Shown here: positions 1 to 64,000 of the stretch, piece by piece
Layout of the letters: every line of letters starts with the position of its first letter
How positions within the stretch are numbered: the first letter of the stretch is position 1
From: Sulfurisphaera ohwakuensis
GTDB taxonomy: Archaea > Thermoproteota > Thermoprotei_A > Sulfolobales > Sulfolobaceae
Assembly: GCF_009729055.1 (NCBI RefSeq)
Contig: NZ_CP045484.1
Location: 806,001-870,000, forward strand
Length of the DNA: 64,000 bases
Reading direction: 5' to 3'
Program-made: the position numbers and the translations under genes
The notes under the pieces: model-generated
Databases searched by the model: none
What the model was told of the DNA's origin: nothing
Seen by the model: only the letters and a program-made list of their open reading frames with translations

Positions 1-1
1 A

Positions 2-424
2 ACTGATAACTGTATTGTTCTTGATCCTTACGGAGATATAATAGCTAATGAAGAAATTATAAGAAGAACAGACGTATTTATTATAGGAGGTATAGTAGAT
101 AAAGGGAGAAGATTAAAGCATGCTACCTCTAAATTAGCTGAGAAGTATCCTTGTAAAAAAGTAAAAATAACACTAAGAGGAAGTATAGTAGGAGTCCCAG
201 ATGAGATTAATAAAATAACAGACATTATCCTTGCAGTTAAATTCGGAAAAGACATAGAAAAAGCTATCATAGAAACACAGAGTAATTCGGATAAAATAGC
301 AAGGATACTAGTTGATGTAAATCAGAGAGGGCTAGAGATCTTAGAAGAAGAGATAAAATGGCTAAACGCTAATCAGAAGGTATATAAATTAATTCTTAAA
401 AGACTAGGTATAAAGGCGTCCTAA
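2..424 (+). CDS. trm10: tRNA (purine-9-N1)-methyltransferase Trm10, C-terminal part
   Basis: The gene runs in from before the window; 140 codons are visible and end in TAA. The SPOUT-fold hallmarks are present: VLDPYGD near the start, then DVFIIGGIVDKG, which forms the knotted S-adenosylmethionine site in Trm10/TrmD-like enzymes, followed by a basic stretch and a helical C-terminus. In Sulfolobales, Trm10 methylates N1 of adenosine (or guanosine in relatives) at tRNA position 9. The start cannot be seen. It is followed by about 200 bp without a gene and seems unlinked to the surface-protein genes downstream. Family assignment is fairly sure; substrate specificity is from family knowledge only. 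Confidence 0.72.
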   Translation, partial: TDNCIVLDPYGDIIANEEIIRRTDVFIIGGIVDKGRRLKHATSKLAEKYPCKKVKITLRGSIVGVPDEINKITDIILAVKFGKDIEKAIIETQSNSDKIARILVDVNQRGLEILEEEIKWLNANQKVYKLILKRLGIKAS

Positions 425-631
425 TTTTTAAATTGTGTAATGAAGCCTTAAAAACATAAGCTAATTTTTATATTTTCTTTCTATTTTTTAAGCCAATAAA
501 TTAAGTATATCTTAGACAAAATTAAAGTGTAAAATTATTCTTAGGCTTTATTAACCAAAATTGAATGCTAGTATGTATCGTAATATTTAAATAGAAGTAA
601 TATGTAAATGATTATGTATAGGGGATAAAAT

Positions 632-1174
632 ATGGAAAGTTCAGTTATTGCGTTTATACTTATAATTGCAACGATTCTTATAGGCTTAGTAGTATTCTCC
701 TTATCTAGCATTTACGCAACTTACCAGTATACTAGAGTAAACTTACAGCAACAGGCAGAAAGTATATCGAATGGTTTATACATTTCAATAAGTAATAATG
801 TAACAGCCGGTTCTACAATCTCATTATTTTTAGTTCCTCAAGACTTTAACTATAATGGTACAATTTATCTTACTGTATTTTATGTTCCAAGTTCTTTAAA
901 AGGAAATCAGATGATTACACCACAATTTGCATATACACAGAATGGGGAAATAGTTTATGCAACAGTGAATGGTTCAGCGCCTAATGTACCAGTTACAACT
1001 CTTTACTTTACTAATTTGAATATAATGTACCAAGGTGAAATGAAATTATGGAAAACAATAACTGGCGCACCTCAAGTTATTACCCTTTCTCCTCCTGCAG
1101 GATATACTTCCGTAGTCCTATTCTTTGTTCAAATTCAAAATAAGTTTGTGGAGGTGGGTTATGAATGGTTATAA
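632..1174 (+). CDS. Membrane-anchored secreted protein, pilin/FlaF-like
   Basis: 180 residues: a short N-terminus without positive charge, one transmembrane helix (residues 5-28), then a soluble, beta-strand-rich, Asn/Thr-rich domain with several N-x-S/T glycosylation sequons, as expected outside the cell of a Sulfolobales organism. The layout (N-terminal helix plus beta-sandwich-like outer domain) recalls the archaellum stator subunits FlaF/FlaG and archaeal type IV pilin-like subunits, but no archaellum gene is nearby. It overlaps the next gene by 10 bp, so the two are co-translated and probably belong to one surface complex. Exact family not recognised. Confidence 0.6.
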   Translation: MESSVIAFILIIATILIGLVVFSLSSIYATYQYTRVNLQQQAESISNGLYISISNNVTAGSTISLFLVPQDFNYNGTIYLTVFYVPSSLKGNQMITPQFAYTQNGEIVYATVNGSAPNVPVTTLYFTNLNIMYQGEMKLWKTITGAPQVITLSPPAGYTSVVLFFVQIQNKFVEVGYEWL

Positions 1175-3327
1175 AGAAAAAAGGTTTATCTGAAGTAGTA
1201 GGATTTTTTATCCTGTTAATAATATTATTAGCTGTATTAATTCCCCTAGGAATTTACATGTTTTCACAACCAACAATACAAACCCAATCTGCTGAAAGTG
1301 CAAACTCTTATAAGAATCTAGCTACAGAACAATTTAGAGATTTCCAACCCGTTGTTTTTAATGCTGGTGGATTTGCTGTAGCACCAGTATACTTTATATA
1401 TCAAGATGGCAATGTATATTTCGTATTTGTAAATAAACAAAATCCGCCAGTAACTTTAGTAATAAAAGCTCTAGAGGTATTTAATGGAAAAACATGGGTT
1501 ACACAACCAGTAAATGTTGTAGTTTCTACTTCATATGCAACTACTACATTTGCCGGTTTTCCAGCAATACAAATTACACTTAAAGAATCTCCATATAATA
1601 ATCAAGCTAGTTATGTTGCGGCAGTAACACAGTATGGTAACATAATATATGCATCGCCACCTTATGTATTGCCAATAGCAAAGTTAATTAAACCGTTGGG
1701 AATAGCTTCAATAAATCCTTACAACTTCTCAATTATTGAAGAACCAGGTTTCCAGCAAGTAGAAGAGACTAGTGACTGTGTGCCATTAGTGAATTTCATT
1801 CATAGTATCAATGGACCTTATTCTAATACTATGACATTCTTGGGAGATTATCTAACTGGAAATAAGAGCTTGCCATTCTCTTATGAAGGTTATTGGTTTG
1901 GTCCTATAGCTTACCCGTCTCAAAGTTCACAAAGCCCACCCTCTTTTAAAGGAATTATGAAGGGAATATTTGTAGGAGCAAACTTTACGTTCGCTGGAGC
2001 TAATGACGGCTACTTTACTGGAAGCTTAGGGAGTAGTCAAGGTTACCCAATCTATTTTACAAATGGCAAAGCAGAGTCTGCAACATTTAATAACAGCTTT
2101 ATCTTAGGTAGCATTTCTGGTGTATTTAGTGGATCTATCATAATTCCCGGAGGTGCCATTAATAATTATTTCCTTGCTACTTCTAATCAGTTAAGCGTAA
2201 CTCTAAAAGGTGAAGAAGGAACATATTATATAGCTAATGTTACTGGATCAATAACATTTAATGGAAAGTTTAACGGATATGTGAATGGAATGCACGAGTA
2301 TGTTGACGGAAATAATAAGGTAATTAATGGCATGATTAATAATGGTACTTTAACTGGAGAAATAATATCAGCTACATTTACTCCGGGTTATGTAACTGTG
2401 CAACAATTTGGAATTGCACAACAGCAATATGTAAATGGCTACATAAATGTTAGTAATACTCAAATAAGTATAACTGCAAATGGCATTAGTAATCTATTAG
2501 GCCAATTAGTAGCTGCTCCAATTATAAGTGGAACATTTACGAATGCGGTATTTAGTAATGCTATGGCTAATTCGCCAACACAAAGTGCATTTCTGTTATT
2601 TCCATCACCATTTAATGTTACACTTAATGATTATGTAGGAAACTTAACACTAAGTAATAATCATGCTGTAGGAGAATTTAATGGTGAAATAGTATTCCCA
2701 CAAAATCAATATGCGCTATCAGTTGTAGCAGTATCTGATTTTGATGGATACATTAATGGTGTATTTAGTGGAGGCTATGATTATTTGTTGGGTGGATTTT
2801 TATCTCCGGTAACACTATCTGTAATTGAATCCAATGCTTCTGTTTTACCAGCTTATTCATTTCCATTGTTTTCTAAATATGAGTATAACGTGCTATCTCC
2901 GTTAGTAATTAAAGTTCAAGTAGCAATAGGTAATCCAAGCAACGTGACACTAGAATTTACAAAAGTTCAAGTAGCAATGAAAGCTGAAGGGATATTGCAG
3001 CTTATTGGTCAAAGTGCTACACCAGCACAGCCATTTTCAGCAACACTTTATGGTTCTGTAGAAGATGAGCTAAACAAACCAATAATAGTTACACCATTAA
3101 ACGTGTCTAACTTTACTTTATACTTAACAGTACCAATAAATAGCGTATTTTCATCATCGCAAATATTTCCACCATCTTCAAATCAACAGTATGAAGCAAT
3201 AGAAAGCTTTACAGTGGATTATATTGAACTCTATCTAACATTTGTTGAACCTAACGGGTACGGAATAACAGTAAGTACTGTAATACCACCATATTACATA
3301 CCAGTATCTGGTGAAGTTAACAGTTAG
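1165..3327 (+). CDS. Large class III-signal surface protein
   Basis: 720 residues beginning MVIKKKGLSEVVGFF. The lysine run, the KG/L junction (cleavage after G7) and the following hydrophobic helix are a typical archaeal type IV prepilin (PibD) signal. The remainder is a very long Gly/Asn/Tyr/Thr-rich beta region with many FxGxxxG-type turns (about residues 260-480), many N-glycosylation sequons, and a C-terminal domain without a membrane anchor. That is far larger than ordinary pilins, so it is more like an adhesin carried on a pilin stalk. The ATG at 1165 is preceded by the purine-rich GAGGTGGG, and the ATG at 1161 meets a stop after ten codons. Operonic with the gene that overlaps it upstream. 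Confidence 0.68.
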   Translation: MVIKKKGLSEVVGFFILLIILLAVLIPLGIYMFSQPTIQTQSAESANSYKNLATEQFRDFQPVVFNAGGFAVAPVYFIYQDGNVYFVFVNKQNPPVTLVIKALEVFNGKTWVTQPVNVVVSTSYATTTFAGFPAIQITLKESPYNNQASYVAAVTQYGNIIYASPPYVLPIAKLIKPLGIASINPYNFSIIEEPGFQQVEETSDCVPLVNFIHSINGPYSNTMTFLGDYLTGNKSLPFSYEGYWFGPIAYPSQSSQSPPSFKGIMKGIFVGANFTFAGANDGYFTGSLGSSQGYPIYFTNGKAESATFNNSFILGSISGVFSGSIIIPGGAINNYFLATSNQLSVTLKGEEGTYYIANVTGSITFNGKFNGYVNGMHEYVDGNNKVINGMINNGTLTGEIISATFTPGYVTVQQFGIAQQQYVNGYINVSNTQISITANGISNLLGQLVAAPIISGTFTNAVFSNAMANSPTQSAFLLFPSPFNVTLNDYVGNLTLSNNHAVGEFNGEIVFPQNQYALSVVAVSDFDGYINGVFSGGYDYLLGGFLSPVTLSVIESNASVLPAYSFPLFSKYEYNVLSPLVIKVQVAIGNPSNVTLEFTKVQVAMKAEGILQLIGQSATPAQPFSATLYGSVEDELNKPIIVTPLNVSNFTLYLTVPINSVFSSSQIFPPSSNQQYEAIESFTVDYIELYLTFVEPNGYGITVSTVIPPYYIPVSGEVNS

Positions 3328-3874
3328 TTTTTAACTAGGTGTTTTTCTAATAATGAAATACTATCTAGCAAAATAACACAAAAATTAGTGTATATTTTAA
3401 CTTCTTTTTTTTAATTTGTAGTTAAGTATAAATTTTATATCTTAATAGCTTACTATATCTGAGGATATATGAGCCATATATTTCATTGAGCCCAACATAC
3501 TTTGGTTTCATAATCCATATTTTCTTCTTTTATTCTGAAATCTTTAAGTTTGTCTTCTTCATAATGTGATTGATTTAATTGAGGAAAGTTTATTGAAGAA
3601 CAGAAAACTTAATTAGATTATTTTTGATATTTTCTATGAATATAGAAATTTATTAAATTTATTGTAAAATGTTACTATAATGTTTTCCCTAGTTTTTGAC
3701 CATTATGAAAATATTAAAAGATGAGCTAATAGTGTAACCTTACTTCTTCTCTGGTATGATGGTTAAAATAGGTAGATTCTGCTATAAAAATTATGTTAAA
3801 TATCTATATCATCCTATTAGATTAATCGGAAATACGTTAAAAGAAATAAAAATCAGATATACTACTATATAATC
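3328..3874. other. Intergenic region with poly-T terminator
   Basis: 547 AT-rich bases with no convincing gene on either strand. An eight-base T tract at 3405-3412 follows the surface-protein operon and fits an archaeal intrinsic terminator. The rest holds only short AT-rich runs, some of which must be the promoter of the permease gene at 3875. Confidence 0.4.
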
Positions 3875-5173
3875 ATGCAAAAAAGTAATGTTTCAAAGAG
3901 TAAAAGGAAAGTGCTTTCTTTCTCCGACTTATTCTTCTTATCTTTTGGTGGTCAAGCCCCATTTATTTCATTATTAACTTTTGGTACTGTTATGATTGCT
4001 ATGGTTGGTACTGAAGGGGCTTTTGCCATGCTAATAGCTACTTTCGTAGTCTTCTTTAATGGCTTGGTAATTTATTATCTTTCTCAGAAGTTTAAGCGAG
4101 GGGGCGGTTACTATATTTACGCCTTATATGCGTTAACATCACGTTTAGGATTTAATACAGGTTGGAATTATTTGTTATATTCTCTTTCTTATGGTGGAAC
4201 TTTATTAGCTGGTGGTGCATATGTTTTGTACATTATATTATCACCATTCTTACCGTATTTACCTCAGTGGTTTTATGCTCTTATTGCAAGTTCTTTAGCT
4301 TCTGGTTTAGTAATTGCTGGTGTTAGATCTTCAGCTAAATATGCTATGATAATGTCTCTAATTGAAATGATAGCTTTGATTTTATTATCTATTCTTTTTC
4401 TTTATGATTCAAAGTGGAATTTTTATAACCCCATTCCCACGAAATTGTCACCATTACTATTAGAGGCTGTTGTTTTCGGTTTAGGTATTCCTACCGGTTA
4501 TGGTTCTGTTGCGCCTCTCGGTGAAGAGGCTGAGCCAAAGGATATTGGAAAGGCTGCAATTGCTGTACTCTTTTTCGGTGGTCTATTAGCAACTTTCTTC
4601 TTTTATTCATTAGGTGCGTTAGGTTTCAGTGGCAATTTGGTTGAATATTTACTTTCTCGTTTTGGTCTGATCGGACTTCCGTTTCTAAGTTTTGTTGCTC
4701 TCAATGATGCTACTTTGGGTGGAGTGTCATATATTTTAGCTAACTCAAGAACTTTAGAAGCTATGGCTAAAGATGCATTTTTCCCGACTTTTTTAGCTAA
4801 ATTAAGGGAAGGTGAACCTATTTTTGCGGAAGCATTTTCTTCGGCAATTTTTATCGGTATCCTAGTCTCTTTAGCTTATTTTATTGGATTATATGGAGAA
4901 TTTATAATTTTAGGAGCTTTAGCGGGTTTAAATAACTTGTTTGTTCATTTATCTGCTAATATATCTCTTATAAGAATATCGTCTAAAAGAAGTAAAAGAA
5001 ATATAGATAAAATAATTGTTGGTATTATTGCTACTCTTATTAGTCTCTTTGTATTTTTCTATTCACTACCAACTTTCGAGAAATACATTGTTTATGTATT
5101 TTTTGGTTGGATTATCTTAGGCTTCTTATATGCAGAGGGTTTAGAGATTTTTAAGGCTAGCTCTAATGAATAA
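3875..5173 (+). CDS. APC-superfamily amino acid permease
   Basis: 432 residues with about twelve hydrophobic segments. The N-terminal GGQAPFISLLTFGT stretch in the first helix and the RGGGYYIYA loop after helix 2 are characteristic of APC-type amino acid/polyamine transporters, where the glycine-rich broken helix 1 binds the substrate amino and carboxyl groups. Length is normal for a compact archaeal member. The substrate cannot be read from sequence. A small membrane protein follows 26 bp downstream and is probably co-transcribed. Confidence 0.75.
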   Translation: MQKSNVSKSKRKVLSFSDLFFLSFGGQAPFISLLTFGTVMIAMVGTEGAFAMLIATFVVFFNGLVIYYLSQKFKRGGGYYIYALYALTSRLGFNTGWNYLLYSLSYGGTLLAGGAYVLYIILSPFLPYLPQWFYALIASSLASGLVIAGVRSSAKYAMIMSLIEMIALILLSILFLYDSKWNFYNPIPTKLSPLLLEAVVFGLGIPTGYGSVAPLGEEAEPKDIGKAAIAVLFFGGLLATFFFYSLGALGFSGNLVEYLLSRFGLIGLPFLSFVALNDATLGGVSYILANSRTLEAMAKDAFFPTFLAKLREGEPIFAEAFSSAIFIGILVSLAYFIGLYGEFIILGALAGLNNLFVHLSANISLIRISSKRSKRNIDKIIVGIIATLISLFVFFYSLPTFEKYIVYVFFGWIILGFLYAEGLEIFKASSNE

Positions 5174-5199
5174 ATACTAATACATAGATAATTAAAGAT

Positions 5200-5643
5200 A
5201 TGAAAGCTACTAATGGACTTAAATGGGGCTTAGTTTTTGGACTCTTAATAGGGTTAATTGCATCTGGCATAATTTATGGTATAGCTTATTACCCTCATAT
5301 GCCAGAATTGCAAAGCGAGTATTATAATCAAGTTCTAAATGAGACAAAAAATGTCACTGAAGCTAATTTAGCTGCAAAAGAATTGCCTACGATTTTACCT
5401 GCTACGATACTTATGATATCTGGATTAGCATATACTATTGGTGGTGCCTTAGCTGGGTTAGTTATAGCGTATTTATGGGAAAGATATCCTTCATGGATAA
5501 TTAAAGGGCTTATTGGTGGTGTTATAGTACTTTTGCTTAGCTTTTTATTTGGTATTTTCTCATTATTAGAGACACTACCTATAAGTTTAATAATTGGACT
5601 ATTAATTTCATTCAGATTAAATGAAATGAATAAAAAAGTTTAA
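5200..5643 (+). CDS. Small four-helix membrane protein
   Basis: 147 residues: a helix near the N-terminus (9-29), an exposed loop with N-glycosylation sequons (about 33-62), then three closely spaced glycine-rich helices and a short charged tail. No family recognised. It lies between the APC permease and the MFS gene on the same strand with short gaps, which suggests co-transcription and a membrane role, but no reaction can be assigned. Confidence 0.55.
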   Translation: MKATNGLKWGLVFGLLIGLIASGIIYGIAYYPHMPELQSEYYNQVLNETKNVTEANLAAKELPTILPATILMISGLAYTIGGALAGLVIAYLWERYPSWIIKGLIGGVIVLLLSFLFGIFSLLETLPISLIIGLLISFRLNEMNKKV

Positions 5644-5667
5644 AAAGTATAAGCAAAATTATACTTC

Positions 5668-6807
5668 GTGTTAAGTAAGAGACAATTGGCCTTACTATCT
5701 TTAGGAACATCACTAAGTTTTTGGGATATATTTAATGTTCCATATATAGAGAACTTCGCATCAAAAAATCTAGGTGAAGTATCTTCAGTACTAATATTAT
5801 CAGCAGAGATGATAGGATATTTTATAGGCGGTGTGCTTAATGGATTTTTTGCAACTAAGTTTGGAAGGAAACCTGGGTTATTATTATCAATGTTTTTAAT
5901 AGCACTCGGTTCTCTCATCGGTTTCTTCTCGTTCTCACCAATCCAATTGGTAATTGCTGAACTGATTATTGGCATAGGTATCGAAGGAGAGGTAGCCATA
6001 GTTCCTTCTTACGTCTCAGAAATGGTTTCTAAAGATTTTAGAGGAAGAGCTGTAGGATTAACTTCAATGTTCGGATTCCTAATGAGTCTTGTAGTAGGTC
6101 CTATGGCTGTTTTTCTCGGAGAAAAATATTGGAGATTATTATTCCTTCCTAGCATTGTTATAGCTTTCCTGGCCTTAATCTTTAGATTTAAACTCCCAGA
6201 ATCAAAAATGTGGATTGAGAGGAAGTATGAAAAACTAAAATGGGATAAAATGGTTATAATCTTCGTTCTAATTTGGTTTACTAGCTATTTCACTGGATAT
6301 TCATTATTTTCTACGCCTATTTTTTACACAATAACTTCAAAGGGATTTGAGAATTCTAACCTATACTTCACATACATACTTTACGGTGATCCAATAGGGG
6401 TAGTTTTTGCATCGATTTTAAATGATTATTTTGAAAGGAAATATTTCTCAGCATTAGCTAATCTACTTTCCGGTGGGCTAGTTATAGTATGGCCTTTCTT
6501 TACTGGCTTACCGTTTCTAATTATTGGGTTTTTGATTATGTTCTTTCAAGGTTTTAAGTTTCCAGTAATGTATGCTTATACTTCAGAAAATTTTGCAACT
6601 AAGATTAGAACAATAGGATATGGTATTGCTGACGGTATAGGTCATTTAGGGGGAGCTGTGGGACCAATAGTTATGGCCTTACTCTATCTAGAAAACGTAA
6701 GTGTTTCATATACTATTGTTGGAATTATGTCAGTTATTTCAGCATTATTTATATTGTACTTTGGTGTAATAACAAAAGGGAAGTCATTAGAGGAAATCAA
6801 AGGATGA
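5668..6807 (+). CDS. MFS transporter
   Basis: 379 residues, about eleven or twelve membrane helices. The cytoplasmic loop after helix 2 carries [10 protein letters not shown], the major facilitator signature, and the second half carries the related YFERKYFS loop. A GTG at 5668 is taken as start because no in-frame ATG precedes the first helix ([16 protein letters not shown]). The pattern (acidic residues in helix 4, [18 protein letters not shown]) is that of sugar- or aromatic-acid/H+ symporters, as in a second carrier at 55471. Substrate unknown. Confidence 0.72.
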
Positions 6808-6839
6808 TGAGGCTGCCCATGAAAGATTGATGATTTTTA

Positions 6840-7490
6840 TCATTGAGAGCCCCGAACTGAATCTAACCAGAAGGAAATAATTTTTTCACTTATTTTTCTA
6901 AATTCTTCCTCTTTTTCTCTCACTTGGTCTACTAAACTTGGATCACCATTATACTCTTTTACCCACTCACTAACCATTTTACTGTTAACTTCAACATGGA
7001 ATTGAAGACCAATTGCTGTCTTGTATTTAAATGCTTGAAAATATCTTTCATTATAAGCTAAAAGTTTAGCATTATTAGGCAATGTAAAAGTATCACCATG
7101 CCACTGAAAAACTTCTATCTTATCACCCATCAAATTTCGAAATTCATCTAAAAGATAAACAGTATAAATTCCAATTTCTTGACCAAATACCCCTCTTGTC
7201 ACAGTTCCTCCGAGGGATGAGGAAAGCAATTGTGAACCTAAACATACTCCGAGTACTGGTTTTTTCGTACTTATAGCTTTTCTTATTAGTTCACTCTCAA
7301 CTTTTAAGAACGGATATTTATCACTTTCATAAACTCCCATCGGACCACCCATTACTATAAGAGCGTCGAACTCTTCATTACCTCTTATTTCTGTTGCAAG
7401 AGTTTCTCTTATCTTATACCCTTTTTCTTCTAATATATCCTTTATGTTTCCTAATCTTTCAATTGGATGATTTATGATTCCTAAAAACAT
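6840..7490 (-). CDS. Class I glutamine amidotransferase domain protein
   Basis: 216 residues forming one complete GATase1 domain. The nucleophile elbow GVCLGSQ (Cys83), the IVMGGPMGVYE oxyanion segment and the QFHVEV His-Glu motif are all present, and WHGDTF lies between them as in GMP-synthase-like stand-alone amidotransferases (COG0518). Such proteins hydrolyse glutamine or act as peptidases on gamma-glutamyl compounds. No synthetase partner is adjacent, so the acceptor is unknown. It is convergent with the MFS gene and has its own promoter region on the other side. Confidence 0.75.
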   Translation of the reverse strand: MFLGIINHPIERLGNIKDILEEKGYKIRETLATEIRGNEEFDALIVMGGPMGVYESDKYPFLKVESELIRKAISTKKPVLGVCLGSQLLSSSLGGTVTRGVFGQEIGIYTVYLLDEFRNLMGDKIEVFQWHGDTFTLPNNAKLLAYNERYFQAFKYKTAIGLQFHVEVNSKMVSEWVKEYNGDPSLVDQVREKEEEFRKISEKIISFWLDSVRGSQ

Positions 7491-7759
7491 GCAGACTAAC
7501 TCTCATAAACGCTTTTTAAATATTTTCATCATTAAGAGTAAAAAATAACAAATAACTCGTAGTATAGTTAAGGTTGCTTATATTTAATATTTTCAACAAA
7601 CACTACGCTATACTCTGTCAGATTTTATAGGACAAGAGATTTTTCTTAAGAAGGTTTTATAAAGTTTAGGGGTTCAAAGGGGGCGAAAAACCTCGCCAGT
7701 GGGGATGGATAGCCCCCTTTGTAGAAATATTTTTTAATCCACTCTCGAACATTTTATTA

Positions 7760-8992
7760 ATGCCCAACGTAGGGTTCCGCTTTCGTGCATATGCTGACGA
7801 TCAAACAATTAGGGCGTTAAAAGCCCAGTTGAGGTTAGCATGTGAGATGTATAACACCCTACGCTGGGCAGATATCTATTTCTACCAAAGGGACGGAAAG
7901 GGTCTCACACAAACGGAGTTAAGACAGCTCGCTCTAGATCTAAGAAAGCAAGATAAGGAGTACCAACAACTCTACTCACAAGTAGTACAGCAAATTGCCG
8001 ATCGTTATTACGATGCTAGGGATAGGTTCTTCAAAGGTCTAGCACACTTTCCTAAGGAGAAGAAACCCCATAAGTACTACTCTCTTGTTTACCCACAAAG
8101 TGGGTGGAAAATACTTGAGAGCAGGGAAATAAGGACTAAGAGTAGGAAGAATAAGAAGAAGCTGGTGTTATTGAGGTTATCAAATCTCGGCGTGTTTAAG
8201 GTCATTGTTCATAGGGACTTCCCGCTTGACAAAGTAAAGAGGGTGGTAGTTAAACTAACACGTTCAGAGAGAGTATATGTCTCCTTCATAGTTGAAGGTG
8301 TTGGATTCTCTCAACTTCCAAAGACTGGTAAGGTAGTTGCAATAGATGTTGGGATAGAGAAACTCCTAATCACGAGTGATGGGTTCTATTTCCCTAACTT
8401 GAGACCTTATGAGAGGGCACTTGAGAAGATAAGGAAACTCCACAAGGTTCTCTCGAGGAAGGAGTTCTTGTCGAAAAACTGGTTTAAAGCAAAAGTGAAG
8501 TTAGCTAGGGGTTATGAACACTTGAAGAACTTGAGATAAGATCTCTATATGAAGTTGGGTAAGTGGTTTGCACAACATTATGACGTTGTAGTAATGGAGG
8601 ATATAGATGTTAAACAACTGGTGGAGGAGTCAGAAAGGAAGTTGAGGATGAGGTTGCACGATGTTGCGTTCCATGAGTTGAAGAGAATACTAGGATATCA
8701 GTTGGAAAAATATGGAAAGAAATTGTTGTTAATAAACCCAGCATATACTTCAAAGATGTGTGCCAAATGCGGGTACGTAAAGAAAGAGTTAACTTTGACT
8801 GACCGTGTGTTCAGCTGTCCTAAGTGCGGTTGGGTTACTGATCGTGACTATAACGCTTGCTTAAACATATTGAAGAGATCGGGGTGGGAGCCATCCTTAG
8901 TGCCTGTGGAGCTCCACCCTCTACCCGTAGCGAAAAGTTATGGGCAAGGTGGGGCTATGAAGCAGGAAGCTCCGCCCTTCAGGGCGGGGTAG
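7760..8992 (+). pseudogene. tnpB: TnpB RNA-guided nuclease gene with nonsense codon
   Basis: Compared with the intact copy (44540-45772), codon 260, a CAA (Gln), is TAA here at 8537-8539. The protein would therefore end just before the second RuvC motif. The rest of the frame is open to 8992 and almost identical to copy 2: N-terminal wedge domain, Ruv[10 protein letters not shown], Ruv[11 protein letters not shown], the C4 zinc ribbon CAKCGY...CPKCGW, and Ruv[14 protein letters not shown]. Only a handful of amino acids differ, so inactivation is recent. An internal ATG at 8549 could restart the C-terminal half, but that fragment lacks RuvC-I. Confidence 0.85.
8972..8987 (+). ncRNA. Right-end hairpin of TnpB element (guide RNA 3' scaffold)
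   Basis: CCGCCCTTCAGGGCGG can form a GC-rich stem immediately before the element end at 8997. In IS605-group elements this position corresponds to the last stem of the omega/re RNA, followed directly by the guide. Presence is read from sequence; RNA function is from family knowledge. Confidence 0.45.
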
Positions 8993-8997
8993 CTCAC

Positions 8998-9632
8998 ATG
9001 AATTTAAGATTGCTACACTTTAAGTTATGAGCAAGTATAATTTAAAGGTCTTGTTTCTCTTTAACTTTGGCCTAATATAATTTGATATTTATATTCCTAT
9101 AGAGATTAGGTCATTAGGTAAATATTATATACTAACAATAATGCTATGAAAGAAGTTATTGGTAAGATTTTAAAATGGTGAATCAAATAATGTATGAAAA
9201 TGAACGAATTGGTCTTTGCTGAGCAATGATGACTGCACGTCAAGGTGATTAATAGATCTTTATTATGTATACTTCCTAGTTAAAGTCTTTTCTCTTTTAC
9301 ATCAAGCTGTAACAACTTTACGTAACTTTTAATTATTTTTATTCATTTCTCAATGTGATCTTTATTATGATTATGTTTATATAGTATTACCTTCAATCAT
9401 CTATATTCTTTTTCTTTTTAAGAGTTCGTTAATTTGTGCTATTTTATAGATTTCGTTTTTCTCTCACTTTTGCAAAATTAGAATAAAAACGTAGTATGTG
9501 TTGCCTTTAAACTCTAAAACTTAGTTTGAGTTTAGAAAGAATATTGAAGTGAAATCGTTATAGTAAACTTTAAGTTAAATATTAATCAAAAACTTTTAAC
9601 TGTGGTGACACCAGTAACTGTGGTGACACCAG
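8998..9632. other. AT-rich intergenic region ending in tandem 18-bp repeat
   Basis: About 635 bases without a supported gene. The only clear structure is at the end: two perfect tandem copies of AACTGTGGTGACACCAGT (9598-9615 and 9616-9633), listed separately. Confidence 0.4.
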
Positions 9633-9633
9633 T
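9598..9633. repeat. Tandem 18-bp repeat with palindromic core
   Basis: Two exact head-to-tail copies of AACTGTGGTGACACCAGT abut each other. Each contains the odd palindrome TGGTGACACCA. The last base of the second copy is the first base of the TTG start codon of the ATPase gene, so the repeat could be an operator or a slippage product that changed the native start region. Confidence 0.75.
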
Positions 9634-10676
9634 TGCTTTTTGATCTTCACCCTAAAGAGAGTAGGAAAGAACTTTTCGGTAGAGATAACGAAGTTGATTA
9701 TGCTATTAAACAACTACTCTCTGGTAATTGGCTCATAGTAGGAGGACAAAGAGAAATAGGTAAAACTAGTTTGGTTAAAGTAGTATTAAACGAGTTAAGA
9801 AAAAAGCATGGATTTGAAGGAATTTACATCAATTTACGTGGAGTAAGAAGCCTTAATAGTCTTTTAAACATTCTTACTTCTCAGCTAAACTCACTTAAAC
9901 TTTCTGTTGACGTTAAAGTGAACTTTATTATTGGTTCAGCAGGAATAAAAGTAAAGAAAGGGGCAAAAGTTGTTAATTCGCTTATAGAACTCTTAAACTC
10001 GCTTAACGATTTTATTCTTGCCTTAGATGAAGTGCAAGAACTCTCTAAAGTTAGTAAACAGTTCCTTGATATTTTAGGTAATGTATTTTCTACGAACCCT
10101 AAATTGAGGTTTATCTTTACGGGCTCTTATATAGGCGTTATGAGAATCCTCCTAAACCCTCCAGCAGAATCGCCACTTCACGGTAGGCCTCCAGCAGTTT
10201 TGACCCTAAAACCCTTTGATAAAGAGAAGGCAAAAGAGTTTTTAAGAAAGGGGATGGAGGAGTTAAATGTTAAATTTGATAAAGAGGATGAGGTTGTCAA
10301 GAGACTTGACGGTGTAGTTGGTTGGCTAACCCTTTTCGGTAATTTATATGCTGTTAGGGGTCTAAACTTTGACAAAGCACTAAAAGAGACCGTGGAGGAG
10401 GGTAAAAAGATCATGGCTGAAGAGTTTAGTCACTTTCTCGAGGATAAAGTAAATAAGGAGTTATACGTAGAAATTATGAAGACTGTAAAGATAGTGTCCA
10501 GATGGAAAGAAATAAAGAGAGGTGTCGAAGTTACATTGGGGAAAGTAGACGATAAGGTATTCAGTAATGCTCTTGAGAGTTTAGTAAATAGCGGTTTTGT
10601 GGAGAAAAGGGATAACGAGTATATTATTACAGATCCAGTGCTGAGGGAGATAGAGTTCGAAAAATTATTTCATTAA
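9633..10676 (+). CDS. Archaeal AAA+ ATPase (PF01637-like)
   Basis: 347 residues. The N-terminus MLFDLHPKESRKELFGRDNEV is the usual opening of the archaeal STAND-like ATPase family; Walker A is GGQREIGKTS (37-46, Lys44) and Walker B is FILALDEVQE (Asp132, Glu133). A sensor-like FTGSYIG and a C-terminal winged-helix domain (about 270-347) follow. A TTG at 9633 must be the start: an in-frame TGA lies seven bases upstream and the family N-terminus begins right here. These ATPases are often found near mobile or defence loci; their clients are unknown. It stands alone between a TnpB element and an IS110 element. Confidence 0.72.
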   Translation: MLFDLHPKESRKELFGRDNEVDYAIKQLLSGNWLIVGGQREIGKTSLVKVVLNELRKKHGFEGIYINLRGVRSLNSLLNILTSQLNSLKLSVDVKVNFIIGSAGIKVKKGAKVVNSLIELLNSLNDFILALDEVQELSKVSKQFLDILGNVFSTNPKLRFIFTGSYIGVMRILLNPPAESPLHGRPPAVLTLKPFDKEKAKEFLRKGMEELNVKFDKEDEVVKRLDGVVGWLTLFGNLYAVRGLNFDKALKETVEEGKKIMAEEFSHFLEDKVNKELYVEIMKTVKIVSRWKEIKRGVEVTLGKVDDKVFSNALESLVNSGFVEKRDNEYIITDPVLREIEFEKLFH

Positions 10677-10739
10677 TACGCAATACTTTTCGCTTTTTTA
10701 ACCTTTGGTATATGTCTGACTTCCTTATATAAAACATAT

Positions 10740-10883
10740 TAGTCAGATCTGTGTAATACAGATCTGACTGGGGTGTAGGCCGTTGACTTCCTTGGGCTTG
10801 AAGCCCGTCGGTGAGCTTGGCCTCCTCCAATTCGGACCGGAAGTTGGGCAAAAAGCCCGAATAAAACATAAGGGTGAGTATAT
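10740..10883 (+). ncRNA. Candidate IS110 bridge RNA in noncoding left end
   Basis: Between the element edge and the transposase ATG lie a perfect hairpin AGTCAGATCTG-loop-CAGATCTGACT (10740-10768), then GGGCTTGAAGCCC and GGGCAAAAAGCCC stems separated by a purine-rich strand. In the second copy the stems are kept while the loops and neighbouring bases differ (GGGCTTAAAGCCC; CCTCTGGG for CCTTGGG). Conserved stems with variable loops are what a bridge RNA with target- and donor-binding loops would show. No expression evidence. Confidence 0.5.
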
Positions 10884-11834
10884 ATGGAGGCCCCAGTCGC
10901 AGGAATAGACGTATCAAAAGATAAATTAATTATGTATTTCCAAGGCAAATACTACGAGTTTCCTAATGATAGGCAAGGTTATGAGGAGATAATTAAGATC
11001 TTGCCTAAGGGTTGTAAAGTGGGTATTGAAAGTACTGGAATTTACCACATTAACCTAGCAAAGTACTTGATGGGAGAGTATGACGTTAGGATTATTAATC
11101 CCTTCATACTCAAGAAGTTCAAGGATTTTAGGGGTAAGAAGAGTGATAAGAATGATGCTAAAAAGCTTGCAGAAATAGTTGTAAGTATGGGTAGTGAGTT
11201 TACAACAAGTGATGCTAGGGAGTTAACTAGCCAATAGGATTTTGTTACTAGGAGTATTGCTAGGGTTAAGAATAGGTTGAGGAGGGATTTGATACTTTTG
11301 GGCTATAAGGATAGTCTGTCAAAGAGGAATTTGGAGGAGGTTTTGAGGGGTGGGGATAGTATTGTCTTGGCTGAGGTTAGGTTTCTTTTGGAGGAGTTGG
11401 AGAGACTTGAGGTTAGGAAGAGGGAGATTGAGGAGAAACTTGAGGATCTTGTTCCCAAGGATAGTTTGATTTTCACCATTCCTGGTATTGGTAAAACCTT
11501 GGGTTGTATAATTTTGGCTAGGGTTGGTGATATTAGGCGCTTTAGTGATAAGAAGAGGTTTGTTGCTTATTGCGGTCTTGACCCAGTTATTGAGTCTAGT
11601 GGTAAGAGTGTTGTTTCTAAGGGTATTTCTAAGAGGGGTGATGCTGTTTTGAGGAGAGCTTTCTATCTTGCAGCTTTAACTGCTATTAGGGTTAATCCTG
11701 TTATCAAGCGTTTTTATGAAGAGCATAAGGGAAAGTTGAAGGGTAAGAAGTTGATTATTGCCTGTGCAAGGAAATTAGCTGTTATTACTTGGGCTGTGCT
11801 GTATTATAATAAACCATTTGATGCTAGCGAGTGA
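10884..11834 (+). pseudogene. IS110-family DEDD transposase with internal TAG
   Basis: One reading frame of about 316 codons broken by TAG at 11235-11237; the frame is unchanged on both sides, so this is a single nonsense mutation. The N-terminal RuvC-like domain shows GIDVSKDKL (first Asp), GIESTGIYH (Glu) and DKNDAKKLAEI (Asp pair). The C-terminal Transposase_20 domain shows FTIPGIGKTLG, VAYCGLDP and KGISKRGDAVLRRAFY. A truncated relative lies at 48636-48910. As it stands the recombinase is inactive. Confidence 0.82.
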
Positions 11835-11904
11835 TAAGGAGAGCCTTACTTTTCCATAAGTAGTGTAGACTATGCTCGATTTTTCATGGAAAGGTTTTTA
11901 TACC

Positions 11905-12219
11905 GGAAGCTCCCCACCCTGGAAGGGTCGGGGGTTCCCTTCCAGAGGGTTCATCGTTCCCACCATCGATTCGGGATTACATCTCTCATTTGGTGGGCAG
12001 TCGGGTGGGGCAGAGACCCACCCCAAAATTAGAGTAGGGGATCCGTCATCCATATTGTCCGAATCCCGTGAAAGAGAGAAGAGGAATGATAGTTGCCCCT
12101 CCCTCAGTCCCATCGAGCTGGGGAAGAGCGTCATTAACATCACTAAAAGATATCTCGATAAAGGGGTATATAAATATAAGGGGGATATCCATCTCCACCC
12201 TGAAGGGTGAAGCTTTCCG
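11905..12219. repeat. GC-rich MITE-like island with inverted ends
   Basis: About 315 bp noticeably richer in G+C than its surroundings. The two ends carry related sequences in inverted orientation: GGAAGCTCCCCACCCTGG with a local GGAAGGGT arm on the left, and on the right CACCCTGAAGGGTGAAGCTT followed by TCC. Both ends have small CCCT-loop-AGGG hairpins like IS200/IS605 subterminal structures. The short open frames inside overlap one another on both strands and resemble no protein. Best read as a non-autonomous or decayed element; a structured RNA is possible. Confidence 0.4.
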
Positions 12220-12271
12220 CCCCCTTAACCCCCATTTTGTAATTCTTTATAAATAGAAGGAGGAGATCAAA

Positions 12272-12282
12272 GTTTATAAAAT
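12272..12282 (+). promoter_or_regulatory. TATA box of the P-type ATPase gene
   Basis: AGTTTATAAAA lies about 26 bp before the ATG at 12304, the spacing expected for leaderless transcription in Sulfolobales. It decides the start: a TTG at 12283 in the same frame would sit between TATA box and transcription start. Confidence 0.55.
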
Positions 12283-12303
12283 TTGCAGATTTTTATATAC
12301 ATT

Positions 12304-14682
12304 ATGAATAGAGAGGAACTTATAAAGAGTGATATTAATAAGGTAATTCAATTACTTCAGACTGATGTTAATAAGGGGCTAAGTGATAAGGAAGTTGAAG
12401 AAAGACTTAAACAATATGGTTATAATGCGGTTGAAGAAGAAAAAAGAAATCCGCTTAAGGAGTTAGGTAAAAAGTTTTGGAACGTAACAGCCTGGGTGTT
12501 AGAGATTGCAGCAATTTTATCCTTTATTCTCGGTAGATATTTAGATTTTTATATTATTGTAGCGTTGATAGTTGTTAACGCTTTCATTAGTTTTTCTGAA
12601 GAGCAAAGAGCTAATAGAGCATTAGAATTATTAAGGCAGAAATTACAGATTCAAGCTAGAGTATTAAGGAATGGGGAATGGAAATTAGTACCGGCAAAAT
12701 TTCTAGTACCTGGTGACATTGTTAGGATTAGAGCGGGTGATTTTGTCCCAGCAGATGTTAAGATAATAAAAGGTGAGGTTGAAGTTGATCAGTCTGCATT
12801 GACTGGTGAATCACTAACTGTGTTTAGGAGAGATAATGATGTTGTTTATTCTGGAAGTATAATACGAAGGGGTGAAGCTACTGGAGTCGTGATATTAACT
12901 GGGCAAAACACATATTTTGGTAAGACTGTTGAGTTAGTTAAAATTGCAAAACCCAGACTAAGGATTGAAAAAGTTGTATCTAGAATTGTCTTTTGGATGA
13001 TGATGATTGTTATTGTACTTTTAGTAATCTCTGGGATAGTATTAGTAATCAAGGGGGAAAATATATTTGAATTTTTGCCATTAGCATTAGTGCTAATTGT
13101 TGCAGCCATTCCAATTGCATTACCAGCAATGTTTAGTGTTTCTTTGGCATTAGGTAGTCAAGAGTTATCAAAAGCTGGTGTTTTAGTCACAAGGTTAGAT
13201 GCTATTGAAGGAGCTTCGACCATGAATGTTCTATGCTCTGATAAAACCGGGACTATTACTATGAATAAGCTTTCTGTTCACAGAATTATTCCTATAAATG
13301 GTAATGATAAAGAAGTTATACTTTATGGTGCTTTGGCTTCAACTGAGGCTAATCAAGATCCCATAGATTTAGCGTTTATAAATAAAGCTAAAGAGATGAA
13401 TTTAGACTTATCAAGTTGGAGTGTTAAGGAATTTATTCCTTTTGATCCTTCTACTAGAAGGACCGAAAGTTTGGTTACCAAAGACGGAAAAAGCTTAAGA
13501 TTAACTAAGGGTGCTATTGATGTTATAAGTAAACTTTGTGGTTTGGAAAATATTCAAGAGATATATATGAAGGCTGAAGAAGAGGCTAAAATAGGTTGTA
13601 GAGTCTTAGCCGTTGCGAAAAAAGAGGAAGGTGAAAAATGGAAACTAGTTGGTTTGGTCTCATTAAGGGATCCACCAAGGCCAGATTCTGCTGAGCTGGT
13701 AAAAGAGCTTCACGATCTTGGTATTAAGGTTATAATGTTAACCGGCGATAGTGAGCCTATTGCAAAGCAAATAGCTAAGGAAGTAGGTATCGGGGAAAAT
13801 GTGGTAAAAGTCTCAGATATTAAGGAAAAGCCAGAAATAGTAGAAAAGGTTGATGGATTGGCTGAGGTATATCCAGAAGATAAGTATACTGTAGTAAAGG
13901 TTCTTCAGAAAAATGGATATGTAGTAGGTATGACTGGTGATGGTGTAAATGACGCTCCTGCATTAAGAGCAGCAGATGTAGGTATTGCAGTCAGTAACGC
14001 TACTGATGTTGCTAAGGCAGCAGCTGCAGTAGTCTTAACCACCCCTGGGCTTAGAAATATTGTTGACATGGTAAAGATTGGTAGACAAATTTATGAGAGA
14101 GTAAGGATTTGGGTTTTGAGTAGGATAACAAGGACTTTCCAAAATGTAATCTTTGTAGCTTTAGCATTTATATTACTTGCGAAGTTCATTATCTCAACTT
14201 TTGGAATGGTTCTGTTGCTTTTCATGTTTGACTTTGTTACGTTAACAATGTCTACGGATAATGTATCTTGGCCTAAAAAGCCTGCAGTATGGAATATTAA
14301 TCAACTTGTTGTAGTCTCAGCTATTTTAGGTAGTGTGATGATTATAGAGTCGTTTGTTACGCTTTATTTCATAGTTGGATTATCTCTTAATGTAATGCAA
14401 ACTTTAGTTTTCGCTTATCTTTTATATTCAAATATCTTTAACCTATTAAATATCAGAGAAACTGATAATTTCTGGAAAAGAATGCCTAGTAAGATCATGT
14501 TAATCTCAATGATAGTTGATATTATAATATCGTTTGTTATAATAACTTTTGGTATACCAGGGCTTACGCCGGCACCTATAAAATATACGTTGATTGTATT
14601 TATACTAGCATTAGTATTTAATCTAATTATTAATAATTTCATTAAAATATGGGTTAAGAAAATAACTAAAATAGAGTGGTAA
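12304..14682 (+). CDS. P-type ATPase, P3A proton pump type
   Basis: 792 residues from the ATG at 12304. In order: an N-terminal cytoplasmic tail, helices M1-M2 (62-98), the actuator domain with TGES (167-170), helices M3-M4 with the PIALPA break typical of H+-ATPases, the phosphorylation motif CSDKTGTIT (Asp313), the nucleotide-binding TKGA loop, the hinge TGDGVNDAP, and six C-terminal helices. The compact size and the M4/M5 sequence match plasma-membrane-type H+-ATPases, not heavy-metal pumps. In an acidophile such an enzyme helps keep the cytoplasm near neutral. The ATP-hydrolysing ion pump call is sure; the ion is inferred from family. Confidence 0.82.
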   Translation: MNREELIKSDINKVIQLLQTDVNKGLSDKEVEERLKQYGYNAVEEEKRNPLKELGKKFWNVTAWVLEIAAILSFILGRYLDFYIIVALIVVNAFISFSEEQRANRALELLRQKLQIQARVLRNGEWKLVPAKFLVPGDIVRIRAGDFVPADVKIIKGEVEVDQSALTGESLTVFRRDNDVVYSGSIIRRGEATGVVILTGQNTYFGKTVELVKIAKPRLRIEKVVSRIVFWMMMIVIVLLVISGIVLVIKGENIFEFLPLALVLIVAAIPIALPAMFSVSLALGSQELSKAGVLVTRLDAIEGASTMNVLCSDKTGTITMNKLSVHRIIPINGNDKEVILYGALASTEANQDPIDLAFINKAKEMNLDLSSWSVKEFIPFDPSTRRTESLVTKDGKSLRLTKGAIDVISKLCGLENIQEIYMKAEEEAKIGCRVLAVAKKEEGEKWKLVGLVSLRDPPRPDSAELVKELHDLGIKVIMLTGDSEPIAKQIAKEVGIGENVVKVSDIKEKPEIVEKVDGLAEVYPEDKYTVVKVLQKNGYVVGMTGDGVNDAPALRAADVGIAVSNATDVAKAAAAVVLTTPGLRNIVDMVKIGRQIYERVRIWVLSRITRTFQNVIFVALAFILLAKFIISTFGMVLLLFMFDFVTLTMSTDNVSWPKKPAVWNINQLVVVSAILGSVMIIESFVTLYFIVGLSLNVMQTLVFAYLLYSNIFNLLNIRETDNFWKRMPSKIMLISMIVDIIISFVIITFGIPGLTPAPIKYTLIVFILALVFNLIINNFIKIWVKKITKIEW

Positions 14683-14696
14683 TTTGGGGATTTTTA

Positions 14697-15134
14697 TTAC
14701 TTTAATACAAAACTCAATATTATAATAATTATTGCCAAAATTATTAGTATAATTCCAGAATAAAATAGTGTGGGTAAGAAAATAAAGAGCGGGGTTTCAT
14801 CTACTACCACATAACCCATTAAGATAGGATAAGAGTAGTTGTTTTTAATCATGATATTCCCATTAAATGATTCTCCATAATAATAAAATATTGAATTACT
14901 TTCGTTATATTTAGTTATTATCAGATTGTTAAATGTAAGTTCTAGTGGTAAAGTTGAGTTATCCTTGTACTCAAAAACGAATGAGGAATACGGAACACTA
15001 ATACTCACTTGTTTAGTAGATGGAATTAAATAAACTCCTTTTATATAATATGATGGAAATAGGAAGTGGTAAATAAGAATGAGAATTATTCCTACCGTAA
15101 GGAAAACTATACTAGTGAGAACTATTTTTCTCAT
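14697..15134 (-). CDS. Two-helix membrane protein with outer domain
   Basis: 145 residues: an N-terminal transmembrane helix (5-25), a beta-rich outer domain with N-x-S/T sequons and a YYIKGVYLIP motif, then a long C-terminal helix. Its start overlaps the end of the MscS-type gene by 23 bp on the same strand, so the two are translated as a unit. An accessory role to the channel is plausible but unproven. No family recognised. Confidence 0.55.
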   Translation of the reverse strand: MRKIVLTSIVFLTVGIILILIYHFLFPSYYIKGVYLIPSTKQVSISVPYSSFVFEYKDNSTLPLELTFNNLIITKYNESNSIFYYYGESFNGNIMIKNNYSYPILMGYVVVDETPLFIFLPTLFYSGIILIILAIIIIILSFVLK

Positions 15135-16020
15135 TAACTTTCACTGATTGAATCTCTTTTATGGTCTTCATAATAACTTTTATTATTTCACTTCTTGGTG
15201 GTTCTTCATATTGCCCTTTACAATAAGTATCAACTGATATTACGTAAGTATTTAATGTAGTATCAAGAACTTTTATTTCTGGTTCTTTAACTAGGAAACT
15301 TAGTTTACTAATTTTCTCCTTTAGTACTGGTATAACGTAATCAGGATCTAAGTCTTTTGGAATTTCATATTTAGTCCTAACTAGTCTGTATTCCTCATTA
15401 TGTACAAATATAGCAGCTTGAATCATGATATTATTAGGAATTTTCATTACAACATTCTCATCTGTTAGTATTGTTGTATACATTAAATTAATATCTTGAA
15501 TTATTCCAGTATAGCCTGGTATTAAAAAATCATTTGACCAAAATTTTGGAGGATAAGTTGGTGCCAATAAGCCGTATTGCCATGTGGTTATTGTAACCCT
15601 ATCACCTATATTAAAAGGTCTACTTAAGATTAGAAAGATCCCGGAAAATACATTTGATAAAGGCGTCTGCAATGCCAAACCAATTATAAGACCAAAGACT
15701 GTACCGCCAATTAATGCGCTAGTAACCGCAACATGAACTGCTGTTAATGCTAATATAACTATTATAGTATAACCAATGAATTGGATTACCAAACTAAGGC
15801 TTTCGGCAGTTGTTCTTCCAACTACATTCCCAGCTCTTAATTTTATTATTCTAGAAATTATATTGATTGAGATTACGCCTACAACACCAATTAATATTGC
15901 ATTAATTACTGAAGTTATTGTGACTGAAATATGAAGTACTGCCGATAATATTACAGTTGTTGCAACTGCAACTCCAACTACTACAAAGAGTATTATAAAA
16001 AGGGTTACTAGTCGATTCAT
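15112..16020 (-). CDS. mscS: MscS-family mechanosensitive channel
   Basis: 302 residues. Three hydrophobic segments are followed by the pore-lining glycine/alanine-rich helix GGTVFGLIIGLALQTPLSNVFSG, then RPFNIGDRVTI, the standard start of the MscS beta domain, and a C-terminal alpha/beta domain. MscS channels open under membrane tension and release solutes during osmotic down-shock. The N-terminus is short, as in other archaeal members. It is the first gene of a two-gene minus-strand operon with the small membrane protein. Confidence 0.8.
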   Translation of the reverse strand: MNRLVTLFIILFVVVGVAVATTVILSAVLHISVTITSVINAILIGVVGVISINIISRIIKLRAGNVVGRTTAESLSLVIQFIGYTIIVILALTAVHVAVTSALIGGTVFGLIIGLALQTPLSNVFSGIFLILSRPFNIGDRVTITTWQYGLLAPTYPPKFWSNDFLIPGYTGIIQDINLMYTTILTDENVVMKIPNNIMIQAAIFVHNEEYRLVRTKYEIPKDLDPDYVIPVLKEKISKLSFLVKEPEIKVLDTTLNTYVISVDTYCKGQYEEPPRSEIIKVIMKTIKEIQSVKVNEKNSSH

Positions 16021-16057
16021 ATAAGGGTTAAGTAAAGATTGTTAATAAAATTTTTTA

Positions 16058-16384
16058 TTAGTAGAGTGGGCAAGGTTTTAAATTAAATAATTTTCTTGCT
16101 CTCGCGCATAGAATACAAAAGCTAGTACTCTCTATTGTTTGATTTGCTAAAATTCTACCAACTAATGCGTCAATCATATCCCTTATTTCTTCATCCTTTA
16201 GTAGTTTCTCTATTTCTTCTCTCTTTTCCTTTATATTTTTCTCATAAGTAGTAGCAGAAATACCAGAGATTTTAGAAGCCTTAACTACTGGTACACCTCT
16301 CTCTACAAGTCTCTTTGCAATTGCCATTCTTAAGATCGGTACTTCAATTCTAAACGCTTCTTCACAAGGGGTTGCAAGTTTCAT
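16058..16384 (-). CDS. Small HTH regulator with four cysteines
   Basis: 108 residues. An N-terminal TPCEEAFRIEVPILRMAIAKRLVERG segment followed by a helix-turn-helix (about 31-50: VPVVKASKISGISATTYEKN) resembles the COG2522-type predicted archaeal regulators. Cysteines sit at 7, 90, 93 and 105, the last three in FCILCARARK and KPCP; they could bind a metal or an iron-sulfur cluster. It lies between the channel genes and the metal/cobalamin ABC transporter on the same strand as two transporter genes, so it is a candidate regulator of that transporter. Confidence 0.6.
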   Translation of the reverse strand: MKLATPCEEAFRIEVPILRMAIAKRLVERGVPVVKASKISGISATTYEKNIKEKREEIEKLLKDEEIRDMIDALVGRILANQTIESTSFCILCARARKLFNLKPCPLY

Positions 16385-16453
16385 ATAATTATTTTCTCTC
16401 TATATCTATTAACAACTATTTTTAAAAGCTCGACGTGGAGTTAATTAACATTG

Positions 16454-17113
16454 TTAATATGTTATAAAAAATGTGTAATTATTAACGTTAATTTTCTTTA
16501 TTGGTACCTCATATACAAAGGAAAGTAAATTTTCATCAATACCCTCTTTATTTCCTTGATAAACTACTTTACCATTTTTCATAACTATAACATTGTCAGC
16601 AAAATTTATAATATCGAGTTCATGAGATGTTATTAGAAATTTTCTCTCAGTTTTTAAAGAAATTATTACATCAATTATCTTTTTCCTATTAGCGATGTCT
16701 AGGTTAGATAATGGTTCATCCATAATTACTAAATCTCCCTCAGCAAGTGCTTTAGCAATAATTATTAGTCTTTTCTCACCAGAACTTAAGGTAAGAAAGT
16801 CTCTTTGCAATAAATTCTCAAGGTTTAGTAGTTTTATAAACCTTTCATATTCACCATTCTTTTTCCCTGCAAGAAGCACATCAATAACCTTCATACTTGG
16901 TGAATAGAATTCTGAAGGAGAGTAAGATAACTTATCCTCATTTAAAATTTCACCTTCAAGAGGTTTAATCATCCCTATTATTGTCCTTAATAGTGTGGTT
17001 TTACCAGAACCATTTGGGCCAAAAATTAAATTAATTCCATTTGTTAAGTTAATCGTCACGTTATCTAAAATTATTTTGTCACCTAATTTAACTTTCAACC
17101 CCTTGACCAGCAT
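16454..17113 (-). CDS. ABC transporter ATPase, FecE/BtuD type
   Basis: 219 residues, slightly short for the family. Walker A is FGPNGSGKTT (31-40), the Q-loop region is weak, the signature is LSSGEKR (108-114), Walker B is LVIMDEP (Asp131, Glu132) and the H-loop is ITSHE. Sequence type and neighbours are those of iron-siderophore/heme/cobalamin importers. The gene overlaps the permease gene upstream by 26 bp, so they are translated together. It would couple ATP hydrolysis to uptake through that permease. Confidence 0.8.
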   Translation of the reverse strand: MLVKGLKVKLGDKIILDNVTINLTNGINLIFGPNGSGKTTLLRTIIGMIKPLEGEILNEDKLSYSPSEFYSPSMKVIDVLLAGKKNGEYERFIKLLNLENLLQRDFLTLSSGEKRLIIIAKALAEGDLVIMDEPLSNLDIANRKKIIDVIISLKTERKFLITSHELDIINFADNVIVMKNGKVVYQGNKEGIDENLLSFVYEVPIKKINVNNYTFFITY

Positions 17114-18065
17114 TCATCTTCACCAGAATTGAGATTATTATTGGAGAAGCAACTAGAGCTGTTATAGCAGTTATAGGTATAATTGTTCCGAAAATTCCCC
17201 TTGATAATATATTGCTAAACTCCATTATTACAGCCCCTATTAAAGGAGAATAGATACTAAGACCTCTCATACTACCATCGATCCTTCTGGCAATATGCGG
17301 TACAATAATCCCTATAAAACCAATTATTCCAGCAATAGACACTATATACGCTGTTATTAAACTTACAATCAATAACCAAAATAGTCTAAATCTTCCTGGG
17401 TTTATTCCGTGTGTGAATGAGATCTCATCACTAATTGAAACTAAATCAATTTGTCTTGAGTATTTTAATACAAGAAAGATGAGAAGAAAAGTTATAATAG
17501 AGAGAATTATAACATCTCTCCAACCTACTATGTTTATTTCACCTAAAAGCCAAAATGTTAGCGGAGGGATCTGAGGATACTTCTCCTGATAGATAACAAG
17601 AAGAATTGTGGTTAAGGAAGAGAAAATGTAAGAAACAACAATACCTCCAACAACTATACTGTAAATTCCCCCTTTTCTTCCGATCCCTAGTGTTATTAAT
17701 GTAGCTAACGTTGCTGTTATGAAAGCAAATAATGGTTGTACATATATCAACCATGAAAGAGGTAAATTAAATGCTAGAAGGAAATAAGTCAGAACTGCAC
17801 CGAATGCTCCACCCGAAGATGTACCGGATATATAAGGATCTATAAGTGGGTTTTTCAATAAATGTTGAAGAATTGCTCCACAAAGCGAGATTAGGATACC
17901 TATTAACATTGCTGAAATGACTGTAGGCAATCTTATATCAAATAAGATTATTGAATAAACTCCTTCAGGATGAAAAATTTCACCTATACTAAGTCTAACT
18001 TCACCTAAAATTAGTCCTAGAAAAAATGAGATTGGTAACAACGTGATGAAGAGGTATTTTAGCAC
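17088..18065 (-). CDS. ABC transporter permease, FecCD/BtuC family
   Basis: 325 residues with nine or ten hydrophobic segments. Family landmarks are the N-terminal FDIRLPTVISAMLIGILISLCGAILQ, the LKNPLIDPYISGTSSGGAFGA loop and the late IIGFIGIIVPHIARR coupling helix. It transports iron chelates, heme or vitamin B12 when dimerised. GTG at 18065 is the only suitable start. A TATA-like ATATTAAA (18085-18092, minus-strand reading TTTAATAT) lies about 23 bp upstream, with a candidate operator between. It is divergent from the binding-protein gene. Confidence 0.82.
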   Translation of the reverse strand: MLKYLFITLLPISFFLGLILGEVRLSIGEIFHPEGVYSIILFDIRLPTVISAMLIGILISLCGAILQHLLKNPLIDPYISGTSSGGAFGAVLTYFLLAFNLPLSWLIYVQPLFAFITATLATLITLGIGRKGGIYSIVVGGIVVSYIFSSLTTILLVIYQEKYPQIPPLTFWLLGEINIVGWRDVIILSIITFLLIFLVLKYSRQIDLVSISDEISFTHGINPGRFRLFWLLIVSLITAYIVSIAGIIGFIGIIVPHIARRIDGSMRGLSIYSPLIGAVIMEFSNILSRGIFGTIIPITAITALVASPIIISILVKMNAGQGVES

Positions 18066-18071
18066 ATATTA

Positions 18072-18084
18072 GGATAACTTAACC
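18072..18084. promoter_or_regulatory. Candidate operator 1, GGATAACTTAACC
   Basis: An imperfect palindrome (GG-A-TAA-C-TTA-A-CC) placed between the TATA box and the GTG of the permease gene. Nearly the same word, GGATGACTTATCC, occupies the same place in the divergent promoter of the binding-protein gene. Confidence 0.5.
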
Positions 18085-18124
18085 ATATTAAAAATTTTTC
18101 TCCTTCTGTTCGTATGAAAAAGTA

Positions 18125-18147
18125 TTTAATATATGGATGACTTATCC
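18125..18147 (+). promoter_or_regulatory. TATA box and candidate operator 2 of binding-protein gene
   Basis: TTTAATATA (18125-18133) lies about 26 bp before the ATG at 18154 and marks a leaderless promoter. GGATGACTTATCC (18135-18147) follows it directly, so a bound repressor would cover the transcription start. It matches operator 1 at eleven of thirteen positions. Confidence 0.5.
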
Positions 18148-18153
18148 ATATGC

Positions 18154-19122
18154 ATGAAAATTTGGGGCATAATTTTAGCAGTCGTTGTTATTATAGCGAT
18201 CCTAGCTGGTGTTATCTATACATATATGAGAGCTAATAATAATGTAAGCACAACATCTTCTCATAATCTTAGGATTATTAGTTTAGCTCCTAGCGATACT
18301 CAAGTTTTAATAGCGTTGGGATTAGGTAAATACATTGTAGGTATTGACTATTACTCATATTCACTACTAAAATACCTTAACTTAACAAGTCAAGTACCGG
18401 CGAATGTTACAGTTTTTTCACAAATATATCCACCTAACATCTCTGGCTTACTACTTTTACATCCTAGTATAGTAGTTGTAGAATACGGTTTAGAAGCTCC
18501 CTATATTTCACAGATGGAAAAGGCCGGATTAAATGTTTTAGTTACTAACAGTGATTATGCTTATTCTTTCTCTCAGATAGAGGAAAATATAATGGAAATT
18601 GCTAAATATTTTAACGTTACTCAACAAGGAGAGGAGTTAATTAATTGGATGAATGAGAAGATTGCTGATTTTTCTACATTAGGGAATACAACAATAGCTT
18701 ACATGCTTTACATCTGTCCTAACTTAGATTTCTATACTGCTGGCGGTAATGTATTTATAAACAGTATTATTGTTCAAGGTGGAGGGATCAACGTTTTCTC
18801 TACTTACTCTGATTATCCATTACTCTCTCCAGATGAACTCCTAGTTTCCAATCCTCAAGTAATCATAGCCCAAGAGGTTAGTAACTTTTCTTATACAGAA
18901 TCATTAATTTCTCAAATACCCGGGATTAAGAATGTTAAGGCTTTTAACGCAAGCCGTATATATATTCTAGGTAATTTGGCTACGGATTTATTAAATGAAC
19001 CAGGACCATTATCAGTATATGCAATTTTAATGGTACATGATATAATTAATTCTACCACACCTAAGTACGTTACTGCTTCTTGGGTTAAAGAAAACTTGAA
19101 TATTGAGCTACCTATTTTTTAG
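18154..19122 (+). CDS. ABC transporter substrate-binding protein, FepB/BtuF type
   Basis: 322 residues from the ATG at 18154. That start is preferred to an in-frame ATG at 18133, which lies inside the promoter. An N-terminal hydrophobic anchor (MKIWGIILAVVVIIAILAG) is followed by a Ser/Thr/Asn linker and a class III periplasmic-binding fold: RIISLAPSDTQVLIALGLG and the later VVVEYG and SNPQVIIAQE segments are typical. It captures an iron chelate or cobalamin outside the cell for the divergently encoded permease/ATPase. The ligand cannot be told. Confidence 0.8.
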   Translation: MKIWGIILAVVVIIAILAGVIYTYMRANNNVSTTSSHNLRIISLAPSDTQVLIALGLGKYIVGIDYYSYSLLKYLNLTSQVPANVTVFSQIYPPNISGLLLLHPSIVVVEYGLEAPYISQMEKAGLNVLVTNSDYAYSFSQIEENIMEIAKYFNVTQQGEELINWMNEKIADFSTLGNTTIAYMLYICPNLDFYTAGGNVFINSIIVQGGGINVFSTYSDYPLLSPDELLVSNPQVIIAQEVSNFSYTESLISQIPGIKNVKAFNASRIYILGNLATDLLNEPGPLSVYAILMVHDIINSTTPKYVTASWVKENLNIELPIF

Positions 19123-19210
19123 GGGTTTACCTGAGAATTAAATATCCTTTTTTATACTTAATTTTTTAAGTATTTCATTATTTTATTGTTATAAATCACA
19201 GTAACTAGAC

Positions 19211-19612
19211 TTAACTTACTACAGATACACCATACTTTTTTGCTATCTTTGAAAGTTTTTTATCAAAAGTAACTAAAGGTAATTTTTCGCGTATTGCATG
19301 GGAGAGTATAATCATATCCTTATAATCAGCTAGAGGAAGTTTTTCTCTAATTAGTATTTCTAAGGAATCTACTATGTTATTTACACTGTCACATACCACC
19401 TCAGCTTTTTCATTTCTTACATATGCAAAAACATCATTTATCTTATCTTCTAATTTCATATCTTTTAGAAACCATACTAGTTCATGTATAACAATTGCTG
19501 GAATTATCCATTTATTAAGCGAATCTAGAAGTTCTTCCGCTTTTTTATGATATTCCGAATCCTCAACGTAGTCGTATATTATAACGTTAGTATCAATTAT
19601 TGCCTTCTCCAC
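19211..19612 (-). CDS. vapC: VapC-type PIN-domain toxin
   Basis: About 133 residues from GTG at 19612 (VEKAIIDTNVIIYDY). The PIN acidic residues are visible: D in IIDTN, E in VIHELVW, D in ADYKDMIIL and D in VTFDKKL. VapC toxins are Mg-dependent RNases. The start lies inside the last 20 bp of the antitoxin gene, the usual translational coupling. A longer upstream extension of the frame belongs to the antitoxin's coding strand in another frame and is not used. Confidence 0.75.
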   Translation of the reverse strand: MEKAIIDTNVIIYDYVEDSEYHKKAEELLDSLNKWIIPAIVIHELVWFLKDMKLEDKINDVFAYVRNEKAEVVCDSVNNIVDSLEILIREKLPLADYKDMIILSHAIREKLPLVTFDKKLSKIAKKYGVSVVS

Positions 19613-19814
19613 GTTCAATTGCCTCCTCAATCTCTTCTGGGGATAATTTCTTACCAAGCCTTATTCTGGGTCTTTCACTTTTAACCTTTCTTAATATTAT
19701 TTCATCACCGTTTAAATAGACCTCTAGAACATCTCCTTCTTTTAGGTTTATTTTATTTCTTATAGAAGCAGGAATAGTTATTTGATAGTTTCTTGTAACT
19801 TTTACTCTCTCCAT
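19593..19814 (-). CDS. vapB: VapB-type AbrB-fold antitoxin
   Basis: 73 residues from ATG at 19814. The swapped-hairpin AbrB domain is clear: MERVKVTRNYQITIPASIR, then INLKEGDVLEVYLNGDEIIL. A short acidic C-terminal tail (SPEEIEEAIERGEGNN) would bind the toxin. It is the first gene of a vapBC operon and overlaps vapC by 20 bp. Upstream in-frame codons are rejected because the family begins at MERVKVT. Confidence 0.75.
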   Translation of the reverse strand: MERVKVTRNYQITIPASIRNKINLKEGDVLEVYLNGDEIILRKVKSERPRIRLGKKLSPEEIEEAIERGEGNN

Positions 19815-20005
19815 CGAGTCTAGTTTTGAAAATACTAATATATAAATATTTCTACTATAATAGGAACTTAGGATCATTTTAATAGAAATAATTCTTCTTA
19901 ATTGAGCTTTAGGATTAAACTAAAATTTGAATAGTTTAACAAGTGGTTTAAGAGATCTAATGTAACTTTTCCTTTTAAAGTATTTAACCAGGGGCTTTCC
20001 TTTAT

Positions 20006-20680
20006 ATGATAATGAGAGTCGGAGTCAAAATTTTGGACGAAATAGTAGATTTTCCAGAAGGTTCAGTCTCTCTAGTTTTTGGTCCTATAGGAAGTGGAAA
20101 AAGTAAACTAGTGAGAACTATTACTAAGTACTTTTTGTCTTTAGATAAGGGTGTACTTTATTTATCAGTAGAAGAAGATCCTAGAAGAGTTTTATCTTAT
20201 TTCTCTGATGTAAATATTGAAAAACTCAAAGTAGTAAATTTATTTTCAGATATAATTAGGGATCCACGAATTATTCAAGGATTTAACATAACTAGTGATT
20301 TAAAGAATGTAATGAAAGACGTATCATTACTCGTATTAGATTCTATAAATGAATTTGCACTTCAGCTTGATGTTAATCAGCTTATACTATTTATAAAAAC
20401 AATTATAGCAACTGTGTATGCCTCAAATGCCATTGCATTAATTACATACAATTCTGGAAATGACGATACAGATTATGTTATGAGTATGGTTGAGTATTTA
20501 TTTGACGGAATTATACAGTTAGATGTAGAAGAAGATATCTCAATAAAGTCTATAAGGGTTCTGAGAATGAGAAATAAAAAACATGACCCTAATTGGCACT
20601 TCTTTAAAATAGAGGATGGTAATATAGTGCCTCTTGATGCGTCAATAGTTGCTACTATGTTAAAAAACATACAAAAGTAG
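20006..20680 (+). CDS. KaiC/RecA-like ATPase, single domain
   Basis: 224 residues with one RecA-fold domain: Walker A FGPIGSGKSKL (25-35), a LYLSVEEDPRRV segment typical of KaiC-like proteins, Walker B SLLVLDSINEF, and a C-terminal part with the KHDPNWHFFKIEDG ending common in archaeal KaiC/GvpD-like ATPases. The second KaiC domain is missing. Such proteins act in signalling or regulation; the target is unknown. A winged-helix gene follows 68 bp downstream. Confidence 0.68.
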   Translation: MIMRVGVKILDEIVDFPEGSVSLVFGPIGSGKSKLVRTITKYFLSLDKGVLYLSVEEDPRRVLSYFSDVNIEKLKVVNLFSDIIRDPRIIQGFNITSDLKNVMKDVSLLVLDSINEFALQLDVNQLILFIKTIIATVYASNAIALITYNSGNDDTDYVMSMVEYLFDGIIQLDVEEDISIKSIRVLRMRNKKHDPNWHFFKIEDGNIVPLDASIVATMLKNIQK

Positions 20681-20748
20681 ACATTTACCTACAAAAATAT
20701 AAATTTGTTTGCATACTTTATTTAAATTAAAAACGCGTATTTACACTT

Positions 20749-21120
20749 ATGAGTGAAAAAATTATATTCCCGGATGGAAGAGAAGTTGATCTCCACGAAT
20801 TTATAGCATTTATGTATGGTTTATCAACTAGTGATGTTGAAGTCTTACATTTGCTTATGGAAAGCAAAGATAAACTTGATGCAGATGAAATTGCTGAGAA
20901 GTTAAAAGTAACAAAAGCCTCAGTAAGTAAATCATTAAATAATTTATTGGATAAGGGCTTAATAGAAAGAGACAAGGCTGAAGGTGCAGAGAAGAAAAAA
21001 GGAAGGCCTAGTTATGTGTATTGGGTGGATAAAGATAAGTTAATCTATAAGTTAGAGAAAGATTTAGAGAAATTGGCTAGTAGTATGAAAGAAGGGTTAG
21101 AAAAGCACATACCACAATAA
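20749..21120 (+). CDS. Winged-helix transcription regulator, TrmB/Lrs14-like
   Basis: 123 residues. A helix-turn-helix lies at about 45-66 (LDADEIAEKLKVTKASVSKSL), followed by the wing GLIERDKAEGAEKKKGRPSYVYWV and a charged coiled C-terminal helix suited to dimerisation. Similar small winged-helix proteins (MarR/TrmB/Lrs14 groups) are abundant in Sulfolobales. It may be linked with the KaiC-like ATPase gene upstream and the small membrane protein downstream. Confidence 0.68.
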   Translation: MSEKIIFPDGREVDLHEFIAFMYGLSTSDVEVLHLLMESKDKLDADEIAEKLKVTKASVSKSLNNLLDKGLIERDKAEGAEKKKGRPSYVYWVDKDKLIYKLEKDLEKLASSMKEGLEKHIPQ

Positions 21121-21155
21121 TTTTTAAATAGTCATTTTAATATTATTTTTCTCAT

Positions 21156-21443
21156 ATGATAACTGAGTCTGGAATAATAAGTATGGTAGTAGCATTCATT
21201 CTAGGTTTACTTATAGGTCTATTAATAAAGAAAGTAATACAAATTGGTTTAATAATACTTGCGATAATAATTATTCTAATAGCTGTGGGGGCTTTATCAC
21301 CTTCTACTGTTATACATGGTATTGAAAGTCTTGGTGTTTACGCTAGTACAGCTGAATCTTTTGTTAAAAATGAAATTTCAATTTTACCATATAATTCAAT
21401 ACTGTTCATTATTGGGTTAATAATTGGCTTAGTTAAAGGCTAA
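21156..21443 (+). CDS. Small membrane protein
   Basis: 95 residues, with two adjacent N-terminal helices (10-48), a short loop and a C-terminal helix rich in Gly/Ile ending in GLVKG. FUN14-like proteins have this size and pattern, but no decisive motif is visible. It is convergent with the HtpX gene, with a four-base overlap of the ends. Confidence 0.5.
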   Translation: MITESGIISMVVAFILGLLIGLLIKKVIQIGLIILAIIIILIAVGALSPSTVIHGIESLGVYASTAESFVKNEISILPYNSILFIIGLIIGLVKG

Positions 21444-22375
21444 AATATCATTGGTTTTGTTAATTTATAAATCATCTTAATTCTTTTTGCCGGATGTGGG
21501 TGAGTGGATAGAATATCGGAAAATATACTTGTTTTTTCTCTTAATAGATCTTCAATTAGAAGGTCTGGATCACTTTCCTTTACTTTTGTCGGTGGGATAG
21601 TAACTATAATTCCTCTGAACGGATCTAATCTAACGTTCTGCATATAAATCTCTATTTTAGCCAAAGCCTTAGCCAAATTCCATGCTCTCTCTCTAAATAG
21701 TTCATAAGAAAAGTAATCTGCAAAACTCTCTCTTAGTCTATTAAACCATAATACGAATAATTGAAGGAAGAAAGTTATAATAAATAAGATTCCACCAATC
21801 GCCAGCATAGTTAGGCCAACTAATATGTCAAACTCATCAACAGCAAATATTAGCGTAGCCCACCCTACAGTGAGCAATATATTACTGATGAAGCCTAAAA
21901 TTGATGGTATTAAACCTATAGCTAATCCTATTTCAACATCATTATGTTTAATATGTCCAAGCTCATGCCCTATTACACTCTCAAGCTCTTCTGGAGTAAG
22001 AATTTGAAGTAGCGGAATAGTTATTCCAATTCTCTTTCCAGTAATGTAATTTCCATAAGCAAATGCATTAGGATAAGGTTCATCAACTAGAAAAACTCTA
22101 GGAGTTTTAATACCAGCTCTCCTTGCTACACTTTCAATTAAATCATAAACCCATCCGTAACTAGGGTCGTCTCTAGTAACCTCAACTGAATTTCTCTCTA
22201 CTAAATATGGCGATATGAGCCATTGTACTAGCCATAATATTAGTAGAAATATTATAGAAAAGACTACAGGAAATTTTAAAAAATCTATAATTACTAAAGA
22301 AAATATTCCCTCTGAAATTATCGTTAAAAATAATGCGACAATCATATTAATTTTTAATGAAGTACCTATTTCCAC
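21440..22375 (-). CDS. htpX: HtpX-like membrane zinc metalloprotease (M48)
   Basis: 311 residues. Two N-terminal helices, the FLVDEPYPNAFAYG motif, the zinc site VIGHELGHIKHND (His137, Glu138, His141), two further helices and RESFADYFS supplying the third ligand (Glu) are all present. HtpX degrades damaged membrane proteins on the cytoplasmic side. Length and order are normal. It provides an in-window reference for the M48-like proteins of the 31-38 kb region. Confidence 0.85.
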   Translation of the reverse strand: MEIGTSLKINMIVALFLTIISEGIFSLVIIDFLKFPVVFSIIFLLILWLVQWLISPYLVERNSVEVTRDDPSYGWVYDLIESVARRAGIKTPRVFLVDEPYPNAFAYGNYITGKRIGITIPLLQILTPEELESVIGHELGHIKHNDVEIGLAIGLIPSILGFISNILLTVGWATLIFAVDEFDILVGLTMLAIGGILFIITFFLQLFVLWFNRLRESFADYFSYELFRERAWNLAKALAKIEIYMQNVRLDPFRGIIVTIPPTKVKESDPDLLIEDLLREKTSIFSDILSTHPHPAKRIKMIYKLTKPMIF

Positions 22376-22403
22376 ACTCTAAGATTAAGAATAAAAAATA
22401 ATA

Positions 22404-22901
22404 TTAAGTTAATGCTTTCAAAGCCTCTTCTACTTGTCTTATCTTGTTCTTAAATTCTTCTACTTGCTTGCTTAATTCTTCATATTTCTTCTTATATTCT
22501 TCTAATTGTTTATTAACTTCCTCATACTTTTTGTTACATTGCTCTTCTGTTAGGTATCTAATTATTCTCAAATTACTGAAAACTAGCTTTTGATTCTGCT
22601 CATCATATTCAGCATCTACAAGAATTCTTACTACATCTAACTTATCAATTTTCATTTGATTTACGATTACATCATATAATTGTTTATTAAGTTCAGAAAC
22701 ATCTCGTATAATAATATCCTTTGGAACCATTTTACTAAATGCTACTAAAGCGACTCTTCTAAGCTTATCAGCATACCTAGCAGCAATTATTAATCCTGTG
22801 CTTAATTCCATCTTATTTTTTCCAATAGCTGTAGCTCTAGCTATTGTTTGCTCGTATTCTTCTGCTCTTTCTAAATCTCTTGTTTCATCTTCTTTTGGCA
22901 T
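22404..22901 (-). CDS. DUF2258-family protein with C-terminal coiled coil
   Basis: 165 residues from ATG at 22901 (MPKEDETRDLERAEEY). The core MELSTGLIIAARYADKLRRVALVAF is the characteristic opening of the archaeal DUF2258 family; the C-terminal third (KKYEEVNKQLEEYKKKYEEL and on) is a coiled coil. A longer upstream reading with a hydrophobic stretch is possible but uses promoter-like sequence. Family function is not established. Confidence 0.7.
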   Translation of the reverse strand: MPKEDETRDLERAEEYEQTIARATAIGKNKMELSTGLIIAARYADKLRRVALVAFSKMVPKDIIIRDVSELNKQLYDVIVNQMKIDKLDVVRILVDAEYDEQNQKLVFSNLRIIRYLTEEQCNKKYEEVNKQLEEYKKKYEELSKQVEEFKNKIRQVEEALKALT

Positions 22902-23188
22902 AGTTATATATTCTCCTTTCAAAAATAAAAACGTTTCGTTAAAGAGAAACTTCATCATAGAAGCGTTATACAAAATAAAAAAACTTTAATAGCACTAGAA
23001 GTCAGTATGGGAATCTCTTTTTTCTGAGATAAATAATAACATTAATCAAAATTGAACAAAACCAGTATCATTCAAATAAAACCACATATATTTTATGATA
23101 TCGAGTATAATTAAATATATTTTTATTAGAAATACAGGAAATATCGAATTAATTTCACGTGATTAAAAAGGAGTACATAGAGTTAGCT
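22902..23188. other. AT-rich intergenic region
   Basis: About 290 bases upstream of the DUF2258 gene, holding its promoter; nothing else is recognisable. Confidence 0.35.
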
Positions 23189-23430
23189 GAAGTTCACGAA
23201 AAACAACTCCCCAACTTGAGGGAAAGCTTGTACAACAACTCCCCTCATCTCCTTGAGGACTAGAAAATCAACAATAGCTTGAGAAAACTCCCACAACCTC
23301 ACCCTCCTCCAAGAACCAACCAAAACATTCAAAAGAAAATAGGAAAGGAGGATAAGAACCAACTCCTTCCCAACATCACAAGTCCTAACCCTAAACTCCT
23401 CAAGAGAACGAAAAGCATTCTCAACACCCC
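23189..23430 (-). pseudogene. DDE transposase C-terminal fragment
   Basis: The minus strand reads GVENAFRSLEEFRVRTCDVG, then a hydrophobic LILLSYFLLNVLVGSW. This is the classic C-terminal Glu motif and following helix of IS4-superfamily transposases. No N-terminal DDE part is nearby, so it is a relic. The purine/pyrimidine strand bias (G-rich on the coding strand) agrees with coding in this sense. Confidence 0.55.
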
Positions 23431-23848
23431 CACCTCCCCCTCAGCCAAAACAACAGCAGTCCTAACATCAACCTCACCTATATAGGTTTTACTCTAGTGA
23501 GGTAATAGCCTCGTCTCGTTTAGTTAGTTATCTCTCTGGCTTATCCTGTTGGAGGGCTTCATTGCCCCATTAGTTGCATGAAGTATGTAGTGTCTATTAG
23601 TGAGTTTTATGCGGTAAAGTTAAGCCTTCATCGTGACTATTAATCACTCGGTCTCATCACTCCTTCTTCCTCCCCGTGGAATACGCTCACGAGGTAGTTA
23701 CTAGTGTTCTTCCTAGCTCCAGTGTGCCCGCCAGATAGGGGAGTGTAAATGAAATTGTTACCCACAGTCTCATTAGTCTTTAAGCGAAATCTGGGATTCT
23801 ATGGAGAGAACTTATTAGCAATAGTTTAGGAAAAAATTAGGCTAATGT
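23431..23848. other. Degenerate mobile-element debris
   Basis: 418 bases with higher GC than the flanks but no open frame of meaning. It abuts the transposase fragment and probably derives from the same or another element. Confidence 0.35.
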
Positions 23849-24280
23849 TTAGGCCCGTAGATTCACAAGTGCTAATAGTGTAAGGATAAAGTATATAATA
23901 TTTAAAATAAGCCATTTACCGTTTAAGTCATAAATTTTAGGTTTATACTTCGTCATGAAATAGGCTAAGGCAAGAAGGTAGATTAGAAACATGAATAAAC
24001 AAGTTAAATCGGCTAGTAGTGTTGGCAATAGAGATACTGAAACTATTAGAATATCACCACCTATAATACTAGGTATTAAGAAAAAGAAGTAAACATTGTA
24101 GTTGAGTATTAGTCGATATGAAATTAATATATCTATAACAGTTACAATTATAAAAATTAGGAACTTCATTAGAAGGCTCATAAATGATGTTAATACAATA
24201 AAGCTGATATCAGCTGCAAGATATATACTTACTATCAACAAAACATATTTTCTAAGTATTTTCTCATAGTAATTGTCCAT
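23849..24280 (-). CDS. Hydrophobic membrane protein, partner of the 430-residue surface protein
   Basis: 143 residues, about four or five transmembrane helices from residue 12 onward, with almost no soluble part. The ATG at 24280 is separated by one base from the stop of the gene upstream, so the two form a tight operon. The pairing resembles a secreted effector with a membrane immunity or export partner, as in the peptide modules at 28-38 kb; that is inference. No family recognised. Confidence 0.55.
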   Translation of the reverse strand: MDNYYEKILRKYVLLIVSIYLAADISFIVLTSFMSLLMKFLIFIIVTVIDILISYRLILNYNVYFFFLIPSIIGGDILIVSVSLLPTLLADLTCLFMFLIYLLALAYFMTKYKPKIYDLNGKWLILNIIYFILTLLALVNLRA

Positions 24281-24281
24281 T

Positions 24282-25574
24282 TTAGATCACCACAAAACTA
24301 TACCATGGTGGTGAGTAGGGTGGAGGCGGAATTATTGAAGAGTGAGGTTGCTCAAATATGAAATAGCCAAAGTTATAGTTTGGAATTCTTATAAATGCAA
24401 ATATAATGCTATTCATAAATGGATAATATTCGCCATTGTAATAAACGCCAGTCTCCCAATAGCTTTCAGTTGGAATATAATCACTCCAGACTAATATATT
24501 AACTTTCACGAATGATGCTGCATACAAGTGATATATTGTATCGATTCCATCCTCACTGTATGTCTTGAGAAGATATTTATATTGTAGAGCATTATAAGTT
24601 ATATATAGACCTATAGTCAGACCAATCCAGCCACCGATAGCTCCTCCTATTGGAGTTGCTAAGCTCGCTATTGTCTGGGCAATATCAGTAGCAGTAGTCT
24701 CTGAAACATTGGCTAAAATTAATATTCCTTTTACGTATCCCCATGAATAATAGAAGCATATAGGTTGAATTGGGTCTATATTTATTGTTACTGGATCATT
24801 ACTATTGTTTGAGTATATTGTGATTTCATTATCATTTATAATTGCAGTAATATTTTCACCATTTCCTATTATATTCACTGAACCGCTTGATAACATAATA
24901 CTGTTCCCGCTAGGGTCTTCTACTATGTAACCCGTAGCTTTAATTCCCCCGACATAACTGTTAAATGATATATTATACTCGTTATTACCTATCTCACTTT
25001 TAGTATAATTAAACCAGTAGAATTGTGTGGTTGTAATTATTGATTCTGGTTCAATTCCCTTAATATTCATGTAAGTGCGTGTAATTTTAGCAACACTGTC
25101 CATACCATTCGGTTCGGGAATATTAATTAGGGTTATATTATACGTAATCTTAACTAATATATCGCCATCAAGGGTAGTATTTACGAGAGAAATTGTGTCG
25201 AATGTGTAATTATTGTAACAAGTTTTCCCGAAATAAGTGAAAGTATAATTAGTATTATTCGTAACAATCCAGCCATTAGCATTAGCCACTACATAACCAC
25301 TATAATTATTAGTGCTATATGAGGATATATATTCTTGCGAAACATCAAAATGTAAAATAACGTGTAAAAGTGATAAGGTGTAATTTATAGGCTCAGTAGC
25401 GAGGTTAGTAGTAGAAGATGAACTGGCTAAAGCAATTACGTTTCCAATTCCCAAACCACCGAGTATATATTCTGTTGGTAACAGTAAAATGAGAAGTGCT
25501 ATAACAGCTATAGCCCTAATATTACGAGATAAATAAAATCTATTTAAGAGAATATTTTTGAAGACTCTATACAT
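24282..25574 (-). CDS. Secreted glycine-zipper surface protein
   Basis: 430 residues. A basic N-terminus and a hydrophobic segment (IRAIAVIALLILLLPTEYIL) are followed by a long Asn/Thr/Ser/Tyr-rich beta domain with more than a dozen N-glycosylation sequons. A glycine-zipper helix (ATPIGGAIGGWIGLTIGLY, about 305-323) comes next, then a C-terminal domain ending in a Pro-rich HSSIIPPPPYSPPWYS tail. The N-terminal helix with its proline resembles the leaders of the small peptides at 30-36 kb. Glycine zippers often insert into membranes. A bacteriocin-like or pore-forming surface protein is possible. Confidence 0.55.
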   Translation of the reverse strand: MYRVFKNILLNRFYLSRNIRAIAVIALLILLLPTEYILGGLGIGNVIALASSSSTTNLATEPINYTLSLLHVILHFDVSQEYISSYSTNNYSGYVVANANGWIVTNNTNYTFTYFGKTCYNNYTFDTISLVNTTLDGDILVKITYNITLINIPEPNGMDSVAKITRTYMNIKGIEPESIITTTQFYWFNYTKSEIGNNEYNISFNSYVGGIKATGYIVEDPSGNSIMLSSGSVNIIGNGENITAIINDNEITIYSNNSNDPVTINIDPIQPICFYYSWGYVKGILILANVSETTATDIAQTIASLATPIGGAIGGWIGLTIGLYITYNALQYKYLLKTYSEDGIDTIYHLYAASFVKVNILVWSDYIPTESYWETGVYYNGEYYPFMNSIIFAFIRIPNYNFGYFIFEQPHSSIIPPPPYSPPWYSFVVI

Positions 25575-25589
25575 AATAGAAATTAGGAA

Positions 25590-25601
25590 GATTTAAAAAA
25601 A
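25590..25601 (-). promoter_or_regulatory. TATA-like box of surface protein operon
   Basis: On the minus strand a run TTTTTTTAAATC ends about 20 to 26 bp before the ATG at 25574, consistent with leaderless transcription. Confidence 0.35.
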
Positions 25602-26342
25602 GTTAACTATAATCAATTAAAACTAGTTTTCGTCGAGCCAACATAAAATTTATCGTTTTTCTCGCTTAAGTGATCGTAACACTTCACAAATAAACGTAGT
25701 TAATTAAAGAAATCTTCCTCGGAGGATATCGTTAAAATCTAATAGCTTACTGGCCATTCTAATAATGTGTTTAAAAGTTAGTGCCAGATGATATTCTCTC
25801 CGTCAAACAAATATTGTTCACTTAAAGTGCTCAGTGAGGATAAGCTTAATAGAACCCCCAACTGAGGTAAGAGGATATTAATTAGATGTTCTGATTAACC
25901 CCCTAAGGAAGTCAACGGCAGAAATTCCCTTAATGAATCCTCGTCCTTAATTTCTCTCTATAATAGTTGGATTGGAGAAATAATTAGGCGGCCAGTTAAT
26001 TATAGATTCGTTGTTAATAATTCTCCATTAACTTTCAATCCCTTTGGGGATTGAACTTGCAAGAATTTGGCTCGATAATTATGCACCGAAACTAACTTTC
26101 AATCCCTTTGGGGTAGGTTTGATATAGTGAATCCAGTAATTGCTGGAGGGATGATGTACCTAGCTAATAGTTACGGCTAGGTAATAGCGATACCGTTAAG
26201 TGTGATATATCCGTCTTGAAGGGATCCCCTCGTGATCGACTAAGTTAAGACATGGCTAGGCTGCTCATCGGGGATCCCCAACTCTCGTTTTCCAGAGATA
26301 TTTATTTTTCAAACCCTAAAAAAGGTATTTTTAGATAATCTC
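25602..26342. other. Gene-free region containing a CRISPR-like pair
   Basis: About 740 bases with no supported gene. It contains the repeat pair at 26029-26113 and two copies of the self-complementary word GGGATCCC near 26221 and 26270. Those are about 50 bp apart and could pair. Confidence 0.4.
26029..26113. CRISPR. Two-repeat CRISPR-like remnant
   Basis: TAACTTTCAATCCCTTTGGGG occurs at 26029-26049 and, identically, at 26093-26113, a 64 bp period. CTTTCAATCC... is the typical leader-distal half of Sulfolobales repeats (reverse complement ending GGATTGAAAG), and 24-25 bp repeat plus about 39 bp spacer gives this period. Only one spacer-like interval is present and no cas gene lies in the window, so this is an orphan or decayed array. 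The second repeat diverges after GGGG. Confidence 0.55.
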
Positions 26343-26612
26343 TTGATGATCCCCATAATCTTCGACTTATCATTAAAGGGATTTTACAAGTGGTGTAAGA
26401 AGAGGCTCGAGTATTTAGGTTTTGAACCAATGGTAACTCCTTACAGATACGACTACCAGATAATGATTTACGCTGAGTTAATTAACGGGATTGTAGTTAC
26501 TACAGATAAGGACTTCTTAAAGTTTAAGAGGGCTGTAGTGCTGAAGAATGATAAGTATGAAAAGATGTACGTAAGGATGCTTAAGGAAATCCATAGGATC
26601 CTTGAAGCGTAA
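26343..26612 (+). CDS. Short PIN-like (Mut7-C/DUF5615-type) protein
   Basis: 89 residues. The C-terminal two thirds, GIVVTTDKDFLKFKRAVVLKND followed by a final helix, resemble the Mut7-C/DUF5615 nuclease-like fold where TTDKDF carries acidic residues. The first acidic motif expected near the N-terminus is weak (IIFDLS), so the protein may be truncated or diverged. It stands alone among IS remnants. No antitoxin is recognisable beside it. Confidence 0.45.
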   Translation: MMIPIIFDLSLKGFYKWCKKRLEYLGFEPMVTPYRYDYQIMIYAELINGIVVTTDKDFLKFKRAVVLKNDKYEKMYVRMLKEIHRILEA

Positions 26613-26810
26613 AGTGGGCTGAATCCCTTTTTGCATTAATGAAACCTTTTTGTATTTGTTTATGTTATTTTTTGACGAATACTATCCCCCCACTCACTGT
26701 GGGGAAAAAGGGTGGAGGGTGAAGATAACGGAGATGTGAGCCCCGTGCAGTTGGAGTCCCATATCGAGGGCTAAGTCCCTACATCAGATCATGAAGGTGT
26801 AGGGCATAAT

Positions 26811-27080
26811 TCACGACTCCTCAATATTTGTGCTAAAGTATACATACCGTGAGTTGGAAGCCTTCTTCCTAATCCACTCCCTCTCCTTATCATCTTTAAC
26901 AGTACTAAGTAATTTCTCCTCATTAACAATCAATAGAGCACTCATTAAACCCTTAATAGCACTGAAAGCCTTCCCCGCGGAATTCCTAGTATAACCACAA
27001 GGTTAGTGAAAGGTGGAGGTCTGACAGGCTTTCAATAACCCTAGCCAACCTTATAAAGATCCTTCTCCATAAACTCTTAT
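26811..27080 (-). pseudogene. PaREP1-like protein remnant
   Basis: On the minus strand SAGKAFSAIKGLMSALLIVN, followed by a charged helix (EREWIRKKASNSRYV), matches the core of PaREP1-family proteins, HEPN-like helical proteins common in Sulfolobales and Thermoproteales. The N-terminal part is in another frame and broken by a stop near 26985. Clearly not functional as it stands. Confidence 0.45.
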
Positions 27081-27122
27081 TCTCAACAACACCTAAAACC
27101 ATAAGTCTTAAAATAGTAGTAA

Positions 27123-28314
27123 TTATTCTACTTTCCCTTGGTAATACAAGACTTTCAGTACTATCGATAAAGTTTTTAATTTACCACATAATTGATTAAA
27201 AAGTATGAAGAACGAGAAAGAACTAGAAGTTGCAAGGAGCGAATTCATCAAGGCATTCAACCACCTAGTTGGAATACTTAGAATGAAGGGACTCAAAAGA
27301 AAAGTAGCACTAGGCCTAACACTCATGACACTAATAGGAGGAAGAGCAAGCATAAGAAACACAGCAATAACATTCGGACTAAACTACGCAAACCTATTAG
27401 AAGCACTAGAACGCCTTGAAGAAGCATGGAACACTACCTTAATACACTAAGCAAAACAATAGTAGGACCCGTAGTGATTATAATAGACGACACATTCGAC
27501 CACAAACCATACTCAAGAATAGAAGAAATAGCAAGCAAATACGGGAACTACATCTTCTACTACTCCACACACAAGAAATTCGAACCAGGAATACAAGTCC
27601 TCACAATAGCCTTATACGACTTAGCCACGGGAAAAAACTACTTAGTCGGCGCTTTCCCATACGCAACAAGAAAAATGTGGGAAAGCGGAATAATAAACGA
27701 GTTCAAGACAAAGATAGAGATGGCTGCAGAAATAATTGAGATACTCAAGAGTAAATTCACCATAGCTAGGGTTGTGTTTGATTCTTGGTATTGGTCTGAG
27801 AAGTTGGTGAGGGGTTGTGTTGTTTCTGAGTTGAGGTCTAATGGGAGGCTCTTAAGGGTTAGGTGTTTGGAGGGAGGGGGGACGTTGGATGTGGAGGGGC
27901 ACATCCACGTCCGAGATCTCCCTCCCGGCTCTTACTTGGCTGACCTAACCCTTGAGAGTCGAGTTATTACTATAAAGTTGCTAATACTGGTATATAAATC
28001 TAATAGGTTAAACTTGTACTCTACTGATCTTAGCTTGAGTGATGAGGAGATAGAGAGGACTTGGAGGATTAGGTGGGAGATAGAGAAGTTTCACAAGGAT
28101 ATTAAGGCTCTTGGTATGCAAGATTCCTCTTTCTTAAAGAGGAAGAGGTTTCAAGGTTACTTGCTTCTCTTCGTGATGGTTGTTAACACGGTTAGAGATT
28201 TGATTAGCTCCCTTAACTTGAGGAGTGTGGAGGAGTTTCTCCGGTTCGTTGAAAATCGTTTAGGGGGTGCTCTAGGCTTGATGAAAACTTTTAAGTTACG
28301 TTAAAGTAGAATAA
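27123..28314 (+). mobile_element. IS701/ISC1217-like insertion sequence
   Basis: Perfect 12-bp terminal inverted repeats TTATTCTACTTT (27123-27134) and AAAGTAGAATAA (28303-28314) enclose the two-part transposase gene. The size, 1192 bp, suits this group. No clear target duplication was found beside the ends. Confidence 0.7.
27205..28304 (+). pseudogene. IS701-like transposase in two overlapping frames
   Basis: The first frame (27205-27450, 81 aa) holds the N-terminal helical part; the second (27426-28304, 292 aa) holds the DDE core: IIIDDTFDHKPYS (Asp), VVFDSWYWS (Asp) and RWEIEKFHKDIKALG (Glu). The second frame is -1 relative to the first and they overlap by 25 bp near an A/C-rich stretch. 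Either the gene carries a frameshift, or it uses a programmed -1 shift as some IS do. A related C-terminal fragment (ENRWDVEVLIRELKALG) lies at 47085-47450. Confidence 0.7.
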
Positions 28315-28636
28315 CTGCTAGTATTTTCTTGATTGGAAGCCTTATGCTATTGACAAGGATATGGTTGAGGTTTTTGTTTACGTTATTGGAATAATTTATA
28401 ATTCTTGATTTATACTTCAGTTTTGCAAAAGGTTCCACAAGAGGAATTTATCAAACTCTCTAGTTAACCCAGGACTAGGGTTAACTAGGGTAGTTTGGGG
28501 TATGTTTAAAATTCAATTTTTCTTTGTAATCACTTATTTTATATTACAATAAAACATAAATCTCCCCCTATATTGAAAGGTAAAACTGTATTTAACTCAT
28601 AAAATATCATAATAAGGTATTTCTATCACATTATAT
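28315..28636. other. AT-rich intergenic region
   Basis: 322 bases between the IS and the minus-strand peptide module. It includes a local near-palindromic segment around 28465-28500 (AACCCAGGACTAGGGTT), possibly a terminator; nothing else was seen. Confidence 0.35.
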
Positions 28637-28879
28637 TTATTGAATTTTTTGCACTGAGGACATTCTCTTGAGTGCCTCATTATATATTCTTGTTAACGTC
28701 TCCTTAAATCTTCTCCACATCTCATTATTTCGCATAATATCATTTAATGCTATTAAAATACCCTTATATAATCCTAGAAATCTTATATTTATTTTCAATG
28801 GAGAAAATATTGAAATAGTTAGTGAAATTAAAAACGTTAAGTAGCTGATAATGAAAAATTTTCTCAAGATACTATTCAA
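28637..28879 (-). CDS. Small protein at end of peptide module 1
   Basis: 80 residues: one N-terminal hydrophobic segment (8-26), then a basic, amphipathic C-terminal half (MWRRFKETLTRIYNEALKRM). Its start overlaps the stop of the upstream membrane-protein gene by eight bases. It is too short for recognition; the tight overlap makes it a likely third gene of the module, perhaps an immunity or accessory protein. Confidence 0.5.
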   Translation of the reverse strand: MNSILRKFFIISYLTFLISLTISIFSPLKINIRFLGLYKGILIALNDIMRNNEMWRRFKETLTRIYNEALKRMSSVQKIQ

Positions 28880-29921
28880 TTATACCACCCACCATTATGA
28901 GTAATAAATTTGAAAGCATAATCACAATAAGTATAATAATGTATGACAGATAAGCTTTGCCTAAATTTTTCTTTAATAATAATGGAGAAACAATATAGGC
29001 TAATAAAACTGACATTAAAGATATCGGAATTGTTATTACATTAAACAAAAGCGTAATTGGAGAGATTAAATATACAATGTTTATTATTATAAGAAACACA
29101 AGTATGGACTTCAGAATATTCACATTCTCGAAACCAAAGCTGTGCATGATAATTGATGCAGAGTAAGTTATGACTAACATTATTATTAGGAATAGAAGAA
29201 TTTTACTTAATAATACCATTAAAACTAACCTGTCTATGACTATACCTTGAAATATTAAGTAAAAAATGTAAAAATCACTAAAATTAACTGTAAATAGGAC
29301 TATAAAGGGAAACATAAGTCGAGTTATATAACTTCCACTGGATTCATCCTCCTTAATACTTTGAAATAAGCTCATGGGTAAGGAATTTATAAAATAAGAG
29401 GGTATAAAACCAAGAAAAGCTAAGGATAATGCAAAAATAATTAGAGTTGGTAGTATCCCTAATTTATGGTCTAATTGAATTACCCAATCTAAAAATCCCT
29501 TCGCTGTACTAGGATTTATATATATAATATGGTATACAAAGTCAAACATGGATAATAATACATTAAATAAAGAAATAATTATTAGATTTTCTAAAGTGCG
29601 TGACAGAAAATCTTGCATTTCGTTACCAGCTCTAATTAAATTTTTAAATATATTATCAGTAAGAGGTAATATTATTATTGATACTATATATGTAATTATG
29701 ATTAAATACAACATTATAACTTCATTAACATTCATAGATAATATAAGAAGTAATATCCAATTAATTATCAGGATAAGTAATGATTTCAATTCTAATATTG
29801 GATTCTTCTTCAGATAAAAGATTTCTGATTGCTTGCGATAAGATTGTATTCTATGTATTAAATAAATTATAAAAAATATTAAGTTAAATAAATCTAAGAA
29901 AAAGGGTTGACTTAAATTCAT
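28872..29921 (-). CDS. Polytopic membrane protein of peptide module 1
   Basis: 349 residues with about nine or ten transmembrane helices and short loops; Leu and Ile make up much of the sequence. It has no HExxH or ATPase motif. It starts 30 bp after the small hydrophobic precursor gene, the same order as in the modules at 31.5, 35.7 and 36.3 kb (small peptide, then large membrane protein). Likely role: export, maturation or immunity for that peptide (inference). Confidence 0.55.
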   Translation of the reverse strand: MNLSQPFFLDLFNLIFFIIYLIHRIQSYRKQSEIFYLKKNPILELKSLLILIINWILLLILSMNVNEVIMLYLIIITYIVSIIILPLTDNIFKNLIRAGNEMQDFLSRTLENLIIISLFNVLLSMFDFVYHIIYINPSTAKGFLDWVIQLDHKLGILPTLIIFALSLAFLGFIPSYFINSLPMSLFQSIKEDESSGSYITRLMFPFIVLFTVNFSDFYIFYLIFQGIVIDRLVLMVLLSKILLFLIIMLVITYSASIIMHSFGFENVNILKSILVFLIIINIVYLISPITLLFNVITIPISLMSVLLAYIVSPLLLKKNLGKAYLSYIIILIVIMLSNLLLIMVGGIIE

Positions 29922-29951
29922 AATAGGTCACTTACATGTCTTATAGATAAC

Positions 29952-30320
29952 TTACATACCTACTATAATTGCTGTTACACCTATTGCAGTAAATGGATCT
30001 GCTAAGGCCAATAAATATATAAATGTTCCGATATCGCCTCCAGACATTACAAGAGCCATTTGAACTATTGGATTATTCATAGCTAGTTGATATAGGCCAA
30101 ACATATCTGAAATAGCCGCAATACCGTTTTGAACAGCACCGCCAATATTTCCACACATAGCATCCGATGCTGCAAAATATGCTGCAATAGCATGCCCTTC
30201 TATTATACCACTCGAAACTATTCCCTCTAATGGAACTAGTAGCATTACAAACATTAAAACACCTATAGCTTTTAGCATTGGAACTATAGTTCTCCTCTTT
30301 ATAGTTATCTGTTGCGACAT
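29952..30320 (-). CDS. Small hydrophobic precursor-like protein, module 1
   Basis: 122 residues. A basic N-terminus (TIKRRTIVPMLKAI) leads into a hydrophobic leader with a central proline (GVLMFVMLLVPLEGIVSSGI). A Gly/Ala-rich central part with two cysteines nowhere paired by motif (one Cys, DAMCGNIGG) follows, and the C-terminus is YLLALADPFTAIGVTAIIVGM. The P-x-x-x-I leader pattern and the C-terminal xDPxxAxxx hydrophobic end recur in the precursors of the cassette pair at 31524 and 35762. Such leader plus hydrophobic core peptides resemble bacteriocin precursors. No database family recognised. Confidence 0.6.
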   Translation of the reverse strand: MSQQITIKRRTIVPMLKAIGVLMFVMLLVPLEGIVSSGIIEGHAIAAYFAASDAMCGNIGGAVQNGIAAISDMFGLYQLAMNNPIVQMALVMSGGDIGTFIYLLALADPFTAIGVTAIIVGM

Positions 30321-30481
30321 TACACCACTATAATATTAATCAATTATAGCTTTTTATTTTTTTCTTTAATAATATTCAGTCAATTTGTAGTCTCTTATGG
30401 GAGGATTACTCGGTTTTTACACTTTCATAAAAAGGTATTTGATTTTGAAAAAGAATATAAATGATTTGACTATATTCATAT

Positions 30482-31102
30482 ATGATTATGCGAATAAGAT
30501 TTAGGAAGATTAATTACACTACAACTTATATCTTAAGCACAATTGAATCCTTTCTTTTCTCCATCTTCTTAACTGCATTAATTCTAATATTAATTATTAG
30601 GGAGATCAACTTAATCACGATTTTCACTATCTCATTACTTCTCGCAATAGGAAGTTATATTGACATTCTTATTTACGATAGAGTTTATTTTAACCTCTCT
30701 GGGTTCTTTTTTCCTCTTTCTTTGACTATCTTCTTACTTATTATAATTTACAAGGAGTTATTGCAAATTTATTATGATTTATTCCTACTTCTTTTTTCCT
30801 CCTTATTATTCTTTATCGAGAATAGGTTATATTTTAAGAATAGTATAGGTTACTCGATAAAATACTCAATACTAATTTCAATGTTTTCCGGTCTAGTTAA
30901 TTTTTTAATATTTAATAAATTTTCTTATTATTTTGCTTTTATAAGTACTTTTATTCCAACTTTACTTCTTGATTTTAAATTAAGTATAAGATGTAACCGT
31001 GAGGGAATCATAGGAGGTTTAGGAGTAAGAGACTTATTAGTTTTGATGCCAATTGTAGCCATGTTGATGGCGTTCTTGCTTGATATAATGTTACCTAAAT
31101 AA
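30482..31102 (+). CDS. Polytopic membrane protein, DUF1614-like
   Basis: 206 residues, six or seven helices. The C-terminal CNREGIIGGLGVRDLLVLMPIVAM is reminiscent of the DUF1614 membrane family, where a GGxGxxDxhhLxxI motif ends the protein, and it resembles LVIIGGLSGFDGLYVIPFM in the gene at 33395. The two may be paralogues. It is divergent from module 1 and upstream of cassette A. Function unknown. Confidence 0.5.
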   Translation: MIMRIRFRKINYTTTYILSTIESFLFSIFLTALILILIIREINLITIFTISLLLAIGSYIDILIYDRVYFNLSGFFFPLSLTIFLLIIIYKELLQIYYDLFLLLFSSLLFFIENRLYFKNSIGYSIKYSILISMFSGLVNFLIFNKFSYYFAFISTFIPTLLLDFKLSIRCNREGIIGGLGVRDLLVLMPIVAMLMAFLLDIMLPK

Positions 31103-31342
31103 CCTCAGTACTATTGAAGAAATGTAAAGCGTGAATATCTTTATTAACTCAACATAGATAAAGCCTCTTATTTTCTTACTGTTAATTTATTATTTACACT
31201 TTCTAATACTTTAAAAGATAAGGTCCTCTGCTTGACATAGGAAAGGTGTCTTGTGTAATTTAAGAGACATTCTTGTACTTTAACTACATTTTTATATATA
31301 TGTAAGTAGATTAACGCTGATACTTTATCTACATCTACAATG
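31103..31342. other. AT-rich intergenic region before cassette A
   Basis: 240 bases without a gene, lying between the DUF1614-like gene and the outer inverted repeat. Nothing is recognisable. Confidence 0.35.
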
Positions 31343-31660
31343 TTTAATTTTAAGCTTTACTATGCAAACTGTTTAAAAAGATTTGCTAATTAAAAGAATA
31401 GTTAGCATATGTTATGTTTATGTATTGTTTTTTAAATAAAGGAGAAAGGTCTTAAATTATGAAAATTTTTTAAAGAAAGAAATAAGTCATAGCATATTAA
31501 AATGTAACATAGAATAAAGAATTATGATAACAACTGTAGTTCGAAGTGAAGAAACAGAAATAGACATTAAGAAAGCTATAAAAACGAGCCTACTAATGAC
31601 ATTTTTCCTAGTAGCAATCCCAATAAACAGTATTATGCTAACACAAGCAATACTAGCTTA
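31343..31660 (+). repeat. Outer inverted repeat IR1, left copy
   Basis: 318 bp repeated in inverted orientation at 35626-35943 without any gap; by eye only two bases differ, both silent in the precursor gene. It spans 181 bp of upstream DNA including the promoter, plus the first 45 to 46 codons (leader) of the small precursor. Identity ends abruptly at AGCTTA inside the coding sequence. Confidence 0.92.
31493..31503 (+). promoter_or_regulatory. Promoter of cassette A inside IR1
   Basis: CATATTAAAAT lies about 26 bp upstream of the ATG at 31524, fitting a leaderless TATA promoter. Upstream, GCTAATTAAAAGAATAGTTAGC has complementary ends (GCTAA/TTAGC) and may be a regulator site. Both are repeated identically in front of cassette B. 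Confidence 0.5.
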
Positions 31661-31868
31661 CGGCTTTAATTCTCCGCTTTATACCGTGTTTACTAGTGGA
31701 TCTCCTTCATATTTCTTGTGTACTGCTCTTCCAATATTTCTAGACTGGGGTAGTGTACTATTATCAAATGGTGCATCGATATCAGAAGTGCTTTATGGAA
31801 TACTTATTGGTACAGCTATGTCAGATCCAGTGGTACTAGCAGTCCTTGGTGTTTTATTAACTGCGTAA
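31524..31868 (+). CDS. Small hydrophobic precursor-like protein, cassette A
   Basis: 114 residues. Residues 1-46 (leader: MITTVVRSEETEIDIKKAIK, then a hydrophobic run with proline, FFLVAIPINSIMLTQ) are identical to cassette B. After ...ILAY the sequence is completely different: a Ser/Gly/Leu-rich core with one Cys and a C-terminus GTAMSDPVVLAVLGVLLTA. The shared leader with a variable core, and the conserved DP-containing hydrophobic end, suggest a secreted peptide precursor of bacteriocin type. The large membrane protein gene follows 14 bp downstream. Intact. Confidence 0.65.
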   Translation: MITTVVRSEETEIDIKKAIKTSLLMTFFLVAIPINSIMLTQAILAYGFNSPLYTVFTSGSPSYFLCTALPIFLDWGSVLLSNGASISEVLYGILIGTAMSDPVVLAVLGVLLTA

Positions 31869-31882
31869 AAGGGGTTTAAATT

Positions 31883-32959
31883 ATGTTAAAGTTAAAGTCT
31901 TTTTTATTAAATTTCTTAAATTTTGAAGAAATAAATACTTGGGGATCAGTTACATTGTTTTTAGCAGCAGAATCTCCAGCATTAATTTCTCCTATCTATT
32001 ATATATATCTAGGAATTTTGTTAATCCCTATATTTTTTATAGTTTTTGGATATTTAATACCATTATTTCTTGTAAGGAGATTATATAAAGTTGAAGAAGA
32101 CGGTTTTACATACTATATTGGTGAGAGAAAATATATAGGAAGAAGACTAAGCTCAGATTCAGTAGTCATATACACTATTAAGCCTTTTGTTGTAGTTTCG
32201 GATGGAATATCTTATTCTAAGATAAGTGAGTTAAGATATAAAATAGAAAGTAAATTAATTCTTTATGAAAAATCTAGGCAATATATGATAAATATTTTAA
32301 TAGGATATATAATAGGTATTATATTTTATATGATTTCTAAGTTACCTAGGTCTTACTCTTTTATCATAGGTATGAGTGTCTTGTATATTTCTTTTATTGT
32401 AGGATTCATAGCAGCTATTGGTTATTATAAAATAAAATATGGAGTGGGAGGGAATTCTTTTATAGAGAGTTTTTTGAGACAAACTATATACTCAAGTAAT
32501 GTTAATGTAAGGGGTGTAGTTTATCTAATGCCCAATATCTTGATATTTTCTCTAGTAACATCATTACCGCTTGCTTTAATAAAACCAAGTCTTATCACCT
32601 CATTACTCTTTTTAGAGAAATTCGCAGTTGAGACTGCATTGCTTTCAATCATAACCTTTTTAACCTCTATACTTTTCACCTCTTTAGGACTCACTACTGA
32701 GGAGCTCTTAGCCTCATTTTCCCAATACATATTCTTTTCTACAATTCCCCAATTATTCCTATTTGGAGCTTTAGTCCATCCATCACTCCGATTCATATAC
32801 CTAGTACTATTGATAACGTTCACTCTACTAGCTTACATTGCTGCAATACTATCTACTAATAATAAGAGAAGAGCTATAATAGCTTGGTTGATTATAGCTC
32901 TCGTGACTATATTCTCATCTATACTTCTCTCATTAATTACTATATCATTTAAAATATAA
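31883..32959 (+). CDS. Polytopic membrane protein resembling an inactive M48 peptidase, cassette A
   Basis: 358 residues: two N-terminal helices, a cytoplasmic domain (about 70-135) and six or seven further helices. KPFVVVSDGISYSKISELRY aligns with the M48 pattern PFVVhSsGlh..h...EL, but where the peptidase has HExxH this protein has KIESKLILYEK, so zinc ligands are missing. Residues from the second third on are identical in cassette B in two blocks (131 and 557 bp), whereas the N-terminal 95 residues differ. Probable partner (maturation, immunity or export) of the precursor just upstream. Confidence 0.6.
   Translation: MLKLKSFLLNFLNFEEINTWGSVTLFLAAESPALISPIYYIYLGILLIPIFFIVFGYLIPLFLVRRLYKVEEDGFTYYIGERKYIGRRLSSDSVVIYTIKPFVVVSDGISYSKISELRYKIESKLILYEKSRQYMINILIGYIIGIIFYMISKLPRSYSFIIGMSVLYISFIVGFIAAIGYYKIKYGVGGNSFIESFLRQTIYSSNVNVRGVVYLMPNILIFSLVTSLPLALIKPSLITSLLFLEKFAVETALLSIITFLTSILFTSLGLTTEELLASFSQYIFFSTIPQLFLFGALVHPSLRFIYLVLLITFTLLAYIAAILSTNNKRRAIIAWLIIALVTIFSSILLSLITISFKI
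32166..32296 (+). repeat. Middle inverted block M, copy A
   Basis: 131 bp matching 34834-34964 in inverted orientation with about two differences seen. It encodes the M48-like signature region (YTIKPF to YMINIL). Flanking coding DNA on both sides is clearly diverged, so it is an island of identity. Confidence 0.85.
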
Positions 32960-32960
32960 A
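32404..32960 (+). repeat. Inner inverted repeat IR2, left copy
   Basis: 557 bp matching 34164-34720 in inverted orientation; every line compared by eye was identical. It covers the C-terminal 185 codons and the stop of the membrane protein, ending one base past the stop codon. Both ends of the match are abrupt. Confidence 0.92.
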
Positions 32961-32971
32961 GGTGATAAAAC

Positions 32972-33385
32972 ATGAATTTACAAAAAGGGGCTTATTATTT
33001 TATCGTTTTTATAGGATTTTTGGCCTCTATTCCTTTATCCATTCTCAACCCATTAAAGGTAAGCTCTCATTATCTACCATTATATTTAGTTGTTAATATT
33101 ATTATAGCTAATTTTATAGTCTTTACTTTTATCTATTTTATAATGAATAATATAAAATTACCCATTCTTTTAATTCCATGGTTATTTATTTCCTCTTTAA
33201 TAGAATTTTATATTGGTATGTCAGCTATTATGGAAAACTTATCTGTTGGATATTTTACAGTTTTATTAATATTTCTTGAGTTCTATGGAATGTTATATTT
33301 TGCCCAAAGGAAAAGCTTATATTTAGGAATAGTTTATATAGTAATTCTAGCTTTCATAGAAATTTTAGTTTATGATAAAATGTAG
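32972..33385 (+). CDS. Hydrophobic membrane protein in the invertible centre
   Basis: 137 residues, four or five helices, no motif. It begins 12 bp after the stop of the cassette A membrane protein, with a purine-rich AAAGGTGAT ahead of the ATG, so it is read in the cassette A operon. It lies inside the 1.2 kb segment bounded by the IR2 copies and would be handed to cassette B if that segment flipped. Confidence 0.5.
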   Translation: MNLQKGAYYFIVFIGFLASIPLSILNPLKVSSHYLPLYLVVNIIIANFIVFTFIYFIMNNIKLPILLIPWLFISSLIEFYIGMSAIMENLSVGYFTVLLIFLEFYGMLYFAQRKSLYLGIVYIVILAFIEILVYDKM

Positions 33386-33394
33386 GTGTAGAGT

Positions 33395-34066
33395 ATGAGA
33401 ATAAAAAGGTATGATAAAAATGAATTTTTATTTCTTGCGGTTCTAGCTTTAATCCCCTCGTTTCCTCTATTCGCAATTGTCAGTTTTCTTACTACTCATA
33501 GTATTAGTATATTGATTTTTCCGTTTAGCTATTTAAATGCATTTTTGGCAGGGTTTTATCTTAAGATAGATGATTTTCATGCGATAAATCTTTCTGTATT
33601 TACAGAGATAGGAATCTCCATGTTTTTTATATTGTTTTTTATATCCAAAGAAAATCTACTCTTGTTGCTAGTATCTATTATAGTAACTTTTGCTTTAGCG
33701 GGTAAACTAAGTAAAGTTACTAAAATTGGTGTAACCTCAAATATTGGTGTGATCTTCTATTTTTCATTGTTAAATCTATTCCTATTTAATAGTCAGATAT
33801 TAGTACAGAATACTTTTATTTCATCTTTTATAGGAATTCTTTTACAAGATATTTTAAAATCTAGAAAAATACATCCTGACATTAATAGTTTGCCTTTTAA
33901 GGTAAAGGAAAAATTAGTAATTATAGGAGGTCTTAGTGGATTTGACGGCCTATATGTTATACCCTTTATGAGTACTTTTATCAATTTCCTCATAACTTAC
34001 ATATTTAATTTCCATAATCCCTTCATGCTACAAAATTTGATTCAGAATACCTTTAAGTCATTTTAG
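33395..34066 (+). CDS. Membrane protein in the invertible centre, DUF1614-like
   Basis: 223 residues with six or seven helices and a C-terminal IIGGLSGFDGLYVIPFMSTF that resembles the end of the protein at 30482 (GGLGVRDLLVLMPIVAM). It follows the 137-residue gene by nine bases and is the last gene of the cassette A operon. Family suggestion is weak; function unknown. Confidence 0.5.
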   Translation: MRIKRYDKNEFLFLAVLALIPSFPLFAIVSFLTTHSISILIFPFSYLNAFLAGFYLKIDDFHAINLSVFTEIGISMFFILFFISKENLLLLLVSIIVTFALAGKLSKVTKIGVTSNIGVIFYFSLLNLFLFNSQILVQNTFISSFIGILLQDILKSRKIHPDINSLPFKVKEKLVIIGGLSGFDGLYVIPFMSTFINFLITYIFNFHNPFMLQNLIQNTFKSF

Positions 34067-34163
34067 TAGTTTTAAGGCTACAGATCCCAGAGTTTGCAAA
34101 TTAGGTTAAAGAGGCAAGAGCTCGTCGTTTGCGATAACTCCAAAATCGTTTTTACAAGAATAA

Positions 34164-34720
34164 TTTATATTTTAAATGATATAGTAATTAATGAGAGAAG
34201 TATAGATGAGAATATAGTCACGAGAGCTATAATCAACCAAGCTATTATAGCTCTTCTCTTATTATTAGTAGATAGTATTGCAGCAATGTAAGCTAGTAGA
34301 GTGAACGTTATCAATAGTACTAGGTATATGAATCGGAGTGATGGATGGACTAAAGCTCCAAATAGGAATAATTGGGGAATTGTAGAAAAGAATATGTATT
34401 GGGAAAATGAGGCTAAGAGCTCCTCAGTAGTGAGTCCTAAAGAGGTGAAAAGTATAGAGGTTAAAAAGGTTATGATTGAAAGCAATGCAGTCTCAACTGC
34501 GAATTTCTCTAAAAAGAGTAATGAGGTGATAAGACTTGGTTTTATTAAAGCAAGCGGTAATGATGTTACTAGAGAAAATATCAAGATATTGGGCATTAGA
34601 TAAACTACACCCCTTACATTAACATTACTTGAGTATATAGTTTGTCTCAAAAAACTCTCTATAAAAGAATTCCCTCCCACTCCATATTTTATTTTATAAT
34701 AACCAATAGCTGCTATGAAT
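34164..34720 (-). repeat. Inner inverted repeat IR2, right copy
   Basis: Inverted partner of 32404-32960 with the same length and no gap. An apparent 100-codon open frame on its plus strand is only the shadow of the membrane-protein gene; the same shadow is found on the minus strand of the left copy. Confidence 0.92.
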
Positions 34721-35316
34721 AACGCAATAAAAAGTAAGTATAAAAAGCTCATAAAAAGAATAAAAAACGTAGATGGAGAGATAAGTTTACTAAAAGTTGA
34801 ATATAATATAATTCCTATTAAGTAACCCGCTAGAATATTTATCATATATTGTCTAGATTTTTCATAAAGAATTAATTTACTTTCTATTTTATATCTTAAC
34901 TCACTTATCTTAGAATAAGATATTCCATCCGAAACTATAACAAAAGGCTTAATAGTGTATATGATTATTGCGTCCTTCTTTCTATTTCTTATATATTTTT
35001 TATCACAGATATAGTATGTAAAACTTCCTTCTTCAATCCTAGATAATTTTCTAGTGACAAAAAATGGAAATATATAACTATCGATTATAAAAAATATAAA
35101 TATAAGAATAATACTTTCATCTATTAAGATTTGATAAAACAAGCTTATACCAGCCCATGCTGCAAACTCTGCTATTAAAAACATAGTATATGATTCCCGA
35201 TTATCTATCTTTTTCCTTATAAAATATACTAAGAATGGATATATAGCATAGAAAATAAGCCCATATAATACAAGAAGCTGAATAAGCTGAAATTGACTTA
35301 CACTACTGAGAGACAT
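34165..35316 (-). CDS. Polytopic membrane protein resembling an inactive M48 peptidase, cassette B
   Basis: About 383 residues from ATG at 35316 (MSLSSVSQFQLIQLLVLYG). The C-terminal 185 codons are identical to cassette A, as is the M48-like block KPFVIVSDGISYSKISELRY with no HExxH. The N-terminal part differs. A better-placed start, ATG at 35345 (MVKL, as in cassette A's MLKL), is out of frame by one base at a seven-T tract. With eight Ts it would read straight through, so the gene is probably frameshifted or switched off. Longer upstream reading to 35427 is only a shadow of the precursor's end. Confidence 0.55.
   Translation of the reverse strand: MSLSSVSQFQLIQLLVLYGLIFYAIYPFLVYFIRKKIDNRESYTMFLIAEFAAWAGISLFYQILIDESIILIFIFFIIDSYIFPFFVTRKLSRIEEGSFTYYICDKKYIRNRKKDAIIIYTIKPFVIVSDGISYSKISELRYKIESKLILYEKSRQYMINILAGYLIGIILYSTFSKLISPSTFFILFMSFLYLLFIALFIAAIGYYKIKYGVGGNSFIESFLRQTIYSSNVNVRGVVYLMPNILIFSLVTSLPLALIKPSLITSLLFLEKFAVETALLSIITFLTSILFTSLGLTTEELLASFSQYIFFSTIPQLFLFGALVHPSLRFIYLVLLITFTLLAYIAAILSTNNKRRAIIAWLIIALVTIFSSILLSLITISFKI
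34834..34964 (-). repeat. Middle inverted block M, copy B
   Basis: Inverted partner of 32166-32296, same length; see there. Confidence 0.85.
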
Positions 35317-35357
35317 ATATAAGTAAAAAAACCTAGCTTTACCATAAATAATACCCT

Positions 35358-35762
35358 TTATGCAGTAGCTAATAAACCAAGGAAAGCAGCTGCTGTATAA
35401 GGATCTACCCATATCGCTATTCCTCATAATAAACTCACTGGATCACCAGAAATGTAAAATGACATCAAACCATATCCTAACCCGGCCAGTAGCTGTGAAA
35501 AGAATTCAGGTCCATAATCTTGTATTCCAGTAGATAAAGCATCTGTTATACCACTAACCTGAAGAAATGTGGCATATCCAAACGCTGCAGCAGGTCCATA
35601 ATTGCTGTATATATAATATCCAACATAAGCTAGTATTGCTTGTGTTAGCATAATACTGTTTATTGGGATTGCTACTAAGAAAAATGTCATTAGTAGGCTC
35701 GTTTTTATAGCTTTCTTAATATCTATTTCTGTTTCTTCACTTCGAACTACAGTTGTTATCAT
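35358..35762 (-). pseudogene. Small precursor-like gene of cassette B with in-frame TGA
   Basis: Codons 1-46 equal cassette A; then a different core (VGYYIYSNYGPAAAFGYATF and on) runs to TGA at 35424-35426. Beyond the TGA the same frame continues for 21 codons, GIAIWVDPYTAAAFLGLLATA, and stops at 35358-35360. That tail is homologous to cassette A's end (xDPxxxAxLGxLxTA), so the TGA is a nonsense mutation and the intact protein would have about 134 residues. Sulfolobales are not known to use TGA for selenocysteine. Cassette B therefore seems silent. Confidence 0.75.
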
Positions 35763-35943
35763 AATTCTTTATTCTATGTTACATTTTAATATGCTATGAC
35801 TTATTTCTTTCTTTAAAAAATTTTCATAATTTAAGACCTTTCTCCTTTATTTAAAAAACAATACATAAACATAACATATGCTAACTATTCTTTTAATTAG
35901 CAAATCTTTTTAAACAGTTTGCATAGTAAAGCTTAAAATTAAA
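35626..35943 (-). repeat. Outer inverted repeat IR1, right copy
   Basis: Inverted partner of 31343-31660, 318 bp, carrying the same promoter and leader codons for cassette B. The identical pair flanks about 4 kb containing both cassettes. Confidence 0.92.
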
Positions 35944-36270
35944 TAACATAAGTACGTGCACAACTCCATTTTAATATTTATATTTCTATTAATTTTTAGT
36001 GTAATGTGAATCCTAGTATAATACTCTCCATATAAAGAAGATGTTATTTAGTAAAATTAATATAGGTGACAAAACTATCTCCAGATTCATTCATCTTATA
36101 AATATTATAGTTTATCAAGGTATAATAGAAAGTTCTGATTTCTATGTTATCTGTTCAAATAAGACAGACTTCTAATAAACAATAGTTATTGTATGTACTC
36201 TTCATTTTAACATTATTTATAGTTAAAAATTAATATAAGAATCTGCAAATTTAACATGGGTGATAACTAA
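35944..36270. other. AT-rich intergenic region
   Basis: 327 bases between cassette B and the module C operon, containing the divergent promoter parts; no gene seen. Confidence 0.35.
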
Positions 36271-36612
36271 TTGAAGAGCAAAAAGATTGAAATAGATCTT
36301 GCGAATTCCCAAGAAGCAAGAAATGTAATATTAGCTATTTTTGCACTAACACTATTAGCAATATATCCTATAGTACAGACGATGATAGCTGGAATAATTT
36401 TAGGTTCAATGCTTTATGTAGCTGCTGGATCAGGAGCAATAAGTGGTGGGATATTAACTATGGCTAACGTCAATAATATAGTCGGAGCAATTCTTTTGCT
36501 TTTAAGCGAATTCGGTATAGAGTCTATCAGCCTCGATACAATTGATTTGCTGTTCGCTATTGTTGCAGGAATAGGTTTGGGACTTTTTGGGTTAGGAATC
36601 GGCCTTTTATGA
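36271..36612 (+). CDS. Small hydrophobic precursor-like protein, module C
   Basis: 113 residues from TTG at 36271, with GGGTGAT upstream as ribosome site. A charged N-terminus (KSKKIEIDLANSQEARN) precedes a hydrophobic leader with proline (LAIFALTLLAIYPIVQTMIA) like the other modules. A Gly/Ala/Ile/Leu-rich core and a C-terminal AIVAGIGLGLFGLGIGLL follow. It lacks the DP motif. It is first in a three-gene operon with an M48 peptidase and a SpoIIM-like protein. That gene set recalls circular-bacteriocin clusters (hydrophobic precursor, membrane protease or processing protein, DUF95/SpoIIM protein). Confidence 0.6.
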   Translation: MKSKKIEIDLANSQEARNVILAIFALTLLAIYPIVQTMIAGIILGSMLYVAAGSGAISGGILTMANVNNIVGAILLLLSEFGIESISLDTIDLLFAIVAGIGLGLFGLGIGLL

Positions 36613-36624
36613 GGTATTATTGAG

Positions 36625-38142
36625 ATGGTAAACCCCGTAATAAGAGCTATTAGAAAGATTATTTATTTTTTTACGTCCCTAATTCTTGCGGATGTATTAT
36701 TAGCCATAGTGACAGAAACAGTAGCTAAAGGAAACCCATATCTGTACCCCATTTTTACCAAAGTAACTTTAGCTCTATCACTATTTCTTATAGGAGTAGT
36801 AGTAGTTTCATTTGCTATTCTCTTCATTAAGTATCGTAAGATTATAGTACCTTCTGTGCGTGAGGTAGTTCATAGTAAGCGAGAAGATATAATTTATCAA
36901 CCTGCATTAATATCAGTAAAAACTCGTGTTATCAATTCTATTATTATCGGCTTATTGACTTTCTTAATAGTAATATCAGGATTATACTACTTACACTATA
37001 TTGCACCTTATTCTCCTATAGGGTTTGTAGTTGATACATTTATCATATTCACAATTTCAATCTTAGTTGATGGACTTGTAATCTCTAAGATTAAGCCTTT
37101 CAGAGATATAAAACCGGGAGAGGTAAAAGTGGTAACCGTATACTCAAGAACACCAGGTGTTGCGGCTGAAGTATTAACGTTTTCCCGTAATTCCTTTTCT
37201 AAAAGGTTGGTAATTTTAAGTAGTATTTTACCCCCTAGTATCATGGAAACTATAAAAGCTCATGAAATGGAGCACATTAAGGAGCATCATGTACTTATCC
37301 GTTCTATCTTCTTTTATTTAATTATATCCTTAGCCCTTGTGTCGGTTGAACTAATTTCTATTTTTTTATTAGTAGAACTACATCCACATCATTTTTCTTT
37401 TACTATAAATTCTACATATGTAGTCAAAACTTTATTACTCTTAATAAGTCTAATAATTATTTATTTACTAGTTGTGAGGGTTACAGAATCTAGAGCTGAT
37501 GCCGCAGCTTTTAAAGCTATTGGTGCAGAGGCATATGATCACATAGTTACCTTGATCAAAATGTTAAGAGAGAATGCCCAGAAAAATTTTAATCCCGCTT
37601 TGGGCTTGCCCCTTTTAGTGAAGATTTCGCCTTTGCTAGAAAAGATTACTCATACATCCTCTAGAGAGGCCTTGAAGACTGGTGATCCTTTATCATCTTT
37701 GAGTCAATGGGAGATTCCAGCTGTTTTTGCCTTTTTTGGGTCTGTAATAGGAGTTTTAAGGTTTGCTTCTGTGAATCTTATTCTTCTTGCTTTTCCACTC
37801 TTTTTTGTTGGAATGTTTGTTGTTATTGTGCTTGTTGGATTGGTTTTTCTACCTTTGACGAGAAGTTATGGTGGGACGCAGAAGGGAAGGATGAACTTCT
37901 CTTTTCTTGTTTCGGGGATGTACTTGATAACTGATGTTATCACGCTAAGTGTAATTTATAACTTTTATCTTGCCTTACTAGTCCTAGTTTCGGGACTTGT
38001 TTTATCCTTATTAATTGAGAGATCTTTTCTTAGTGATACGAGGACTGCAGTAAAGACTTTCCTAATTACTTTCGCAGTCTATGAGGCTATAAATTTTTCT
38101 CTTTTCCTTATCTTTTTAGGATCTCATCTAGGTGTGTTTTAA
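36625..38142 (+). CDS. M48-like membrane zinc metallopeptidase, module C
   Basis: 505 residues. Four N-terminal helices, then a cytoplasmic peptidase domain with AHEMEHIKEHH (His213, Glu214, His217), two helices, VTESRADAAAF (Glu288 as third ligand, as in HtpX), and a C-terminal membrane region of five or six helices. It is larger than HtpX because of this C-terminal extension, which makes it structurally similar to the longer proteins of cassettes A and B. It lies 12 bp after the precursor gene and is a good candidate for cutting its leader. Active-site residues look complete. Confidence 0.72.
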   Translation: MVNPVIRAIRKIIYFFTSLILADVLLAIVTETVAKGNPYLYPIFTKVTLALSLFLIGVVVVSFAILFIKYRKIIVPSVREVVHSKREDIIYQPALISVKTRVINSIIIGLLTFLIVISGLYYLHYIAPYSPIGFVVDTFIIFTISILVDGLVISKIKPFRDIKPGEVKVVTVYSRTPGVAAEVLTFSRNSFSKRLVILSSILPPSIMETIKAHEMEHIKEHHVLIRSIFFYLIISLALVSVELISIFLLVELHPHHFSFTINSTYVVKTLLLLISLIIIYLLVVRVTESRADAAAFKAIGAEAYDHIVTLIKMLRENAQKNFNPALGLPLLVKISPLLEKITHTSSREALKTGDPLSSLSQWEIPAVFAFFGSVIGVLRFASVNLILLAFPLFFVGMFVVIVLVGLVFLPLTRSYGGTQKGRMNFSFLVSGMYLITDVITLSVIYNFYLALLVLVSGLVLSLLIERSFLSDTRTAVKTFLITFAVYEAINFSLFLIFLGSHLGVF

Positions 38143-38600
38143 TGGATAAGGAAATACTTAAACTCTACTTAACTTTTTGGTCTGGCCTACTCTCTGGATG
38201 GGTGATTAATAACTTTACAGGTTTTGATAAGCCGGTATTGGTACACGAGCTTCCAATACCAGATTACGCTTTGCTTACTCATATTATAGAGGAAAACTTT
38301 ATCTTTGCGTTAATACTTTTCTTAATAGGTAATGGGACTGCACAGAAAATAGTTGCATTCGCTATATCCGCATTCTATGGCCAAATCGTATTTAAGTTTG
38401 GGCTAATAGTTGGATTAGTAGGTACAATACCTCATGGTTTGATAGAGCTTCTTGGTTTTAGCTTCATAGCCTATGCAGGGCAAAAATTCAAGGCTAAGAC
38501 AAGCTTCGTTAAACCATTATTGATAGGCTATATAATGTTAGCGGTAGCTGCCCTTATAGAATCCACGCTCTCTATTTATATTTTTCAACATGTAGTTTAA
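38142..38600 (+). CDS. SpoIIM/DUF95-like membrane protein, module C
   Basis: 152 residues, four helices. GLVGTIPHGLIELLGFSFIAYAGQK matches the SpoIIM/DUF95 signature (PHGxxExxxxxxA near the middle). Its ATG shares a base with the TAA of the peptidase gene (TAATG), so they are translated together. DUF95 proteins occur in circular-bacteriocin gene clusters of Firmicutes, where they help in maturation, secretion or immunity; whether that applies here is inference. Confidence 0.65.
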   Translation: MDKEILKLYLTFWSGLLSGWVINNFTGFDKPVLVHELPIPDYALLTHIIEENFIFALILFLIGNGTAQKIVAFAISAFYGQIVFKFGLIVGLVGTIPHGLIELLGFSFIAYAGQKFKAKTSFVKPLLIGYIMLAVAALIESTLSIYIFQHVV

Positions 38601-38971
38601 AGGAGGTAGTATATAATACGCCTTTACTAATCTTAAGTCTAAAGCTTTAGGGATAATTGATTCTGCCTCTAAGAAGGTAATTTAATCTAAAATTGGTAAA
38701 CAGTTGTAAGGAATGATTAGCACTTATAGGAAAATCGTCACATTTTTACATTACGTAAAAATTTATAAGAAAGATCCTCTTATTAACTAAAATTTTCTTT
38801 TCACTAAGGGATAAAAAGTAAGGGAGTAAATTAAAAATATTTATTAGCTCATGTTATTGTAAGGGAATTTCCTCAAACTACTAAATTATTATTTATGTAC
38901 TCCTTTTTAGAGAACTATAGGGTGTACCCCTTTAGAAAAAATTTAAAAACTCCACTTGGAAATATTATTTT
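38601..38971. other. Intergenic region upstream of the ECF operon
   Basis: 371 AT-rich bases. Near the end a TATA-like ATTTAAAAA (38940-38948) precedes the ATG at 38972 by about 26 bp. Nothing else stands out. Confidence 0.4.
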
Positions 38972-40009
38972 ATGAAAATATTTCTGGTTATTCCAGTATT
39001 AATTTTAATCTCTCTATCTTCAGTAAGTGTAGGAACTATTAGTACAGCATCAAACCCTTCTTACGGTGTATACTATAATGGTAAAATATACTTCATAGCT
39101 CAAGGAGCAGGCGAGTTACAAATATTGGACAATAATAATATCGTTTCAACAATTAATTTACCAAACTATCCAAATCCTTTTAGAATTACAATCCTAAACG
39201 GTGATATTTATATTGTCTATCAAAACGGTCCTTTAATAGAGCTCGAGAACGGTAAAGTAATTTGGAATTATACTATTCCTCAAGTAGGTAAATATCCAGC
39301 AATAATCTCTGCTGGTAACTACGTAGTAGTTACAGCATCATATGGTGATGAGGTTTACTTCATAACACCAAACCACCAGGTTAATACGGTAACCGTAATG
39401 TCTAGCCCTCAGGCTTTAGCTTATGATAATTATACTAATGTAGTTTATGTGGGGGCTTATGGTAGTCCATTAATCTACGGGATCTCCTTAAATAACTTCA
39501 AAGTAGTTCAGAACATTACGCTAAATGTAAGTTCCGTTGAGGCAATGACATTTATTCCTCCTAATGAACTTGCAGTTTCTCCCGGACACCATTATTTCGA
39601 GATAATAAACTTAACCAACGGAAAAGTAGTAGCTTTTGACTCACTTCCCTATACTTTAGGTGCAATTAACGGTTATGCTTGGATATGTTATATACCTTAT
39701 GATAATGATATAGTCCTCTCGATTCCGCATGATAGTGATACTGTAGTAGTATTTAATAATAAAGGAGGACTAGTTGAAGAGGTTAATGTAGGTTCTGATC
39801 CCAATGGTATAGTTTATGATCCACAGAATCACTACATCTACGTTATAAACTATGGTTCATCAACAATAAGTTACTTCCAAGCTCCACCTCCTAACGTTAC
39901 TACTAAACCCATACCTAAAACAAATTACACACCATATTTTATTGCCACAGGCGTTGTGGCAATAATTTTAGTGATAGTAGGTTTAATTCTCTTCGTGAGG
40001 AGGAGGTAA
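38972..40009 (+). CDS. Secreted YVTN-type beta-propeller protein with C-terminal anchor
   Basis: 345 residues: signal peptide (about 1-20), then repeated beta-propeller blades with YVTN-like ends (VVYVGAYGSP, DNDIVLSIPHDSDTVVVFN, HYIYVINYGSSTIS), an Asn/Pro-rich linker and a C-terminal membrane helix with RRR stop-transfer. It faces the outside. It starts an operon with an ECF transporter (next gene one base downstream), so it may capture the substrate or bind a partner at the S-layer. Such a partner is unusual for an ECF system. Confidence 0.65.
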   Translation: MKIFLVIPVLILISLSSVSVGTISTASNPSYGVYYNGKIYFIAQGAGELQILDNNNIVSTINLPNYPNPFRITILNGDIYIVYQNGPLIELENGKVIWNYTIPQVGKYPAIISAGNYVVVTASYGDEVYFITPNHQVNTVTVMSSPQALAYDNYTNVVYVGAYGSPLIYGISLNNFKVVQNITLNVSSVEAMTFIPPNELAVSPGHHYFEIINLTNGKVVAFDSLPYTLGAINGYAWICYIPYDNDIVLSIPHDSDTVVVFNNKGGLVEEVNVGSDPNGIVYDPQNHYIYVINYGSSTISYFQAPPPNVTTKPIPKTNYTPYFIATGVVAIILVIVGLILFVRRR

Positions 40010-40010
40010 G

Positions 40011-40691
40011 ATGTTCTCACTAGAGCCTGGGATAACTCCTTTACCTATAGTAGTGGGTTATTTCATTGTAGTAACAATTGTAGCCTTCTTCGTAATTAAG
40101 AGGAGTAAGAACAGAATGAAACTAATGGATTATGTAATTGCTGCGATAGGTGGTGCTATTATTTCCTTTGCAGACCATGTTATAGGTGATGCTATTTTCT
40201 TACCCTCTCCGATTTACCCATTCATTAACCCTCCAGTTTGGTTCAGAATTCTAGTCTTCTTTATCGTGGTGGGAGTGATAAGGAAAGTAGGGGCTGGGAT
40301 GTTAAGTATGGGAGTTTTTGACATTGTAAGTGATTTGCTTCATTTTGGCTTTAGTGGAGAACCCTTATGGCTTATTGAAGATATACTGACTTATGGACTT
40401 ATGGCTGACATTACAATTTATGTAACTCAAGGTAGGATATTCGGAATTGGGGAGAAAAATATGCAACCGCTTTTCGCAATTTTCGAGGGAGGTGTATTAG
40501 GCTTTGTACTTTCCTTTGTGCATCCGTTCTTCACTTACGGTTTTATCGCACCTATAGTCTTCGGTTTTGTTCCAAGTCAAGCTAGAATAGAGTTTTTATT
40601 AATTTCTTATATCCCAGGTGATGTAGTAATAGGAGCTATATCCGCGTTAATAGCTAACAGGATTGCAAGGGTGGTGAGAAGTGGAATATGA
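40011..40691 (+). CDS. ECF transporter S component-like membrane protein
   Basis: 226 residues with six or more helices. Size, hydrophobicity and position directly ahead of an ECF ATPase (ATG of that gene overlaps this stop by four bases) identify it as the substrate-binding S component. Internal GAGMLSMGVFDIVSDLLHFG and IPGDVVIGAISALIANRIARVV resemble S units such as those of the thiamin/hydroxymethylpyrimidine group. The vitamin or metal cannot be named from sequence. Confidence 0.6.
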   Translation: MFSLEPGITPLPIVVGYFIVVTIVAFFVIKRSKNRMKLMDYVIAAIGGAIISFADHVIGDAIFLPSPIYPFINPPVWFRILVFFIVVGVIRKVGAGMLSMGVFDIVSDLLHFGFSGEPLWLIEDILTYGLMADITIYVTQGRIFGIGEKNMQPLFAIFEGGVLGFVLSFVHPFFTYGFIAPIVFGFVPSQARIEFLLISYIPGDVVIGAISALIANRIARVVRSGI

Positions 40692-42103
40692 GATTCTTAG
40701 AAATTAAGGGATTGAGAGTTTTTTACCCTGAGAGTTCCTACTCTTTAAATATAGATTCCCTTGAGGTTAAAGAAGGGGAATCGATTTTAATAGCTGGTAA
40801 ATCTGGTTCTGGGAAATCAACTCTCCTTAATTCAATTAACGGTGTGATCCCTCATGAGATAGAGGCTGAAGAAGAGGGCGAGGTTAAGGTTTTCGGTATT
40901 GATGTTAAAAAATCGACTATTCAGCAAATAGCTAGATATGTGGGAACCCTTTTACAAGATCCAGATTCGCAAATATTTAATTATTACGTAATTGAAGAGT
41001 TAGCTTTTGGTGCTGAGAACTTAAACTTACCAAAAGAGGAGATTTTGAACAGAATCAATGAGGTTTCTCAAATAGTTGGTATATCTCATCTTTTGAATAG
41101 GGAGACTTTTAAATTATCTGGAGGTGAAAAGCAGAGGGTAGTCTTAGGAAGTATTCTTACGATGAATCCGAAAGCTTTAATTCTTGACGAACCCACATCA
41201 AGCATAGATTTAAAGGGTACTAGGGAAATTCTGGCTACATTAAGAGGGTTAAAGGAAAAGATAAGTATGATTATTGCTGAACATAAATTAAAGAAAGTAC
41301 TGGATTTTGTTGATAGGGTTATAGTCCTTGATAAAGGTAAGATCATTTACGATATTAAGAAGGACAATGTTAAGGAGTTGGACTTTGAGGATTTGGGTTT
41401 AGAACCTTTAAAGCTTTCCTCTCCTCCAGAAAAAAGAAGGGATGGCGAGGTTGTTCTTGAGGCAAAGGTTAAGGTTACTGATGGTGATAGGGTTATCGTA
41501 GACACGGAAATCGTATTAAAGAGGGGGATTTCGGCGTTAATTGGCGATAACGGTAGTGGCAAGTCTACTCTTTTAAAAGCATTAGCTGGTATTTTACCTT
41601 CAAATTTAAGGTTCTACGGGAGTATTAAGGTTGAGGGAAAGGAGGTTTCCAAGCTTCCTGTTGAAAAGAGGGGTGAGATAATTGCTTATTTACCCCAGGA
41701 AATCGACTTGATGTTTACTAAGAAGACTGTTAGGGAGGAGGTATCATATCCTGCAAAGATTAGAAGGAAGTATGATGAAAGAGTAATTAACGATTTATTG
41801 AAGAGGTTTAATTTGCCAGAAGATCAAGACCCTTTCCTTCTCTCTGTTGGACAGAAGAGGAGAGTTGCAATTTCTTCCCTTTTAGCTACTGGAGTCAAGG
41901 TTTTTCTCCTTGACGAGCCTACTACAGGTCAGGATTGGTATAACAGAAAGATGTTAGGGGAGGAGTTGAGGAGTATAGATGCCAGCTTTCTTGTGGTTAC
42001 TCATGATCCCATATTTGTCTACTACTATGCTGATAGAGCTTATAAGATGGTTAATGGGAGGGTTATTCCCATCTCACCAGAAGATGTTATTAAAGATTGG
42101 TGA
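40688..42103 (+). CDS. ecfA: ECF transporter fused A1A2 ATPase
   Basis: 471 residues with two ABC domains in one chain. First: Walker A AGKSGSGKST (36-45), signature KLSGGEKQRV (142-151), Walker B ALILDEPTSS. Second: Walker A IGDNGSGKST (285-294), a degenerate signature LLSVGQKRRV, and Walker B VFLLDEPTTG. Energy-coupling ATPases are usually two proteins; fusion is common in archaea. It drives uptake with the EcfT gene seven bases downstream. Confidence 0.85.
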   Translation: MRFLEIKGLRVFYPESSYSLNIDSLEVKEGESILIAGKSGSGKSTLLNSINGVIPHEIEAEEEGEVKVFGIDVKKSTIQQIARYVGTLLQDPDSQIFNYYVIEELAFGAENLNLPKEEILNRINEVSQIVGISHLLNRETFKLSGGEKQRVVLGSILTMNPKALILDEPTSSIDLKGTREILATLRGLKEKISMIIAEHKLKKVLDFVDRVIVLDKGKIIYDIKKDNVKELDFEDLGLEPLKLSSPPEKRRDGEVVLEAKVKVTDGDRVIVDTEIVLKRGISALIGDNGSGKSTLLKALAGILPSNLRFYGSIKVEGKEVSKLPVEKRGEIIAYLPQEIDLMFTKKTVREEVSYPAKIRRKYDERVINDLLKRFNLPEDQDPFLLSVGQKRRVAISSLLATGVKVFLLDEPTTGQDWYNRKMLGEELRSIDASFLVVTHDPIFVYYYADRAYKMVNGRVIPISPEDVIKDW

Positions 42104-42109
42104 TTAATT

Positions 42110-43015
42110 ATGATTCTTCATGAAATAACAAGTTGGTTAATAGTTATTGCATCGTCAATATCTCCATTTTATTTACTCTTTAAGATCCTCGGATTTAAGG
42201 GGTTTGAAAAATTGACTACTTATGTCGAGAGTAAAACATTATATCACAAACTTCACCCACTGGTGAAATTGTTAATAGTCTTTATAGTGACTATAATTTG
42301 TGCAGAGTCAATATGGTGGGTTGGAATGTTAGCGGGTATTATTTCTCTTTACTTTTACTACACTCTGAAGAGGCTTAGATTGATATTAGCTTTTACTTCA
42401 CTCCAGATGATAAGTACTGTTCTTGATTACTCTTATTTTGTTTCCCCTAATGTGATAGAGGAGATTTTCGGAAATCATTTATTCGTTATTTGGAGGTTTC
42501 CTGGATATTTTATTTATATGGGTATAGACCCCTACCTTACTCTTCAAGCTATAATTTATTCCCTTCAAGTTAGTATGAGGATTTGGGGAATGTTTCTTTA
42601 TTCCGGTCTAATTTTCCTTACAACTACTCCATCTCAAATCATAAGGTCATTTCATAGAATGAAGGTTCCCATGCCAATTACTTTTGCAGTTACTGTAGCC
42701 TTAGTATCTCTTCCTAGAATTTTTGACACTGCTGATACTATAATAAAACTACAGTATATGAAGGGGACTAAGAAGTGGAGGGCCATGTTCGAATCTTTTA
42801 TCCCTCTCTTCATTTATGAATTTAAGAGAGCAAAAACAGTGAGCGTTTCTGCGGAAACAAGGGCTTTCATGGCTTATAAGACTAGAACTTACATTGACGA
42901 TATAGAGTTTACAAAAATTGATAAGACTGTTGTAATGTTAATGTTATTTCTTTTAGTCGTTGATACTTATCTAGTTTTGATAGGATTAATTCCTTCTATA
43001 CCATTCCATCCGTAA
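42110..43015 (+). CDS. ecfT: ECF transporter transmembrane component EcfT
   Basis: 301 residues. Helices flank a central region; the coupling helices carry SLPRIFDTADTIIKLQYMKG and the signature SVSAETRAF, equivalent to the AxxARG motifs that contact the ATPases. It links the S component to the ATPase. Last gene of the four-gene operon. Confidence 0.8.
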   Translation: MILHEITSWLIVIASSISPFYLLFKILGFKGFEKLTTYVESKTLYHKLHPLVKLLIVFIVTIICAESIWWVGMLAGIISLYFYYTLKRLRLILAFTSLQMISTVLDYSYFVSPNVIEEIFGNHLFVIWRFPGYFIYMGIDPYLTLQAIIYSLQVSMRIWGMFLYSGLIFLTTTPSQIIRSFHRMKVPMPITFAVTVALVSLPRIFDTADTIIKLQYMKGTKKWRAMFESFIPLFIYEFKRAKTVSVSAETRAFMAYKTRTYIDDIEFTKIDKTVVMLMLFLLVVDTYLVLIGLIPSIPFHP

Positions 43016-43957
43016 CTACAAGTCTTTCAATTCTAAGATTACTATAGAGAATATATAGAGAAAATCTAATTATTCATAATCTATTAGACGATAAAATATT
43101 GGAAACAATACTCCTGCTTCAGCCAGTTAATTTCTATATTTTCCATAGACTATATACAAGATGTAAATAATTGAATAAATTTATATTTGAGAATAAAGAT
43201 AATCATTCATATAAAAATCATGAATTCTTGAAATATTTTGAATTAAATTTCAGCAAATTGTGAAGGTGAAGCAAAAATTATAAGTTATAGTAAGTTAAGG
43301 GGGACAAGAAGGGATGAGAACGTTAGGATACAAAGATTCACTTATGGAAATTAAGGGCAGTTAAAGTTACTTTATCATTAGAGAATGTCTTCAAAATTGC
43401 GTCCTTACTAGAATTAATAATTAAGCGAGAATGAAGTATAACGAAACTCGATCATAATTAAAGTTTTTATAGTTAATTCTAATAAAGGTTAATTGAATTA
43501 GATCTAGACCTACTATCTTAAGTAAGTGTATATGCTTTATCTTTTCTAATTGGCAATTTTTTGAAAATCCCTATAAGATTGCCCTTAAGCTATTTGAAAG
43601 TCTATAAGCAGAATTAAAGAATTACTAGTCTGCAAATGGCATTTTGGAATCAGTCAGTTTTTAATATATCTCGTTTAAAACCTCAGACCATCTAGGTAAA
43701 TATGTTGATATATGATATCCAACTGTATGCGTATGTATTGTTCTTTCCGTGTTAACTATTAAAATTTTGTTTTCTTCCTCTACATATATGTGTTAAATTT
43801 TTCTTGAAATTATATTAGATGTAACAATTATTTTAGGTAATCTATAATTTTAATATATTTTTATTAAGTGTCACCGAATGTGAAGTCTATATGAGAGCAC
43901 AGTAACAAATTAAATATATGACCCTTCGAAGTTTTCTGACTTCATCTGGGAAGAAGG
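43016..43957. other. Long AT-rich gene-free region
   Basis: About 940 bases with no open frame of coding character on either strand, no recognisable RNA gene and no IS sequence. It may hold decayed accessory genes. Confidence 0.4.
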
Positions 43958-44347
43958 TCAGTATGTTCTCCTCTTTTTAATATAGTCTTCAGCTTTAATG
44001 AAATTAGCACCCCCTTTCTTAAATGCATCAAACATTAAGGGAGTGAAGAAGTGAATTTCTAATGGTAACCACCAAGGTAATCCTCTATTTTCAAGTAATT
44101 CAAAAACTCTTCCAACGATCTCTTTTCTCTTTTCTGGAACTTTATCGACCAAAATCGCCACATCAATATCGCTCATTACGGTGAATTTTCCTTCTATTAT
44201 CGAACCGAAAAAGTATATCTCAGCCTTAACATTATATTCATCAAGTGCCTTTTTAATAGCCTCATATATTACTGGAGATATTTGGGGGAAATGCGAAAGA
44301 ATATCCATCTTTTCCTTAGCAAATTCAATGTATGGCTCTAGTTTCAT
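43958..44347 (-). CDS. MNT-type minimal nucleotidyltransferase (antitoxin of HEPN pair)
   Basis: 129 residues. The nucleotidyltransferase signature is complete: FFGSIIEGKFTVMSDIDVAIL, with GS at 48-49 and Asp60/Asp62. In HEPN-MNT modules MntA adds AMP to, and so neutralises, the HEPN RNase. It lies two bases after the remnant of a HEPN gene, whose 5' part is cut off by the TnpB element copy 2. So the antitoxin survives without an intact toxin. Confidence 0.72.
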   Translation of the reverse strand: MKLEPYIEFAKEKMDILSHFPQISPVIYEAIKKALDEYNVKAEIYFFGSIIEGKFTVMSDIDVAILVDKVPEKRKEIVGRVFELLENRGLPWWLPLEIHFFTPLMFDAFKKGGANFIKAEDYIKKRRTY

Positions 44348-44349
44348 AT

Positions 44350-44502
44350 TTAGTTAAATAGTTTCTCCATTATATTTAAACACTCTTTAGCATCTTCTTC
44401 AGTATAATCTATCGAACCATACCTAGTCTCAGTATATCCCTCTTCTAATTCCTTTAACAAATTTCTATTTTCGCTTAGCAGTTTATGTTTTTTCTCCTTC
44501 TC
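44350..44502 (-). pseudogene. HEPN toxin remnant, cut by TnpB element
   Basis: The minus strand reads about 50 codons ending LLKELEEGYTETRYG, then SIDYTEEDAKECLNIMEKLFN and a stop. That is the C-terminal helix pair of HEPN proteins (YxxxRY...YTxEDA). Upstream the frame meets TAA and, 33 bp on, the end of the TnpB element (44535). The catalytic RxxxxH part is gone. Confidence 0.6.
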
Positions 44503-44534
44503 TTAAACAATTTCTTTATCCCTCCAGATATTTG

Positions 44535-45831
44535 GTGAGCTACCCCGCCCTGAAGGGCGGAGCTTCCTGCTTCATAGCCCCACCTTGCCCGTAGCTTTTC
44601 GCTACGGGTAGAGGGTAGAGCTCCACAGGCACTAAGGATGGCTCCCACCCCGATCTCTTCAATATGTTTAAGCAAGCGTTATAGTCACGATCAGTAACCC
44701 AACCACACTTAGGACAGCTGAACACACGGTCAGTCAAAGTTAACTCTTTCTTTACGTACCCGCATTTGGCACACATCTTTGAAGTATATGCTGGATTTAT
44801 TAACAACAGTTTCTTTCCATATTTTTCCAACTGATATTCTAGTATTCTCTTCAACTCATGGAATGCAACATCGTGTAACCTCATCCTCAACTTCCTTTCT
44901 GACTCCTCCACCAGTTGTTTAACATCTATATCCTCCATTACTACAACGTCATAATGTTGTGCGAACCACTTACCCAACTTCATATAGAAGTCTTGTCTCA
45001 AGTTCTTCAAGTGTTCATAACCCCTAGCTAACTTCACTTTTGCTTTAAACCAGTTTTTCGACAAGAACTCCTTCCTCGAGAGAACCTTGTGGAGTTTCCT
45101 TATCTTCTCAAGTGCCTTCTCATAAGGTCTCAAGTTAGGGAAATAGAATCCATCACTCGTGGTTAGGAGTTTCTCTACCCCAACATCTATTGCAACTACC
45201 TTACCAGTCTTTGGGAATTGAGAGAATCCAACACCTTCAACCATGAAGGAGACATATACTCTCTCTGAACGTGTTAGTTTAACTACCACCCTCTTTACTT
45301 TGTCAAGCGGGAAGTCCCTATGAACAATGACCTTAAACACGCCGAGATTTGATAACCTCAATAACACCAGCTTCTTCTTATTCTTCCTACTCTTAGTCCT
45401 TATTTCCCTGCTCTCAAGTATTTTCCACCCACTTTGTGGGTAAACAAGAGAGTAGTACTTATGGGGTTTCTTCTCCTTAGGAAAGTGTGCTAGACCTTTG
45501 AAGAACCTATCCCTAGCATCGTAATAACGATCGGCAATTTGCTGTACTACTTGTGAGTAGAGTTGTTGGTACTCCTTATCTTGCTTTCTTAGATCTAGAG
45601 CGAGCTGTCTTAACTCCGTTTGTGTAAGACCCTTTCCGTCCCTTTGGTAGAAATAGATATCTGCCCAGCGTAGGGTGTTGTACATCTCACATGCTAACCT
45701 CAACTGGGCTTTTAACGCCCTAATTGTTTGATCGTCAGCATATGCACGAAAGCGGAACCCTACGTTGGGCATTAATAAAATGTTCGAGAGTGGATTAAAA
45801 AATATTTCTACAAAGGGGGCTATCCATCCCC
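44535..45831 (-). mobile_element. TnpB element copy 2 (main body)
   Basis: Same 1297 bp from GGGGATGG at the left end (45831) to GCTCAC at the right end (44535) as in copy 1. The distal 40 bp or so of the left end lie at 47059-47098, displaced by an inserted IS. The guide beyond the right end would be CAAATATCTGG, different from copy 1. Confidence 0.78.
44540..45772 (-). CDS. tnpB: TnpB RNA-guided nuclease, intact copy
   Basis: 410 residues. Ruv[13 protein letters not shown] (Asp196), Ruv[12 protein letters not shown] (Glu280), a C4 zinc ribbon (Cys334, 337, 353, 356) and Ruv[14 protein letters not shown] (Asp361/363) are all intact. TnpB uses an RNA from its element's right end to cut DNA next to a short target-adjacent motif, and is the ancestor of Cas12. 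Gln260 is the codon that became a stop in copy 1. Its upstream region, with the left-end palindrome, has been split by the IS at 45832-47059, which may affect expression. Confidence 0.88.
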
Positions 45832-47059
45832 GCCTTAAACGGTACTCCCAAAATCACCTCCTTAAAAATAAACCTGTAGTATTAGTAAGCGTTTCCTCTG
45901 ATTTATTTAAATAAATCTCTGCCTCAGATATATTTTCAATAATTTTTGAAATTAGTGATTTGAAAGTCCTCATTTTCACGTTATCCTTGAGGATCGTGTA
46001 CAAGGAGTAAACGAGCACGGCAAGTAAGAAGATTAACATGCGGAAAATGAACTTTGTTGAACACGTAAAGGGGAGGAACGATTTAACACTCCTATAAGAC
46101 GTTTCTATCGGATTCCTCACCTTGTTATATAACTCCAAGACCTTATTCTTGGGTAAATCGAGATTTGTAGCCCTAGCGAAGTAAACAACCTTCTTCTTTT
46201 TCCTCTTGATCTTCTCCCTGCGATACACGATCAGCCTAAACTTAACCTGCTCATCCTTACTACGCCTCTTACTATTCGTAATATATTCACCATCAAACTC
46301 CTCGTAGATCTTGACATCACCAACGGGAACTCCAATAATGTAGTTGAACTGGGATATGAATTTTATCACCTCAACCGTGTAAAATCCTGCATCAAGTGTT
46401 ATCAGTTTAATCCTAAATCCCATTGCAACCACTTGTTCAATCAAGACCTTGACAATCTCATCCTTTGTCATCCCATTAACTTGCGGTATGAAAGCAAGTA
46501 TGAGGATTTTTCCTTCGTATTTCGTTGTAGCTGTTGCGTAGTTCCACGAGTATCCCTTTTCTGAGCTTCCCAAACCTTCTACAGGTTTTCCGTACCAAGT
46601 TATTGTTGTCCAATCTATTGATAGTTCTATCTCCTTCACGCCCTTAAGTGTTTCGAGTGAGATTTGTTTCACTTGTTCCAGTGTTTTTTCCGCTACTTGT
46701 AACCCTTGTTCTTCAACGTAATTCCTCACCGTTTGTGGTGATACGTTGTAAGCTCTGGAAACGTTTTCCACTGAATCTTTGTGTAATGATGCTGAGATCA
46801 AGGTTTTTGTAACTTCCTCTCCCTTTCTCCCTTGGAAGTTACTCATGGAAATTAATTTATACCCTATTTGTTGAGTGTTTAATGAGGGAATTGGCATTAC
46901 CATGAGCCCTTATGGTAATACCGATTCCCTCGCTTTAAACCTTTTTTCCCAATTTGTTGAATTCTTGATGTTGTTATAAACTTGGTTATGTTCAACAAAT
47001 TTAATATTGTTCAATCAGAATTATTTTTGTAAAATGATTTTGGGAGTACCGTAAAAGGC
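45832..47059 (-). mobile_element. IS4/ISH3-like insertion sequence inside the TnpB element
   Basis: Terminal inverted repeats, about 26 bp: CGCCTT(A/T)(A/T)ACGGTACTCCC then AAAATCA at the left, and the reverse complement TGATTTTGGGAGTACCG at the right (47036-47052 and on). Copy 1 of the TnpB element has the flanking left-end sequences almost side by side, which proves that this IS inserted there. No clear target duplication. Confidence 0.72.
45854..46903 (-). CDS. IS4-superfamily (ISH3-like) transposase
   Basis: 349 residues. An N-terminal helix-turn-helix (AYNVSPQTVRNYVEEQ) is followed by a DDE core: ELSIDWTTITWYG (Asp), LITLDAGFYT (Asp) and NPIETSYRSVKSF (Glu with the following Tyr/Arg). 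The C-terminus is a hydrophobic helix and a tail. The frame is intact. The start may be the internal ATG giving MSNFQGRKG. Probably active. Confidence 0.78.
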   Translation of the reverse strand: MVMPIPSLNTQQIGYKLISMSNFQGRKGEEVTKTLISASLHKDSVENVSRAYNVSPQTVRNYVEEQGLQVAEKTLEQVKQISLETLKGVKEIELSIDWTTITWYGKPVEGLGSSEKGYSWNYATATTKYEGKILILAFIPQVNGMTKDEIVKVLIEQVVAMGFRIKLITLDAGFYTVEVIKFISQFNYIIGVPVGDVKIYEEFDGEYITNSKRRSKDEQVKFRLIVYRREKIKRKKKKVVYFARATNLDLPKNKVLELYNKVRNPIETSYRSVKSFLPFTCSTKFIFRMLIFLLAVLVYSLYTILKDNVKMRTFKSLISKIIENISEAEIYLNKSEETLTNTTGLFLRR

Positions 47060-47098
47060 GAGGTTTTTCGCCCCCTTTGAACCCCTAAACTTTATAAA
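47059..47098 (-). repeat. Displaced left end of TnpB element copy 2
   Basis: The minus-strand sequence TTTATAAAGTTTAGGGGTTC followed by AAAGGGGGCGAAAAACCTCG and CC matches 7656-7697 of copy 1. It is the outer left end of the element, separated from its body by the IS. Confidence 0.75.
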
Positions 47099-47450
47099 TA
47101 CTTTTTATCAACCTTGCTATCCTCTTAGCCCCGAGGTTTAAACCCGTGAAATACTTGAATAAGAGAACAACAAACAAGGAAAAGGCCTTTAATATTATGA
47201 GACCCTTGTTCCTAAGCCAAGTTAGGAAGGAGCTCTTCTCCAAACCCAAGGCCTTAAGTTCCCTAATTAAAACCTCAACATCCCAACGATTCTCCCAAGT
47301 TACCAAAATGTCCTCAGCAGAATCATTAAGGTTAGTGGAGAAGAAATATCTCCTACCAAAACCTTTATAATCATCTATTACAAGTAACTTTATTGGAATA
47401 CCTAGATATTCAACTAGGTATTCCCCTTGGGGGAATTCACCAACAGGCAC
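47085..47450 (-). pseudogene. IS701-like transposase C-terminal fragment cut by TnpB element
   Basis: 121 codons with LLVIDDYKGFGRRYF and ENRWDVEVLIRELKALGLEKSSFL, the Glu region of the same family as the transposase at 27205-28304. The last codons (IYKV and stop) lie in the TnpB element's left end, so the element inserted into this transposase and supplied a new stop. The N-terminal part is missing. Confidence 0.6.
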
Positions 47451-47639
47451 GTGACGTTGTCCAACTTGAGCAAAATTGAAAAATTATCCTGACTATAATA
47501 TTTCTTTCTATAAAATTATTCATAATATTTAACTAGAAAAGATTATATAATATGTATTAATAAATATAATACAAATAATTGTACAGTTTTGCAATAAAAT
47601 TCGTTATACTCGCAACTAAAACTAGTAAGCAAGCCTTGT
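47451..47639. other. Short AT-rich gap between remnants
   Basis: No feature was found here other than possible upstream decayed frame of the adjoining transposase fragment. Confidence 0.3.
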
Positions 47640-48430
47640 TAATTAACTAAAACCCTTGTCCTAATCCTCGTTAAGAGTACTTCAAGATTACGATAGAGGT
47701 TAAGGAAGAAGACCTCTATCACAACACCCCTCAAAGTCGTTGCAGAAGCCTTACCTTCCCTAATCTTAACCCCTCAACCTGAAGCCTAGCAGAACTAACA
47801 CCAAGCCCTATCAGCCATTAACTTAACGCCATCAAAGGAAAAGGCCAAATCACTCAAATTAGCCAACCTTAAAACCCCTAACAAAATTAGTCCTCCTTTC
47901 AAAAAACCTTAAAGCCAAAGTAGGACTTACCATGCTTCCTACCCCAACCACCCTTATACTTCCTAAAGCTTGTAAAATACTTGAGCTTAGAAACAGTATA
48001 ACCCATGAGGAGAAAATCGTCGTCAATCTCATCAAGATCAAGTGAGATCTTCTCTAGACCGGTTTGAAAACTCCTCTTCCCCTCACGGAAGAATCGATTA
48101 TGTGGTAGTCCTCGAATTTGTCGTTTTTTCTCTCCCTACCTCAAGTTCTTTCTCTATACTCGTTAATCACCTTGTCTAAGGCCTTGTTTATCCATTAGGG
48201 TTGTCCACATTGTTTCTCCCTCATCGACAACTGTTTCTTGTAATCTCTTATAGAAGAAGAATATTGTACTCTTTGGTGGAACTTTCCCACCCAAGAATTT
48301 CATGAACATTTTACTATCCCTAATTTCTCCCTCTAAGTTATTCCAAGAGATATCGTAGACGAAATTGATTAAGAGTGTTTTGAGGAGTAATATAACGTCC
48401 CACTTGGGTTTCTTGGAGTAATTCAAGTTT
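47640..48430 (-). pseudogene. Degenerate IS5-like transposase
   Basis: The N-terminal 87 codons (48163-48426) are open: KPKWDVILLLKTLLINFVYD, then LEGEIRDSKMFMKFLGG, the IS5/DUF772 opening. Further on, frames drift through KYKGGWGRKHGKSYFGFKVF, the usual strand before the second Asp, and several stops. Multiple frameshifts, not functional. Confidence 0.55.
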
Positions 48431-48635
48431 ACCCCTAAAAGTTTCCTATGGAAATACTTTATCGACCTTGAGCAAAAGGTCTTTCTCAGTTGAAAGTGTC
48501 TTCATAATATTATCTCATCTCAATTCTTATTAATATTACTCATCAATTTCCATTTTTATCATCTTAGACAACATCAAGTGGCAATGTTAGTTGACGCTAT
48601 GCTTGAAATATGACCGAAAGATTTATTACTGAACG
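48431..48635. other. Gap between IS5-like and IS110 remnants
   Basis: About 200 bases of mixed remnants; no gene. Confidence 0.3.
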
Positions 48636-48910
48636 CCCTTAGGCAAGATCTTAATTATCTCCTCATAACCTTGCCTATCATTAGTAAACTCGTAGTATTT
48701 GCCTTGGAAATACATAATTAATTTATCTTTTGATACGTCTATTCCCGCGACTGGGGCCTCCATGTATACTCACCCTTATTCGGGCTTTAAGCCCAACTTC
48801 CGGTCCGAATTGGAGGCGGGCCAAGCTCCTCGACGGGCTTTAAGCCCAGAGGAGTCAACGGCCTACACCTCAGTCAGATCTGTATTACACAGATCTGACT
48901 AATATGTTTT
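48636..48910 (-). mobile_element. IS110-family element, truncated copy
   Basis: On the minus strand, the left end and first 60 or so transposase codons (MEAPVAGIDVSKDKLIMYF and on) of the element at 10716. Identity stops abruptly after ...ILPKG at 48636. The noncoding left end (48740-48905) keeps the AGTCAGATCTG hairpin and the GGGC...GCCC stems, but with changed loops and a seven-base deletion relative to copy 1. Confidence 0.78.
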
Positions 48911-48963
48911 ATATAAGGAGGTCAGGTAGGTCTAGCTTTAGTGTTGGGAATTAAAAGTGGGAA

Positions 48964-48973
48964 AGCTTTATAT
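48964..48973 (+). promoter_or_regulatory. TATA box of antitoxin gene
   Basis: GCTTTATATATC-like sequence ends about 24-27 bp before the ATG at 48997, supporting leaderless transcription from there, not from the ATG at 48985. Confidence 0.45.
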
Positions 48974-48996
48974 ATCTTTTTTGCATGTATTCTTAT

Positions 48997-49251
48997 ATGG
49001 AAACTAGAAAGGCTGATGATAAAGGTAGAGTTTATTTAGGTAACGACTATGCTGGGAAAAACCTTTATGTTGTAAGAGTCTTTGGTGGATTATTATTGTT
49101 GGATAATGAGAAGAAAGCTAAGGAAATAGAAGAAAGAAAGGACGAATTCCTAAGAAAAGGTATAGAAGAGTTATTAGAATTTTTAGGAGAACCTTCAGTA
49201 GAGGAAATTAAGGAGGTTGTTGAGAAATCGAGAAGGAGAAGATTCTCGTAG
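48997..49251 (+). CDS. vapB: VapB-like AbrB-fold antitoxin
   Basis: 84 residues: METRKADDKGRVYLGNDYAG is an AbrB swapped-hairpin start (KxDxKGRV), followed by NLYVVRVFGGLLLL and a charged helical tail with an EELLEFLGEPSVEEIKEVVE segment for toxin binding. Its last 25 bases overlap a PIN-domain frame in another register. It lies just after the truncated IS110 copy. Confidence 0.65.
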   Translation: METRKADDKGRVYLGNDYAGKNLYVVRVFGGLLLLDNEKKAKEIEERKDEFLRKGIEELLEFLGEPSVEEIKEVVEKSRRRRFS

Positions 49252-49628
49252 ACACTAACGTCATAATAAGTAAGGATATTTTAAAGCTGAAGAACGTTAC
49301 GCTAATCGAAAGTGTAATTCATGAGTTCGCCGAATTTTGCTTTCAAAAATATGTAGATTTAATAGGATCTTCACCAGAAAGGGCTAAAGGTTATGTAAAG
49401 CTTTTTAAGTACATTCTTGAGTATCTTTCTAATAACGAAGTCATAAGTAACAGTGTAGAGGACTATATGAAAGCTATGGATCTTTCTATCGATAGAAGTA
49501 TTGATATCACTGACGCCCTTTTAGTGGTTACTGCGATGAAGCTGAAGAACGCCGTAGTGCTAACTAGAGATAAGGACTTTGAGAGGGTTAAAGATCTAGT
49601 TAAAGTAACTGATAAAATACAAATTTAA
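49227..49628 (+). CDS. vapC: VapC-like PIN toxin without a standard start codon
   Basis: The frame reads IEKEKILVDTNVIISKDIL, then IESVIHEFAEF, SIDITDALLVVTAMK and VVLTRDKDFERV. All four PIN acidic positions are in place over about 130 residues. Upstream it is closed by TGA at 49221-49223, and between that stop and VDTN there is no ATG, GTG or TTG. The position equivalent to the start of the other VapC (VEKAIIDTN) is ATC at 49227. The gene may be silenced by loss of its start, or use AUC/AUU, or be reached by frameshift from vapB. Confidence 0.6.
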   Translation: MEKEKILVDTNVIISKDILKLKNVTLIESVIHEFAEFCFQKYVDLIGSSPERAKGYVKLFKYILEYLSNNEVISNSVEDYMKAMDLSIDRSIDITDALLVVTAMKLKNAVVLTRDKDFERVKDLVKVTDKIQI

Positions 49629-50458
49629 TACTGTAGCATCTTTTTATCGTCCGAAGATAGGGAAAACAAACACAAGAGGAGATAAGGGGATATATAGATG
49701 CTAACCTTCACAAGCTTTGTTTATCGTATTTTTATACTTTCCGATTATTGAAAAATTCTCCTCTTAGTGGGGATGTTCTCAAACAGTCATCTTATTCGAT
49801 AATGAATAGTAAAATTATATCAGGTTTTCTCTAATATTCTGTACTCCCTCCTACCGGTAGATCAAAAAAGATTTATCATTTTAAAATATAAAAACAAAAG
49901 AGTATAAAGATAATTATTCATAAAAATATAAATTTATGAAATATTTTTGAATTAAAAATCCAACAAACCGTGAAATAAAGCAAAAATTGAAAAACTATCA
50001 CATTCATGCAATACAAATATACACTAAATTATGAGAAAATGAATTATACAAAATATGAAATAGTGAGTTAGAAATAATTGTACATACTTAAAACAAAAAA
50101 TCAAACCCCACAACCAAAGGGCGATTCGGGCTTCTTTTGCGAATTCATTTTATTTAAAAGCTTTGAGACAAATTAATTAAAAAACTTTACAGTAAATTGG
50201 TGGTAAAAGGACAGTAATACTACATCGAATATTTTACTATTAAAGTAAATTATTACAATTCGCAATGGAAACCTGAATCGCCCCTAACTATGATTTACGT
50301 GTTTTATTACCTTATTTATTATAATTAGTTTTTGAATTATTTGCACTCAATATACTCTCACGTCACAATGGTAGTTCTTAACGAAATTGCATTTTTGGTT
50401 AAACTATTAGCTTATTAAAGTTAAACATTTATATTCATTCATAATATAATATTTATCC
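49629..50458. other. AT-rich gene-free region
   Basis: About 830 bases with no coding frame, RNA gene or IS end that I can support. Confidence 0.4.
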
Positions 50459-50703
50459 ATGGAAAGACGTAGAGTAAAGGTTGATAAGAAAGGATAATAG
50501 TTATTCCTAAAGAAATTAGGGAAAAACTAGGAATAAAAGAAGGAGATATAATAGAATTAGTTGTTAGTGGAGATAAGATAAGCATAGAGAAGCCTGCAAC
50601 TCTTTTAGATCTTTTTGGCGTAGACGGAGATGAGGCTGTGGAAATTGCCAAGGAGATAATTAAGGAAAGGAGGAAAGAAGTTGAAAGAGAAATACGTTTT
50701 TGA
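50459..50703 (+). pseudogene. VapB-like antitoxin with frameshift
   Basis: ATG at 50459 opens MERRRVKVDKKG and then meets TAA TAG. Shifting by one base after AAGAAAGGA restores the AbrB sequence IVIPKEIREKLGIKEGD, then the usual tail, ending in TGA at 50703 inside the toxin gene. The missing residue is the Arg of KKGR-IVIP. So the antitoxin lost one base in its DNA-binding hairpin. An internal restart would lack half of the fold. Confidence 0.72.
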
Positions 50704-51082
50704 TGCAGAACCTCTATCCTTATTATTCGCCGGAAGAAAAGAAGTTAAAAAGTATTTTGAAGAAATGTATAGGAGCAGTGCAATAATTTATATGAGTGAA
50801 GTAAATTTAGCTGAATTTCTCTACATTTATATTTCAAAGAAGGGAAAAGATATTGGAATAGCTAGACATAGCTACATTAGAAATTCTCCAATCAAAATAA
50901 TATCTCCTAATGAAAGAATAACTGAAAGTGCTGCACTATTAAAGAGCAAATATTCCTATTTGTCTCTAGCCGATGCATTTCTAATAGCTACGGCAAAGGA
51001 AGTTAAAGGAAAAGTTATTACCACTGATGAAGACATAGAAAAGACTAAAGAGGTTGAAACGATAACAATTCCTTTAAATTAA
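50681..51082 (+). CDS. vapC: VapC-like PIN toxin
   Basis: 133 residues from TTG at 50681: KYVFDAEPLSLLF (first Asp), MSEVNLAEFLYIY (Glu), LSLADAFLIATAKE (Asp) and VITTDEDIEK (last Asp). The frame is intact and overlaps the end of the antitoxin by 23 bp. Start choice follows the family (short lead before FDAEP). It is an apparently functional toxin beside a broken antitoxin. Confidence 0.72.
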   Translation: MKEKYVFDAEPLSLLFAGRKEVKKYFEEMYRSSAIIYMSEVNLAEFLYIYISKKGKDIGIARHSYIRNSPIKIISPNERITESAALLKSKYSYLSLADAFLIATAKEVKGKVITTDEDIEKTKEVETITIPLN

Positions 51083-51092
51083 CTGGTCAGAA

Positions 51093-52310
51093 TGAGTCTG
51101 GGACAAATTAGTTTTATTATCCCCGAGTATATATAGTATTTTGAAATTTTTAATCTAACGCTTTAGACCAATACAGATCATGGATTATAACCCTTGCAAG
51201 TACTGTTAAATGTATCCTCTCTTCCCTAACCTTGTTTATAACCCAACCTGTTTTCCTCTTAATCCAAGAGATCAATGATTCAGCCTTCTCACGCTTAAAA
51301 TACTCCTCCAAGTACTCTAGTGGATTCCTCATGAACCTAAGTATCATTTCTCTCCACCTCTTCCCTCCCTTGATTAACGCGTTTAATTTTGGTATCAAGT
51401 ATATCGTCGAGTTTGGGAATTCCTTCAGTGTTGACTTACCATAATACTTGTCAGCCCTCAAGGACTCAACGTGTACGCCCAAATCTTTCAGAACCTTGAG
51501 GGCCCTTTCATAAGCCTCCCTCTTTAATGAATACCCATAAACTACGATTAGGTTACTAGCTAAGTCGAAGATGAAGAAGGAGTATACGAAACCCTTCCCC
51601 TCCTCCACCCCCTCTCCAGACCCCTCTCTCTCACTCCTATAATGCCTTGTAATCACTACCGAATAACCCGTACCGTCCATTGCTGCTGATAATCCCTCAA
51701 CAATTTGTGATAGTAGGTTGTAGAGTGTAACGAAAACATCTGAGTATAGTCTTTCCACAGTCTTATAACTTATTTCCACACTTGTTAAGTTGAGTAGTGA
51801 TGCTAGTTCTGCTGTCTCCCTATTTGTTAACAAGTATTCCTTGATTATTAGTATGCTTTTTCTTGTGGTGTTATTTTACTCTTCCTCCCAGGTCCTTCCC
51901 TAACTTTCACGAATAGCATTTATTGGAAAATCGTTGCACAAGATAATTCTTACAAATAATTTTCTAATACTTATATCTAATTTCAGTAAATAGGATAAGT
52001 TATATCGTTTTTATAGTAACAGTATTCATTACTGAGAATGGTGTATTTAAAAATTATCTTATCGTTAGGATTTTACGTAAACTGCTACACGAATTTTGCA
52101 GCCCTTTCCATTCCTTCAACTCTTGACCAAATCTCCTCAACATTGCCAACCTTTCCTCCTCACTCATCCCAGCTCCTTGTCAAGCTTGCTCTCCTTTTGA
52201 TTAAATCTTCTATTGATGCCTTGAAATTATCAAAGTCCCTTTGGTAACTTCTTATTCATATGCTATTATATACAAAATGGAGGGTATGTAAAGTTTTTGT
52301 CCCAGACTCA
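51093..52310 (-). mobile_element. IS with 15-bp perfect terminal inverted repeats
   Basis: TGAGTCTGGGACAAA at 51093-51107 and its reverse complement at 52296-52310 bound 1218 bp. The interior has a transposase whose N-terminal part is broken. DDE-type IS5-superfamily-like. Confidence 0.72.
51150..52260 (-). pseudogene. IS5-superfamily-like transposase, N-terminus broken
   Basis: An open frame of 227 codons (51150-51833) includes AAMDGTGYSVVITRHYRSE (first Asp), ESLRADKYYGKST (second Asp) and REKAESLISWIKRKTGW (Glu). The expected N-terminal helical region continues in other frames to about 52260 with stops. So the catalytic core is intact but the protein is truncated. Confidence 0.62.
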
Positions 52311-52531
52311 GTTCGAGTATTATCATATATAATTAATTAGTTATTATTACATAGTAACCTTTTCCCCTTAATTAGATATTTTATTAATATTCCTAAGAAT
52401 ATTAATTTCTATACCGAGAAATTTATCTAAACTAATTTTTTAAGCTAAGTTAACAATAAAATAGTAATGTCAAAAATTGCCACTGACTTTTTCACACCCC
52501 AGAAGGGACGAGGGCATAAGGTGATAGTATT
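52311..52531. other. AT-rich intergenic region
   Basis: About 220 bases; contains the promoter of the next gene. The segment CACCCCAGAAGGGACG near 52495 is locally GC-rich. Confidence 0.3.
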
Positions 52532-52885
52532 TTGAAGCACAGTCAACTGTGGTTAATGGGTGCTGGAGTAGCAATATTACAGATGCTGATAGGTAATGTA
52601 ATGGTTTTCTATGGTATATTACCTCAATTGCTAGGTCTTCATGCACTATTAGCGGCTATTTTGCTCGTAATAGCAGTTTACGGTTATGTAAGAGTAAAAG
52701 TTGCTTTAGAGAAAAGGATATTAATGGGTAATATAGGATTGGTAATAATTGCAAGTATATTTGGGTATCTATTCATAGATTTCGGAAACCCAGTACTTAT
52801 ACTTATTCACTTTATATTAGCCTTAGGTATATTGTCAAATTTCTCAGTATTGTATGGGATAGAAAGAGGACAATTGCATCATTAA
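52532..52885 (+). CDS. Small four-helix membrane protein
   Basis: 117 residues from TTG at 52532, four hydrophobic segments with histidines at the N-terminal end of helices (LLGLHALLAAIL; LILIHFILALGI). Paired intramembrane histidines could bind heme or copper, as in CopD/COX15-like proteins, but this is a guess. No family call. Confidence 0.5.
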   Translation: MKHSQLWLMGAGVAILQMLIGNVMVFYGILPQLLGLHALLAAILLVIAVYGYVRVKVALEKRILMGNIGLVIIASIFGYLFIDFGNPVLILIHFILALGILSNFSVLYGIERGQLHH

Positions 52886-52950
52886 ATGTGAAAATAAATA
52901 AATTAAAACTATTACCTATTAGTTTATAAGTAACTAAACTTATTTATTAT

Positions 52951-53280
52951 ATGATGTTATTTCTCCTTTGGTTTAGGGTTAAGCAACCAGAGAATATGTC
53001 TCAAAAGCAGTTAATGGAGATATGGAAAAAAGAAGCTGAAGCTGCATTATCTGCGGTGAAAGCTGGTAAAATCAAGGGACTTTATAAGGTAAGCGGAAAG
53101 AGAGAAGTAGTTGCAATAATAGATGTAAATTCCCATGAGGAGTTAGATGAGATTTTAGAGACATTACCTATAACGAAGGAACTTGGACATTCTGTTATTG
53201 TGGAAGTTACACCAATACATCCATATGAGAATTTCTATGAATTAATGGGACTGTTCTCAAACAGTCATGAAATTCGATAA
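52951..53280 (+). CDS. Muconolactone isomerase-like protein, C-terminus altered by IS
   Basis: 109 codons as read, starting MMLFLLWFRVKQPENMSQKQ. The ferredoxin-like fold of the MIase/YciI-like group is suggested by the WKKEAEAALSAVKAGKIKG helix, VSGKREVVAIIDVNSHEELD and the LP-containing C-terminal strand. An IS1-type element inserted after codon GAA-TTA-ATG; the present tail GLFSNSHEIR is read from the IS end. Beyond the IS the duplicated GAATTAATG continues AAG AAA CTA ACA TAA, so the original end was FYELMKKLT. Function may be kept because only four residues were replaced. Confidence 0.68.
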   Translation: MMLFLLWFRVKQPENMSQKQLMEIWKKEAEAALSAVKAGKIKGLYKVSGKREVVAIIDVNSHEELDEILETLPITKELGHSVIVEVTPIHPYENFYELMGLFSNSHEIR

Positions 53281-54404
53281 GTATTTGTAATATTATATCA
53301 GTTTACTTCTAATATACTGTATCCCCTTCAAGTAAGCTTGATTCAAGGATGTTTTCTCCCTTGAATAAACTACTGGGTGCATGACATCTAATAAGGCAAG
53401 ACTATACTCAACCATGACTCCACTCCTACTAAAAGCCCTCGTATCCCTTGCTAACCTAGCTAAATGAGCCCTACAGTAAGAATTATAACTCTCCACAGTA
53501 TATGTATACTTCTTACCTACAACGTGATTGTTGAGTACTTGGTAGACTGAGTAATCATCAGTGTAATATACTTCGCTTTTGGGTAGGGTATTCAAGAGGT
53601 AACTAAAAGTCCTATAATCCCTATCACCCGTAATGAAGAAGGGTACACCATCTTGTAATGCATATCCACAAGCTCTCCCTCTTTTGACCATGTCTAACCC
53701 TCACGTAAGTCCAACTTTCATCAATTACCGTGACTTTTGCTGTAAGATTCTTTAATTGTTCTCGTAAGATTAGTAGGTGAGCATAGGCTTCTACTCCTTT
53801 TCTCCTTATATTGTTGTTAACGGTTTTCCTTCAACCCTTGCTATTGCTCTCATGCTCATTCTATTCGTGTACTCCTTCAATACTCTCTCCTTCTGTTCTT
53901 TACTCATCTTGTGGTTAGTTGTTTGGTAGAATGTTCTTCCGCAAGTTTTGCACTTGTATTTTGATTTTCCTCTAGATGATCCATTCTTTACTACTTTATT
54001 TGATTTGCATGAGGGGCATGGCGGTTTCTCTTCTCTTCTCCTCCTTACCCCAAGTTTTTTAGTGTAGTAGTATAGTGTTGATGGTGGTATTCCCAACTTA
54101 GTGACTTGTACTCCTAGTAAGTATGCTGCTATTGCATAAGCAAGGTCTTCTAGCTCGTGTTTTCTTGGCTTAAAATTTAAATTCCTCAAAATCAAAAATA
54201 TTAATTGTGCAAGGGTTACGAGGTTCATCTCGCAACCCCCATAAAATCTCGTAACCCTTGCACATAAGTTTTTCCTAAAACAATTTTTGCTCTTTGTACT
54301 TCTAGTTCTTTTCAGCGAACTATATTAGAAAAAAGACTTTTTATGAGTACACTAATATTTTTACAAATACTTATCGAATTTCATGACTGTTTGAGAACAG
54401 TCCC
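53247..54404 (-). mobile_element. IS1-family-like element with target duplication
   Basis: Perfect inverted ends of over 40 bp begin GGGACTGTTCTCAAACAGTC at 53247 and are mirrored at 54404. Flanks are an 8-bp direct repeat GAATTAAT (53239-53246 and 54405-54412), the target duplication. Length 1158 bp. Terminal sequences contain a small hairpin of their own (GACTGTT...AACAGTC). Confidence 0.85.
53293..54228 (-). pseudogene. IS1-family transposase, frameshifted
   Basis: The first frame (53806-54228) has the InsA-like zinc finger CPSCKSNKVVKNG...CKTCGRTF and a helix-turn-helix. The middle (RRKGVEAYAHLLILREQL...VTVIDESWTYV) lies in another frame, and the end (53293-53691) holds TGDRDYRTFSYLLNTLPKSE and YTDDYSVYQVL (DDE core). 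At least two frame changes occur near 53805 and 53690. IS1 can use programmed frameshifts, but two seem too many. Confidence 0.7.
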
Positions 54405-54428
54405 GAATTAATGAAGAAACTAACATAA

Positions 54429-54784
54429 AACAACTTTTATCTATTTGATCTTATTTTTTCACATCATGCTTAAATTACTGCGAGAGTTATATAATCATCA
54501 ATTCTGAGATTAAACTATAGTTAGAGAGTACACAGATCTAATTAGTCCTCCTATAATTGTATAGCTAATGATATCAAAAGCTGTTAAAATGATTATGAAT
54601 ACTTGAAGTGCAACATTAAGTGAACGTAGATTGTCACTTCATGAATTTTTCACATCAGAAGAGGTACAAAAACTAATTTCATATAGATTTTCTAATTATA
54701 AATTCATATTCAAATAACAATGCTCACTTAGTAGGATAAAACAATAAGGTAGAAGTTATAAATAGGGAGTGAGAGTAAATATAA
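54429..54784. other. AT-rich intergenic region
   Basis: 356 bases with no gene. Contains the promoter of the gene at 54785. Confidence 0.35.
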
Positions 54785-55402
54785 ATGAAATACATATACT
54801 GTGTTAAAGGAGATTATTTAATTCCTTGTAATTCTCCTACTGCTTCTGATGAATATTACATTTTTGAGTATACAAAGGAGTTACAACTTATTTTGACTAG
54901 GTGTAGGAATGGAAAATGTGAGGAAATAGAACCAAGTTATGTTTCTCTGAAGTTTAATTTACCTGAAGCTTCTAAGGTTGAAGAACTTTTAAATAGGCTT
55001 TCTACTTTCAGATCCTTTTTACAAAAGTATAATCTCAAAGTATACTTTATGGAAGATACCAGTGTGTTGGAGGCTATAATAAATCCTAAGCTGTTCTATT
55101 ACAAGTATCTTGCATTAGATAAAGATTTCAGAGATAGGGTGATAAGTCAACTTGAGAAATGGGTTTCACGCTTTTTACTTTTTATGAAAGTTATTGAAGA
55201 ACTTGGAGTGACTAAATTCGTTGCCCATTTAGATAGTTTGGATGGTAGATATGCTTTATGGATTAAAGAAAATTTTGATGAGCCAAGTACTATTGTTATA
55301 ACTGAAAAAGAAGGTGAGATTAAGCTCTGGTTTGGTTTTAAAGATTGTGATATTTATATTAAAAATAATGAAATAGAAAAATGTTATGAAATAGAAAAAT
55401 GA
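54785..55402 (+). CDS. Hypothetical protein with paired cysteines
   Basis: 205 residues, soluble. Cysteines at CVKGDYLIPC near the start, TRCRNGKC, and DCDIY and EKC near the end could make disulfides or bind metal. The middle is helical (LEKWVSRFLLFMKVIEELG). No domain recognised. Its promoter lies in the preceding intergenic region; the MFS gene follows 68 bp later. Confidence 0.5.
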   Translation: MKYIYCVKGDYLIPCNSPTASDEYYIFEYTKELQLILTRCRNGKCEEIEPSYVSLKFNLPEASKVEELLNRLSTFRSFLQKYNLKVYFMEDTSVLEAIINPKLFYYKYLALDKDFRDRVISQLEKWVSRFLLFMKVIEELGVTKFVAHLDSLDGRYALWIKENFDEPSTIVITEKEGEIKLWFGFKDCDIYIKNNEIEKCYEIEK

Positions 55403-55470
55403 ATTTAAATCTTTTTTCATTGGAATTTCATATAAGTGAGTTTATAAGTTAGTAATATACAATATTACAC

Positions 55471-56778
55471 ATGGAGAAGAGTATTCATGAGTTGGTAGAT
55501 AAGGCTAAATGGACAAGTATTCACTCCTTAATGTTTGCCTCACTTGCTATAGGTTTCTTTATGTGGGGAGTTATATCGTCAATAGCACCCATAATATATC
55601 CCTCAATAAACAATGTATTTTTCCTTCTAACACCAACATTTGTTACGATAGCTGGTAATCTACTATTACCCTTCTTTTCAGATAAGAGACTAGGAAGGAA
55701 AACTACTTTTTTCATAACAATGACCTTATATTCCTTAGGTACACTACTTATCGCATTAGCTGCACTACTTTCTGGATTAAATGTGAATAACTTGGCTAAG
55801 TTTCCTTACATTGCCTTTTTAGTAGCTGGAATAGTTTTAGGTGTTTTAGGTGTTGAAGGAGAAGTACCAGTAATGCTATCTTACACTGCTGAGATGATGC
55901 CTTTAGACAAAAGAGACATTATGTTAGTTTTGGCACCAAACTTTGATAATATTGGTGCTATGGTTGCAGCTTTAATAGGTTATATAACCTATAGTGCATC
56001 AAACTCCTTTTCGATACAACTTTTAGCCCTTTCAGTTGTTGCCTTTATAGGAGTAATTACTGCAATTATTATCAGACTATTACTACCAGAGTCTATTAGA
56101 TGGTTAGTAGTAAAAGGAAATTTAAGTAGGGCAGAAAAAGAAGTAGAGAAAATAGTTAGGAAAACTAAAGATCTGAAAGAGCAAGAGGTAAATAAGAAAC
56201 TTAGTTTAGGTGCTAGATATGCATTTTTAGCAATAATAGGAATCTCACAATATCTAACTTATGGACTAATGGCTTTCGTTGTTGCAGACTTTTACTTTTC
56301 TGGTGCTACTACAAGTTTTATTATCTTTATAGCAAATCTAGGTGCTAGTATAGCTGGGTTAATTGCTGGAGCATTAATAACTAAAATTAAAAGCAGAGTT
56401 TTTGCCCTATTCTCTTATGTTGGAGGAGCATTAAGTATGATACCAATAATTCTACTAACTTCTAACTTTAATCTCATAGGCTTTTACATCTTACTCTTCG
56501 TTAATATGTTATTCAGTGAATTTGCGTGGGCAACTAGGACAATCTATGAACCTACTTTAATGCCAAATAATTTAAGGGCCTTTATGATAGGACTAATTAG
56601 GCTAGCTCCCATTACGGCTTACGCTATTTCAGTATATGTATTAGGAAGTTATTTGCAAGGCCTATCCACATATATTTGGTATAATACAGCATTATGGGTT
56701 ATAGGTGCAATAGCAACTGTACTCTGGTTCTTCAAAGGATTAGATACAAACAATGTTAGTTTAGAAAAAATAGATTAA
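55471..56778 (+). CDS. MFS transporter
   Basis: 435 residues, about twelve helices. The loop after helix 2 has FSDKRLGRKTTFF (MFS signature), and GVLGVEGEVPVMLSYTAEMM resembles the acidic helix 4 motif of the carrier at 5668. A longer cytoplasmic loop separates the two halves (about 215-245). A sugar/aromatic-acid type symporter is likely; substrate not known. Convergent with the metalloprotease-like gene, ends overlapping by four bases. Confidence 0.75.
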   Translation: MEKSIHELVDKAKWTSIHSLMFASLAIGFFMWGVISSIAPIIYPSINNVFFLLTPTFVTIAGNLLLPFFSDKRLGRKTTFFITMTLYSLGTLLIALAALLSGLNVNNLAKFPYIAFLVAGIVLGVLGVEGEVPVMLSYTAEMMPLDKRDIMLVLAPNFDNIGAMVAALIGYITYSASNSFSIQLLALSVVAFIGVITAIIIRLLLPESIRWLVVKGNLSRAEKEVEKIVRKTKDLKEQEVNKKLSLGARYAFLAIIGISQYLTYGLMAFVVADFYFSGATTSFIIFIANLGASIAGLIAGALITKIKSRVFALFSYVGGALSMIPIILLTSNFNLIGFYILLFVNMLFSEFAWATRTIYEPTLMPNNLRAFMIGLIRLAPITAYAISVYVLGSYLQGLSTYIWYNTALWVIGAIATVLWFFKGLDTNNVSLEKID

Positions 56779-57179
56779 ATATAGGTGTGGGGTCTCAATC
56801 CTGGTTCTCTAATATCTCTAGGATCTGCTAATTCCATTGCAATTTTATAAGCTAAACTTTCTTTTCCAAACTTTTCTTCAACTATTTCCATATCAATCCT
56901 TCTTACCTCCCTCTCATCAGCAATACCAATTAAATGTAAGTATTCATGAAGTAATATAACAAATAAGTACTCATATTCATACCCTGCCCTTTTAGCCCTT
57001 AAATACTGTTGCTTATTTACATAAATTGTGTAATCACCGGCTCTCACGTAAGCCAATACCGTATCTGGTAAATAATCTACAAGGGAGACAGCAGCGTTAG
57101 GAGTATTTTTACCTCTCTTTTTTAGCTCTTCTTTTATATCCTCTAATACTAGATCAATAGTTATGAGCGGGATTGGCAT
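56775..57179 (-). CDS. Small HExxH zinc metalloprotease-like protein
   Basis: 134 residues. VILLHEYLHLIGIADEREV contains HExxH (His78, Glu79, His82), with Asp88 or a nearby acid as possible third ligand. The rest is a short alpha/beta domain with no membrane segment. It looks like a minimal gluzincin/archaemetzincin-like hydrolase of the kind seen in many Sulfolobales genomes; substrate unknown. Confidence 0.62.
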   Translation of the reverse strand: MPIPLITIDLVLEDIKEELKKRGKNTPNAAVSLVDYLPDTVLAYVRAGDYTIYVNKQQYLRAKRAGYEYEYLFVILLHEYLHLIGIADEREVRRIDMEIVEEKFGKESLAYKIAMELADPRDIREPGLRPHTYI

Positions 57180-57256
57180 AATTAAATCTCGTATTCTACG
57201 CTTAAAATATTTTGTTCTAAGTTGAATATTTTATCTTCTTACTCGAGTAAAGATTT

Positions 57257-58558
57257 ATGAACTATGATGTTATCGTAATAGGTGCAGGGCATAACGGTTT
57301 AGTTTCAGCAAATTACTTAGCAAAACACGGTTTAAAAGTCCTAGTTATAGAAGCTAGGAATAAACCAGGGGGAATGGCTGATACTGCTGAGTACAAAGGG
57401 TTAAAATATAGTAGAGCCTCATATGTACTAGGTTTATTCCCTAAAAGGATTGAGGAGGAATTGGGAATTTCTTTTCCAGTTGTAGATTCCCCTTTCGCTG
57501 ACATATTTTTAACTGAAGATGGTGAAGTATTATACCTCTGGAGGGATGAAAAGAAAAGGATTGAAGAGTTCATAAAACACGGAGAATACAAATACGAAAA
57601 GCTAGATAGGTTGATCTTTAAACTAAAAAGAATCGTTGAGGAAAAATTTCTCTTCGTTGCTAAACCCCCTTCCATTGAGGATTTCAAAAAAGTAGTTGAA
57701 AACACTGAGTTAGAAATATTCCTTGAACCGACTAGAAAAGTTCTCTCTGAATATCTTGATAGTAAGTTTCATGGGGCTTTAGCCTACGCATTCATGTTTA
57801 ATTTACCAGCATACATAATGGCTTACTACTTTAGTTTAGACTGGAGAATCGTTAAGGGTGGAATGGGAATTGTGGGAAAAGTCTTAGAAGAGAATGCTAA
57901 GAAATTAGGTGTAGATTTTATGTATAATACAAGAGTTGAGAAAATTATAATAAAGAATGGAAAAGCTGAAGGTGTAATTACTAACGACGGTAAAGTTATT
58001 CAAAGTAAAGTAGTACTTCATGCTGGAAGTCCAGTACTACTAAGTAAGTTAACTGACAATATGATAAAGGTTTATCATCCCAATTTTATACCAGGGTGGA
58101 GAAGATGGAGTTTATTACTAAAAGAAGCACCTAAAGTACCAGAGTTTATGAAGGATCATCTTGACTCTCTCTTCACCTTGCCTTTCGGAGAGGTCACTAT
58201 TCCATCTGCTGTCGATCCTTCACTAGGATGTCATGTAATAACTAGCATGGGTGGTGATATTGAGGAAATTAAGGATTTCTTTAAGATAAAAGAAGAAAAC
58301 GTAATTTACATTGACTTATTAACAGCTGATAAGCTTGAGAAAGAGTATTTTGCACCTTTTGGTGATATGAACCATATGCCGATGACTCCAGAATATATGT
58401 TCGATAATAGACCCGTAAAGGGTTGGGGTTATACAACTCCCATAAAGAACCTTTATATTACGGGCTCTGGCACCTATCCAGGTGGTCAAGTAACTGGAAT
58501 ACCTGGTAGAAACGCTGCAATGAAAATTTTAGAGGATTTAATTAGGGAAAACACTTAA
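57257..58558 (+). CDS. FAD-dependent oxidoreductase, phytoene-desaturase/PYROXD2-like
   Basis: 433 residues. The dinucleotide motif VIVIGAGHNGLVSANYLA (GxGxxG at 9-14), the glutamate of VLVIEARNKPGGMADT and the C-terminal NLYITGSGTYPGGQVTG segment are standard for the amine oxidase/phytoene desaturase superfamily. Substrate unclear. A membrane protein gene starts 25 bp later on the same strand, so it may be part of a small operon that also holds the surface protein at 59672. Confidence 0.75.
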   Translation: MNYDVIVIGAGHNGLVSANYLAKHGLKVLVIEARNKPGGMADTAEYKGLKYSRASYVLGLFPKRIEEELGISFPVVDSPFADIFLTEDGEVLYLWRDEKKRIEEFIKHGEYKYEKLDRLIFKLKRIVEEKFLFVAKPPSIEDFKKVVENTELEIFLEPTRKVLSEYLDSKFHGALAYAFMFNLPAYIMAYYFSLDWRIVKGGMGIVGKVLEENAKKLGVDFMYNTRVEKIIIKNGKAEGVITNDGKVIQSKVVLHAGSPVLLSKLTDNMIKVYHPNFIPGWRRWSLLLKEAPKVPEFMKDHLDSLFTLPFGEVTIPSAVDPSLGCHVITSMGGDIEEIKDFFKIKEENVIYIDLLTADKLEKEYFAPFGDMNHMPMTPEYMFDNRPVKGWGYTTPIKNLYITGSGTYPGGQVTGIPGRNAAMKILEDLIRENT

Positions 58559-58583
58559 TAATACTTTATCTTAACTTGTACTC

Positions 58584-59651
58584 ATGAAAAATGAAATTAT
58601 AATTTTCTCAATAATTTTTTCGACAATAGCACCGGCAATTTTAGCAACAACTCATCTTTCTATTTATGTGGCACTACCCACATTTTTACTAGTCTTAGTG
58701 ATAGCATATTTAACTTATTTACTTGTAAACGTTAAATGGGATTATAAGGGATTATACGCTTACGCACAAGATTTTCACCCACTTATAGGATATATATTTT
58801 TAGCAAGTTGGTTAGGAAGTTATTATCCTTATACTATTTATACTGCAATTTACATACCTTATTACGTACTTAACTTAGACGGAATTACAGCTGTTATAAT
58901 CTCTCTAATCGTAGAAGCAATAGTAGTCGTAGCACTACTTACAAACTTTTACTATATTTTCCCAATTATCGCTTTTTCACAGCTTGCATTAGCATTACCC
59001 TTCGGCTGGAAATTGGGACTAGGTGTAACGCCTCCAATTCCTTCACTATTCCTTGATATTCTTTCATCATCTGTTATAATAGTTTGCATAACTTTGTCAA
59101 CATTCATAAAGGCTGATAAGAGGTTTTCTAACTATATTCTCTATTCTGTACTTATAGGTGGTATCATGTTATTTTATAGTTCATTCTTATCACCCTCTAG
59201 CTTAGCTGTTTATGGAGAGGCTATAGGAAATTTCGGTCTCATTATGGCAGAATTCCTCATGATCAAAAACTTACTTTCTGGCTTACAAAGAGAAAATATA
59301 GTGAAATATCTAGCAATTGCATCAATTCCACTAGTTGGAATAGGTAATCTAAACTATACTCTGTTCTACAATACTCTAATAGTCCCTTCAGTGGCACTAC
59401 TTTACGTAAGCTTATTCCTTTCATTTTTATCAGTGTTTAAGTATTTTAACTCATTAAAGATTAAGATTTTGGGTAGCATAGCCCTACTCCTCTTTATTTA
59501 CGGTGAATATAATGTTATAGCAACATCAAAGGGATACCTTCTCTACGAAGCAATAGGCGCACTGATCTTATCTATTTTAATAGGAATTTCGGTGTATAGT
59601 AAAAGGAAACATTCATTCAACTCAATTAGAGATTTGGGTAAAAATTTTTAA
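58584..59651 (+). CDS. Polytopic membrane protein
   Basis: 355 residues with nine or ten helices. The pattern LIGYIFLASWLGSYYPYTIY and the overall spacing recall half of an APC-type permease, but decisive motifs are lacking. Follows the oxidoreductase gene by 25 bp and precedes the secreted protein by 20 bp. Confidence 0.5.
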   Translation: MKNEIIIFSIIFSTIAPAILATTHLSIYVALPTFLLVLVIAYLTYLLVNVKWDYKGLYAYAQDFHPLIGYIFLASWLGSYYPYTIYTAIYIPYYVLNLDGITAVIISLIVEAIVVVALLTNFYYIFPIIAFSQLALALPFGWKLGLGVTPPIPSLFLDILSSSVIIVCITLSTFIKADKRFSNYILYSVLIGGIMLFYSSFLSPSSLAVYGEAIGNFGLIMAEFLMIKNLLSGLQRENIVKYLAIASIPLVGIGNLNYTLFYNTLIVPSVALLYVSLFLSFLSVFKYFNSLKIKILGSIALLLFIYGEYNVIATSKGYLLYEAIGALILSILIGISVYSKRKHSFNSIRDLGKNF

Positions 59652-59652
59652 A
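59644..59652 (+). promoter_or_regulatory. Possible TATA box of the secreted protein gene
   Basis: TTTTTAAAC lies about 24-26 bp before the ATG at 59672, at the end of the preceding gene, suggesting separate leaderless transcription. Confidence 0.4.
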
Positions 59653-59671
59653 CAAACTAAATCATCTTTAA

Positions 59672-61255
59672 ATGATAAAAATGAATAGAAATATTTTAAT
59701 TGTTATATTAACTATACTTATAATAGTTGCAGGAATAAGTGGGTATTTAGTAGGTAAAACAGAGAATGGTAATGTCACTAGTACTACAACAACTGTAACA
59801 AAAACAATAGAGCAAGTTGTTCCTTCTCCAGTTTCTGATCCAGCAAATTTAGGTAATGGTGAGGATTATCTGATTAATCCCGTATTTCCAGACCATACTA
59901 TTGCTTCTCAATACGCATACGTTACACCGGGAGAGGGATTAGTTTTTATAGGAAACCCATACCTATCTGGAAATGGTTATTTAGCTGGCGCTAAAGGTGC
60001 TGCAGTGATAGCTTCTATGTTAGCTTACCAGCCATTGACAGAATATAATTACTACTTATACATTAACTCGCCTTATTGTATTAACGTCCCTGGTGCCGTG
60101 AAAACAGATTCTGCAACTGTAATGTACTTAGCTTCAATGTTAAATCAGCAATCAGCATTAAATAAATCGTTGTACTTCTTAGGTGATGTTGGTTTGGAAG
60201 GTTATATGTATTCAACTGGTGTAGTTTACCAGAGAATTGTACAACTTTACCAAGGAGGAATTTATTATCTCGTAGTACCTCAAATGATGGCATTAGCTGA
60301 AGGTCAAAATTACCAAATGGCTTTACAATTTGCAAAAGAACACCATGAAGTGCTCTACACGGTTTCTTCAATACCTCAAATATACCAGATAACCACTGGA
60401 AGTAAGTTACCAACTCCTTCGGGTTATATAGATTTTCCAATAAACTTCAGTATTGGTTATCTATATCTAGAACATCTTTACCAGGAACTTTATAACAGTA
60501 GTAGTAATATAACAGCTAAGAAATTAGCTCAAAAGTATTGGAGTGAAGCACAGAAGTTAGCAAATGAAGGAAATTACACAGCGTTCTATTTCTTACCTAA
60601 CCCCGCAGTAGAAGCTATCCAAGTCCTATATCAACCCGACTACAACTTATCTTTAGAGGTGCAAGAGGCAATCAATAATGCAAGTACCTTAAGCAATTTA
60701 TGGAAAATTGAAACGGCATCAGAGGCAGCGTATTTATCACATGGAAATATAACGGAACAAATACTCGCAAATGCATGGGCTGCTTTAAGTTTATCAATTA
60801 ATGTAGGACCAACAATAACGCCATATGGATTTTATCAAGGGTTATATAACGCATTCTTGACTGATTTATATGCAGCAGAGTACCTAGATGCTGTAACTAA
60901 CTCCCATTATGGAAACATCACTTTACTAATTCAAATCTATAGAAATCCAAATGTAATATATGACTTTGGCTTCTTTACAAATTATTATGCGATGATGGCT
61001 ATTCAATTTAGAGACTATTTCCTAAAGCAACTTAATTCAACAGACCAAGCTGTAGTACTAAATTCAATATACTCTTATATGGCTAATGAGACACAAATAC
61101 TTGAAAATGCGGCAGCTTATTTCGATGGACCATCTGTTGTTGGTTATATGATGATGAATTACGGATTACAGACACACAATCTTAATCTATTATATTACTC
61201 AATGCCATATATAAGATTTGTAATGAATACTGAAGAATTAACATGGTATCTCTAA
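59672..61255 (+). CDS. Large secreted helical protein with N-terminal anchor
   Basis: 527 residues. N-terminal membrane helix ([21 protein letters not shown]), a Thr-rich linker ([11 protein letters not shown]), then a long helical domain rich in Tyr, Ala, Gln and Asn with N-glycosylation sequons. The pattern of tetratricopeptide-like helices ([40 protein letters not shown]) suggests alpha-alpha repeats. No enzyme motif. A surface protein specific to this lineage; its place near SOR and the oxidoreductase is suggestive only. Confidence 0.55.
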
Positions 61256-61446
61256 GTTAAATTGTTTTTTATTTATTCATGTAATTAAAAGATCAAATCT
61301 TTAGAGGCGTAAATGCTTCGTCTATAAGCATTATCATATAACCGGCTAATTTTAATATTTCACAAGTTCACGCCATAGAAAATGAGTCTTAATCAATAGT
61401 ATTATAATAAATTAGATCTTATCAATCATTACAATATAAATTAATT

Positions 61447-61492
61447 AAATAATAATAATAAAAAATAAAATAATTATATTATTTTTTTCTCC
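61447..61492. terminator. Convergent terminator region
   Basis: Between the convergent secreted-protein and SOR genes an A-rich run (61447-61473) reads as a T tract on the minus strand, and ATTATTTTTTTCTCC (61480-61494) on the plus strand; both ends of transcription are served. Confidence 0.45.
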
Positions 61493-61523
61493 TAATTACT
61501 TACTACATAGTTCCAATAATGGG

Positions 61524-62459
61524 TTATAGATGGTATTCATTCAAATATTCTCTCCAGTATGTTCCTTCCATCATTGGATTCAATACTCTTATGTAAGGTC
61601 CATATACTAATGTATCTAATACTTTATCGTGAATTTGCCTTACCTCAGGATATATTAATACTCTCCCAAGACCGAACATAAGTGCATTAGTGTCACTCCA
61701 CTCTGTATGAACAATATACCTCTGTGGTCTATTTCTGAACTCTGGAGCTTCATAAATTGTTACTGGTTCTGGGACGTCCATTCCGTTAGCTGTCTCTAAT
61801 ATTTGATGAAATCCTTTTGCGTTTAGTTGTAAACTTCCTAAAGGTGATACTCCAATCTCTTTAAGTATCATTCCTCCTAGGAATCCTGGAGCTGATCTGA
61901 AAGCTTCAAGAGTTTTTATAGCATATTCCTCAAATTGATTCTCTAATCCCTCTTTTACTATATGCTCTCCGAAGGCAACAACTCTCTTTCCGTAAGGTTG
62001 AGAAATTGGAGGAATAGATACAGCTTCTCCAGCGGCAAACTTCTTACCTACCATAACTGTGAAATCAGTCATTTCTGTATTAAGAGGCATATTGGCGTAA
62101 ACTATTTCATATAAAGGTTCGTAAGGTCCCCAAATCATTTGGTCTGCACATTGTAGGCATAACCTAAATAGATTAGCCCAGTTCTGTTTATGCATTTCCT
62201 CATGATCTTTCCAATTCTTCCAAAAGGTATATTGCATTAACATTAAGCTGTGCATTTCTTGACTCATTTCCATTTTTGCACCTCCCCATCTAGTCCCTAG
62301 AGGAACTACTCCTATCTGTACATGATTTTGAAATCCTACAAACCCTGGATGTCTTGCCGTGACCATGCATACTTTGGGTCCTACTTTTCCGAAAAGTTCT
62401 AATGTTTTAGGATCGTTTCTTACTTCTACCATGTTTATTGCTACATATGGTTTTGGCAT
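61524..62459 (-). CDS. sor: Sulfur oxygenase reductase (SOR)
   Basis: 311 residues, full length. SOR disproportionates elemental sulfur with oxygen to sulfite, thiosulfate and sulfide in the cytoplasm, as a 24-subunit hollow sphere. The iron ligands of the Acidianus ambivalens enzyme are conserved at the same numbers (His86, His90, Glu114), as are the active-site Cys31 and the CxxC pair Cys101/Cys104. The N-terminus [10 protein letters not shown] and C-terminal [20 protein letters not shown] are typical. It gives this organism a sulfur-oxidising capacity. It stands alone with its own promoter. Confidence 0.95.
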
Positions 62460-62481
62460 ATTTGGTCATTACATTATTTTG

Positions 62482-62489
62482 ATTTAAAG
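62482..62489 (-). promoter_or_regulatory. TATA box of SOR gene
   Basis: CTTTAAAT (minus strand) lies 23-30 bp before the ATG at 62459, giving a leaderless or nearly leaderless transcript. Confidence 0.5.
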
Positions 62490-62638
62490 TTAATAAACAC
62501 GTTATTCTTTTTCATTTAACTCTGTTAAAGTAAGTATTTTCCTCATCTACAGAATTTTATAAATATATTTTTTTGTTGACTTAGTTTATTTCAAATTTAA
62601 TAGATAAACATATTAACCCATAATTACACACATTATTT

Positions 62639-63310
62639 ATGGACAAAAAGTTCTACGAACAATTACTAACTTCAAATAACAAATATGATAGATTAGATGG
62701 GTGGAGAAAAGCAGACTTATTATACAAATCCATAGATCTTAAATCGTATAAGGAATACTTTTTAGAATTATTAGAGGATGAAGACATAGATGTTGCTTTA
62801 CATGCATGGCAAATGTTACCTCAGCTAATAAAGCTTAATATAATAGATAAAAATGAATATGATGAGAAAAAGCTAGTAAGGGCATTGAGAGAAGGAGATA
62901 TAAATGCTTGGTGGATAGCATATGATTTATGGAAAGAAGGAATAATATCCTTAGATTTACTTAAATCAAACATAGAATATTTTGAAAAATCCTTAAGATC
63001 GGATCCTTTGACAAGAATAAGTGCATGGAGCTTACTCCCCTACCTCCTGGATATGGGATTAATTGAAAAACCAGATAAAGATTATCTTACTGAGTTGCTT
63101 GAACAGCCACTTAATATACACATCAAGGTCAACGTAGTATATTTGATCCTAGAACTTAAAGAAAAGGGTATTATTAATAACGTGAACGTAGATGCTATTA
63201 AGAAAGTGATAGAAGACCCTAATTTCATAAAATTATCAGAAGCATATGAAAAAGATTGGAGAAAAGCTCTCCAATATATTCATGGCGAAGATTTTCCTAG
63301 AAAACTGTAA
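62639..63310 (+). CDS. HEAT-like helical repeat protein
   Basis: 223 residues. Successive helix pairs such as LELLEDEDIDVALHAWQMLP, ALREGDINAWWIAYDLWKEG and SLRSDPLTRISAWSLLPYLL are HEAT/ARM-like, all soluble, without catalytic motif. Likely a protein-binding scaffold. Divergent from SOR across 179 bp. Confidence 0.6.
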   Translation: MDKKFYEQLLTSNNKYDRLDGWRKADLLYKSIDLKSYKEYFLELLEDEDIDVALHAWQMLPQLIKLNIIDKNEYDEKKLVRALREGDINAWWIAYDLWKEGIISLDLLKSNIEYFEKSLRSDPLTRISAWSLLPYLLDMGLIEKPDKDYLTELLEQPLNIHIKVNVVYLILELKEKGIINNVNVDAIKKVIEDPNFIKLSEAYEKDWRKALQYIHGEDFPRKL

Positions 63311-63487
63311 AGAATAAAAACCTCATATGTTTGCTGACATAGAATCTTCTGATTAGATAGATTAATATTTTAGTAAATATTTAATTAAAAATATAATATT
63401 AGGTATTAGTGCTTAAACTTAATTTTAATAACTCTTATCTTACTTAGTATTTTATAAGGAAAATACCATATTTTCATTCTTTTCATC
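63311..63487. other. Convergent intergenic region
   Basis: 177 AT-rich bases between convergent genes; no feature. Confidence 0.3.
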
Positions 63488-64000
63488 TTATGACGAATTT
63501 ATTCTATTTATTTTATATAAAACCCTAGTTAATGCGAAGGATTTCAATAATCTAGCAACACTACCTCTTATTGGGATTCCCATAAATATGCCTAGAAAGT
63601 TATTATCTATTTCTACGACATCAGCTAATTGCTTTGGTTTAAATTTCTCTTCAGAACCGGTTAATGCATTATTAATAGCGTGAACACCGGATTGCATAGA
63701 TACTTCAGCATTAGAAGGATATTTCAGAGATGCACAAGCACCAGCACCATAAACATCCTTATAATCTACTGAACTAAGATCATCGTTTACTACCATTTTA
63801 TAATTTTCAGTTGTGAAACCTAGTGAGTTAAGAATATCCGGTCCCCTAATTCCTCCAGCGTAAAATATATGATCCGCAGAAAAAGTACCTTGATTAGTAA
63901 TAACTTGTTTACCTTTTATCTCCTCTACACTAGTATCTAAAAGTAATTCTACTCCCAATTCTGTTAATATTTTTTCAGCAGTTAATGAAATCTCTTCTGG
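63488..64000 (-). CDS. FAD-dependent pyridine nucleotide/sulfide:quinone oxidoreductase-type enzyme, C-terminal part
   Basis: About 170 C-terminal residues; the gene enters from beyond the window. The upstream frame reads PEEISLTAEKILTELGVELLLDTSVEE, the linker of the second Rossmann domain. Then come ADHIFYAGGIRGPDIL, VYGAGACASL (variant of the second FAD-binding GAGD motif) and SMQSGVHAINNAL. This matches NDH-2/SQR/FAD oxidoreductases. It may pass electrons from sulfide or NADH to quinone, which would suit the nearby SOR, but the specific enzyme needs the missing N-terminus. Confidence 0.7.
   Translation of the reverse strand, partial: PEEISLTAEKILTELGVELLLDTSVEEIKGKQVITNQGTFSADHIFYAGGIRGPDILNSLGFTTENYKMVVNDDLSSVDYKDVYGAGACASLKYPSNAEVSMQSGVHAINNALTGSEEKFKPKQLADVVEIDNNFLGIFMGIPIRGSVARLLKSFALTRVLYKINRINSS

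What the first reader, a model, noticed from the sequence alone, without database searches (positions are those of the whole stretch)
31343..35943. Nested inverted repeats around two variable peptide/membrane-protein cassettes
Seen: IR1 (318 bp; 31343-31660 and 35626-35943; two differences), block M (131 bp; 32166-32296 and 34834-34964) and IR2 (557 bp; 32404-32960 and 34164-34720; no difference seen) are arranged symmetrically. Between them lie regions of unequal length and clear divergence (505 vs 661 bp between IR1 and M; 107 vs 113 bp between M and IR2). IR1 carries promoter plus leader codons, IR2 the common C-terminus. Identity blocks ending inside codons argue for recombination (gene conversion or inversion) keeping the ends alike while the cores vary. 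This looks like a cassette-variation system, unusual for Archaea.
Basis: partly seen in the sequence, partly recalled or inferred. Interest (0 to 1): 0.9.

Follow-up and report, generated by a model that had tools for sequence, protein, structure and literature searches.

The report
Recombining peptide-toxin-like cassettes in Sulfurisphaera
In this hot-spring archaeon, genes for small secreted, toxin-like peptides and their partner membrane proteins keep identical ends and different middles, and comparison with a sister species shows the ends recombining, pairing middles with new ends and flipping a pair of genes between two copies.

Summary
The repeats are exactly as described and are no assembly accident: the genome (length identical to S. 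ohwakuensis DSM 12421) is one closed PacBio+Illumina contig, and a sister species has the orthologous locus. IR1 is promoter plus secretion leader of a roughly 112-aa peptide gene; IR2 is the C-terminal half of the membrane-protein gene behind it. IR1 has a third genomic copy, in a 1.43-kb block 99.9% identical between two loci. Leaders are 98-100% identical within each genome but 91.5% between species. Membrane-protein C-termini behave alike (100% versus 82.7%), while peptide cores follow orthology. That is gene conversion. One core (A3) has had its leader replaced. The central 1.2 kb (137- and 223-aa genes) is inverted between the two species at IR2, and in each species the cassette holding these genes is intact while the other is damaged. 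Best reading: a locus of archaeocin-like peptide/membrane-protein cassettes, diversified and rearranged by ordinary homologous recombination through shared ends. Recombination and inversion are shown by comparison. Toxin and immunity functions are inferred. Ongoing, programmed switching is unproven. No relative of the A peptides was found in S. acidocaldarius, a sulfolobicin producer; the peptide and main membrane-protein families match no library.

The parts
28872..29921 (-). B1 partner membrane protein (349 aa)
   Evidence: ORF; relatives only in G000 and G002; weak colinear C-half match to the A partner
29952..30320 (-). B1 peptide (122 aa): constant 32-aa leader, variable core
   Evidence: 5' 240 nt identical to B3 in the second locus, core 35-63% in most windows
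30224..31652 (.). Constant block B leader - 206-aa gene - A leader, 99.9% identical to the second locus (L004 9392-10820)
   Evidence: 1428/1429; 87.3% to sister species
30482..31102 (+). Constant 206-aa membrane protein between the divergent B and A cassettes
   Evidence: protein identical in the two G000 loci, 88% in G002
31343..31660 (+). IR1 left: upstream region plus A leader codons
31524..31868 (+). A1 peptide (114 aa, mature about 72 aa, no K/R), intact
31883..32959 (+). A1 partner membrane protein (358 aa), putative immunity or processing protein, intact
32166..32296 (+). Block M left (conserved soluble loop of the membrane protein)
32404..32960 (+). IR2 left: C-terminal half of the A1 partner
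   Evidence: 557/557 identical
32961..34163 (.). Central segment, inverted in the sister species (90.8% identical in inverse orientation)
32972..33385 (+). 137-aa membrane protein (related to the 142-aa protein of the B operon)
   Evidence: dN/dS 0.39
33395..34066 (+). 223-aa membrane protein, DUF1614-like (below gathering score)
   Evidence: dN/dS 0.22
34164..34720 (-). IR2 right: C-terminal half of the A2 partner
34165..35313 (-). A2 partner membrane protein, likely read from an internal ATG (about 382 aa); the original start is frameshifted
34834..34964 (-). Block M right
35424..35762 (-). A2 peptide, truncated by an in-frame TGA relative to the 133-aa orthologue in G002
35626..35943 (-). 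IR1 right: upstream region plus A leader codons
36271..36612 (+). C1 peptide (113 aa), third peptide family of the locus
   Evidence: dN/dS about 1.0
36625..38142 (+). C1 partner: membrane M48-family metallopeptidase (505 aa)
   Evidence: Pfam PF01435 above cut-off; relatives in 5 of 31 genomes
38142..38600 (+). 152-aa SpoIIM-like membrane protein of the C operon
   Evidence: PF01944 E=1.3e-4, below cut-off; S. tokodaii-sized genome homologue above it

Best explanation
The locus holds two convergent copies (A1, A2) of an operon for a small secreted hydrophobic peptide and a partner membrane protein, next to related B and C operons. Each operon has constant ends (upstream region plus leader; C-terminus of the partner) and a variable middle (mature peptide plus N-terminal half of the partner). 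The constant ends are long stretches of DNA identity. Ectopic homologous recombination between them (gene conversion and crossing over) keeps them alike, lets variable middles be joined to new constant ends and new neighbours, and inverts the segment between the two IR2 arms, so that the 137- and 223-aa genes sit behind either A1 or A2. The peptides are most likely archaeocins (antimicrobial peptides against relatives) and the partners their immunity or processing proteins. Shown by sequence comparison: constant and variable structure, conversion, leader replacement, re-pairing of B and A cassettes, inversion between species. Inferred: homologous recombination as the agent, secretion, toxicity, immunity.
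For: Leaders: G000 A1/A2/A3 98.4-100%, G002 A1/A2 100% (129/129), between species 91.5%. Partner C-terminus: G000 556/556, G002 remnant vs A2 163/164, between species 82.7%. Cores: A2-A2 75%, A3-A3 84.5%, A1-A1 65%, paralogues 46-59%. Trees: variable part groups A2 with A2 and A3 with A3 at 100/100, while an A2-A2 grouping is rejected for the leader block (p-AU 3e-65) and an A1-A2 grouping for the variable part (2e-64). Identity persists in the damaged A2 copy, so selection on A2 is a poor explanation. A3 of G000 has the A1/A2-type leader (100%), its G002 orthologue a different one (63%). Second G000 locus: its A side matches G002 locus II, its B side matches G002 locus I, the joint being the constant block. 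Centre 90.8% identical but inverted. In G000 A1 is intact and A2 has a TGA; in G002 A2 is intact and A1 has lost most of its partner gene and about 94 bp upstream. Toxin-like traits: N-terminal hydrophobic leaders, mature 59-95 aa, hydrophobic, acidic, almost no Lys/Arg; dN/dS about 1-1.6 in C peptides versus 0.12-0.54 in their partner genes; M48 and SpoIIM-like partners. The same constant/variable pattern recurs in B and C operons. G000 length equals CP045484, closed with long reads at 362x (PMC7067957).
Against: No toxicity, secretion or immunity was tested, and no hit to any known toxin or immunity family was found. Only two species carry the A family, so each event rests on one comparison. 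Intact copy coinciding with the accessory genes in both species has a 1 in 4 chance if random. The left arm of G002 is scrambled, so the inversion there is not a clean one-step product. High dN/dS of A1 and A2 cores may reflect decay.
Confidence: 0.66

Rival explanations
1. Active phase or cassette variation: cells of one culture switch the centre (and which peptide operon is complete) by frequent inversion through IR2.
For: Centre inverted between species; IR2 arms perfectly identical, as recent exchange would leave them.
Against: One cassette is damaged in each species, so a flip would give a broken combination; no recombinase recognised in the locus; the published assembly of a genome of this length closed as one orientation.
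Confidence: 0.15
2. Recent plain duplication: A1 and A2 (and the two loci) are young copies whose middles merely evolve fast, without conversion.
For: Copies are adjacent and inverted; peptide cores show raised dN/dS.
Against: Cores of A2 and of A3 are closer to their counterparts in another species than to each other, so the copies predate the species split, yet their ends are 98-100% identical within each genome. A2 of G000 and A1 of G002 are damaged, so constraint on them is an unlikely cause.
Confidence: 0.04
3. Not toxins: variable secreted or membrane peptides of another kind (surface recognition, virus receptor masking, vesicle proteins) with partner membrane proteins for processing.
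For: No toxin homology; acidic and K/R-free cores differ from classical cationic antimicrobial peptides.
Against: One small secreted peptide plus a dedicated membrane protein per operon, with M48 and SpoIIM-like partners, fits bacteriocin-type clusters better; surface-filament genes are not nearby in the ORF list.
Confidence: 0.25
4. Mobile element: IR1 are the terminal repeats of a transposon carrying the segment.
For: Insertion sequences crowd the region; IR1 are terminal and inverted.
Against: IR1 is coding and promoter sequence; no transposase lies between the repeats; flanks show no target duplication; the locus is in the same arrangement beside the same C operon in G002.
Confidence: 0.02
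5. Assembly artefact: repeats or orientation are wrongly joined.
For: Long identical repeats are classic trouble spots; the A2 TGA and T7 frameshift could be consensus errors.
Against: Closed long-read assembly, mean read length about 6.7 kb from the published numbers, plus 481x Illumina; the three IR1 copies have different flanks; independent G002 assembly has the same A1/A2 layout.
Confidence: 0.03

Closest known systems
Polymorphic toxin systems (constant trafficking part, exchangeable C-terminal toxin cassette with immunity gene; PMC3482391)
   Same: Constant 5' part and variable 3' part of the secreted protein, exchanged together with the partner gene directly downstream; damaged cassettes beside intact ones.
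   Different: Toxin is a ~60-95 aa hydrophobic peptide, not a multi-domain protein; the partner gene itself has a constant C-terminus, so the cassette has homology on both sides; the families are unrelated. PMC3482391 reports classical systems as generally absent from most archaea.
Pneumococcal blp bacteriocin locus (PMC4860687)
   Same: Small-peptide genes whose leader parts have recombined between family members; switches of bacteriocin groups between close relatives.
   Different: Double-glycine leaders and dedicated ABC export there; Sec-like leaders here; no inverted pair with a shared accessory segment is described in the passages read.
Sulfolobicins SulA/SulB of Sulfolobus acidocaldarius
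   Same: Peptide or protein antimicrobials of Sulfolobaceae; S. acidocaldarius and S. tokodaii are reported producers (PMC5733018, PMC3718332).
   Different: Reported subunits are about 22 kDa (PMC5733018) versus 6-10 kDa mature here; no profile hit of the A family in the S. acidocaldarius-sized genome.
Inverting hsdS genes of Streptococcus pneumoniae (PMC4948785, abstract only)
   Same: Inverted related genes that recombine and exchange or flip variable parts.
   Different: No population evidence of switching here; no recombinase in the locus.
Circular-bacteriocin gene clusters (from own knowledge: SpoIIM/DUF95-type membrane protein beside a hydrophobic ~60-70 aa bacteriocin)
   Same: Hydrophobic peptide with SpoIIM-like protein in the C operon.
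   Different: Sec-like leader and M48 protease instead of the usual short leader and ABC genes; circularisation unknown; the A operon has no detectable SpoIIM protein.

Membership tests
Sulfolobicin (SulA/SulB) | Sequence relationship to the S. acidocaldarius sulfolobicin proteins | tested here: not met
   A-peptide profile finds no match in the S. acidocaldarius-sized genome G026 or any of 29 other Sulfolobaceae outside G000/G002. SulA is Saci_1272. B peptides were not profiled there; the C peptide of G003 found no match in G026. The presumed sulfolobicin genes of G026 were placed only by position.
Sulfolobicin (SulA/SulB) | About 20-22 kDa secreted antimicrobial subunits | tested here: not met
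   Mature A, B, C peptides are 59-95 aa.
Polymorphic toxin / cassette-exchange bacteriocin locus | Constant secretion part joined to variable core by recombination | tested here: met
   leader replacement at A3.
Polymorphic toxin / cassette-exchange bacteriocin locus | Cognate partner gene exchanged together with the core | tested here: met
   N-terminal half of the partner is as variable as the core and stays with it between species.
Polymorphic toxin / cassette-exchange bacteriocin locus | Toxicity of the core and protection by the partner | not testable with these tools
   Needs bench work.
Site-specific invertible element (inverton, shufflon) | Short inverted sites with a dedicated site-specific recombinase | tested here: not met
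   Arms are 318 and 557 bp of coding DNA; no recombinase among the locus ORFs by Pfam. Elsewhere in the window only selected ORFs were scanned (transposases).
Site-specific invertible element (inverton, shufflon) | Both orientations present in one population | not testable with these tools
   No reads held; reads are public.
Composite transposon | Transposase within the repeats and target-site duplication outside | tested here: not met
Circular bacteriocin cluster | SpoIIM-type membrane protein beside the peptide gene | tested here: inconclusive
   C operon only: E=1.3e-4 below cut-off in the window, 7.5e-7 above cut-off in G003; not detected in A or B operons.
Circular bacteriocin cluster | Head-to-tail circular mature peptide | not testable with these tools
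   Needs mass spectrometry.
M48 metallopeptidase (A partner as a degenerate relative) | Profile similarity to M48 membrane peptidases | tested here: inconclusive
   No signal by hhalign or HMM; low-confidence model has strands followed by a long helix in the loop; fold search uninformative.

The most novel reading that the evidence does not exclude
An archaeal cassette-switching system: the convergent A1/A2 pair is an expression site plus a second cassette, flipped and re-templated by recombination through IR1 and IR2, so that a Sulfurisphaera lineage can change which peptide and immunity protein it uses while always keeping the accessory genes behind the active one.
Probability: 0.17. Interest if true: 0.85.

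Novelty: new variant of a known kind. Interest (0 to 1): 0.58.

Why it matters
If the peptides are archaeocins, this is a worked example in Archaea of how weapon and protection are renewed together: homology on both sides of a two-gene cassette lets one recombination event bring in a new peptide core and the matching part of its partner. It gives three new peptide families with an odd chemistry (hydrophobic, acidic, almost free of Lys/Arg, which at pH 2-3 would be largely uncharged; inference). It also supplies a natural inversion between species that can be looked for directly in public long reads.

Tried and rejected
Relatives of the A partner outside the genus: none in 31 Sulfolobaceae except two, none in GTDB contigs, IMG/VR or plasmids. 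M48 relatives in IMG/VR: none. PHROGs, PADLOC and NCBIfam gave no relevant family. Structure models of the A peptide and partner have low confidence (pLDDT 58 and 53) and Foldseek gave no match at E<=0.001; VIA rows are the usual helical-bundle background, with no M48 chain listed. A as a degenerate M48 and the 137-aa protein as SpoIIM were considered and are unsupported. Sulfolobicin homology was considered first and dropped. Horizontal transfer of the locus was considered because G002 showed only 65% matches to the right-hand flank, but another 8-kb stretch is 89-92% identical to G002 and 96% to G003, so descent with loss in G003 suffices. The row 'imm3 N-half' is out of frame and was discarded. 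Makarova et al. 2019 (archaeal antimicrobial peptides) is not held, so whether these families are among its candidates is not excluded.
Full report
Observation. The three inverted pairs are present at the stated coordinates: IR1 318 bp with two differences, M 131 bp with two, IR2 557 bp with none. The window is G000:C1:806001-870000 of a single 2,803,915-bp contig. That length is the published length of Sulfurisphaera ohwakuensis DSM 12421 (CP045484), closed from PacBio (362x; about 6.7 kb per read by the paper's own numbers) and Illumina reads (PMC7067957); identity by length is an inference.

Anatomy. Two convergent operons face each other. A1 (31524-31868) and its partner membrane protein (31883-32959) run right; A2 (35762-35424) and its partner (about 35313-34165) run left; between them lie a 137-aa and a 223-aa membrane protein gene reading right. 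IR1 spans the upstream region and the first ~46 codons of the peptide, a charged-then-hydrophobic N-terminus that looks like a secretion leader (inference); IR2 is the last ~185 codons of the partner. To the left, divergent, lies a B operon (peptide 29952-30320, partner 28872-29921), separated by a 206-aa gene. To the right lies a C operon (peptide 36271-36612, M48 membrane peptidase 36625-38142, SpoIIM-like protein 38142-38600).

Other copies. The same genome has a second locus (L004, G000 ~697-702.6 kb) with B3, the same 206-aa gene and A3; the block from B leader through the 206-aa gene to A leader is 1428/1429 identical to the window, and identity stops in the peptide cores on both sides. 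Among 31 Sulfolobaceae genomes only G000 and one congener, G002, carry the A peptide, A partner, B partner and 206-aa families. The closest species by sequence, G003 (length of S. tokodaii 7, 96% over 8 kb versus 89-92% for G002), lacks them. The M48 protein of the C operon has relatives in five genomes, with a small hydrophobic peptide gene in front of it in G000, G002, G003, G020 and G030.

Conversion. Constant ends are alike within a genome and different between genomes: leader codons 98.4-100% within G000, 100% between A1 and A2 of G002, 91.5% between species; partner C-termini 556/556 within G000, 163/164 within G002, 82.7% between. The middles follow descent: A2 cores 75%, A3 cores 84.5% between species, versus 46-59% between paralogues. 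Trees agree, and the conflicting groupings are rejected. Paralogues that predate the species split but share identical ends have exchanged those ends since. A2 of G000 ends at an in-frame TGA relative to its orthologue and its partner's original start is shifted by one base, yet its ends match A1 almost perfectly, so exchange is a better reason than constraint.

Cassettes joined to new ends. G000-A3 and G002-A3 cores are orthologous, but G000-A3 has the A1/A2-type leader and upstream region (310/310 identical to A1) while G002-A3 has another (58-63%). The A side of L004 matches G002 locus II and its B side matches G002 locus I, the joint being the constant block. The window's B1 is about equally far from both other B operons through most of its length. 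So B and A middles have been re-paired across the constant block. In C operons the two G002 copies share about 660 nt of identical peptidase C-terminus over divergent middles, and G000-C1 looks mosaic between them.

Inversion. In G002 the arms keep their places (A1 beside the 206-aa gene, A2 beside the C operon), but the centre with the 137/139- and 223-aa genes is reversed, 90.8% identical. One crossover between IR2 arms gives this. The G002 left arm has suffered more: most of its A1 partner gene is gone, a 164-bp reversed piece of partner C-terminus sits at the junction, and about 94 bp upstream of A1 are missing. In each species the cassette followed by the 137/223 genes is the intact one. 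With two species this could be chance (1 in 4), but it suggests that these genes matter for the active cassette.

Function (inferred). Mature parts of A, B and C peptides are 59-95 aa, hydrophobic, acidic and nearly free of Lys/Arg. Partner genes are under purifying selection (dN/dS 0.12-0.54), while intact C peptides are at 1.0 and 1.6; A1 and A2 cores are also raised, which may be decay, and A3 is at 0.31. Peptide plus dedicated membrane protein, protease and SpoIIM-like partners fit an archaeocin with immunity and processing. No family library recognises the peptides or the A and B partners, and models were too poor to judge the fold.

Comparison with the known. It works like polymorphic-toxin cassette exchange (PMC3482391) and like leader recombination at the pneumococcal blp locus (PMC4860687), but belongs to neither by family. 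It is not a sulfolobicin by the tests available. It is not an inverton: the arms are long coding repeats and no recombinase was recognised.

Verdict. Real, recombining, and informative. New variant of a known kind. Programmed switching remains open and can be settled with public reads.

Noticed in passing
36271-38600; L060 5963-8220; L061 6187-8453; L062 6139-8424; L063 5846-8022; L064 8149-10270: A peptide - M48 membrane peptidase - SpoIIM-like operon recurs in five Sulfolobaceae genomes, with fast-evolving peptides: a wider candidate archaeocin family.
   Followed up: partly
29952-30320, 31524-31868, 36271-36612 and relatives: Mature regions of three unrelated-looking peptide families share near-total absence of Lys/Arg and a net negative charge; at pH 2-3 they would be almost neutral, perhaps aiding membrane insertion.
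   Followed up: partly
28637-28879: Third gene of the B1 operon (142-aa type) is truncated to 80 aa next to an ISC1217-type transposase gene (27426-28304).
   Followed up: no
L004:7600-8060: The 137-aa-type gene of the second locus is frameshifted while its neighbours are open.
   Followed up: no
G002:C1:1074275-1074544 (L059): Decayed remnant of a 206-aa-type gene (47% identical, two stops) about 100 kb from the G002 locus, beside the stretch that matches window 19969-22949.
   Followed up: no
7760-8992 and 44540-45772: Near-identical IS605-type orfB (TnpB-like) genes, one split into two frames, plus IS110, DDE and IS1-type transposase genes: a region crowded with insertion sequences.
   Followed up: no
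G026:C1:1081580-1083059: Two adjacent secreted-looking proteins (217 and 277 aa) at about the expected place of Saci_1272 may be the sulfolobicin genes; placed by position only.
   Followed up: partly
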